Positions 1 to 31,697 of a stretch of 31,697 nt of DNA are shown here, piece after piece. The stretch covers positions 1 through 31,697 of the IMG/VR virus record IMGVR_UViG_3300042445_001439; one strand, written 5' to 3'. Numbering within the stretch: position 1 is the stretch's first letter; each line of letters starts with the position of its first letter. Source of the DNA: a virus. Made by a program: the position numbers and the translations under genes. The notes beneath the pieces were generated by a model, which was given only the letters and a program-made list of their open reading frames with translations, had not been told where the DNA came from and did no database searches.

Positions 1-3000
1 AGTATTTTTGATGATGGTCTAATAAACTGGACCATATATAGTGTCGGGGATGCATTTAAACAAGATTGGACAGCAGCCACAAGATACGGCATCGGTGATG
101 TGATACGATATAATGGTATAGTTTACAGATGCATAGTTGGCCATACTTCTGCTAGCACAGCTAACGGACTAGAACAAGACCAATCAAAATGGCAGATATT
201 TTTCCAAGGCGTAGAATATCGAGGCCCATGGGCAACCGGAATCAGATATCGAGTCAACGATCTTGTAAAATTTGGTGGAACTGTATTTCGCTGCAAGCAG
301 GGACACACTCCTGGTACAGATTCTACATTAAATTTTAATCAAGAAGAATATTGGGAAATTGAGTTTCCTGGATTTCAATACAGTGACGAATGGAATAATA
401 CAACAGTATATCAAATTGGCGACCTAGTTAAACACGGTGGTTGGCTATACTACAGTCTAACCAATAATTACGGAAGCAATCCTAGCAACAGTCAATATCA
501 ATTAATAGATCGTGTAGACCCAGTAGATTGGCAAATAGCTGCTAAAGGAATAAATTTCCGAGGTGAGTGGTCTGCAGATTCTTTATATAAAACTGGTGAT
601 GTAGTTCGTCGAGGTGGTAATACATATGTTGCGTTATTGGACACCACCGACGATGGCAGCAGTTTAGATTATCTAGACAGCACGAACTGGGAATTATTAA
701 CTATAGGGCAAAACTGGAGAAACTTTTGGCAAGAAGATCAACGGTATTCTCCAAACGACCTAGTAATCTACCTTGGTAGCACCTATGTCTGCAATCAAGA
801 ACATGACTCTGATATCGACAACTATCCGGGAGACAACGGGTCTGGATATTTCTTCTGGGATCTAATTTTACAGGCAGGATCAGAATCAGGACTCAGCAAA
901 CGAGGAGATTTATTAACCTACGATCTAAGTAGAACTCTAACCGGAGACGGTAGCACATTTGGTCTAGCAGCGGTGGATCTAAGTGAGGAACCAGGCCAAT
1001 TATTATCGATCGACTCTGAAAATTCTATCATCTATAGAAATCACGGTGAAACAAATAGAATGGTGTGGGTTGAGCTTGACGGAGTTGATGACACAACAGA
1101 TCCCCAACGCGGAATAAGCCCTTACAAGCCATGGCGCACTGTGAGATTTGCCTGCGAGCAAATGGATGACGGTTTCAGCGGAACTACTACTGTACATGTC
1201 GGAGCCGGCAAATACGAAGAAATATTACCTATCATTGTTCCTGCAAGAACTGTGGTATTAGGAACCGAATTAAGAACCACTGTGATCTCAGCAGCTGGAG
1301 CTATACCAGCACTGGCATTGGACAGCACATATACCATCGCAGTATTGAATAGAATATCGGGAATAATTCAAGCGGTTATAGCAGGCACTGCTATCAGTCC
1401 GCCAAAGTCTGCAGGAAACGCTCTAAACCCTGTGGTGCTCACAGAGACAATAACCACAAATGTTTCTTTTTCTCCACCGCAATTTGACTTGTTGACTTTT
1501 GAAGAAATTTACGAATCAACTACAAGTGTGACACAAACGCTGACCACTAGTTCGGCAGCAGCCGCAGCAATTCAAACTAAAATTTCTAATATTATAGCTT
1601 ATATTAATTTTTATGTAAATTCCACAGGCTCAAATCCTACATTAGTAGGAACTAACACAGCTATTACCAGCACAGCTTATACTAATACTGTATTAGTACT
1701 AGAAGCAAATAAGGAATTTATAGCTGCTGAAGCGGTCGCATATATGCAGGCAACATTTCCATTATACAATTTTGACAGCGAGTTATGTAAAAGAGATGTT
1801 CGTAGGTATATAGATGCTTGGAAATATGATATTATCTATACTGGAAATTATAAATCTTTATTAGCAGCACGATACTACAAGAATGCCGTTTTAGGATCCA
1901 GCGGTGAAGACATGTTCTATTGCCGAGATGCAACCGGTGTAAGAAATTGCACATTGACAGGGCTGTTGGGATCACTTAATCCTCCAAACGTTGCAGATAT
2001 TTTTAGATTGCCCACAGGCGGGTCATTTGTTTCATTAGACCCGGGTTGGGGACCAAATGATAATCGTACATGGATCATTAACAGATCTCCTTATATTCAA
2101 GGTGTAACCACGTTTGGTACAGGATGTACCGGACAAAAGATTGACGGATTATTGCACAATGGCGGAAACAAATCAATCGTTTCCAACGATTTTACACAGG
2201 TCATCAGTGATGGTATTGGTGCCTGGGTTAAAGACAACGGCCGCGCAGAGCTTGTTTCTGTGTTTACCTACTATGCTCACATTGGTTATCTAGCACAAGC
2301 GGGTGGTGTAATTCGTGCAACCAACGGCAACAACTCGTATGGTAGATACGGTGCGATTGCAGATGGAGTTGATCTTACAGAAGTTCCTCAGACCGCAGTA
2401 AGTTATACTCGAGCACAGCAGGCAATTGTTGCCAATGCATTTGCGGGCGATTTCGTTGACGAAATCCAAATTTTAGAATGGACCAATGCTGGACAGGATT
2501 ACTCTTCGGCAACTGCTGCATTTATTGGTGCAGGTGTTGATGCACAAGTGTTGTTTGAAGATTTTCGAGACGATGCAGTATTTGAAGCTAGAAGATTAGA
2601 TGCTAGCACAACGATAACACAAAGTATCGGCGGTGGTGGCTATACAGTTATTCAAAACAATGCGCAAACTGGCAATCTTACATCAATTACCATTGCCACT
2701 AACGATCCTAACGAAGAAGAAAATTATCTAGGCATGCGTATAGTATTAACCAGCGGACCTGGTACTGGACAATATGCCTATATTACAGCTTATAATAATG
2801 TTACTAAAGTAATACAAGTAGCCAGAGAATCGGATAATCAGCCTGGTTGGGATCATGTTGTACCAGGAAAACCATCAACTAATCCACTAACCACAGGCAC
2901 TACTTATAGAATTGAACCAAGAGTTATTTTTGAAGCCCCAGTCTATACCGCTACAGAAATCACAGTTCCGACAAATACAACTTGGACAGATATTGCCTAC

Positions 3001-5292
3001 AGCGATACTACCGAAACATATACAAATCTCACCGGAGGATCGGGAACAGGAACAGTTGTAGAAGACGACGGATTAGTACCCGAAGATGCAGTCTTTAATG
3101 TTATAAAAACAGGTAGAAATTATACGATTTCTATAGTAGATGGCGGAGCTGGATATGAATTTGGTCAAGAATTAATAATTCCAGGCGACGAGCTTGGAGG
3201 AGAGACTCCATTAAATGATTTAACAATTTTAGTTACTTCGGTCAGCGACGATAGTACTAACTCGATAGTGTCAGCAGAACAAAAAACATACGGTACAGGC
3301 GAGGACAACGAAGCTGCTAGTGGTAGATTTGTTGCTATATCTTCGGGCGGCAGTGCAGCACTATACAGCTCAAACGGAGCTGACTGGACCGCATTTAACA
3401 TGCCAACTTCTGGCGATTGGAAATGTATAGCAGGCGGAAATAATAGATTTGTAGCTATTCGCACAAACAGCGCAGTAGCAGCCAGTTCTTTAGACGGAAT
3501 AGATTGGACTACGAGATCCATGCCATCCTCGAGAGCTTGGAATTCTGTTGTATATGGTGGTGGAATATTTGTAGCAGTTGCAGGTAATCTTGATGCCGGC
3601 GCAATCAGCGCCGACGGCACAACTTGGACCTCGACTACTCTGCCAGATATCGGAGATTCAACATTTAATGAATGGGTAGATATTGCCTACGGTCGAGAAA
3701 CTTTTGTAGCACTGTCAAATAGTGGAAATTTTGTAGCTACAGGTATATATGACAGCGGAACAAATACTATTGCATGGACTGGTAGAGTTCTAGACGTTAT
3801 TGCAGACTCAACAAATAGATCATGGCAGAGCATTGCTTACGGTAATAATCGATTCGTTGCACTGTCAAACACAGGTGAAGTAGCCTACAGTTTTGATGGA
3901 ACACTGTGGTACTTGGCAACACTGCCAACACAAGACGGTTCTTCTGCACACAATTGGAAAAAAATAAGATATGCTCAGGGTGTTTTCTTTGCAGTAGGCG
4001 ATACTGGTTCTAGAACAGTAAGTGCAGACGAAACCCTAGGACCAACTACATTTGCAGCTACGTCATTCGACGGAATAGTATGGACTCCGAGAACACTGGC
4101 ATCTGAAGAATCTTGGGTGTCAGTAGCATTTGGAAATCCTTATATATCTGCTAGAGATTCGTCAATTGGAAAACGTACACCTACTTGGGTAGCTATTCCT
4201 ACCGGGTCTGATAAGTTCAATAAGGTACAAACTGGCGCAAGAGCATTAGGTAGGGTTTCAGTAGTAGCTGGTCAGATATCTGAAATCAAGTTATGGGATC
4301 CGGGTTCCGGTTATACACAGGGGCCAACTGTTACTCTAGTAGATCCAAATAATACATCAGATGTTCTAGTTCAAAGTAGAACAGCAGATGGTGTATTGAC
4401 TAATCCAACATGGATTAATCGAGGCCTAGGGTATCGTACAAATTCCACACGCATTACTATAACAGGAAACGGATTTGCTGATGTAACACCGTCTGGAAAA
4501 TTCATAGTAATCAACGACTTAGACACATACCCAGGACCGGGAGCACAACTTAGCATCCAGGGGTTGGCATCAATATACACATTGGTATCAGTTACTCCTA
4601 TTGGACAAACAGATCGAGGACTAGCAGCTTTGGTCAGAATCAGTCCAGAACTTCGAGTAAGAGATGACTTACAGCACCTTACACCGATAACAATCAGAAC
4701 TAAATTTAGTCAATGCCGTATTACAGGACATGATTTCTTAGATATCGGCACAGGGAATTTTGAAGAAACAAATTATCCAGAATTATATTCAGGATTTTAT
4801 ACACCAGCACCAGAAAATGAAATCGTTGAAGAAGATGGCGGTCGTGTGTTTTACACAAGTACTGATCAAAGCGGTAATTTTAGGACTGGTGAGTTGTTTG
4901 CAGTTGAACAGGCCACAGGTACAGTAACAATTTCCGCCGACTTCTTTGACTTTAGCGGATTAACAGAATTGCGATTAGGCGGTATTAGAGTAGGCGGAAC
5001 TGGAGCAGTGGTTAGGGAGTTCTCAACTGATCCGTTGTTTACAGAAGATTCCAACAATATTGTGCCAACACAGAGAGCTATTCGTGCATATCTAGCAGGA
5101 AGATTGAGTATTGGTGGATCAGAAATCGCTGTTGGAAGTTTTATTGCGGGCACTGTGTTAGTTGGACCAAGTAGAATTGGCAACGTAGCAAGCATAAAGA
5201 ATATTGTACCTGTGAGAGCCGATTTCGTCGGAACAGATGCAGGCGTGAGCGGTAGTATATTAGCACAGACTATGTTTTACAAGTCGTTCTAA
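1..5292 (+). CDS. Giant fibre-like virion protein, 5' truncated by the window
   Basis: The frame is open from base 1 with no start codon of its own, so the gene begins upstream; at least 1763 codons are present. Order seen: carbohydrate-binding-like repeats to about base 860 (W..G..Y..GD-V-..GG..Y.C..HT, resembling CBM5/12 modules); a pectin-lyase-like beta-helix signature at about 1080-1330 (P-W-R-T-V-R, then G-K-Y-E-E-I-L-P-I); one helical module with FIAAE and KRDV motifs at about 1708-1950; a strongly conserved block at about 2035-2400 (GWGP, SPYIQG, DFTQVISDGIGAW); an Asp-box beta-propeller-like stretch at about 3306-4140 (S.DG..W); and a C-terminal block ending in STDPLF and PTQRAIRAY. 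It is a paralogue of the next gene. Likely an adhesive tail- or baseplate-attached fibre. Its exact place in the virion is not known. Confidence 0.85.
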   Translation, partial: SIFDDGLINWTIYSVGDAFKQDWTAATRYGIGDVIRYNGIVYRCIVGHTSASTANGLEQDQSKWQIFFQGVEYRGPWATGIRYRVNDLVKFGGTVFRCKQGHTPGTDSTLNFNQEEYWEIEFPGFQYSDEWNNTTVYQIGDLVKHGGWLYYSLTNNYGSNPSNSQYQLIDRVDPVDWQIAAKGINFRGEWSADSLYKTGDVVRRGGNTYVALLDTTDDGSSLDYLDSTNWELLTIGQNWRNFWQEDQRYSPNDLVIYLGSTYVCNQEHDSDIDNYPGDNGSGYFFWDLILQAGSESGLSKRGDLLTYDLSRTLTGDGSTFGLAAVDLSEEPGQLLSIDSENSIIYRNHGETNRMVWVELDGVDDTTDPQRGISPYKPWRTVRFACEQMDDGFSGTTTVHVGAGKYEEILPIIVPARTVVLGTELRTTVISAAGAIPALALDSTYTIAVLNRISGIIQAVIAGTAISPPKSAGNALNPVVLTETITTNVSFSPPQFDLLTFEEIYESTTSVTQTLTTSSAAAAAIQTKISNIIAYINFYVNSTGSNPTLVGTNTAITSTAYTNTVLVLEANKEFIAAEAVAYMQATFPLYNFDSELCKRDVRRYIDAWKYDIIYTGNYKSLLAARYYKNAVLGSSGEDMFYCRDATGVRNCTLTGLLGSLNPPNVADIFRLPTGGSFVSLDPGWGPNDNRTWIINRSPYIQGVTTFGTGCTGQKIDGLLHNGGNKSIVSNDFTQVISDGIGAWVKDNGRAELVSVFTYYAHIGYLAQAGGVIRATNGNNSYGRYGAIADGVDLTEVPQTAVSYTRAQQAIVANAFAGDFVDEIQILEWTNAGQDYSSATAAFIGAGVDAQVLFEDFRDDAVFEARRLDASTTITQSIGGGGYTVIQNNAQTGNLTSITIATNDPNEEENYLGMRIVLTSGPGTGQYAYITAYNNVTKVIQVARESDNQPGWDHVVPGKPSTNPLTTGTTYRIEPRVIFEAPVYTATEITVPTNTTWTDIAYSDTTETYTNLTGGSGTGTVVEDDGLVPEDAVFNVIKTGRNYTISIVDGGAGYEFGQELIIPGDELGGETPLNDLTILVTSVSDDSTNSIVSAEQKTYGTGEDNEAASGRFVAISSGGSAALYSSNGADWTAFNMPTSGDWKCIAGGNNRFVAIRTNSAVAASSLDGIDWTTRSMPSSRAWNSVVYGGGIFVAVAGNLDAGAISADGTTWTSTTLPDIGDSTFNEWVDIAYGRETFVALSNSGNFVATGIYDSGTNTIAWTGRVLDVIADSTNRSWQSIAYGNNRFVALSNTGEVAYSFDGTLWYLATLPTQDGSSAHNWKKIRYAQGVFFAVGDTGSRTVSADETLGPTTFAATSFDGIVWTPRTLASEESWVSVAFGNPYISARDSSIGKRTPTWVAIPTGSDKFNKVQTGARALGRVSVVAGQISEIKLWDPGSGYTQGPTVTLVDPNNTSDVLVQSRTADGVLTNPTWINRGLGYRTNSTRITITGNGFADVTPSGKFIVINDLDTYPGPGAQLSIQGLASIYTLVSVTPIGQTDRGLAALVRISPELRVRDDLQHLTPITIRTKFSQCRITGHDFLDIGTGNFEETNYPELYSGFYTPAPENEIVEEDGGRVFYTSTDQSGNFRTGELFAVEQATGTVTISADFFDFSGLTELRLGGIRVGGTGAVVREFSTDPLFTEDSNNIVPTQRAIRAYLAGRLSIGGSEIAVGSFIAGTVLVGPSRIGNVASIKNIVPVRADFVGTDAGVSGSILAQTMFYKSF

Positions 5293-5302
5293 AAATTAAC
5301 GG

Positions 5303-5310
5303 AATAAATA
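5303..5310 (+). promoter_or_regulatory. T4-type late promoter-like motif (AATAAATA)
   Basis: AATAAATA lies 18 bases before the ATG at 5329. Using the T4 spacing, transcription would start near 5316, just ahead of the Shine-Dalgarno-like ACGGAG at 5317-5322. It sits in the 36-base gap between the two giant fibre genes. Confidence 0.45.
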
Positions 5311-5328
5311 TATAATACGGAGTAGAAA

Positions 5329-8300
5329 ATGGCAGAATTTAAATTAGGTAGAATCAGATTTGTATGGAAAGACGAATGGCTTAATGGCACCGTCTACTAT
5401 GTTGATGACGTAGTTAGAAATGGCGGAAAGACATACATTTGTCAAGTAGGGCATACATCGGCTGCAGATTTTTATACCGATCTTGATTATTCCCCAACTA
5501 AGTGGAATCAACTAACCGACGGCCAAGAATGGCGCGGAGATTGGACTACCGGTACTTTTTATAAACAAAATGATGTGGTAAAATACGGCGGAGTTGTGTA
5601 TATCTGTAATGATCCACACACTTCTGCAGCCACAGCCGCTTCAGGATTAGAAAATGATCAAGCCAAGTGGGATGTATTTGCTGAAAGCATTGATTGGAAA
5701 TCGGCTTGGACTGTAAACACTCGATATAAAGTAAACGATCTAATCAAATACGGCGGCTATACCTATGTATGTAATACTGCCCATACATCCGCAGCTACAA
5801 CTACTCTAGGATTAGAAGCTGATCAAGCTAAATGGGATGAATTTAACCAAGGCCTAGAATACAAAGGCGCATGGAGCGGTAGTTCTGTAATTTATAAAGT
5901 TAATGACATTGTTAAACAAGGCGCAGGGCTATGGATTTGTACAGCTAAACATGAGTCAACAGCCAGCTTTACTACAGATGCTGCTTCTTATTGGAGCCAG
6001 TTTGTTGAAGGTCTTGAATTTGAAAATGCGTGGAATTCAGGAACAACTTATCAACCCGGTGATGTGGTTCGATACGGCGGTAATCAATACATTGCAAAAA
6101 CCAATCACTTTAATGCAGTACCGAGCACCAGCACAACTAATTGGGATCTTTTCCAAGAAGGAATTTCATTTCAGTCTGATTGGATTAATACCACCTCATA
6201 TAAAATTGGTGAAGTTGTTAGATATGGCGGCCATTCTTATTTGGCAACAGCTGATTCTGATGCAGCAACCTACACTGTTACTGCAGTAACTGCCAGCAGT
6301 GATACATTTACCATAGCCTCAACTACAGGTATAGCAGTAGGCATGACAGTGAGATTCACTGGCACAACATTTGGCAATGTGTTTACCACAGCTAGATATT
6401 ATGTAAAAACTGTGGCAGCAGGCAACATCACAGTCAGCACAACCTCAGGCGGTACGACATTTAATATCACAGCAGATGCAGCTGGCACGATGACTGCCAC
6501 AGTGTCGGCAGAACCTCCAAATTCTGCATACTGGTCTAGATTAAATGCTGGTATTAGCTGGCAAGGTAATTGGTCCGACGACACAGAATATCGTATTGGC
6601 GACGCAGTTCGATTTGGTTCAAACGCTTATATCTGTGTCTTGGCACATAGATCCGAGGCAGACGACGGTTCTACTGTAGGTGCAGCAGGCGGCGGTCAGG
6701 CTAATAGTAGACCTGATCAAGATACCGCAGGTGTATATTGGAATCCATTATCTATCGGTACAGAAACATCTATATTAACCACACGTGGAGACCTAGTTTA
6801 CTACGGTGGTTCGGGCCCAACAAGATTGCCTATTGGACTTGAAGGTCAAGTTCTACGTGCAGGAGCAGACGATCCTGAGTGGGTAACACTAGGAGCCACA
6901 GATCAAGTCTATTATGTTGCTCCTCATGGAGTTGATGCTCCTGCGCCAATACAAGGTAAGAGCTTAGACAAACCATTTAAGACAATTCGTTATGCCTGCG
7001 AGCAGGTTGAAAAAGGCCCACGCAATCCTAACGCACAACATTTATTAGAGTTAAATCGTGTTTTCATCCAACGTGAAGTATCTAGTTGGATCGACTATCA
7101 AGTAGACAATGCTACTATAGGCAGTATTTGGGAAAATTTTGATTTTGATGAATACAAATGTGAACGAGACGTTGGATTTGTTGTTGATCGTCTACAGTGG
7201 GATATCGGACACGGCGGCAATCTAAAGATTCGAGCAGCGGCTCAGTCTCTCTTAGGAATATTGAGTGAAGGTCCGTTCTCAACAGAAGAAGAAGATGCTC
7301 CATATGCTACACTGTCATCTGAGAGAGAACAAGGAATCGCAGCCTACAACTATATGCTAACAGTTGTTGAAGCAGTACTAGACAATCAAGCACCGACAGT
7401 ACTTTATCAAAATGTTACAGATGATTCCGTAACAATCGCTGAACAATATGTTAATACTGACGTAGTTGCTGAACCAACAGCAATGACAGATATCACAGGG
7501 CTTGTAACTATTATTACAGACGCTCTAGCAAATCCTACTCAAACTGGGGCGCTACCAACTATTCCAGCAAGGTATGTTCCGTTTACATTGGTCAGCGTAG
7601 CCACAGGTAGATATCGTGAAACTCTGCCAATCGTTGTACCGGCGTACACCTGTATACAAGGTGATGAATTACGTTCAACCAACGCAGGACCAGCTGGCAG
7701 TCTAGTTGATATTTCAGATAGTTATTATACCATCGATACGTTTGATCACTTTAGTTCGATCGTTGAAGATGTTATTACTGGTGCGCCAGCAACTGTAACT
7801 ACTGGAAATATTGAAACACAAAGCCAAGAATGGCCATTTGCTGACAGTGCTGAAGTAACAGCGGTTACTGGTCTAGTTGAGGTGATGAAACAGCAGGCTG
7901 ATCACCGTTTAAGCACTATGCATGTTGCAACACTTACAGATCCTGTGGGTTATAATGTTGGATACTTAGCTGGCTACGGCGATGCAAGAAAATTAATCAA
8001 AGAAAACAAACGATTCCTTCAAGAAGAAGTTGTTAGCTATATTAATACCACTTATAGTCAACTAGAAGTAGTTGGATCTATTAGTGTAGATATATTAACC
8101 GTAACATCTGTGGTCAGTGGAGTTGTAACTGTTAACTCAGTAATCAGAGGACAAAACGTTGTTACCGGTACTGTAATCGATGAGCAGCTTTCAGGTACCA
8201 CTGGTGGTGCTGGAACATATCGAGTAAACACCATTCAAACAGTTGGCTCTACAACTATCAAAGCAGATACACACTATTCTAGAACAAAGACTCGTAGAGA

Positions 8301-11300
8301 TGCAGGCTATATAATTGATGCAGTAATTTATGATTTAACCTATGGTGGTAACGCTCAAAGCGTATCTGCCGGCCTAGCATATTTTGATGGGGACAATGCT
8401 GACAGCACAGTGGCAGCAGCACTGATTCCGGCATCAATTAAATCTGCTACACTAGGCACCATCGCTTTCTTAAAATCAAGAATGCAGTCTGTGGCCACAG
8501 CAGCATCTTTCACTCCTTTACAAAATACAATACCTTTGTATACCGATACGGCCGGTAGTGCAGGTGCATCAACATTGATCGGTAATAATGTAGACGCTAT
8601 CATAGAAATCATAGACACTGGACCCGGAGCTGTAGGAACAACCGTAACGTTAACTGATCCTGCAACAACCGACGGCGTAAGTTCTACTACAGCATTGATT
8701 TCAGCATATTCGACTTTAAATGCTGCGGCCTCAACTATTCGATCAAGCACAATATCTTATATTAACGCTACCTATCCAACATTAGTCTACGATACTGCCA
8801 AGTGTTCTAGAGACATAGGTACTATTTTAAAAGCTGTTGGTTATGACTTCATGTTAGGCAACCTTGCTAGCAATCAATTTTTTACCAACTACCAATCTTT
8901 AAAAGCAGCACACTCATACTTGAGACCCAATGCCAGCGATGTATACACATTGGGACAAAAAACAGTTACTATTGCAGCATTAGAGTATGCTCGCACACTG
9001 GCCATTGCAAACGTTGGCGGAAATGCTTCTGCAATCGCAAGAATCAACGTACTGATGGCGTTAATCAACAACATCCTTTACGGTGCAACTAATGAAGGAG
9101 ATGTTTGCTCAACAGATTTACGTAATAGAGATTATGCAATTTTACAACTAGAAAGAAATCGAGCATTTATCGCAGCCGAGATCAGTGCTTACATTGCCGA
9201 CACGTTTAGCGACACTGCTACTAATACCGCAGCGACAACCAATCTTATCACAATTAGTGATACTAGCTGGTTGCGTCGTGGTGTATCGATTAAATTCACC
9301 GGTACTACATTTGGCGGAATTGTTTCTGGAACAACATACTATGTACAGAGTATTGTTGACGCAACAACATTTAAAATTTCTGCAACTAGAACTGGAGCAG
9401 CATTTACGCTGTCAACTGCATCAGGTTCAATGTCCGTTGATTTAGTTTATAATCAAGCCTCGTGCTTACGTGATGTTGGCACATACATTGATGCACTCAA
9501 GTGGGATTTAAAATATACTTCAAATTATAAATCACGATATGTAGCTCGCTACTATGCAAATGCTGTATTAGGAAGTCAAGAAGAGGACATGTATTATCTA
9601 CGCGATGGTTGCGGATTACGTGATCAAACATTGGCTGATCTAAACGGAGATTTATTACCTCCAAATGAATACGGTACAAGTAGAGTAAGTGCAGGTGCAT
9701 ATGCAAGTTTAGATCCAGGCTGGGGTCCAGACGATTTCCGTACATGGATTATTACTCGTTCTCCTTACATCCAAGGATTGACTACATTCGGTAATGGAGC
9801 CATCGGACAGAAGATCGATGGCGCACTGCACAATGGCGGCAACGACTCGATGGTGTCCAACGACTTTACACAGGTCATCAGTGATGGTATCGGTGCATGG
9901 GTAGCAAATAATGGACGTGCAGAACTTGTTTCTGTGTTCACATATTACTCACATATTGGGTATCTGTCCACAGAAGGTGGACGTATCCGTGGTACCAACG
10001 GCAACAACTCATACGGAGATTTTGGTTCTGTTGCAGAAGGATTTGACTCAACTGAAACTCCTAACACCGGAGTAGTAGATAACAAATTCCAATTCGTAGC
10101 CACAGTGGGTAATGTGACCACAGACGGCGCTGGGTTCCTCGGACTAGAATTTGAAAATGCTGGTGTTGATTATACTGAAGCAGAATTTACTCTCACAGGT
10201 GGTGGTATAAACGCTGCTGCCGAAGCCAACGAAATTCGAGACGATGCTGTTTACCAAGTTAGATTGCTACAATTAGCAGCAGACGGTAGCGATGGCGAAT
10301 TTGGTGGACAGGGATATGTTACAAATTCTAACACAGCTCAAGGTGGCGGCGCATCGTCGATTACTCTAGCAGCCACTGATTCAGAAACCAGCACTGCTTA
10401 CATTGGTATGAAAGTGGTAATCACAGGTGGAGCAGGTGTTGGACAATTTGCTATTATTACTACATATAATTCTGGTACAAAACTTGCAGGAGTAGTTCAA
10501 GAATCTACAGGATCTGCAGGATGGGATCATTTTGTAGCAGGCACTGCGATTGTTAGTCCTGATGCAAGTTCAACATATACTGTTGAGCCAAGATTAACAT
10601 TTACTGCTCCTACATATGCATCTGCCGCAGGCACCGGATTACCAACCGCAGGCAACTATACCGCAATCGGATATGCATCTGCTGTGCAAACGTACCTTGC
10701 AGTGGCCACTACTGGTGGTAGCGGTGCAGGAGCTACGTTTAATGTAATCAAGAAAGGTACCAAATATATTATCACAGTAGCCGCAGGCGGAACTGGATAT
10801 ACAAGATTAGGCGTTCTTACTATTGCAGGCACAAGTCTAGGCGGCGCCAGCACAACCAACGATATAACACTGACAATAACTTCGATTAATTCTGTGAATG
10901 GAGCAGTTACAGCAGTCGATCATGTAGGCGTAGGCCAAGGCGGAAATTATGTTGCACTATTGTCAGGAGCTAGCACCGCAGTAACTTCTATCGGCGGCAC
11001 CTGGAGCACACAGACATTACCAGTCAGTCGAAACTGGACTGCATTAGCAGCCGGTCAAGATCTAACAGCGATTGCAGCTTCTGCACTAGTGGCAAATACT
11101 GCGTATAAAGTTGTTTCACTAGGCGATTCATTGTTTAGCGCAGTAGGAGCAGAAAGTAATTTTGTCGGACAAACATTTATTGCTACAGGTCCTACATCAG
11201 GATCTGGTACAGTAGTAGCGGTTAATTCTGTAATGGTAGCGATTGCCACAGGATCTAATAGTACCATACGTTCAACCAACGGCGGAATTACATGGGGTAG

Positions 11301-12945
11301 CGGAGGAAATCTTCCAAGTTCGACTACATGGGTCAGCGTTGCCTACGGCAACGGACGTTGGGTGGCCGTGGCTTCGGGAGGTACTGCAAATGCATATTCC
11401 ACAGACGGCGGTCAAACATGGGCATCCGGTGGCGGATTACCAGCAAGCACAACTTGGACCAGTGTTGCGTATGGTGGTGGAAAGTTTGTTGCTGTAGCTA
11501 GTGGTGGCACACAAGCCGCTAGTTCAACAGATGGCGGACTAACATGGGGTTCAAGAACATTACCTTCCAGCACAAACTGGTCGAGTGTGGCATTTGGTAA
11601 TAACCGTTTTGTTGCAGTATCCAGCACCAGCGGCACAGCAGCAGCCTACAGCTTGAACGGTGTTGACTGGACAGCTAGTACTATTACCAGCGCAGCATAT
11701 CTGTCTATCGCATACGGCCAAGGAACATTCCTAGCAGTAGGTGCATCAACAACTGCGGCAAGCAGCCCAGACGGAGTTGTATGGACTTCAAGAACTATTA
11801 GCACCAGTGACAGTTCAGGAGTTGCGTTTGGTAATGTTAATAGAACTGGAAAATTTATTACTATCAGTAATACCGGAGCAACTAATGCCAGCGTAATCAC
11901 AGCAGGCGCAACTACTCGAGCAAGAGCATCAGTGGCCAACGGAAAAATATTTGCGGTTAGAATATTAGAACCCGGTTCTAGTTATGCGTCAGCTCCGACA
12001 ATGACCATTACTGACCCTAATAATACTTTTGAAGCACCGTTTACAGTTAGAACAGGCGACGGTGTATTAGCCAATCCGACCTTTACTAATCGTGGCATAC
12101 AGTATGAAACAGCTTCTGCAGAGATTCTCAGAGGAGACGGATTTGCAGATAATTTCCAAACTGGGTCGTTTATTGCATGCCGTAGACTGGAATCTAGACC
12201 AGTTCCTGGTTCAAACGTTGTATTCGGCAATTTGCCCGGTCGCACATTTAAACTGGTTAATGTAATCACGTTCCGTGGCAGTCTTGACGGATCGTACACT
12301 GGTTTCTTACAGGTCAGTCCGCAATTAGCAATTTCAGAAGCGCCAAATCATTTAGATGCTGCTACACTAAGATTGCGTTATAGTCAGGTTCGATTAACTG
12401 GACACGATTTCTTAGACATTGGTACAGGCAGTTTTGTAGAATCAAATTACCCAGGTACTCCTTTACAGGATCCAATTCCTGCTAACGAAACGGTGGACAG
12501 CAACGGTGGACGGGTGTTCTTTACAGCCACAGACCAAGACGGTAATTTCCGAGTTGGTGATTTGTTCGCTATTGAACAGTCAACTGGTATTGCTACTTTA
12601 AATGCTGATGCATTTAACATCAGTGGACTACAAGAACTGAACTTGGGTAATGTTACACTTGGTGGGGGATCTGCAACAGTTACTGAATTTTCAACAGACC
12701 CGTTCTTTACAGCTGATAGTGATAATATTGTACCAACACAGCGAGCAATCAAAGCATTTATTGCAAGCCAAATTGGTGGTGGCGGCGCCTCACTAAACGT
12801 TAACTCAGTAACTGCTGGTTCTGTGTTTATCAGCAGCAATGTGATAACCACGGTTACCGGAACACCAATTACTATGAATGCAACCTTTGATTTCCGAGGC
12901 GGAGTCACTGGAATACCTTTAGCATTCAACTTCTTTTTAAACTAA
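5329..12945 (+). CDS. Giant modular fibre-like virion protein (2538 aa)
   Basis: ATG preceded by ACGGAG. Modules in order: at least seven carbohydrate-binding-like repeats (residues about 8-477; W..G..Y...D-V-.YGG..Y.C...H), interrupted by a beta module at bases 6277-6500; a pectin-lyase-like signature (K-P-F-K-T-I-R-Y-A-C-E at about 6975, continuing as G-R-Y-R-E-T-L-P-I at about 7605) split by an insertion; four copies of a helical FIxxEVxxYI...C-RDVG module between 7050 and 9600; the conserved GWGP/SPYIQG/DFTQVISDGIGAW block (residues about 1460-1580); an Asp-box propeller-like region (residues about 1884-2177, S-T-D-G-G-x-T-W); and a C-terminal block with STDPFF and PTQRAIKAF. It shares nearly all domains with the upstream gene but is larger because of module insertions. 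Probably a host-binding fibre or a structural partner of one. Function inferred from architecture only. Confidence 0.85.
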   Translation: MAEFKLGRIRFVWKDEWLNGTVYYVDDVVRNGGKTYICQVGHTSAADFYTDLDYSPTKWNQLTDGQEWRGDWTTGTFYKQNDVVKYGGVVYICNDPHTSAATAASGLENDQAKWDVFAESIDWKSAWTVNTRYKVNDLIKYGGYTYVCNTAHTSAATTTLGLEADQAKWDEFNQGLEYKGAWSGSSVIYKVNDIVKQGAGLWICTAKHESTASFTTDAASYWSQFVEGLEFENAWNSGTTYQPGDVVRYGGNQYIAKTNHFNAVPSTSTTNWDLFQEGISFQSDWINTTSYKIGEVVRYGGHSYLATADSDAATYTVTAVTASSDTFTIASTTGIAVGMTVRFTGTTFGNVFTTARYYVKTVAAGNITVSTTSGGTTFNITADAAGTMTATVSAEPPNSAYWSRLNAGISWQGNWSDDTEYRIGDAVRFGSNAYICVLAHRSEADDGSTVGAAGGGQANSRPDQDTAGVYWNPLSIGTETSILTTRGDLVYYGGSGPTRLPIGLEGQVLRAGADDPEWVTLGATDQVYYVAPHGVDAPAPIQGKSLDKPFKTIRYACEQVEKGPRNPNAQHLLELNRVFIQREVSSWIDYQVDNATIGSIWENFDFDEYKCERDVGFVVDRLQWDIGHGGNLKIRAAAQSLLGILSEGPFSTEEEDAPYATLSSEREQGIAAYNYMLTVVEAVLDNQAPTVLYQNVTDDSVTIAEQYVNTDVVAEPTAMTDITGLVTIITDALANPTQTGALPTIPARYVPFTLVSVATGRYRETLPIVVPAYTCIQGDELRSTNAGPAGSLVDISDSYYTIDTFDHFSSIVEDVITGAPATVTTGNIETQSQEWPFADSAEVTAVTGLVEVMKQQADHRLSTMHVATLTDPVGYNVGYLAGYGDARKLIKENKRFLQEEVVSYINTTYSQLEVVGSISVDILTVTSVVSGVVTVNSVIRGQNVVTGTVIDEQLSGTTGGAGTYRVNTIQTVGSTTIKADTHYSRTKTRRDAGYIIDAVIYDLTYGGNAQSVSAGLAYFDGDNADSTVAAALIPASIKSATLGTIAFLKSRMQSVATAASFTPLQNTIPLYTDTAGSAGASTLIGNNVDAIIEIIDTGPGAVGTTVTLTDPATTDGVSSTTALISAYSTLNAAASTIRSSTISYINATYPTLVYDTAKCSRDIGTILKAVGYDFMLGNLASNQFFTNYQSLKAAHSYLRPNASDVYTLGQKTVTIAALEYARTLAIANVGGNASAIARINVLMALINNILYGATNEGDVCSTDLRNRDYAILQLERNRAFIAAEISAYIADTFSDTATNTAATTNLITISDTSWLRRGVSIKFTGTTFGGIVSGTTYYVQSIVDATTFKISATRTGAAFTLSTASGSMSVDLVYNQASCLRDVGTYIDALKWDLKYTSNYKSRYVARYYANAVLGSQEEDMYYLRDGCGLRDQTLADLNGDLLPPNEYGTSRVSAGAYASLDPGWGPDDFRTWIITRSPYIQGLTTFGNGAIGQKIDGALHNGGNDSMVSNDFTQVISDGIGAWVANNGRAELVSVFTYYSHIGYLSTEGGRIRGTNGNNSYGDFGSVAEGFDSTETPNTGVVDNKFQFVATVGNVTTDGAGFLGLEFENAGVDYTEAEFTLTGGGINAAAEANEIRDDAVYQVRLLQLAADGSDGEFGGQGYVTNSNTAQGGGASSITLAATDSETSTAYIGMKVVITGGAGVGQFAIITTYNSGTKLAGVVQESTGSAGWDHFVAGTAIVSPDASSTYTVEPRLTFTAPTYASAAGTGLPTAGNYTAIGYASAVQTYLAVATTGGSGAGATFNVIKKGTKYIITVAAGGTGYTRLGVLTIAGTSLGGASTTNDITLTITSINSVNGAVTAVDHVGVGQGGNYVALLSGASTAVTSIGGTWSTQTLPVSRNWTALAAGQDLTAIAASALVANTAYKVVSLGDSLFSAVGAESNFVGQTFIATGPTSGSGTVVAVNSVMVAIATGSNSTIRSTNGGITWGSGGNLPSSTTWVSVAYGNGRWVAVASGGTANAYSTDGGQTWASGGGLPASTTWTSVAYGGGKFVAVASGGTQAASSTDGGLTWGSRTLPSSTNWSSVAFGNNRFVAVSSTSGTAAAYSLNGVDWTASTITSAAYLSIAYGQGTFLAVGASTTAASSPDGVVWTSRTISTSDSSGVAFGNVNRTGKFITISNTGATNASVITAGATTRARASVANGKIFAVRILEPGSSYASAPTMTITDPNNTFEAPFTVRTGDGVLANPTFTNRGIQYETASAEILRGDGFADNFQTGSFIACRRLESRPVPGSNVVFGNLPGRTFKLVNVITFRGSLDGSYTGFLQVSPQLAISEAPNHLDAATLRLRYSQVRLTGHDFLDIGTGSFVESNYPGTPLQDPIPANETVDSNGGRVFFTATDQDGNFRVGDLFAIEQSTGIATLNADAFNISGLQELNLGNVTLGGGSATVTEFSTDPFFTADSDNIVPTQRAIKAFIASQIGGGGASLNVNSVTAGSVFISSNVITTVTGTPITMNATFDFRGGVTGIPLAFNFFLN

Positions 12946-12948
12946 ATA
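12941..12948 (+). promoter_or_regulatory. Late promoter-like motif (ACTAAATA) overlapping a stop codon
   Basis: ACTAAATA contains the TAA stop of the giant fibre gene (12943-12945) and precedes the ATG at 12966. The motif matches the CTAAATA form that also precedes gp18. The predicted +1 (about 12954) would fall inside the GGAG Shine-Dalgarno, so it is less convincing than the other sites. Confidence 0.35.
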
Positions 12949-12965
12949 CAACGGAGAAATAAATT

Positions 12966-13286
12966 ATGGCAACAGGAAGATTAGGATCAGCAGATCTAGC
13001 AGCAGCAACAAATACAACATTGTATACCGTGCCTGTTGATACATTTGCAGTAGTAACAGTTAGCGTATGCAATCGCGGCGCATCATCATGTACCGTTCAA
13101 CTCGCGGTGTGCGATACTGCAACACCAGGAGGAGACGAATATCTTGAATTTGATACATCATTATCAGCAAAAGGTGTTCTAGAACGTACTGGTGTTGTAA
13201 TAGATGCAGGTAAATTGCTGGTAGTTAGATCCAGTGCTACGAGCGTAAATGCTGTGGTCTACGGTATCGAAACAAGTACGGCTTAA
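12966..13286 (+). CDS. Small probable virion structural protein (106 aa)
   Basis: ATG at 12966 with GGAG at 12953-12956. The protein begins MATGRLGSADLAA and is mostly short beta strands (T-L-Y-T-V-P, F-A-V-V-T-V-S-V-C-N-R-G, V-Q-L-A-V), suggesting one small beta-sandwich domain. Small proteins of this look are common beside fibre genes in marine T4-like phages. Two cysteines lie in the central strand region (C-N-R-G-A-S-S-C). It sits 20 bases after the giant fibre and 15 before the S74 fibre, so it is probably co-expressed with them as a structural or accessory fibre protein. I cannot assign a specific role. Confidence 0.7.
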   Translation: MATGRLGSADLAAATNTTLYTVPVDTFAVVTVSVCNRGASSCTVQLAVCDTATPGGDEYLEFDTSLSAKGVLERTGVVIDAGKLLVVRSSATSVNAVVYGIETSTA

Positions 13287-13301
13287 TAAAAGGACGAGAT
13301 C

Positions 13302-14222
13302 ATGGCAAGAAAAGTATCAGGCGGACTAACAGGATCACCTAGCGTAGGAGCACTTAACATAGCTCCGACAGCTGTGGTTACCGCCGCAGACGATCAAAAT
13401 ATTACGCTAAGTCCTGCCGGAACTGGTATGCTAATGATAACCGCCAATGCGCAACTACAGGCACAGGCGGATTTAAGATTTGCAGACTCTGACAGTTCAA
13501 ACTGGGTAGCCTTCCAAGCTCCGGCAACTGTCAGTTCAAATATTACCTGGACTTTGCCCGCTGCCGACGGATCTACCGGCCAGTTCTTATCAACTAACTC
13601 CTCTGGTACGCTAAGTTGGGCTAGCGGAAGTTTATCGTTAACTGATCAAACAGCATCAGCGACTACTCATTATCCGTTGATCACCACAGCAACCAGTGGA
13701 ACAGTCACAGCAGCAAATACCAGTTCGACTAAATTTAGCTTTCAACCAAGCACTGGAACAATCACAGCCACAATTTTTAGCGGGTCAGCATCTGCCACAG
13801 CAACCACATTAACTACATCAAACTCAACATTTTACCCAACATTTGTCAGCAGTAATACTACCACAACTAATCAAGCACATCAAGTTGCCACAGCGTTTAC
13901 CTTTAATGCCAACACTGGAACGTTAACATCTACAATTGTTACAGCATCATCAGATGCAAGACTAAAAGAAAATATTATAACGATCGACGACGCATTAAAT
14001 AAAACATTAGCTCTTAGAGGCGTGATGTTTAATCGTATTGGTTCTTTGTCTAAAGAACTTGGAGTAATTGCACAAGAAGTTGAAGAAATTGTTCCGGAAC
14101 TAGTAGTAACTGGCGAAGATGGATTCAAGTCAGTGGCTTACGGTAATACTGTCGGACTGTTAATCGAGTCGATTAAAACATTAAATGATAAAATTGAAGA
14201 ACTAAAAGGGAGATTAGCATAA
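13302..14222 (+). CDS. Tail fibre protein with C-terminal S74 self-cleaving chaperone
   Basis: ATG with AAAAGGACGAG just upstream. The N-terminal 215 residues are low-complexity, Thr/Ser/Ala-rich beta-type fibre sequence (L-R-F-A-D-S-D-S-S-N-W-V-A-F-Q-A-P, T-G-T-L-S-W-A-S-G). The C-terminus, from about residue 216, is a Peptidase_S74 intramolecular chaperone: S-S-D-A-R-L-K-E-N-I, then G-V-I-A-Q-E-V-E-E-I-V-P-E, then a terminal helix. In this family the Ser/Lys pair (here S218 and K223) drives autocleavage before that Ser after the trimeric fibre has folded, so the mature fibre would be about 217 residues. At 306 aa it is short for an S74 fibre. It ends one base before the next start, and its last codons (AAAGGGAGA) supply that gene's Shine-Dalgarno. 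Confidence 0.85.
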   Translation: MARKVSGGLTGSPSVGALNIAPTAVVTAADDQNITLSPAGTGMLMITANAQLQAQADLRFADSDSSNWVAFQAPATVSSNITWTLPAADGSTGQFLSTNSSGTLSWASGSLSLTDQTASATTHYPLITTATSGTVTAANTSSTKFSFQPSTGTITATIFSGSASATATTLTTSNSTFYPTFVSSNTTTTNQAHQVATAFTFNANTGTLTSTIVTASSDARLKENIITIDDALNKTLALRGVMFNRIGSLSKELGVIAQEVEEIVPELVVTGEDGFKSVAYGNTVGLLIESIKTLNDKIEELKGRLA

Positions 14223-14223
14223 T

Positions 14224-14829
14224 ATGGCAACAAGATTAACCGGAACAGGGGTTCAATACGACGAAGTAACGTTTAATCAGTATTCAGAAGCTGTTACTTC
14301 AGTAACACAGACCGATGTCAACGGTATTATCAAAATAGTGTTTGGCAGTGCTACTACTGTTAATCAAGCTACCAGTGGCGGTAGCGGAACCAACGGAACG
14401 GTTGACGGCACTACCTGCGATATGGGAGTACCTACTAAGTCTACTAACTGGTATAGAGTTTACTTCCAAACATGTAGCGATGACAACGATGGTAGTATTT
14501 CTGGGAACGGCTTTAAATGCCAGCGATGGACTCCTAGTTCAGGATGGACCGATATACTGCGTCAAGGCGAGCATTCGAGTTATGACAACAACTACGGCGA
14601 TTGGTATAGAACCAATCATGTGATTTTTTGGGCTCCTGTGCATCAAACATATCCAACTGAACAGCATCAATTTAGAATCGGTTGGCACAAACACGACAGC
14701 GGTGCTATCAGGATTAACTCAAGCATTGGTAATGACCTAAGACGCAATGGATGGAATAATAATGCGTTTGAAGTATGGGAAGTAGACAGTGCTATAATCA
14801 CCACCACAGGAACTCTTTCGAGGTACTAA
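14224..14829 (+). CDS. Putative fibre-tip/adhesin protein, triplet copy 1 (201 aa)
   Basis: First of three tandem paralogues. It starts MATRLTGTGVQY, an opening typical of marine phage tail proteins. Shared body motifs: D-M-G-V-P-x-K-x-x-N-W-Y-R, a D-D acidic pair, T-P-S-S-G-W, D-Q-G-x-H or equivalent, G-D-x-Y, P-V-H-x-T-Y-P-T-x-x-H-x-F-R and S-I-G-x-D-L-R-R-x-G-W-N-N, ending in R-Y. It follows the S74 fibre by one base, so translation is probably coupled. Placement suggests a structural protein attached to the fibre or baseplate, possibly a receptor-binding tip. No enzyme signature is visible. Confidence 0.7.
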   Translation: MATRLTGTGVQYDEVTFNQYSEAVTSVTQTDVNGIIKIVFGSATTVNQATSGGSGTNGTVDGTTCDMGVPTKSTNWYRVYFQTCSDDNDGSISGNGFKCQRWTPSSGWTDILRQGEHSSYDNNYGDWYRTNHVIFWAPVHQTYPTEQHQFRIGWHKHDSGAIRINSSIGNDLRRNGWNNNAFEVWEVDSAIITTTGTLSRY

Positions 14830-14830
14830 T

Positions 14831-15394
14831 ATGCCAACAACAATGACAGGAACAGGGGTAACTTATACCTCAGGACAAGCACAAACTAGACCAAGAACTA
14901 TTGTTAAACACCGAATGACTGGGTTGACACAGGTTGATCAAGGGATACAATCGGGAGGTTGGGACCTTGTAACAGGGTCTGAAATCAACATGGGTGTGCC
15001 ACAAAAATCAAATAACTGGTATAGATTAGAATATTATACAGACGGTGACGATCAAGGCCCATCAAACGGTGGCTGGGGCTGTGCTGTCTATAGAAATACA
15101 CCCAGTACAGGCTGGGAACGAGTTCTAGATCAAGGGTGGCATGCACAATATGAATCTAACGCCGGCGACTTTTACACCACAGGAACTGGGTTATTCTTTG
15201 TACCAGTGCATCCAACATACCCCACACAAGTACACAGTTTTAGATTATATGCTCGACGTCATCCAGACGTGGGATTTCGTATCCAGTGTTCGATTGGTGC
15301 TGATTTGCGACAGGCAGGTTGGCAAAACGGAATGTTTGAATGCTATGAGTTAGACGGTGATCTTGTAACTGCAAATAATTTAACGAGGTACTAA
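14831..15394 (+). CDS. Putative fibre-tip/adhesin protein, triplet copy 2 (187 aa)
   Basis: Paralogue of the flanking genes: it shares N-M-G-V-P-Q-K-S-N-N-W-Y-R, T-P-S-T-G-W-E-R-V-L-D-Q-G-W-H, P-V-H-P-T-Y-P-T-Q-V-H-S-F-R and S-I-G-A-D-L-R-Q-A-G-W. The N-terminus (MPTTMTGTGVTY) keeps the L/M-T-G-T-G opening. The region between about residues 15 and 50 differs most between copies, the pattern expected if that part varies in specificity. The Shine-Dalgarno GAGG lies inside the last codons of copy 1. The role is inferred only from family and position. Confidence 0.7.
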   Translation: MPTTMTGTGVTYTSGQAQTRPRTIVKHRMTGLTQVDQGIQSGGWDLVTGSEINMGVPQKSNNWYRLEYYTDGDDQGPSNGGWGCAVYRNTPSTGWERVLDQGWHAQYESNAGDFYTTGTGLFFVPVHPTYPTQVHSFRLYARRHPDVGFRIQCSIGADLRQAGWQNGMFECYELDGDLVTANNLTRY

Positions 15395-15395
15395 T

Positions 15396-15962
15396 ATGCC
15401 AACATCATTAACTGGAAGTGGCTTTCGACATGCTAACGGTGTAACTCAAACCAGCATAGAGGGTATAGTGAAGATCGGATTCACTTCCTCAAATAGTGTT
15501 AATTTTAGTGCAGGAAGCGGATTTGGACCACAATGGCAATACGCAGGATCTGAAGTAGCAATGGGTGTTCCTGCTAATGCCAACAACTGGTATAGAATTC
15601 GCTACCAAACAATCTGCGATGATCAGGGCGGAGGCGCCCAGGGTACTGGTGCTGCGATTTATAGACACACACCAAGCTCGGGGTGGGTTCGAGTAATGGA
15701 CCAAGGACACCACGCAACACTTGAAAACGACACAGGCGACCTATACTGGATGGATCGTGTTGATTATCTAGTGCCAGTTCATCCATCATTCCCTACTCAA
15801 GCACATAGTTTTAGAATATATCATGCCAACTGGAACGGTCCAGCTAGAGTTCATTGCTCAATCGGTGGAGATCTAAGACGAAACGGTTGGAACAACTGCA
15901 TTTTAGAAGTATTTGAAATTGATAGATTAGCTATGAATTCAGGTACTCTTACAAGATATTAA
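15396..15962 (+). CDS. Putative fibre-tip/adhesin protein, triplet copy 3 (188 aa)
   Basis: Third tandem paralogue (MPTSLTGSGFRH...). It shares A-M-G-V-P-A-N-A-N-N-W-Y-R, T-P-S-S-G-W-V-R-V-M-D-Q-G-H-H, P-V-H-P-S-F-P-T-Q-A-H-S-F-R, S-I-G-G-D-L-R-R-N-G-W-N-N and the terminal L-T-R-Y. It is preceded by the same GAGGTACTAATATGCC junction as copy 2. Unlike copies 1 and 2, its Arg-Tyr end is written AGA TAT instead of AGG TAC, so it no longer provides a Shine-Dalgarno for a fourth copy. The next gene brings its own. Probably a structural or adhesive tail component. Confidence 0.7.
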   Translation: MPTSLTGSGFRHANGVTQTSIEGIVKIGFTSSNSVNFSAGSGFGPQWQYAGSEVAMGVPANANNWYRIRYQTICDDQGGGAQGTGAAIYRHTPSSGWVRVMDQGHHATLENDTGDLYWMDRVDYLVPVHPSFPTQAHSFRIYHANWNGPARVHCSIGGDLRRNGWNNCILEVFEIDRLAMNSGTLTRY

Positions 15963-15975
15963 ACAAGGACATAAC

Positions 15976-16428
15976 ATGAGAGACATAACACTTAGACACG
16001 ACAAACTTAAAGAGCCATTTGCGGGTCATGCTCTATCTGAACTTTTACAAGAACGTAATAGCAAGTGGGAGTGGAGCGGCTCATTTAGTTTTACCACCCA
16101 AGAAGGCTACGAAGAATTACGCTTCAATGATACTACTGCTAGTGAAGAAGAAAAAGAAATAGATCGCTGGACTGGATTACCAAAAAATCAATATAGTTAT
16201 GCAGAAGTTGCAGGCGAAGTACCAACCTATGCTGAAGTACTAGAAAAATTACAAGAATTAAAAGACGAGTATGCTGCATATGCTGGAAAACGCCAACGAG
16301 TATATCCGCGCATCAATGAACAATTGGATATGCTATACAAGGATATCGATTCTGGCCTGCTAGGTGAAGCGGCTAAAGAAAGTCAGTTCTACACCACGAT
16401 CAAGGAAATTAAGACAGCTAACTCATAA
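15976..16428 (+). CDS. Small phage protein with YPxIxEQLDMLY motif (150 aa)
   Basis: ATG with AAGGAC at 15965-15970. The N-terminal half is charged (M-R-D-I-T-L-R-H-D-K-L-K-E-P-F). The centre is a helix-rich stretch (residues 84-105, Y-A-E-V-L-E-K-L-Q-E-L-K-D-E-Y). Residues 106-124 carry R-Q-R-V-Y-P-R-I-N-E-Q-L-D-M-L-Y-K-D-I. That YPxIxxQLDMLYxDI element recurs in small proteins encoded next to tail genes in many marine phages. I recognise the motif but not a proven function; a tail-fibre assembly or chaperone role is a guess from position. It closes the plus-strand tail block, 28 bases before the first oxygenase gene. Confidence 0.6.
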   Translation: MRDITLRHDKLKEPFAGHALSELLQERNSKWEWSGSFSFTTQEGYEELRFNDTTASEEEKEIDRWTGLPKNQYSYAEVAGEVPTYAEVLEKLQELKDEYAAYAGKRQRVYPRINEQLDMLYKDIDSGLLGEAAKESQFYTTIKEIKTANS

Positions 16429-16431
16429 ATA
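16424..16431 (+). promoter_or_regulatory. Late promoter-like motif (CATAAATA)
   Basis: CATAAATA overlaps the TAA stop of the preceding gene and lies 25 bases before the ATG at 16457. The predicted +1 near 16437 falls inside the left arm of the hairpin at 16428-16454, so late transcripts would lack most of that arm. Confidence 0.45.
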
Positions 16432-16454
16432 TCAAATATTAAGTATTTGATATT
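16428..16454 (+). repeat. Perfect inverted repeat ending two bases before a start codon
   Basis: The arms at 16428-16438 and 16444-16454 are exact reverse complements (11 bp, AATATCAAATA and its complement) around a 5-base loop (TTAAG). No T run follows, which argues against a simple intrinsic terminator. It ends two bases before the ATG at 16457. In a read-through transcript the stem would cover the whole ribosome-loading region. Confidence 0.75.
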
Positions 16455-16456
16455 AT

Positions 16457-17077
16457 ATGGCCGAACAGACTCTTTATTCTCTTAAATTAAATTATTATCA
16501 CGATTTAAATTTGTCTAGACAATTACTTCCTATCACTAGGAAGTTTTTGTCTATGGACGACAAATTAACATATGAATGGAATTACAAAAATACATACACC
16601 GATGGTGTAGGTTTGGCCAACGAACCTGAATTAAAATTTTTTGTAGAGTATCTAACAGAACTTGCTTCTGAGTATATAAAAAAAGAAAACTTTAAACTAA
16701 AAAAATCTGTAAAATTTAGTATATCGATTTTTGCCAGCGAAATGAGAGAAGGCGATCAGCATTTATCGCATCAACATCCCGGATCAATTCTTTCAGGATT
16801 AATTTATCTTCAAGTCCCGCCAAACTCGGCAAAATTAGAATTTAAAAATCCAAGACATAATGTAATGTGGTTAAATTTTCTCGAACCAGCCACATTAAAA
16901 TCTTATGAATTACCAGTCATCCACGACAATAATGAATATAATATAATTGTAGAACCGTCTCCTGGATTATTGGTTATGTGGGAGTCTTGGGCAGTACATC
17001 GAGTACCAGTAAATCGTTCTCAAGAAGGAAGAATAACATTGGTGTTTAACATAGGAGTTGAAGATGCTAGCTACTAA
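16457..17077 (+). CDS. 2OG-Fe(II) oxygenase family protein A (HxH type, 206 aa)
   Basis: This protein has the pattern of the 2OG-FeII_Oxy_5 (TIGR02466-like) family: H105-Q-H107-P-G-S-x-x-S-G-x-x-Y-L, then F-K-N-P-R at about 129-133, then P-G-x-L-V-M-W, H181 and R192 in E-G-R-I-T-L-V-F-N. By family, the two N-terminal ligands and H181 would hold Fe(II), and R192 would hold 2-oxoglutarate. The substrate is unknown. No Shine-Dalgarno is visible before the ATG; instead a perfect hairpin and a late promoter-like motif precede it. Its end overlaps the next gene by 14 bases, so the two are probably translationally coupled. Confidence 0.8.
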   Translation: MAEQTLYSLKLNYYHDLNLSRQLLPITRKFLSMDDKLTYEWNYKNTYTDGVGLANEPELKFFVEYLTELASEYIKKENFKLKKSVKFSISIFASEMREGDQHLSHQHPGSILSGLIYLQVPPNSAKLEFKNPRHNVMWLNFLEPATLKSYELPVIHDNNEYNIIVEPSPGLLVMWESWAVHRVPVNRSQEGRITLVFNIGVEDASY

Positions 17078-17813
17078 CAGTATTATTGATACTGACAAAA
17101 TTTTTGTATTTGATGATGTAGCACCTGAGTGGTTGTACGAATCTTTTCAGCACAGGATAAGAGAAGCCCAGCGTTGGAAATACGGTATGGCAGCTACAAG
17201 ATCAGACTATGGTAGATTTTTTGTTTTATGGGTAGCTCAGGCAGGAACACATCGAGGTAATAGAGGACCGTTTGCAGGAGATGTAGATAATGTTGCAACA
17301 TATTGCCACGACCTGTGGGTGGACAAATTACTGCCTACAATAATTCCTGACGGCCAGATTGTTAACATTCATCGAGTGCATTTTAATGGTCAATTTCCAA
17401 CGCAGGATAAATTAGCTATCCACATGGATTGGGATATGAAAGACATGTGGACTCTGTTATATTATCTTGACGGAGAAGATGGCGATACAGTATTCTATGA
17501 AAATCCTGTAGTAGATGATTCAGGAGAAATGCACCCACCCGAAGAAGTGTATAGAGTAAAATTTAGAAAGAATAGAATGGTATTTTTTCCTTCTTTTTAT
17601 TGGCACGCCGGAGAAAATCCTAAAGAAGGATTTAGAATTAGTCTAGCATTCAACTACACGCTAAACAGTAGATGTAAAATAAATCAAGAATTGCGAAAAG
17701 ACAGAGGAATAGTAGAGCCGACGCTTGGAGAACCAGACCTGTCTGATTTTTTGTCTGAATTAGATCATATACATAAACTTGAAGAAATGCACAAAAAAAT
17801 GCAAAAAAAATAA
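17064..17813 (+). CDS. 2OG-Fe(II) oxygenase family protein B (HxD type, 249 aa)
   Basis: The ATG at 17064 is chosen over an upstream TTG (17058) because AGGAG at 17053-17057 is correctly spaced for it. The double-stranded beta-helix pattern is clear: H120-M-D122 with the following W-T-L-L-Y-Y-L-D-G-E-D-G-D-T-V-F-Y, then F-F-P-S-F-Y-W-H181 and R191-I-S-L-A-F-N. These are the Fe(II) ligands and the 2OG-binding Arg of canonical 2OG oxygenases. The length suits a single-domain enzyme with a C-terminal charged helix (K-L-E-E-M-H-K-K-M). The substrate is unknown. It is the last plus-strand gene before eight minus-strand genes; its stop is 9 bases from the opposing stop, and no terminator is visible. 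Confidence 0.82.
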   Translation: MLATNSIIDTDKIFVFDDVAPEWLYESFQHRIREAQRWKYGMAATRSDYGRFFVLWVAQAGTHRGNRGPFAGDVDNVATYCHDLWVDKLLPTIIPDGQIVNIHRVHFNGQFPTQDKLAIHMDWDMKDMWTLLYYLDGEDGDTVFYENPVVDDSGEMHPPEEVYRVKFRKNRMVFFPSFYWHAGENPKEGFRISLAFNYTLNSRCKINQELRKDRGIVEPTLGEPDLSDFLSELDHIHKLEEMHKKMQKK

Positions 17814-17822
17814 TCTTATTGG

Positions 17823-18488
17823 TTAGACTATGTAATTGATATTAAATGCAACACTGATACGTTCCTCGTCGGTAGTGTTGATACTTGTTCCGTGTTGCAA
17901 CCAAGCCGGAAATAAAATAATATCCCCGTCGGTTGGAATTAATTCTAAAGTTTGCGGCGACTGAGCGCCTTCTGGAAATCCGCAATTATACAGCATTAAA
18001 TTTGGATTATTAAAATTGATCCCCCCTTGGTCTGCGCTAACTCTAAAATAATACGACCCGGCAATTGTATACCCGGGATGCGAATGGTAATCGTGTCGTA
18101 CTCCTTTTTCTGCAATATTAATCCAAGAATTCATTATTTTAAAATTGGCATTTAATAAATTTGGAACTACTGCATCTTTAGTTTGCGATAACGCACTCCA
18201 ATTCACTAAAGCTAAGTATCGACCTAGTGCTTCGTAAATTCTAGCTTCTAAATTAACAAGCCCGTATTCTCCGATTAAATCATCAGAAATAAAATATGCT
18301 TTTTCGTGATCTCCTCTTGCCTGCTTACGAGCACCTGCATCTTTATAGATATACGATACATGAGATAAATCGTCGGTTTCTTTAATAGTCTTCAAGGCTG
18401 CTTGTATTTCTAACTGAACAGGATCGTAGTTTTCTAAGGTGGCTGGATCTTTGTAAATAGGAGTTGGAAAAAGATTGTATAATGGCAT
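17823..18488 (-). CDS. 2OG-Fe(II) oxygenase family protein C (HxH type, 221 aa)
   Basis: Member of the TIGR02466-like (2OG-FeII_Oxy_5) family. The N-terminus L-F-P-T-P-I-Y is the usual family opening. It is followed by S-W-I-N at 121-124, H135-S-H137-P-G-Y-x-x-A-G-S-Y-Y-F-R, F-N-N-P-N at 159-163, D-G-D-I-I-L-F-P-A-W-L-x-H199 and R210-I-S-V-A-F-N. All predicted iron and 2OG ligands are present. It is a close paralogue of the gene at 19549-20256, with a 41-base stretch identical between them (18400-18440 here). It is the last gene of the minus-strand run. The substrate is unknown. Confidence 0.83.
   Translation of the reverse strand: MPLYNLFPTPIYKDPATLENYDPVQLEIQAALKTIKETDDLSHVSYIYKDAGARKQARGDHEKAYFISDDLIGEYGLVNLEARIYEALGRYLALVNWSALSQTKDAVVPNLLNANFKIMNSWINIAEKGVRHDYHSHPGYTIAGSYYFRVSADQGGINFNNPNLMLYNCGFPEGAQSPQTLELIPTDGDIILFPAWLQHGTSINTTDEERISVAFNINYIV
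18400..18440. repeat. 41-bp identical direct repeat, copy in oxygenase gene C
   Basis: Bases 18400-18440 are identical to 20165-20205. The match continues for five more bases after one mismatch. Both copies encode the same N-terminal stretch (L-E-N-Y-D-P-V-Q-L-E-I-Q-A), while the rest of the two genes has diverged clearly. This suggests recent recombination or conversion between the two paralogues. Confidence 0.85.
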
Positions 18489-18498
18489 GATGTATTCT

Positions 18499-19008
18499 CT
18501 ATAAAAGGGGGAATAGGCCTAGACATCCTGTTCCCATAACAGGATCAGTAGTTATATCGTAGCCTATAGTTATTCGATAATCGTCAAATGGCTTCACAGT
18601 CTTAACGCGATGCAACCGTTTACCTGGACCAAAATATATTTGGCCTACTTTATTTTCTATACTGTAATTTTCAAATTCTGTAATAGTGAGCTTTGGATCG
18701 ATTGATATGTACCCGTGGTAATCCCAAGAATGATTGTGCCAGTCAAGTACTTGATCCTGAGTATGATAGTTAATCCATGCCTGCATCCAAAGAGATCCTG
18801 TGGGCAATTCTGTTCTAATAATGTCTCTAAGCTCTTTAAATAAATTATAGAAATATATAGAGCCAGCTGTGGCTGAAAAAATGTTGTATTTGTAATAGCT
18901 TTTAGTTAGATCTGTATTTGAATTTTGCAATTTTACAAAATTACAGTGTTCGATAAACGATTGTTGATTATCAACGACGTAAGACGATTGAAATAGTTTA
19001 TAATCCAC
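18499..19008 (-). CDS. 2OG-Fe(II) oxygenase-like protein D (diverged, 169 aa)
   Basis: This is the least typical of the eight. It keeps D-W-H91-N-H93-S-W-D-Y-H-G-Y-I-S-I as the metal strand, G-Q-I-Y-F-G-P-G-K-R-L-H133-R, and D-D-Y-R145-I-T-I-G-Y. That is the order and spacing expected for Fe(II) ligands plus the 2OG-binding Arg in a cupin-like barrel. It lacks the N-terminal LFPTP element and is shorter than its neighbours. A cupin of another function is possible. The start overlaps the upstream gene (18998-19552) by 11 bases, indicating translational coupling. Confidence 0.6.
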   Translation of the reverse strand: MDYKLFQSSYVVDNQQSFIEHCNFVKLQNSNTDLTKSYYKYNIFSATAGSIYFYNLFKELRDIIRTELPTGSLWMQAWINYHTQDQVLDWHNHSWDYHGYISIDPKLTITEFENYSIENKVGQIYFGPGKRLHRVKTVKPFDDYRITIGYDITTDPVMGTGCLGLFPLL

Positions 19009-19552
19009 AGTTAGTTAACTCTGTTATATTTTCTTTATAAAAATTTAAATTCAATACTAGCCGTGCATACACATCAGTGCAATTTGTTCCAGAATGGCGC
19101 AATTTTGATGGAAATATTACACACCTATTTTTAATACTTGCTACTTTAGTACCATCTTCAAACAGTGTGTATCCATCGTTGCTATTCACATAATAAATTG
19201 CTGTCCAGGAATCTGGTCTTGGCGAATGATGATCAATGTGAAACCCGTGCTCTATAATTTGAGAATTGCAAGGGTTTAAATTTAATTTAATTCTAACCCA
19301 CTCCGATGCATTAATTTTTTTAACTAATGTATCTAGTAAATGAAATGTATTTTTGTTTATCATCACCTGTGATTTAGACTCTAAAAATACATGACATAAT
19401 TGAAAATTATATTTAGGATCGCATCTAGGAGATAACGGATCATCGTCGTATACTGCATTAGACCCTACCCATGTAACTTGCGGATTTGTTAATGCCCTAG
19501 ATAATATTTCACTTTCGATGTATGGCAAAAAGTCGTCGATTACAGTAATCAT
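18998..19552 (-). CDS. 2OG-Fe(II) oxygenase family protein E (HxD type, 184 aa)
   Basis: It begins MITVIDDFLP, a common opening for prolyl-hydroxylase-like proteins in phages (short strand, then D-x-F-L). Key residues: H105-I-D107-H-H-S, W-T-A-I-Y-Y-V-N at about 116-123, L-F-E-D-G, C-V-I-F-P-S-K-L-R-H153-S-G and R164-L-V-L-N-L-N-F. It has an intact HxD...H...R set and single-domain size. Its ATG overlaps the TGA of gene F by four bases (ATGA), and its end overlaps gene D. The substrate is not predictable. Confidence 0.78.
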   Translation of the reverse strand: MITVIDDFLPYIESEILSRALTNPQVTWVGSNAVYDDDPLSPRCDPKYNFQLCHVFLESKSQVMINKNTFHLLDTLVKKINASEWVRIKLNLNPCNSQIIEHGFHIDHHSPRPDSWTAIYYVNSNDGYTLFEDGTKVASIKNRCVIFPSKLRHSGTNCTDVYARLVLNLNFYKENITELTNCGL

Positions 19553-20256
19553 TTAGTATTTCTTAAGCCTTTTAACGAAAGTTCTTTACCATGCTGCGGT
19601 ATGTGTGTTCCTTTATTTAATCCCAATACTCGATCCTCTACTATATTAATTAGATCAATATTGAATGCAACAGCAATACGATCTTCAGCAGTAGTATTTT
19701 TTTTAGTACTATGAACCAACCAACTTGGAAATAGTATAATATCACCATCGTCTGGAACCACGTCTGTGCGTTGAGGACACATTCTACCGCCTGGAAACTC
19801 GCAGGCAAACATCATTGGGTTAGGATTATTAAATGTAAGAGCCCCTTGCTTTTCGCTAACTCTAAAGTAATATGAGCCCGATATAGCATAACCTGGATGG
19901 CAATGTACATCATGAAAATCTCCAATACCTGCAATATTGATCCATGAGTTTTTAATAACCACTCGTTGGTCGCTGGTAAACATTCCCAACCAGCCTGACT
20001 TATCTAAGTATTCGTTGGCCGCCTCAATTATTCTATTTTTTAAATTAACACAGTTAAATTTTTCAATAAAGTCATAAGTTTTGTCAGCTAGTCGGATATC
20101 TGTATCTTTATAAAGATAAGAAGTAGACGAGAAATCGGTTGTTGATTGAATCAAATTCCATGCCGCTTGTATTTCTAACTGAACAGGATCGTAGTTTTCT
20201 AAGGTAGCTGGTACTCTTAGTACAGGGGTTGGGAACAATGAATACATCTCACTCAT
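19549..20256 (-). CDS. 2OG-Fe(II) oxygenase family protein F (HxH type, 235 aa)
   Basis: Paralogue of gene C: L-F-P-T-P-V-L, then A-T-L-E-N-Y-D-P-V-Q-L-E-I-Q-A-A, then N-S-W-I-N, H118-C-H120-P-G-Y-A-I-S-G-S-Y-Y-F-R, D-G-D-I-I-L-F-P-S-W-L-V-H182 and R193-I-A-V-A-F-N. The iron and 2OG ligands are intact. It carries a C-terminal extension of about 30 residues not present in gene C. The start (M1 at 20256, or M4) overlaps the end of the glycosyltransferase-like gene by up to 8 bases. A recent local duplication or gene-conversion event with gene C is evident at DNA level. The substrate is unknown. Confidence 0.83.
   Translation of the reverse strand: MSEMYSLFPTPVLRVPATLENYDPVQLEIQAAWNLIQSTTDFSSTSYLYKDTDIRLADKTYDFIEKFNCVNLKNRIIEAANEYLDKSGWLGMFTSDQRVVIKNSWINIAGIGDFHDVHCHPGYAISGSYYFRVSEKQGALTFNNPNPMMFACEFPGGRMCPQRTDVVPDDGDIILFPSWLVHSTKKNTTAEDRIAVAFNIDLINIVEDRVLGLNKGTHIPQHGKELSLKGLRNTK
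20165..20205. repeat. 41-bp identical direct repeat, copy in oxygenase gene F
   Basis: Second copy of the stretch at 18400-18440, in the same orientation and reading frame, about 1.77 kb away. Recombination between the copies would delete genes D and E and fuse F to C. Confidence 0.85.
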
Positions 20257-21283
20257 TTATATTTTCTATCCTAGTAATTACTCGAGAAATTAACTCACTA
20301 TATTGACTGCATTGATATGCGATAGCCGGGACCCCTATTTTATTTTTCATAATATTGATTGCAACTTGTTTATTCTTTTTTAACTTTGGTTTAATTATTT
20401 CATACAATTTATTAAAATCTAAAACTTTTAATCGTGATAATTCTTTAACTATTAATTCTGCTCTTATTTTAAAATCTAATTCGCTATCAAACGAATAATC
20501 TATAATTTCTGTATATAATTCAAACCCTTGGTTTTCTAATTCTCTATGGAAAAACGGAGCCGCATACGAAATAAACGGTTTCTCTGAAAGTATAGGATGC
20601 CAAGTTTTTTCAGTAATGAATATTTGATCAATATATGTTTCTGGTACTAATATTAAAAATGAGTAATTAAATTCTTTAGGTAATTTGTGTTGATGTAATA
20701 CCCTATTTTGAGAAGTTGGATCATAATGTTCATCAAACGATACTTTTTTAGGCTCCCAGTACTGCCAATTATAAACACCCTCCTCCCAACTGACTGGTTG
20801 TTGATGCCATGAGTATATTCCAATATCTGTTAGTGAATCTCGATGCAGCAAGTCCATTAGTAAACATCTATGGTATTTTGCCTTGGTGTTCATAGATAAA
20901 AATAATTTTGAAAATATGTTGTTGTTAGACAGAGATTCGATATCTAATTTATCATATGCAACAAATAGAAAAAAATTAGACCAAGTATGTACATTCCCAA
21001 GTATTAGATAGTCAGCACCAATTGTTGGGTCGTTAGATCCTATAATAATATCGACTGTTTCTAGTTTTTTTAAATTTTGTACAAACTGAGGATAATGTCC
21101 AAATGAAATTGGCCATCCGTCGCTGTCTAAGGGTATCATTTTTTCTATTAACATCTTGGAGGGATAAGATTCTTCAGCAGAACACAGGATTAAAGAATTT
21201 CTTGAATCGGTTGATAATTCTCTAACATATTTTTCTAAAGGACTAGTTTTAGAATCGTCCCACACATGCCAACAGTGCTTCAT
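20249..21283 (-). CDS. Glycosyltransferase-like protein (344 aa)
   Basis: The C-terminal half carries I-T-E-K-T-W-H-P-I-L-S-E-K-P-F-I-S-Y followed by L-E-N-Q-G-F-E-L-Y and I-D-Y-S-F-D. This 'EKTW.PI...KPFI...G....L...GF' arrangement is what I associate with the nucleotide-sugar-binding half of GT10 (fucosyltransferase)-like phage proteins. The N-terminal half (I-G-S-N-D-P-T-I-G-A-D-Y-L) is not recognised. If correct, it would transfer a sugar to a protein or envelope acceptor in the infected cell. It lies in the middle of the oxygenase operon, overlapping genes on both sides (4 and 8 bases), so it is co-translated with them. It is markedly AT-rich. No signal peptide or membrane segment is seen. 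Confidence 0.5.
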   Translation of the reverse strand: MKHCWHVWDDSKTSPLEKYVRELSTDSRNSLILCSAEESYPSKMLIEKMIPLDSDGWPISFGHYPQFVQNLKKLETVDIIIGSNDPTIGADYLILGNVHTWSNFFLFVAYDKLDIESLSNNNIFSKLFLSMNTKAKYHRCLLMDLLHRDSLTDIGIYSWHQQPVSWEEGVYNWQYWEPKKVSFDEHYDPTSQNRVLHQHKLPKEFNYSFLILVPETYIDQIFITEKTWHPILSEKPFISYAAPFFHRELENQGFELYTEIIDYSFDSELDFKIRAELIVKELSRLKVLDFNKLYEIIKPKLKKNKQVAINIMKNKIGVPAIAYQCSQYSELISRVITRIENINE

Positions 21284-22047
21284 TTAGATTTCTTCCAAAA
21301 TTTACTAAACGGACATCTGTCTGATTTGGGTTCGTCTTTAATCATGCCCCAGGATTTATTGGGTAAAAAATATTTGAGTAATGAATGATTTTGCGATTTT
21401 CTTTTGACGGTGTCGCTTGGATTTTTTCTTTCTAGATTAAAATCAACACCATGAGCATTTACATCTTTAAATCTAACAACACCCAACGGAGTTCCGCGTT
21501 TTAACACTGTTGATTCGTTGTAAAATTTAAAGGCAAACAGAGAAGGTCGCAACCATCTACTAAACGGATACTCGGCCGAAATTAATTCCATTCCGTGGGT
21601 TCTAAGCAGATCGGGGGCCGAAATAATTTCTACCCACAGATGTTTATTCTTAGATTCATTCCAAAAAACATAATGCTGCCGAATCTGTCCAACGGCAACG
21701 CCGTGATACGGCATTGTGTGATGAATTTGTGGACCATTGGGGATAAACGGAGCAATTAATCCAGCTTCGACACCTTCGTCGAATACACAATGTTCAAACG
21801 AATCTCTATGGATTTCGCCGCTTTCTTTTTTATAATTAATTTCAATATCTTTTTGAGAAAATATCACATAACAATTTTTATAATATTTTTGCCAAGCCGG
21901 ACATTTCCAATAAACATGTTTATAGTGATATTCTTTATAATGTTCAAGATACGGCATTGGCGGTATAAACACTTCTTCTTCAAACAGCGGATGTTCATAC
22001 GGTGTTGAATATCCTTCCATCTTTGGTGCAAAGAAAATTTTCTCCAT
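21280..22047 (-). CDS. Unknown phage protein in the oxygenase operon (255 aa)
   Basis: The ATG at 22047 (MEKIFFAPKMEGY) is preferred over an in-frame TTG at 22062 because it lies just two bases after the upstream stop. Aromatic- and His-rich: Y-L-E-H-Y-K-E-Y-H-Y-K-H-V-Y-W-K-C-P-A-W near residues 34-53, I-H-H-T-M-P-Y-H-G-V in the middle, and F-A-F-K-F-Y-N with P-L-G-V-V-R-F later. The K-C-P-A...Y-x-I and F-K-F-x-N...P-x-G features faintly recall a phage protein family of unknown function (DUF6065-like), but I cannot confirm it. The HH/H residues could bind metal. The operon position suggests it works with the oxygenases. It ends in a basic tail (F-W-K-K-S-K). Confidence 0.55.
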   Translation of the reverse strand: MEKIFFAPKMEGYSTPYEHPLFEEEVFIPPMPYLEHYKEYHYKHVYWKCPAWQKYYKNCYVIFSQKDIEINYKKESGEIHRDSFEHCVFDEGVEAGLIAPFIPNGPQIHHTMPYHGVAVGQIRQHYVFWNESKNKHLWVEIISAPDLLRTHGMELISAEYPFSRWLRPSLFAFKFYNESTVLKRGTPLGVVRFKDVNAHGVDFNLERKNPSDTVKRKSQNHSLLKYFLPNKSWGMIKDEPKSDRCPFSKFWKKSK

Positions 22048-22049
22048 AA

Positions 22050-22628
22050 TTACCAACCCCAACTGACTAAACTGTATCTTGTTCCTGCTAACACTTCTGT
22101 AACTTTGTGAGGATATAAAAAAGAACTAGGAAAAATAATAATATCTCCAACCGTAGTTTCAATTTCGTAATCATCAAAAAACGTTAATTTTCCGCCTCGA
22201 TAATCATTGTTTAAAATTCCTATTACTGATAGTACTGGAATCCCTTTCTGAGTACCATCAAATAATGAATGAATATGATCAAAATGTTGTCTCATAAGTG
22301 TATTAGCATTGTAACGATTTAATCTAATACCGCAACATTGTGTCACTATTCTAGAAAAATCTGTGTTGGGGCTAAATGATTGACACAAAGTTCGATATTC
22401 TTTAAATCCTGAAAGCACGTAATCCATTAACAGTTGTGAAGTGCTATGATCTGGATACAACACTTCTAATTCTTTTTCGTTGTGCGATATACTATTGTTT
22501 TCAGTTTGATCGTACCAAGAATGTGTGATCCATTCTAACTCGTTAGTTTGATTAATAACAGTCTGACAAGTCTCTAGAGGAATTGAATTTTTTACAAAGA
22601 TAAAATCTGATAATTTCATATTCTGCAT
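22050..22628 (-). CDS. Prolyl 4-hydroxylase-like 2OG-Fe(II) oxygenase G (192 aa)
   Basis: This is the most canonical prolyl-4-hydroxylase-like member: R-L-N-R-Y at about 102-106, then M-R-Q-H115-F-D117-H, S-V-I-G-I-L-N-N-D-Y-R-G-G-K-L-T-F-F, G-D-I-I-I-F-P-S-S-F, P-H174-K-V-T and G-T-R184-Y-S-L-V-S-W. Both the H-x-D...H iron triad and the 2OG Arg are intact. By family it couples O2 and 2-oxoglutarate to hydroxylation of a peptide or small molecule. Its ATG overlaps the stop of gene H by one base (TAATG). It lies close to, and diverges from, a fibre gene with collagen-like triplets, a plausible but unproven substrate. Confidence 0.85.
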   Translation of the reverse strand: MQNMKLSDFIFVKNSIPLETCQTVINQTNELEWITHSWYDQTENNSISHNEKELEVLYPDHSTSQLLMDYVLSGFKEYRTLCQSFSPNTDFSRIVTQCCGIRLNRYNANTLMRQHFDHIHSLFDGTQKGIPVLSVIGILNNDYRGGKLTFFDDYEIETTVGDIIIFPSSFLYPHKVTEVLAGTRYSLVSWGW

Positions 22629-23245
22629 TAGTAAGTCATCTCAGTTAAACCGTTGCCGTTAACTAGACCTTTGGGCATTATGTTTAAACTCAAAGTATAT
22701 CTCAATCCAACTAAGTTAGGTTGCGCATCAACATAGTGTTCTAACCACGAAGGAAATAATACAAGGGTTCCGGTTTCTGAAGGGCACGGCCAAACATTTT
22801 GCCCAAACTTAGTAAAGCTATTCACTGAAATTCCGTTTCTTATTTGAAGTCTCGGATCTGTAAAAAATGTTGGACTAGGATTATCGGAAATGTAATATAT
22901 TCCAGATATAAATGAATTCGGATGAGTATGAGCTGTATGCTCAGTGTCTTTGTTACCCCGGTTAACCCACGACAACACTGGTTTTAGACTATCGCATTGA
23001 TACTTAAACGATACGCGATAATCCTCAATGCATTGACTAATCCACTCGAACAGTTCTGCAAATGCTGGATTTTTTTCTAAATGATTATCAAGAGTTTGCT
23101 CGGGAATGTACGGCGGCGGAGTATAGGCCATTGTTTCTAACACTTCGATTAGCTTGGGATTTATTTTTGAAAAATTTGGATTTTCGTACCCTACAATAAT
23201 CGTTGGAAATATTTCAGCAACTTTTTTTTCCATTGGTGCTTGCAT
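22628..23245 (-). CDS. 2OG-Fe(II) oxygenase family protein H (HxH type, 205 aa)
   Basis: TIGR02466-like: I-F-P-T-I-I near the N-terminus, S-W-V-N-R at 92-96, A-H106-T-H108-P-N-S-F-I-S-G-I-Y-Y-I, F-F-T-D-P-R at 127-132, G-T-L-V-L-F-P-S-W-L-E-H170 and R182-Y-T-L-S-L-N. The ligand set is complete. First gene of the minus-strand operon. The start ATG is at 23245 (a second possible ATG is M5), with a weak AAGG upstream and a late promoter-like motif at 23273-23280. The substrate is unknown. Confidence 0.82.
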   Translation of the reverse strand: MQAPMEKKVAEIFPTIIVGYENPNFSKINPKLIEVLETMAYTPPPYIPEQTLDNHLEKNPAFAELFEWISQCIEDYRVSFKYQCDSLKPVLSWVNRGNKDTEHTAHTHPNSFISGIYYISDNPSPTFFTDPRLQIRNGISVNSFTKFGQNVWPCPSETGTLVLFPSWLEHYVDAQPNLVGLRYTLSLNIMPKGLVNGNGLTEMTY

Positions 23246-23258
23246 TTTCGTATACCTT

Positions 23259-23280
23259 ATTAAATAGTCAGTTATTTAAT
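23259..23280. repeat. Small inverted repeat in the divergent promoter region
   Basis: ATTAAATA (23259-23266) and TATTTAAT (23273-23280) are exact reverse complements around six bases. On the minus strand the right arm reads ATTAAATA, the likely late promoter of the oxygenase operon. The left arm reads ATTAAATA on the plus strand. Confidence 0.5.
23273..23280 (-). promoter_or_regulatory. Late promoter-like motif for the oxygenase operon (ATTAAATA)
   Basis: Read on the minus strand the sequence is ATTAAATAACTG. With T4 spacing the +1 is near 23267, giving a leader of about 22 bases before the ATG at 23245, with TAAGG as a weak ribosome site. Confidence 0.4.
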
Positions 23281-23308
23281 TCACTAATGCTCACAGGGCT
23301 GCATTCAT

Positions 23309-23316
23309 GATAAATA
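23309..23316 (+). promoter_or_regulatory. Late promoter-like motif (GATAAATA) for the collagen-like fibre gene
   Basis: GATAAATA lies 20 bases before the GTG start at 23337. The predicted +1 near 23322 leaves a short leader containing AAGGA as Shine-Dalgarno. It shares the 91-base divergent intergenic region with the minus-strand operon promoter. Confidence 0.55.
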
Positions 23317-23336
23317 TAAAAAAAGGATAATACCAA

Positions 23337-25376
23337 GTGGCCAAGATACCTGTTTTAGATGCAATAAGGATCATACCTAGAGATGCTGATTTTTTAAATA
23401 GAAAATCTGGTATTCGTGGCGAAATATTTTATGATCGCACTGCAAATTCTTTAAGATTATATGACGGCACTAATACTGGCGGGATAAATCTTGCCAACGC
23501 AAATCTTACAAATGTATCAAACTCAGATTTTCTTGCCAAAGCTAATTCAGCAGGATTTAGCGGCGGCGTACAGACGGGAGTAGCAGGTAAAATAGCCTAC
23601 TATCCGTCGAACGGCTCTCAAGTCAACGATCTTACAGCACTGACTTGGCTAGATGACAGCACAAATACCCTGATATTGTCTGGAGTAATAGACATTACGG
23701 GTCAAAAAAATCGTATTAGATTCCATTGGGACACATATGCTGATCTTATAGCAGAAGTATCTCCTGTGGATTATCACGGTATGATAGCCCATGTGCATGA
23801 CACAGGTAAACTATACTATGCTCATGCCGGAGCATGGGTGCCTGTGGCCGCAGAAAGCAGCCTTCCTAACACATTCAGTACCATTGCAATAGCTGGGCAG
23901 ACATCAGTAACTGCAGACACAACTGCAGATACTCTTACCCTTGTAGCTGGCACAGGTATTACACTGACTACGAATGCTGGCACAGATACTATTACCATTA
24001 CAGGCACAGCTAGCACAGGCAACATAACTTTTGTTGCCAACACCATAGACAGTGCAGATAGCACAGCTATCACAGTAACTCCCGCAGTGAATTTTGAATC
24101 CGATGTTGTGGTAGGCAATGAAATTGTATTCGCAGACGGTACAAGACAAGCTACTTCTGCTGTTGGTGTACCAGGACCACAAGGTGAACAAGGTCCGCCG
24201 GGGGCTTCGGGAGCAGGTACAGGAGATGTTCTTAGCAGCGGTGGCGGATATATCAACAACGCTATCGTACGCTATGATGGTACCACAGGTACTATTATTC
24301 AAAACAGTTCTGCAACCATATCAGATGCTGGACTACTTACAGCTACCAACTTCAGCGGCGGTGGCGCATTGCTCACTACCTTAAATGCCACTGAATTAAC
24401 TTCGGGCACTATACCGGATGGTAGATTCCCAGCTACACTACCTGCAGTAAGCGGAGTGAATCTCACAGCACTACCTGCAACATTGCCAGCTGCTAGTGGT
24501 GTTAATCTCACTGCTTTGAATGCTAGCCAACTTACCAGCGGCACTGTGCCTGTTTTAAGATTAGGAGCATCAGGTACTAGAGATGCTACTACATACCTGA
24601 GAGGCGATAATACATGGGCCACTGTGTCGGGTGGCGGCGCAGCATCAGATAGTTTTGCTACTATAGCTGTAGCTGGACAGTCTAATGTAGTGGCTGACTC
24701 GGCCACTGACACATTAACATTAGTAGCAGGCTCAAACATAACCATAACCACAGACGCCGGCACAGACACTATAACTATTGCTGCTGCCGGCGGCGGCACG
24801 GCGTCAGACAGCTTTGCTACCATAGCAGTAGCTGGCCAATCAAACGTTGTGGCAGATTCGGCCACTGACACTCTTACTATAGTCGCAGGCACAGGAATTT
24901 TAATTACCACCGATGCCAGCACAGACACGATTACTATCGCTAACTCATCTACATTAGTTAATGAATTTACTGATTTGGGTGATTCTGCCGGATTGACTGT
25001 GGATAAATTTTATCTTCCAGCGATTACTATGTTGACAGTTTCTAATAATAGTGCAGCAGCTTACAGATTTGATCAATACGGTTCTACCGACAATCCTACG
25101 ATATATGCCATCAACGGAACTACGATTGCATTTAATTTAATTGCCACTGGGCATCCGTTTATTATACAGAATGGCGCTGGAGTAAATTATAATACTGGGT
25201 TGACCCATGTCAGTACCGCAGGTGTAGTGTCTACTGGATCGTCTGCACAGGGAAAAGATTCTGGAACATTATATTGGAAGATACCTATAGATATCAGCGG
25301 CGGATATCGATATCAATGCGGCTCTCATGCTCCTATGGTCGGTAGTATTACAGTTAAAGCGTTTGGTACTCTTTAA
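23337..25376 (+). CDS. Tail fibre-like protein with collagen-like run and cupredoxin-like tip (679 aa)
   Basis: GTG start (MAKIPVLDAIRII) with AAGGA upstream. The N-terminal part, R-G-E-I-F-Y-D-R-T-A-N-S-L-R-L-Y-D-G-T, is typical of phage fibres. Residues about 180-222, 440-483 and 493-535 hold three copies of an F-A-T-I-A-V-A-G-Q-S... beta repeat. Residues 277-294 are six Gly-X-Y triplets (GVP GPQ GEQ GPP GAS GAG), preceded by F-A-D-G-T-R-Q. The last 110 residues look like a cupredoxin: G-H606-P-F-I-I, then Y-R-Y-Q-C661-G-S-H664-A-P-M667-V-G-S-I-T-V, matching the His/Cys/His/Met set of type-1 copper sites. It is probably trimeric and virion-attached. Its stop overlaps the opposing stop of the 92-aa gene in the tetramer TTAA. 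Confidence 0.8.
   Translation: MAKIPVLDAIRIIPRDADFLNRKSGIRGEIFYDRTANSLRLYDGTNTGGINLANANLTNVSNSDFLAKANSAGFSGGVQTGVAGKIAYYPSNGSQVNDLTALTWLDDSTNTLILSGVIDITGQKNRIRFHWDTYADLIAEVSPVDYHGMIAHVHDTGKLYYAHAGAWVPVAAESSLPNTFSTIAIAGQTSVTADTTADTLTLVAGTGITLTTNAGTDTITITGTASTGNITFVANTIDSADSTAITVTPAVNFESDVVVGNEIVFADGTRQATSAVGVPGPQGEQGPPGASGAGTGDVLSSGGGYINNAIVRYDGTTGTIIQNSSATISDAGLLTATNFSGGGALLTTLNATELTSGTIPDGRFPATLPAVSGVNLTALPATLPAASGVNLTALNASQLTSGTVPVLRLGASGTRDATTYLRGDNTWATVSGGGAASDSFATIAVAGQSNVVADSATDTLTLVAGSNITITTDAGTDTITIAAAGGGTASDSFATIAVAGQSNVVADSATDTLTIVAGTGILITTDASTDTITIANSSTLVNEFTDLGDSAGLTVDKFYLPAITMLTVSNNSAAAYRFDQYGSTDNPTIYAINGTTIAFNLIATGHPFIIQNGAGVNYNTGLTHVSTAGVVSTGSSAQGKDSGTLYWKIPIDISGGYRYQCGSHAPMVGSITVKAFGTL
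24654..24941 (+). repeat. Tandem coding repeat of about 53 codons in the fibre gene
   Basis: Two adjacent copies start at 24654 and 24813 (period 159 bases), each coding F-A-T-I-A-V-A-G-Q-S-N-V-V-A-D-S-A-T-D-T and a following T-D-T-I-T-I strand. A third, more diverged copy lies at about 23874-24005. They probably form repeating beta shaft segments. Confidence 0.75.
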
Positions 25377-25651
25377 ATTTTAGATGACTGCTTGTCCCAG
25401 TCTTTGAGAAGTGTGTCGAGTTTTTTACGAATACCAACAATACCGCTTCTCACATCTCCTAATCCCATAGGTACTTGATTACCCGAAAACATTTCTTGAT
25501 GCTGGCTGTCGAGCGTTTTTACTTCGTTGACCAAAGTTTTTAAAAGACCAGCAGCTTGACTCTTTACGTTGTCGTCGGTGATTTTTTCAATCTTGGCTTG
25601 ATAGCCTTGATACTCTGTTTGAAATCGTTGACTGTTAATTAACTCTAGCAC
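25373..25651 (-). CDS. Small helical protein of unknown function (92 aa)
   Basis: GTG start at 25651 with GGAG seven bases upstream, overlapping the previous gene by 17 bases. Nearly all helix-forming: K-I-E-K-I-T-D-D-N-V-K-S-Q-A-A-G-L-L-K-T-L, then V-N-E-V-K-T-L-D and I-R-K-K-L-D-T-L-L-K-D-W. Heptad-like spacing of Leu/Ile/Val suggests a coiled coil. No motif gives a function. As last gene of the gp14-gp15 operon it may be a small tail or neck assembly factor, which is inference from position only. Confidence 0.65.
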   Translation of the reverse strand: MLELINSQRFQTEYQGYQAKIEKITDDNVKSQAAGLLKTLVNEVKTLDSQHQEMFSGNQVPMGLGDVRSGIVGIRKKLDTLLKDWDKQSSKI

Positions 25652-26021
25652 GTTCTAACTCCATAATAGTTTCAATTTTTGTTTTTATTGTTGAATTATT
25701 TAATGTGGCCTTGAGGCCGTTATGCAATTGTTTGGGCAATTGATCAAGATGACTCCAACAAATAGTGGCAGCGGCTTGCGTTAAAAATTCATTTTCAACT
25801 AGACACACATAAGTTCCATATTCAAAGCCACGATCTTCTGAAAGATACAACTCGATCGGTAGTATGCGACCTTGACTGTATTTTGACAGCAGTGAATCGG
25901 CATCTTCTAACAACGGGCCAGATCTTGCAAATGTGGGCACAGTCCATTTACTATCTTCTAAAATCAATAGTATACGTCCTGTGGGTCTGGCTAAAAATAA
26001 TAATCCGGCACGCTGTTGCAT
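25635..26021 (-). CDS. Nudix-fold-like protein lacking the catalytic Nudix box (128 aa)
   Basis: The ATG at 26021 (MQQRAGLLFLARPTG) is chosen because longer in-frame forms run far into gp15. The order A-G-L-L-F-L-A-R...R-I-L-L-I-L-E-D...W-T-V-P, then E-Y-G-T-Y-V-C-L-V-E-N-E-F, then W-S-H-L-D-Q-L-P-K-Q-L-H-N-G-L is the strand plan I associate with phage Nudix proteins. The Nudix box (Gx5Ex7REUxEExGU) is not there: the equivalent stretch reads R-S-G-P-L-L-E-D-A-D-S-L-L-S-K-Y, without the RExxEE glutamates. It is therefore unlikely to hydrolyse nucleotides by the usual mechanism, and may have been recruited for a structural or binding job in the neck/tail operon. Only a weak AAAGG lies just before the ATG, so the start is uncertain. 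Confidence 0.5.
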   Translation of the reverse strand: MQQRAGLLFLARPTGRILLILEDSKWTVPTFARSGPLLEDADSLLSKYSQGRILPIELYLSEDRGFEYGTYVCLVENEFLTQAAATICWSHLDQLPKQLHNGLKATLNNSTIKTKIETIMELERARVN

Positions 26022-26032
26022 ACCTTTACTTA

Positions 26033-27535
26033 TTAGGGAATCAATACAAAATTCCAGAATCCTGGCGCATACTCTCCTTCGAACGCCTTGAGCCACTGTA
26101 GGCCATCCCATCGATATTGTATTCCCGTTCTGAGATTCTGCATATATGTTGGATTCACTCCTGTGTCTGGATCCCATATTTCAATCCATGTTGTACCATT
26201 CCACTCGATTATGGAATTAGCCATTATAATTGGATCGGTTCCATTTTTGTCTCGCCATGCAGCTGGGCCTCGATATGGATCTTTAGAACTTCCGTCAGAC
26301 GGGTCGTTGGGATATTTTATAAATCCACCTCGATTCTGACTAGTATTAACATCGTCGAGCATTAGATATCTAATGCCCAACGGAATGTTGTCATGCCCTC
26401 CGTAGGTGTCGACGGGATTATATTTGTACGGATCGATGATGGCATCGACTGTGCCTCTAGAAGCTATGCCGGCTATTGAACTAGCGATCAACGTGTTTGA
26501 CGGGATAGTATCTTGATCAAAAGTAACAACAATCACTGTTGGATCTACAGGATTGATGGTAAATGTTCCTACCATGTAATATTCACTGGCCTGTTTAAAA
26601 TGTACTTGGCTAGTGCCAGACACATAGCTTCCTTGTATATCTAATATAGTCATCCAATCCACAGCCGCACCAGCTTTGAATTCTTTCTGATCGATGCCCA
26701 ATGCCAACACAGCTTGATCTGGATTAACTAATGTTAGATCGTAGTCGTAAGGCTGACCATTTTGAGATTTGAATAACAATACTCTATATCTATTTGTAGT
26801 GATATCAAAACTGCCTTTGGCTTTATTATAAACCAGGTCTTCTAGAGTCTGAAGTTCTCCAGTTTCTGAAAATACATTTGATATAATACTTTGAACTACT
26901 CCTAATTTCTTTACCTTAGCTGGTGGTGTGATCCATATGGGCATGGCAAACTCCATCGAACATATGTCTATCTCTGATTCTCCGCTAGGCACTGTTCTAG
27001 AGCTAAAGTTTATTGTGGTTAAATCTAACACACTTAGGCTAGTCCAGTCTATGTAATTATCTGTGGTCTGCAATTCTAAACTGGGGTTGAACAATACCAA
27101 TATTTGTTCTAGAAGTTGCAATTTTTGATCAGTGTTTGACGTCCAGAGGTCCGCTTTCATGCTGAGTTTGAACGGAGTAGGCATCAATCTTTCTACGGTA
27201 TAATTCCCGCCTTGATTGTTTTCGTATTCTCTACCACCCTGACCGTCATCAGAATATCGTCTTTCCCTAATGTTTACCTTACTGACAAAAGTGGCATCGG
27301 ACATCCGAGACATGTCCATCTCCAATCCAGAAATATAACAGGCCATTCTAGGAACGTTCATCATTTTATTTTCGGAATTATCTTTGATGATGCTGGCGAC
27401 CTGTCGAGTCATGTCTCCGTACAGTACAGGAACATGTTTTTCTTCACCGTCGCCTGCTTTATATTTGAATCCGATGAATACTCGCATGAATTGAGTTACA
27501 TATCGGCGTATTTGGCCATCATAAAAATAATCCAT
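26033..27535 (-). CDS. 15: Tail sheath stabiliser and completion protein, gp15-like (500 aa)
   Basis: The N-terminus M-D-Y-F-Y-D-G-Q-I-R-R-Y-V-T-Q-F-M parallels T4 gp15 (M-x-x-Y-F-Y-...-R-R-Y). It is followed by V-P-V-L-Y-G, V-E-R-L-M-P-T-P-F-K-L at about 114-124 and D-Q-K-L-Q-L-L-E-Q-I-L-V-L-F-N-P at 136-151, the most conserved gp15 elements, then W-I-T-P-P. In T4, gp15 forms a hexamer capping the finished tail and joining it to the neck. T4 gp15 is about 270 residues; this one is 500, with an extra C-terminal half ending R-W-D-G-L-Q-W-L-K-A-F-E-G-E-Y-A-P-G-F-W. Its ATG overlaps the gp14 stop by one base (TAATG), so they are coupled, fitting their joint role. Confidence 0.85.
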   Translation of the reverse strand: MDYFYDGQIRRYVTQFMRVFIGFKYKAGDGEEKHVPVLYGDMTRQVASIIKDNSENKMMNVPRMACYISGLEMDMSRMSDATFVSKVNIRERRYSDDGQGGREYENNQGGNYTVERLMPTPFKLSMKADLWTSNTDQKLQLLEQILVLFNPSLELQTTDNYIDWTSLSVLDLTTINFSSRTVPSGESEIDICSMEFAMPIWITPPAKVKKLGVVQSIISNVFSETGELQTLEDLVYNKAKGSFDITTNRYRVLLFKSQNGQPYDYDLTLVNPDQAVLALGIDQKEFKAGAAVDWMTILDIQGSYVSGTSQVHFKQASEYYMVGTFTINPVDPTVIVVTFDQDTIPSNTLIASSIAGIASRGTVDAIIDPYKYNPVDTYGGHDNIPLGIRYLMLDDVNTSQNRGGFIKYPNDPSDGSSKDPYRGPAAWRDKNGTDPIIMANSIIEWNGTTWIEIWDPDTGVNPTYMQNLRTGIQYRWDGLQWLKAFEGEYAPGFWNFVLIP

Positions 27536-28818
27536 TATTCGTCCGCCTGTGGTCTAAGCGCCTTAGATAGGCTTTGTTTTTCTTTTACAGATTTTCTATC
27601 TATAGTATCAACTGTTGTGTTATTAATGAACGTGGTCTTTAATGTCTGTCTTACATCTTTGCCTTGGAACGTATCCCCAGCTCCCACATCGCTCTCACCC
27701 AAATTGCTCATAGTCATCCTTACATCATCCTCTACTTTAGACCATCTCGATCCTGCCCACTGGAATAATCGATTAGGCAGATAATCAGTTCTAAGACAGT
27801 ATTGACCTACTACTGGAGCAGGCGGAAATGCGATACCCGCGGTGAACGGAATACCGTTTGGTGGAACACCGTCGGCTGTGAGATATCCCGGATAGTCTTT
27901 GTAATTGGGATTTACCAACACAGTAGACGCGGTATGTCCTACATAGATAGGATCGCCGTTGGTGTCAAATAATAAATTGCCGTCGGCGTCTGTGGCTTGT
28001 GTTTGCAAGTCTGCACTAATTGCGGATATCGAATTATTATCTACTGAAAGGATTTCGGATCGACCCTCGTCGTTTTTCTGTATGGTATAAAATTTAGTAG
28101 TATCATATCCGCTCTTAGGAGCATCGGCCTCAGCTTGATCTAATACAGCCTGTGTGATCTGCATCTCTCTTTCATAAGTAGACATGATGTCTCTTAGAGT
28201 GCTACCGTTTGGATCGGCGTTGCCCTGTGCATCGGTGTTAACTGCATCAAGAATATCTTTGAATTCTTGACTGTCAACTAGGGGTTTACATTTTGCACGA
28301 TACAAATGTGGATACCAAGTAACAGAATAACCTTCTGCTGCTCTAGTAATTTCTTCAATGACAAAAAATCTCTTCAATGCAAACTGCAAATCGTTGAGAG
28401 CATACTCGTCTTTTAAGTGGGGCAACTCTAGTACATCCCCTGCTATGATTTTTCTGCCTAATTTTTCAACAGTATCATTCATATGGAACGTGATAAAAAT
28501 CGTGTCATTTTGTAAAAATAGTCCAAATTGACTTAGATTAAAATCAGTATCTTGTATATTATAGACTCCCCTCAACAGGAAAACATCGGGATCGTACCGT
28601 CTATCTCTGTTTTCTAAAAACAGCAAATCTTGTATTTGCGTTTCATTTGATGAAGTATAATTAGGGGTACTGGGGGTGGTTTCAGCAGAAGCACCGGGCC
28701 CTATGTACTTGTGGACTAGCACATCTGTGCCGCCTACTTGGAACATTTCCCAGATAGTTTTATCGATGAATTTGTAATCATTGCCCTTTTCTGGGCGATA
28801 TAATGAGAGTCTTGGCAT
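27535..28818 (-). CDS. 14: Neck protein, gp14-like (427 aa)
   Basis: The ATG at 28818 (MPRLSLYRPEKGNDYKF) is preferred; ATGs in frame at 28824 and further upstream would run into the gp13 start. Recognised by the marine T4-like gp14 opening, V-G-G-T-D-V-L-V-H-K-Y-I-G-P (residues 28-41), D-L-L-F-L-E-N-R-D-R-R-Y-D-P-D-V-F-L-L-R-G (64-84), G-D-V-L-E-L-P-H-L-K-D-E-Y (128-139) and Y-S-V-T-W-Y-P-H-L-Y-R. Neck protein gp14 acts with gp13 at the head-tail junction after DNA packaging. It is longer than T4 gp14 (about 256 aa), with an added C-terminal region (L-F-Q-W-A-G-S-R-W-S-K-V). It is transcribed away from gp13. A late promoter-like motif at 28826-28833 leaves almost no leader. Confidence 0.8.
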   Translation of the reverse strand: MPRLSLYRPEKGNDYKFIDKTIWEMFQVGGTDVLVHKYIGPGASAETTPSTPNYTSSNETQIQDLLFLENRDRRYDPDVFLLRGVYNIQDTDFNLSQFGLFLQNDTIFITFHMNDTVEKLGRKIIAGDVLELPHLKDEYALNDLQFALKRFFVIEEITRAAEGYSVTWYPHLYRAKCKPLVDSQEFKDILDAVNTDAQGNADPNGSTLRDIMSTYEREMQITQAVLDQAEADAPKSGYDTTKFYTIQKNDEGRSEILSVDNNSISAISADLQTQATDADGNLLFDTNGDPIYVGHTASTVLVNPNYKDYPGYLTADGVPPNGIPFTAGIAFPPAPVVGQYCLRTDYLPNRLFQWAGSRWSKVEDDVRMTMSNLGESDVGAGDTFQGKDVRQTLKTTFINNTTVDTIDRKSVKEKQSLSKALRPQADE

Positions 28819-28825
28819 AGTCATA

Positions 28826-28833
28826 TATTTACC
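28826..28833 (-). promoter_or_regulatory. Late promoter-like motif for gp14 (GGTAAATA on minus)
   Basis: GGTAAATA on the minus strand ends seven bases before the gp14 ATG at 28818. T4 spacing predicts +1 near 28820, i.e. a two-base leader. No Shine-Dalgarno is visible. Confidence 0.5.
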
Positions 28834-28838
28834 GCTAC

Positions 28839-28846
28839 GATAAATA
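28839..28846 (+). promoter_or_regulatory. Late promoter-like motif for gp13 (GATAAATA)
   Basis: GATAAATA is followed by CTAGC and the gp13 ATG at 28852. It resembles the extended T4 late consensus TATAAATACTATT. T4 spacing puts +1 on the A of the ATG. It sits back to back with the gp14 motif, only five bases apart. Confidence 0.6.
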
Positions 28847-28851
28847 CTAGC

Positions 28852-29607
28852 ATGAGCCAAAACGAACAATCAAAACAAGCGGTCTACGATTATTGCAAAG
28901 CCATGCTAGGCGACGGAATGATTGATGTAGAATTAGATCCTATACATTACGAAACAGCATTAAACAGAGCTTTGGCAGTTTTTCGCCAGCGAAGCGACAA
29001 TGCTGTGGAAGAAAGTTATATATTTCTAAATCTATTAGTAGATACTAACGAATATATATTACCTGAAGAAATCATCCAGATACGACAACTCCACAGGAGA
29101 AGCATTGGATCTCGAACTGGTGGCGGCAGCGGCGGTACAGTGTTTGAACCGTTTAATCTAGCTTATACAAACACATACTTGCTAAGTTCGACAAATATGG
29201 GTGGATTGGCAACTTATGAATTGTTTGCAGGATATCAAGAACTTGTAGGTAAAATGTTCGGATCCTTTATCAATTACACATGGAATTCTCAAAGTAGAAA
29301 ACTAGTGATACATCAACGTCCTAGATCCGAAGAAAGTGTAATGATCCACGCCTACAATCGAAGACCTGATTTTGCACTCATAACAGATACCTATGCAGGA
29401 CAGTGGATCAAAGATTATTCATTGGCAAACTGTAAGATGATACTAGGACAAGCCCGTGAAAAATTTGCTCAAATTGCAGGCCCGGGTGGCGGAAGCAGCT
29501 TAAACGGCGCTGCAATGAAATCTGAAGCACAGGCCGAAATGGACAAATTAATGGAAGATCTCAAAACTGGTGTTACTACGCAAGGTTGGGGTTGGGTAAT
29601 AGGTTGA
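28852..29607 (+). CDS. 13: Neck protein, gp13-like (251 aa)
   Basis: The ATG at 28852 (MSQNEQSKQAVYDYCKAMLG) has no Shine-Dalgarno. Recognised as the marine T4-like gp13 by V-E-L-D-P-I-H-Y-E-T-A-L-N-R-A-L, E-E-S-Y-I-F-L, the central Y-T-W-N-S-Q-S-R-K-L-V-I-H and the C-terminal G-P-G-G-G-S-S-L-N-G with a following helix (M-K-S-E-A-Q-A-E-M-D-K-L-M-E-D-L). gp13 with gp14 builds the neck that seals the filled head and accepts the tail. In T4 genes 13, 14 and 15 run in one direction; here 13 faces away from 14-15. The TGA stop is part of the -35 box of the dNMP kinase promoter. Confidence 0.8.
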   Translation: MSQNEQSKQAVYDYCKAMLGDGMIDVELDPIHYETALNRALAVFRQRSDNAVEESYIFLNLLVDTNEYILPEEIIQIRQLHRRSIGSRTGGGSGGTVFEPFNLAYTNTYLLSSTNMGGLATYELFAGYQELVGKMFGSFINYTWNSQSRKLVIHQRPRSEESVMIHAYNRRPDFALITDTYAGQWIKDYSLANCKMILGQAREKFAQIAGPGGGSSLNGAAMKSEAQAEMDKLMEDLKTGVTTQGWGWVIG

Positions 29608-29632
29608 CCTGTTTAAAATAATATAGTATAAT
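29604..29632 (+). promoter_or_regulatory. Sigma70-type promoter (TTGACC-17-TATAAT)
   Basis: TTGACC at 29604-29609 and a perfect TATAAT at 29627-29632 are separated by exactly 17 bases. The -35 contains the gp13 stop. The start point near 29639-29640 gives a leader of about 13 bases with GGAGG for the kinase. This is the host-polymerase pattern, unlike the late motifs elsewhere in the window. Confidence 0.8.
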
Positions 29633-29652
29633 GTTCTTAATTGGAGGACATT

Positions 29653-30309
29653 ATGATCATAGGTGTATGTGGCTTTATCGGATCGGGCAAAGATACTATT
29701 GCCGATTATCTAGTAAATTTTCATGAATTTCGTAGAGAAAGTTTTGCATCAACTTTAAAAGATGCGGTCGCAGCGGTGTTTGGTTGGGATCGGACCATGC
29801 TAGAAGGGCGTACCAAAGAAGCCCGTGAATGGCGCGAGCAAGTGGATCCGTGGTGGGCAGAACGATTGTCGATGCCTACATTAACTCCTAGATGGGTTCT
29901 GCAATATTGGGGCACAGAAGTATGTCGTAGATCGTTTCATGACGATATATGGATCGCTGGCCTAGAAAATAAAATCCGTAATTCAAAAGATCATGTTGTG
30001 ATCAGTGATTGCAGATTTCCTAATGAAATACAATCTATCAAAAATGCAGGTGGCAAAATAGTATGGGTCAAGCGAGGCGATTTACCCGAGTGGTACGATA
30101 CTGCCCTAGCTGCTAATGCTGGCCATAATTGGGCATTGCAAAATCTAAAAATGCAAAAAATACACGCTTCTGAAACGGCCTGGGTTGGAACTGAATTTGA
30201 TTCTGTCATCGATAATAACGGATCTATCGATGACTTATACAAGCAAGCAGAAAGCCTAGTAGTCAGCGATAAGATCGCCCTGCCTCCACATTATACCGTC
30301 CTTGCCTAA
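29653..30309 (+). CDS. 1: Deoxynucleoside monophosphate kinase, T4 gp1-like (218 aa)
   Basis: The ATG at 29653 has GGAGG at 29643-29647; the upstream in-frame TTG at 29641 is too close to the Shine-Dalgarno to be the start. The P-loop is G7-F-I-G-S-G-K13-D-T15. Further family marks are S-F-A-S-T-L-K-D-A-V (about 30-39), V-F-G-W-D-R, R-W-V-L-Q-Y-W-G-T-E-V-C-R (80-92) and S-D119-C-R-F-P-N-E125, the D-x-R-F-P-N-E signature of T4 gene 1 kinases. It phosphorylates dNMPs to dNDPs for phage DNA synthesis in the cytoplasm. It is an early, metabolic-type gene sitting among late structural genes, with its own sigma70-type promoter. The 3' end overlaps the opposing HNH gene by 54 bases. Confidence 0.88.
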   Translation: MIIGVCGFIGSGKDTIADYLVNFHEFRRESFASTLKDAVAAVFGWDRTMLEGRTKEAREWREQVDPWWAERLSMPTLTPRWVLQYWGTEVCRRSFHDDIWIAGLENKIRNSKDHVVISDCRFPNEIQSIKNAGGKIVWVKRGDLPEWYDTALAANAGHNWALQNLKMQKIHASETAWVGTEFDSVIDNNGSIDDLYKQAESLVVSDKIALPPHYTVLA

Positions 30310-30591
30310 TACCTGAGCGCAATTACAGCATATTGTTTTGAGATTCGCCGGACGGCAATTGTCTAAATTGCCGTCAATGTGAAATACTCTAAATACTTCC
30401 TTATGCGGTGATTTAAATCCGCACTTTTCGCATTGTTGTTTTACACGATAACCTGCCCTATACCAACGAGGTATCCCGTGGTTAATTCCGTTGGCCATGC
30501 ATATTTCACACAGGCTACGATAGTATACTCTGTTATTCTTCTTGTAATTAACAGCTCTAGGGCGTTGCCCGCACTTGCAAAGAGGTCTCAT
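30256..30591 (-). CDS. HNH-type zinc-finger protein, possible nuclease (111 aa)
   Basis: The start is taken at the ATG at 30591 (MRPLCKCGQRPRAVN). An in-frame TTG at 30651 would add 20 very basic residues but lacks support. Cysteine pairs: C5/C7, C28/C31, C54/C57 and C88/C91. The core H71-I-D73-G-N75-L-D-N followed by A-N83-L-K-T-I-C-C-N-C matches an HNH fold with zinc-binding CxxC pairs. Many phage proteins of this size with HxDGNxxN...NLxTxCxxC are HNH endonucleases or relatives. Nuclease activity is plausible but not certain. A late promoter-like TTTAAATA ends five bases before the ATG. It is convergent with the dNMP kinase, with 54 bases of overlap. Confidence 0.65.
   Translation of the reverse strand: MRPLCKCGQRPRAVNYKKNNRVYYRSLCEICMANGINHGIPRWYRAGYRVKQQCEKCGFKSPHKEVFRVFHIDGNLDNCRPANLKTICCNCAQVLGKDGIMWRQGDLIADY
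30351..30375. repeat. 10-bp perfect inverted repeat inside the HNH gene, downstream of the kinase
   Basis: GACGGCAATT (30351-30360) and AATTGCCGTC (30366-30375) are exact reverse complements around GTCTA. The repeat lies 42 bases after the kinase stop and within the codons of the HNH core (G-N-L-D-N-C-R). It could fold in transcripts of either strand. No T run follows on the plus strand. Confidence 0.6.
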
Positions 30592-30596
30592 ACTAG

Positions 30597-30604
30597 TATT
30601 TAAA
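30597..30604 (-). promoter_or_regulatory. Late promoter-like motif for the HNH gene (TTTAAATA on minus)
   Basis: On the minus strand TTTAAATA is followed by CTAGT and ATGAG, almost the same string as at gp13 (TAAATACTAGCATGAG). T4 spacing puts +1 at the A of the ATG at 30591. Confidence 0.5.
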
Positions 30605-30665
30605 AGAACCGTACCTTTTCTGCCCCTTTTTCTGCTTGTATAACGTGCCAATTTTAGTCGTAGCC

Positions 30666-30673
30666 GCTAAATA
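30666..30673 (+). promoter_or_regulatory. Late promoter-like motif for gp18 (GCTAAATA)
   Basis: GCTAAATA lies 31 bases before the gp18 ATG. The predicted +1 near 30679 gives a 26-base leader carrying AGGAG. The CTAAATA form is the one I recall for cyanophage late promoters. Confidence 0.6.
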
Positions 30674-30704
30674 GTATGAGCAACTATTACCAGGAGATTA
30701 GGGA

Positions 30705-31697
30705 ATGGCACTAACATCACCAGGCGTACAAGTTACGGTAATCGACGAGAGTTTTTATACACCAGCTGAACCTGGAACAACTCCTCTTATCGTAGTAGCT
30801 ACTGCGCAAGACAAGATTAACTCAGCAGGCACAGGCGTCGCCTCAGCAACCACCGCGGCAAATGCCGGCAAAGCATTTAAGCTCACCAGTCAGAAAGATC
30901 TTTTGGATCTGTATGGTGTACCTTTCTTTGAAAAGACAGCTTCAGCTAGCCCAGTACACGGCGGAGAGAGAAATGAATACGGACTTTTAGCAGCTTACAG
31001 CTTGCTAGGAGTATCAAATGCAGCGTTCCTAGTAAGGGCGAATGTAGACTTAAACGAATTAGCAGGTCAAGCAACTGCCCCGGGAGCAAACCCCACAGAT
31101 GGACAATGGTGGGTCGATACACAAGCAACTACTTGGGGTATTCAAGAATGGAATGGTGCCGCAGCTAGTACCACAGGCGGTCAAAAGTTTGCATTGAAAA
31201 CACCGATCGTATTAACAGACGATGATGAAGCAAAAGTAACAAGCGGAGTTCCAAGAACATCAGTTGGATCTATTGGCGACTATGCTGTGGTTTTTCAAAC
31301 TGTTGACGGCACAGGAACATACACTGCATCTAGAGAAAATGCTACGATGTGGTATAAGTCAGCTGGCAACGGCACAGGCAACGGAATCCCAGGTGGCGGC
31401 ACATTAGTCGCAGCCGGTGATTGGGTATTGCTTGGATCAAATGCATGGTGTGCAAGCCACCCAACAGTTATCGGCGGCACAGTAACAACATTAACACCTG
31501 GTAATTTTACCATCAACGGAACCACTGTTACTATCAGCGGTGGACACGGATTAACAGATCTAGTTACCACAATTAACGGTTTGTCTATCGCAGGTATCAC
31601 AGCTAGAGCAGTCAGCAGCAAACTATATCTGTATTCAAATGGTGCTGTTGAAACTGACGGTGATTCATCTAAGGCAAATGCAGTCGTTGTTGGTGCT
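30705..31697 (+). CDS. 18: Tail sheath protein gp18, 3' truncated by the window
   Basis: The frame is open from the ATG at 30705 to the window end (331 codons, no stop), so the gene continues. Shine-Dalgarno AGGAG at 30692-30696. The start M-A-L-T-S-P-G-V-Q-V-T-V-I-D-E-S-F-Y, then L-I-V-V-A-T-A-Q-D-K, L-T-S-Q-K-D-L-L-D-L-Y-G-V-P-F-F and N-E-Y-G-L-L-A-A-Y-S-L-L-G-V-S-N-A-A-F-L-V-R-A is the gp18 pattern of marine T4-like phages (T4: M-T-L-L-S-P-G-I-E...). gp18 is the contractile sheath subunit, polymerised around the tail tube. A W-W-V-D-T...W-G-I-Q-E-W-N insertion at about residues 140-160 is absent from T4, but I recall it in marine relatives. It has its own late promoter. Confidence 0.9.
   Translation, partial: MALTSPGVQVTVIDESFYTPAEPGTTPLIVVATAQDKINSAGTGVASATTAANAGKAFKLTSQKDLLDLYGVPFFEKTASASPVHGGERNEYGLLAAYSLLGVSNAAFLVRANVDLNELAGQATAPGANPTDGQWWVDTQATTWGIQEWNGAAASTTGGQKFALKTPIVLTDDDEAKVTSGVPRTSVGSIGDYAVVFQTVDGTGTYTASRENATMWYKSAGNGTGNGIPGGGTLVAAGDWVLLGSNAWCASHPTVIGGTVTTLTPGNFTINGTTVTISGGHGLTDLVTTINGLSIAGITARAVSSKLYLYSNGAVETDGDSSKANAVVVGA

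Follow-up and report, generated by a model that had tools for sequence, protein, structure and literature searches.

A tail-fibre locus with an array of eight predicted Fe(II)/2-oxoglutarate oxygenase genes in a marine phage

Few auxiliary genes recur in marine phages as often as those for Fe(II)/2-oxoglutarate (2OG) oxygenases, for which the literature proposes roles in DNA repair, nitrogen signalling and general host metabolism. Phage S-SCSM1 carries 24 such genes and S-CREM1 carries 10 (PMC9602691, PMC9964418), which contradicts the rarity of so many oxygenases that was implied in an earlier note on the DNA described here. Oxygenase arrays are thus already known in marine cyanophages, cultured phages with such arrays exist, and the array described below is no new kind. 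The region from fibre to neck genes in pelagi- and cyanomyophages has been named the host recognition cluster (HRC) (PMC7029224).

The fibre locus and its oxygenase array

The window, meaning the whole 31,697-nt stretch analysed, is a marine phage fragment (IMGVR_UViG_3300042445_001439); megablast of 24 kb of it against phage records gave zero matches. PHROG and Pfam matches define a tail-fibre block on the plus strand (100-16428), consisting of two giant fibre ORFs (100-5292 and 5329-12945), a further ORF (12966-13286), an S74-chaperone tip (13302-14222), three tip-like phrog_8195 paralogues, here called f (14224-15962), and a gene of about 150 codons, here called a (phrog_8886; 15976-16428). 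The f and a genes adjoin oxygenases again in relatives. Beyond the array lies a fibre/baseplate connector (phrog_677; 23337-25376, plus strand), so that the array does sit between fibre genes, as had been noted earlier. Further on are a tail-sheath/stabiliser-like gene (26033-27535, minus strand) and, bounding the fibre locus on its far side (27535-29607), a virion structural gene (27535-28869, minus strand) and a neck adaptor gene (28852-29607, plus strand), both with best matches in jumbo phages. The neck genes resemble those of Atu_ph07 and PA5oct, and the virion backbone is not that of Kyanoviridae.

The array itself begins on the plus strand with A (16457-17077; HQH105/H181/R) and B (17058-17813, with an ATG at 17064; HMD122/H183/R). 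The remaining genes are on the minus strand: C (17823-18488; HSH135/H199/R), D (18499-19008; HNH91/H133/R), E (18998-19552; HID105/H153/R), F (19549-20256; HCH118/H182/R), two non-oxygenase genes that separate F from G, and finally G (22050-22628; HFD115/H174/R) and H (22628-23245; HTH106/H170/R). The array has a GC content of 0.31-0.38, versus 0.39-0.47 in the flanking genes. Start/stop overlaps had been described as interlocking the array, and some genes do overlap; however, A-B and C-H form two convergent blocks and no single operon, and the overlaps link only some of the ten genes.

The first of the two intervening genes (20249-21283, minus strand) encodes a 344-aa protein of no assigned family, for which Pfam, PHROG (E<0.01), the PDB and phage sequences yielded no match, and it is present only in the window and in a near-identical sibling contig. 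The second, X (21280-22062, minus strand), encodes a 260-aa protein (phrog_17480) that goes with the oxygenases in relatives. A proposed homology of X to the DUF6065-like partner of halogenases was not established (hhalign probability 29%), and a search of the window for a flavin halogenase found none.

Family membership and metal ligands of the eight proteins

The ORFs, motifs and profiles agree with the earlier reading of eight oxygenases with ligands in order, and motif reading gives the same division into HxH...H...R proteins (A, C, D, F, H) and HxD...H...R proteins (B, E, G). Because a loose version of the ligand motif is also found in 114 of 498 size-matched but unrelated ORFs (23%), a case built on motifs only was dropped and the claim rests on profiles. 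The three profiles suggested at the outset were PF13759, PF13640 and TIGR02466. PF13759 (cut-off 27 bits) matches A (73.9), C (72.9), F (70.8) and H (61.1), while PF13640 (cut-off 27 bits) matches B (33.8) and G (44.9, also phrog_61), with E just under at 25.2. C (75.2) and F (85.9) exceed the TIGR02466 cut-off of 62.5 bits, and A (62.2) and H (56.2) lie under it. E belongs to the phrog_274 family (2e-45). The name "DNA endonuclease V" (T4 DenV-type) attached to phrog_274 relatives of E is a misnomer: the protein has no nuclease or glycosylase profile match, its notable Pfam matches are of the 2OG type only, and its HMM converges with those of the other oxygenases.

Direct Pfam or strong PHROG support is thus available for seven of the eight proteins. 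The weakest case is D, which has zero Pfam matches and whose sole profile matches are phrog_2696 (4e-38) and phrog_81 (3e-5). D was also the one member modelled with AlphaFold2, and the model (pLDDT 82) has the double-stranded beta-helix anticipated in the earlier note; it matches PDB entries 6ax7, 3bvc and 2rg4, the best matches being mimivirus lysyl hydroxylase L230 and PF13759 proteins. The fold of the other members is assigned by homology, with F resembling 2rg4/3bvc and G resembling 3dkq and PKHD-type hydroxylases. Whichever of the eight proteins serves as the seed, iterative HMMs reach nearly the same 227-237 ORFs (of 3207), arguing that A-H belong to one superfamily. At the level of sequence, then, all eight are confirmed as members of the Fe(II)/2OG oxygenase superfamily that have the metal ligands and the Arg in the expected order. 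They are not quite eight different enzymes as first described, since C and F are paralogues with 52% identity. Because five of the eight use HxH rather than HxD/E, 2OG turnover by A, C, D, F and H is an assumption.

Conserved order and apparent co-movement in relatives

A recurrent order of fibre genes, tip/assembly genes, the a gene, zero to two flavin halogenases and an oxygenase run is found in the window, in six relative contigs (G002, G003, G006 and G008-G010) and in Syn9, S-RIM44, S-WAM1 and S-CREM1. HTVC008M, Sf-CH1a and S-RIM44 also have oxygenase runs, with fibre genes on one side and neck genes on the other. The order a-A-B-C-X recurs in G006 and G008-G010, with A 54% identical to that of the window in G006 and 43% in G008-G010. 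The last three have Kyanoviridae-like backbones and share the block fff-a-A-B-C-X with the window at 36-63% identity (f 50-57%, a 52-53%, B 36-37%, C 62-63%, X 48-49%), whereas the window neck genes are either 21-25% identical there or undetected. This disparity suggests movement as a unit: the oxygenase array and the fibre-tip genes appear, from these comparisons, to travel together, as a single module, among distantly related phage lineages. Such apparent joint movement would in turn hint that the enzymes modify fibres. Co-movement may also be passive linkage within a recombination hot spot.

In 9 of 14 isolates oxygenase genes adjoin one another more often than chance predicts (p<0.03); in P-SSM3, Syn19, S-PM2, P-SSM7 and S-WAM1 the excess is not significant. 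In 8 of 14 cases, against 2.7 expected, a flavin halogenase is no more than three genes away from an oxygenase gene. The isolates in these tests were in part selected through the same gene families. The distance of oxygenase genes to ORFs of at least 900 aa was not clearly below chance across isolates; it was dropped as proof of fibre linkage, and conserved order and co-movement are used instead. The set of array genes and their order turn over between relatives, and the families are scattered or adjoin replication genes in some phages (P-SSM3, Syn19; the uvsY region of HTVC008M). Most relatives nevertheless do not have these genes scattered singly, the pattern that the earlier note had set against a conserved association. 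Its term "cassette", taken to mean a single pathway, is unsupported, given the turnover in membership and the two convergent blocks.

Possible functions and comparison with known systems

The reading that we tentatively favour is that the locus is a host-recognition module of a marine jumbo-type myophage, in which fibre-tip genes are followed by an array of oxygenases that may modify fibre-tip or adhesin proteins of the phage itself. The enzymes would act post-translationally, mainly by hydroxylation and ahead of virion assembly, and the modification could alter receptor binding or stability; they probably differ in the residues or tips that they target and do not form one linear pathway. A fibre target is favoured because of the conserved order beside fibres, the co-movement with tips and the halogenase neighbourhood, and peptide substrates because D resembles the L230 lysyl hydroxylase and G the PKHD hydroxylases. 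Collagen-type prolyl hydroxylation as the main job was rejected: in a scan of the window, itself a fragment, collagen-like repeats amounted to one run of 5 Gly-X-Y triplets in the connector, with none of six or more.

A serious rival, which we consider doubtful though quite possible, holds that there is no joint function and that the HRC is a recombination hot spot in which short oxygenase genes accumulate independently of one another as auxiliary genes, each acting on a host substrate of its own. The turnover in membership and order, the further copies scattered in the same genomes, the nine scattered oxygenase genes of S-SZBM1 (PMC9146016) and the description of the region as hypervariable (PMC7029224) are all as expected from this model, but it does not readily explain the above-chance adjacency, a-A-B-C-X on two backbones, or the halogenases neighbouring oxygenases. 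It is quite unlikely that the array instead serves to make a small secondary metabolite or to decorate polysaccharide on the surface of the host, which might, for instance, exclude superinfecting phages or shield the infected cell. This is how a halogenase and 2OG hydroxylases clustered in a cyanophage have been interpreted (PMC7824862), prnA has been speculatively tied to antibiotic protection (PMC2984593, PMC9964418), and glycosyltransferases are described in HRCs of pelagimyophages (PMC7029224); yet Pfam and PHROG profiles reveal no recognisable glycosyl-, methyl- or carbamoyltransferase or sugar-nucleotide gene in the window array (20249-21283 having no assignment), and the resemblance to PKHD and lysyl hydroxylases points to peptides as substrates. 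Earlier proposals, that the cyanophage genes serve to repair DNA or to adjust 2OG/nitrogen signalling in infected cells (PMC3037559), fit the copies that adjoin recombination genes in HTVC008M. As an account of this array they are very improbable: none of the ten proteins matches AlkB or TET/JBP, and the neighbours are fibre rather than repair genes; drawdown of 2OG would not need eight divergent enzymes.

If arrays do modify fibre tips, the number, turnover and position of the oxygenase genes would be explained, VirX1-type halogenases would gain a native role, and chemical modification of adhesins would add a new dimension to phage host range. A more general proposal, which we regard as rather unlikely, is that marine myophages share a mobile system of tip genes, variable 2OG oxygenases and often flavin halogenases (including VirX1) that modifies adhesins chemically, with enzyme turnover tuning receptor binding; the native substrate of VirX1 would then be a fibre protein.

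Known systems resemble the window to different degrees. L230, a virus-encoded collagen lysyl hydroxylase, heads the PDB fold matches to the D model, but identity is about 12% over the aligned part and the window lacks a collagen substrate of comparable length. The HRC as described shares with the window a hypervariable island in which fibre genes adjoin neck genes, although the emphasis in the parts of that account considered here is on glycosyltransferases and these do not mention oxygenase arrays (PMC7029224). The iodinating halogenase VirX1 of Syn10 sits in such an oxygenase run, and its relatives lie in fibre-a-halogenase-oxygenase runs that include a homologue of D. Unlike the T4-like cyanophage and pelagiphage sets (S-SCSM1, S-CREM1, Syn9, S-RIM44, HTVC008M), the window has a jumbo-type backbone, no halogenase, and a C-H block that is inverted and includes two unassigned genes. 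It shares with these sets the families PF13759, PF13640, phrog_274 and phrog_2696, as well as runs of adjacent oxygenase genes (4 to about 9 in those phages), several of them beside fibre genes.

Gene content of the array

The window, a 31.7-kb IMG/VR virus fragment, opens with 16 kb of tail-fibre genes on the + strand; after these come the array (16457-23245), a fibre/baseplate connector, and genes for the neck and for tail completion. The array holds eight oxygenase-family genes (A to H) and two others. All eight ORFs lie where the earlier note had placed them, and its island of eight oxygenases is confirmed by Pfam/PHROG profiles and iterated profiles. Each of the eight proteins retains the metal pair (HxH or HxD), the distal His and the Arg. 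The start/stop interlocking that it described holds within each strand block (A-B on +, C-H on -), where neighbouring genes abut or overlap, but not across the array, because B and C converge, their stops 9 bp apart. An unplaced 344-aa ORF (20249-21283) has the lowest GC of the array (0.31) and no detectable relatives beyond a near-identical sibling contig.

Pfam places A, C, F and H in PF13759 and B and G in PF13640. E falls slightly below the PF13640 cut-off and is a strong member of phrog_274; D was found in the Pfam and PHROG searches only via phrog_2696 and, weakly, phrog_81. The D model (four-sequence alignment, pLDDT 82, pTM 0.81) finds its best PDB folds in the lysyl hydroxylase L230 of mimivirus and in two structures of PF13759 type, 3bvc and 2rg4. 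Profiles iterated from each of A-H through 3207 ORFs of 24 records converge on nearly identical sets of 227-237 proteins. By sequence, the five HxH members belong to the oxygenase family, with putative chemistry. C and F are 52% identical (remaining pairs, <=33%) and are likely a local duplication. E (18998-19552) and relatives such as L027:5001-5498, in a related phage locus, are called 'DNA endonuclease V' (denV) by phrog_274 and RefSeq; despite that name, profile searches point to membership of the 2OG oxygenase superfamily. The names 'ferrochelatase' (phrog_3531) and 'minor coat protein' (phrog_1644), given to similar proteins, are apparently wrong as well.

Fibre-tip genes and halogenases

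A recurrent order runs from a giant fibre ORF through 2-3 tip/assembly genes, a ~150-165-aa gene of a single family and 0-2 flavin halogenases to the oxygenase run. The tip/assembly genes are of phrog_8195 type in the window, P-SSM3 and the related loci G006 and G008-G010, and glycine-rich in Syn9, S-RIM44, S-WAM1, S-CREM1, G002 and G003. In contig IMGVR_UViG_3300017788_000239 (L013), an oxygenase-rich 15-kb stretch adjoining fibre-tip genes carries three flavin-dependent halogenase-family genes (1591-3201, 11364-12917, 12895-14403), a JmjC gene and ~10 oxygenases. The top match of an L013 halogenase is VirX1 (PDB 6qgm, E 1e-203), which comes from cyanophage Syn10 (PMC8407142). The Syn10 pair, a VirX1-type and a second halogenase (L188:6997-10102 = Syn10 113996-117101), has the same arrangement, flanked by fibre-tip genes and ~9 oxygenase-family genes, and this context suggests a native substrate. 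Of the 14 halogenase-family ORFs in 14 isolates, 8 are <=3 genes away from an oxygenase gene (2.7 expected), a supportive count only, as several isolates were selected via these genes and a fragmented gene may have been counted twice. A DUF6065-like protein (L013:3173-3976; L123:14055-14843) adjoins the halogenase in G002, G003, S-CREM1, Syn9 and G007-G010, and is possibly its partner.

Apparent co-movement and possible function

The window's block of three tip-like paralogues (14224-15962), the ~150-aa gene (15976-16428), A, B, C and gene X (21280-22062) is 36-63% identical to its counterpart in G008-G010 and 54-78% identical to that in G006. For the neck adaptor of the window and the virion protein next to it, the best matches listed are to jumbo T4-superfamily phages (Atu_ph07, 43% and 38%; PA5oct; Phosso), with Kyanoviridae absent among them; in G009 and G010 the neck and other structural genes are 40-77% identical to Kyanoviridae isolates. 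GC is 0.31-0.38 in the array versus 0.39-0.47 around it. Most simply, this pattern reads as a joint exchange of tip genes and oxygenases. The neck and structural genes at 27535-29607 are jumbo-like (Atu_ph07, Phosso, PA5oct), and therefore a marine relative of that lineage appears to carry a cyanophage-type fibre module.

Each of A-H is small and has a single domain. Protein hydroxylases are among their closest characterised relatives, by fold or sequence, and the recurring companions of oxygenase genes are fibre-tip genes and, outside the window, halogenases. Because of these relatives and companions, modification of fibre-tip proteins is tentatively favoured. The main uncertainty is that linkage in a recombination hot spot could give the same co-movement without functional coupling, and accumulation of oxygenase genes there with no joint function is a serious possibility. 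Tailoring of a surface glycan or metabolite, already suggested for a related cyanophage cluster (PMC7824862), seems unlikely for the array, and a role in DNA repair or 2OG signalling very improbable. Under tip modification, the enzymes would act before virion assembly; in the summary of the S-SCSM1 virion proteome, no oxygenase is listed as a virion protein (PMC9602691), which fits such timing without testing it. No paper proposing fibre modification by such arrays was found in the open-access journal literature searched.

Arrays in other marine phages

The eight-gene array is not very unusual among marine phages, since comparable or larger sets are published or found in S-SCSM1, S-CREM1, HTVC008M and others. 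Published counts are 24 in S-SCSM1 (PMC9602691), 10 in S-CREM1 (PMC9964418) and 1-5 in most of the 16 cyanophages listed by Sullivan et al. (PMC3037559); iterated profiles give ~21 in HTVC008M, 16 in S-WAM1 and 13 each in Syn9, ACG-2014b and Sf-CH1a. Oxygenase runs adjoining fibre genes can be seen in the deposited annotation of S-CREM1, Syn9, S-RIM44, S-WAM1, HTVC008M and S-SCSM1, partly masked where genes are labelled 'DNA endonuclease V', 'minor coat protein' or 'ferrochelatase'. Against random placement among similar-sized genes in 14 isolates, adjacency of oxygenase genes was not significantly above random in five (P-SSM3, Syn19, S-WAM1 (p 0.08), S-PM2, P-SSM7) and exceeded it at p<0.03 in nine (HTVC008M, S-SCSM1, S-CREM1, S-H38, ACG-2014b, Sf-CH1a, Syn9, S-RIM44, S-CAM3). 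The interpretation in the earlier note is partly supported overall; the array is a further case of a known type, with a testable, under-appreciated neighbourhood.
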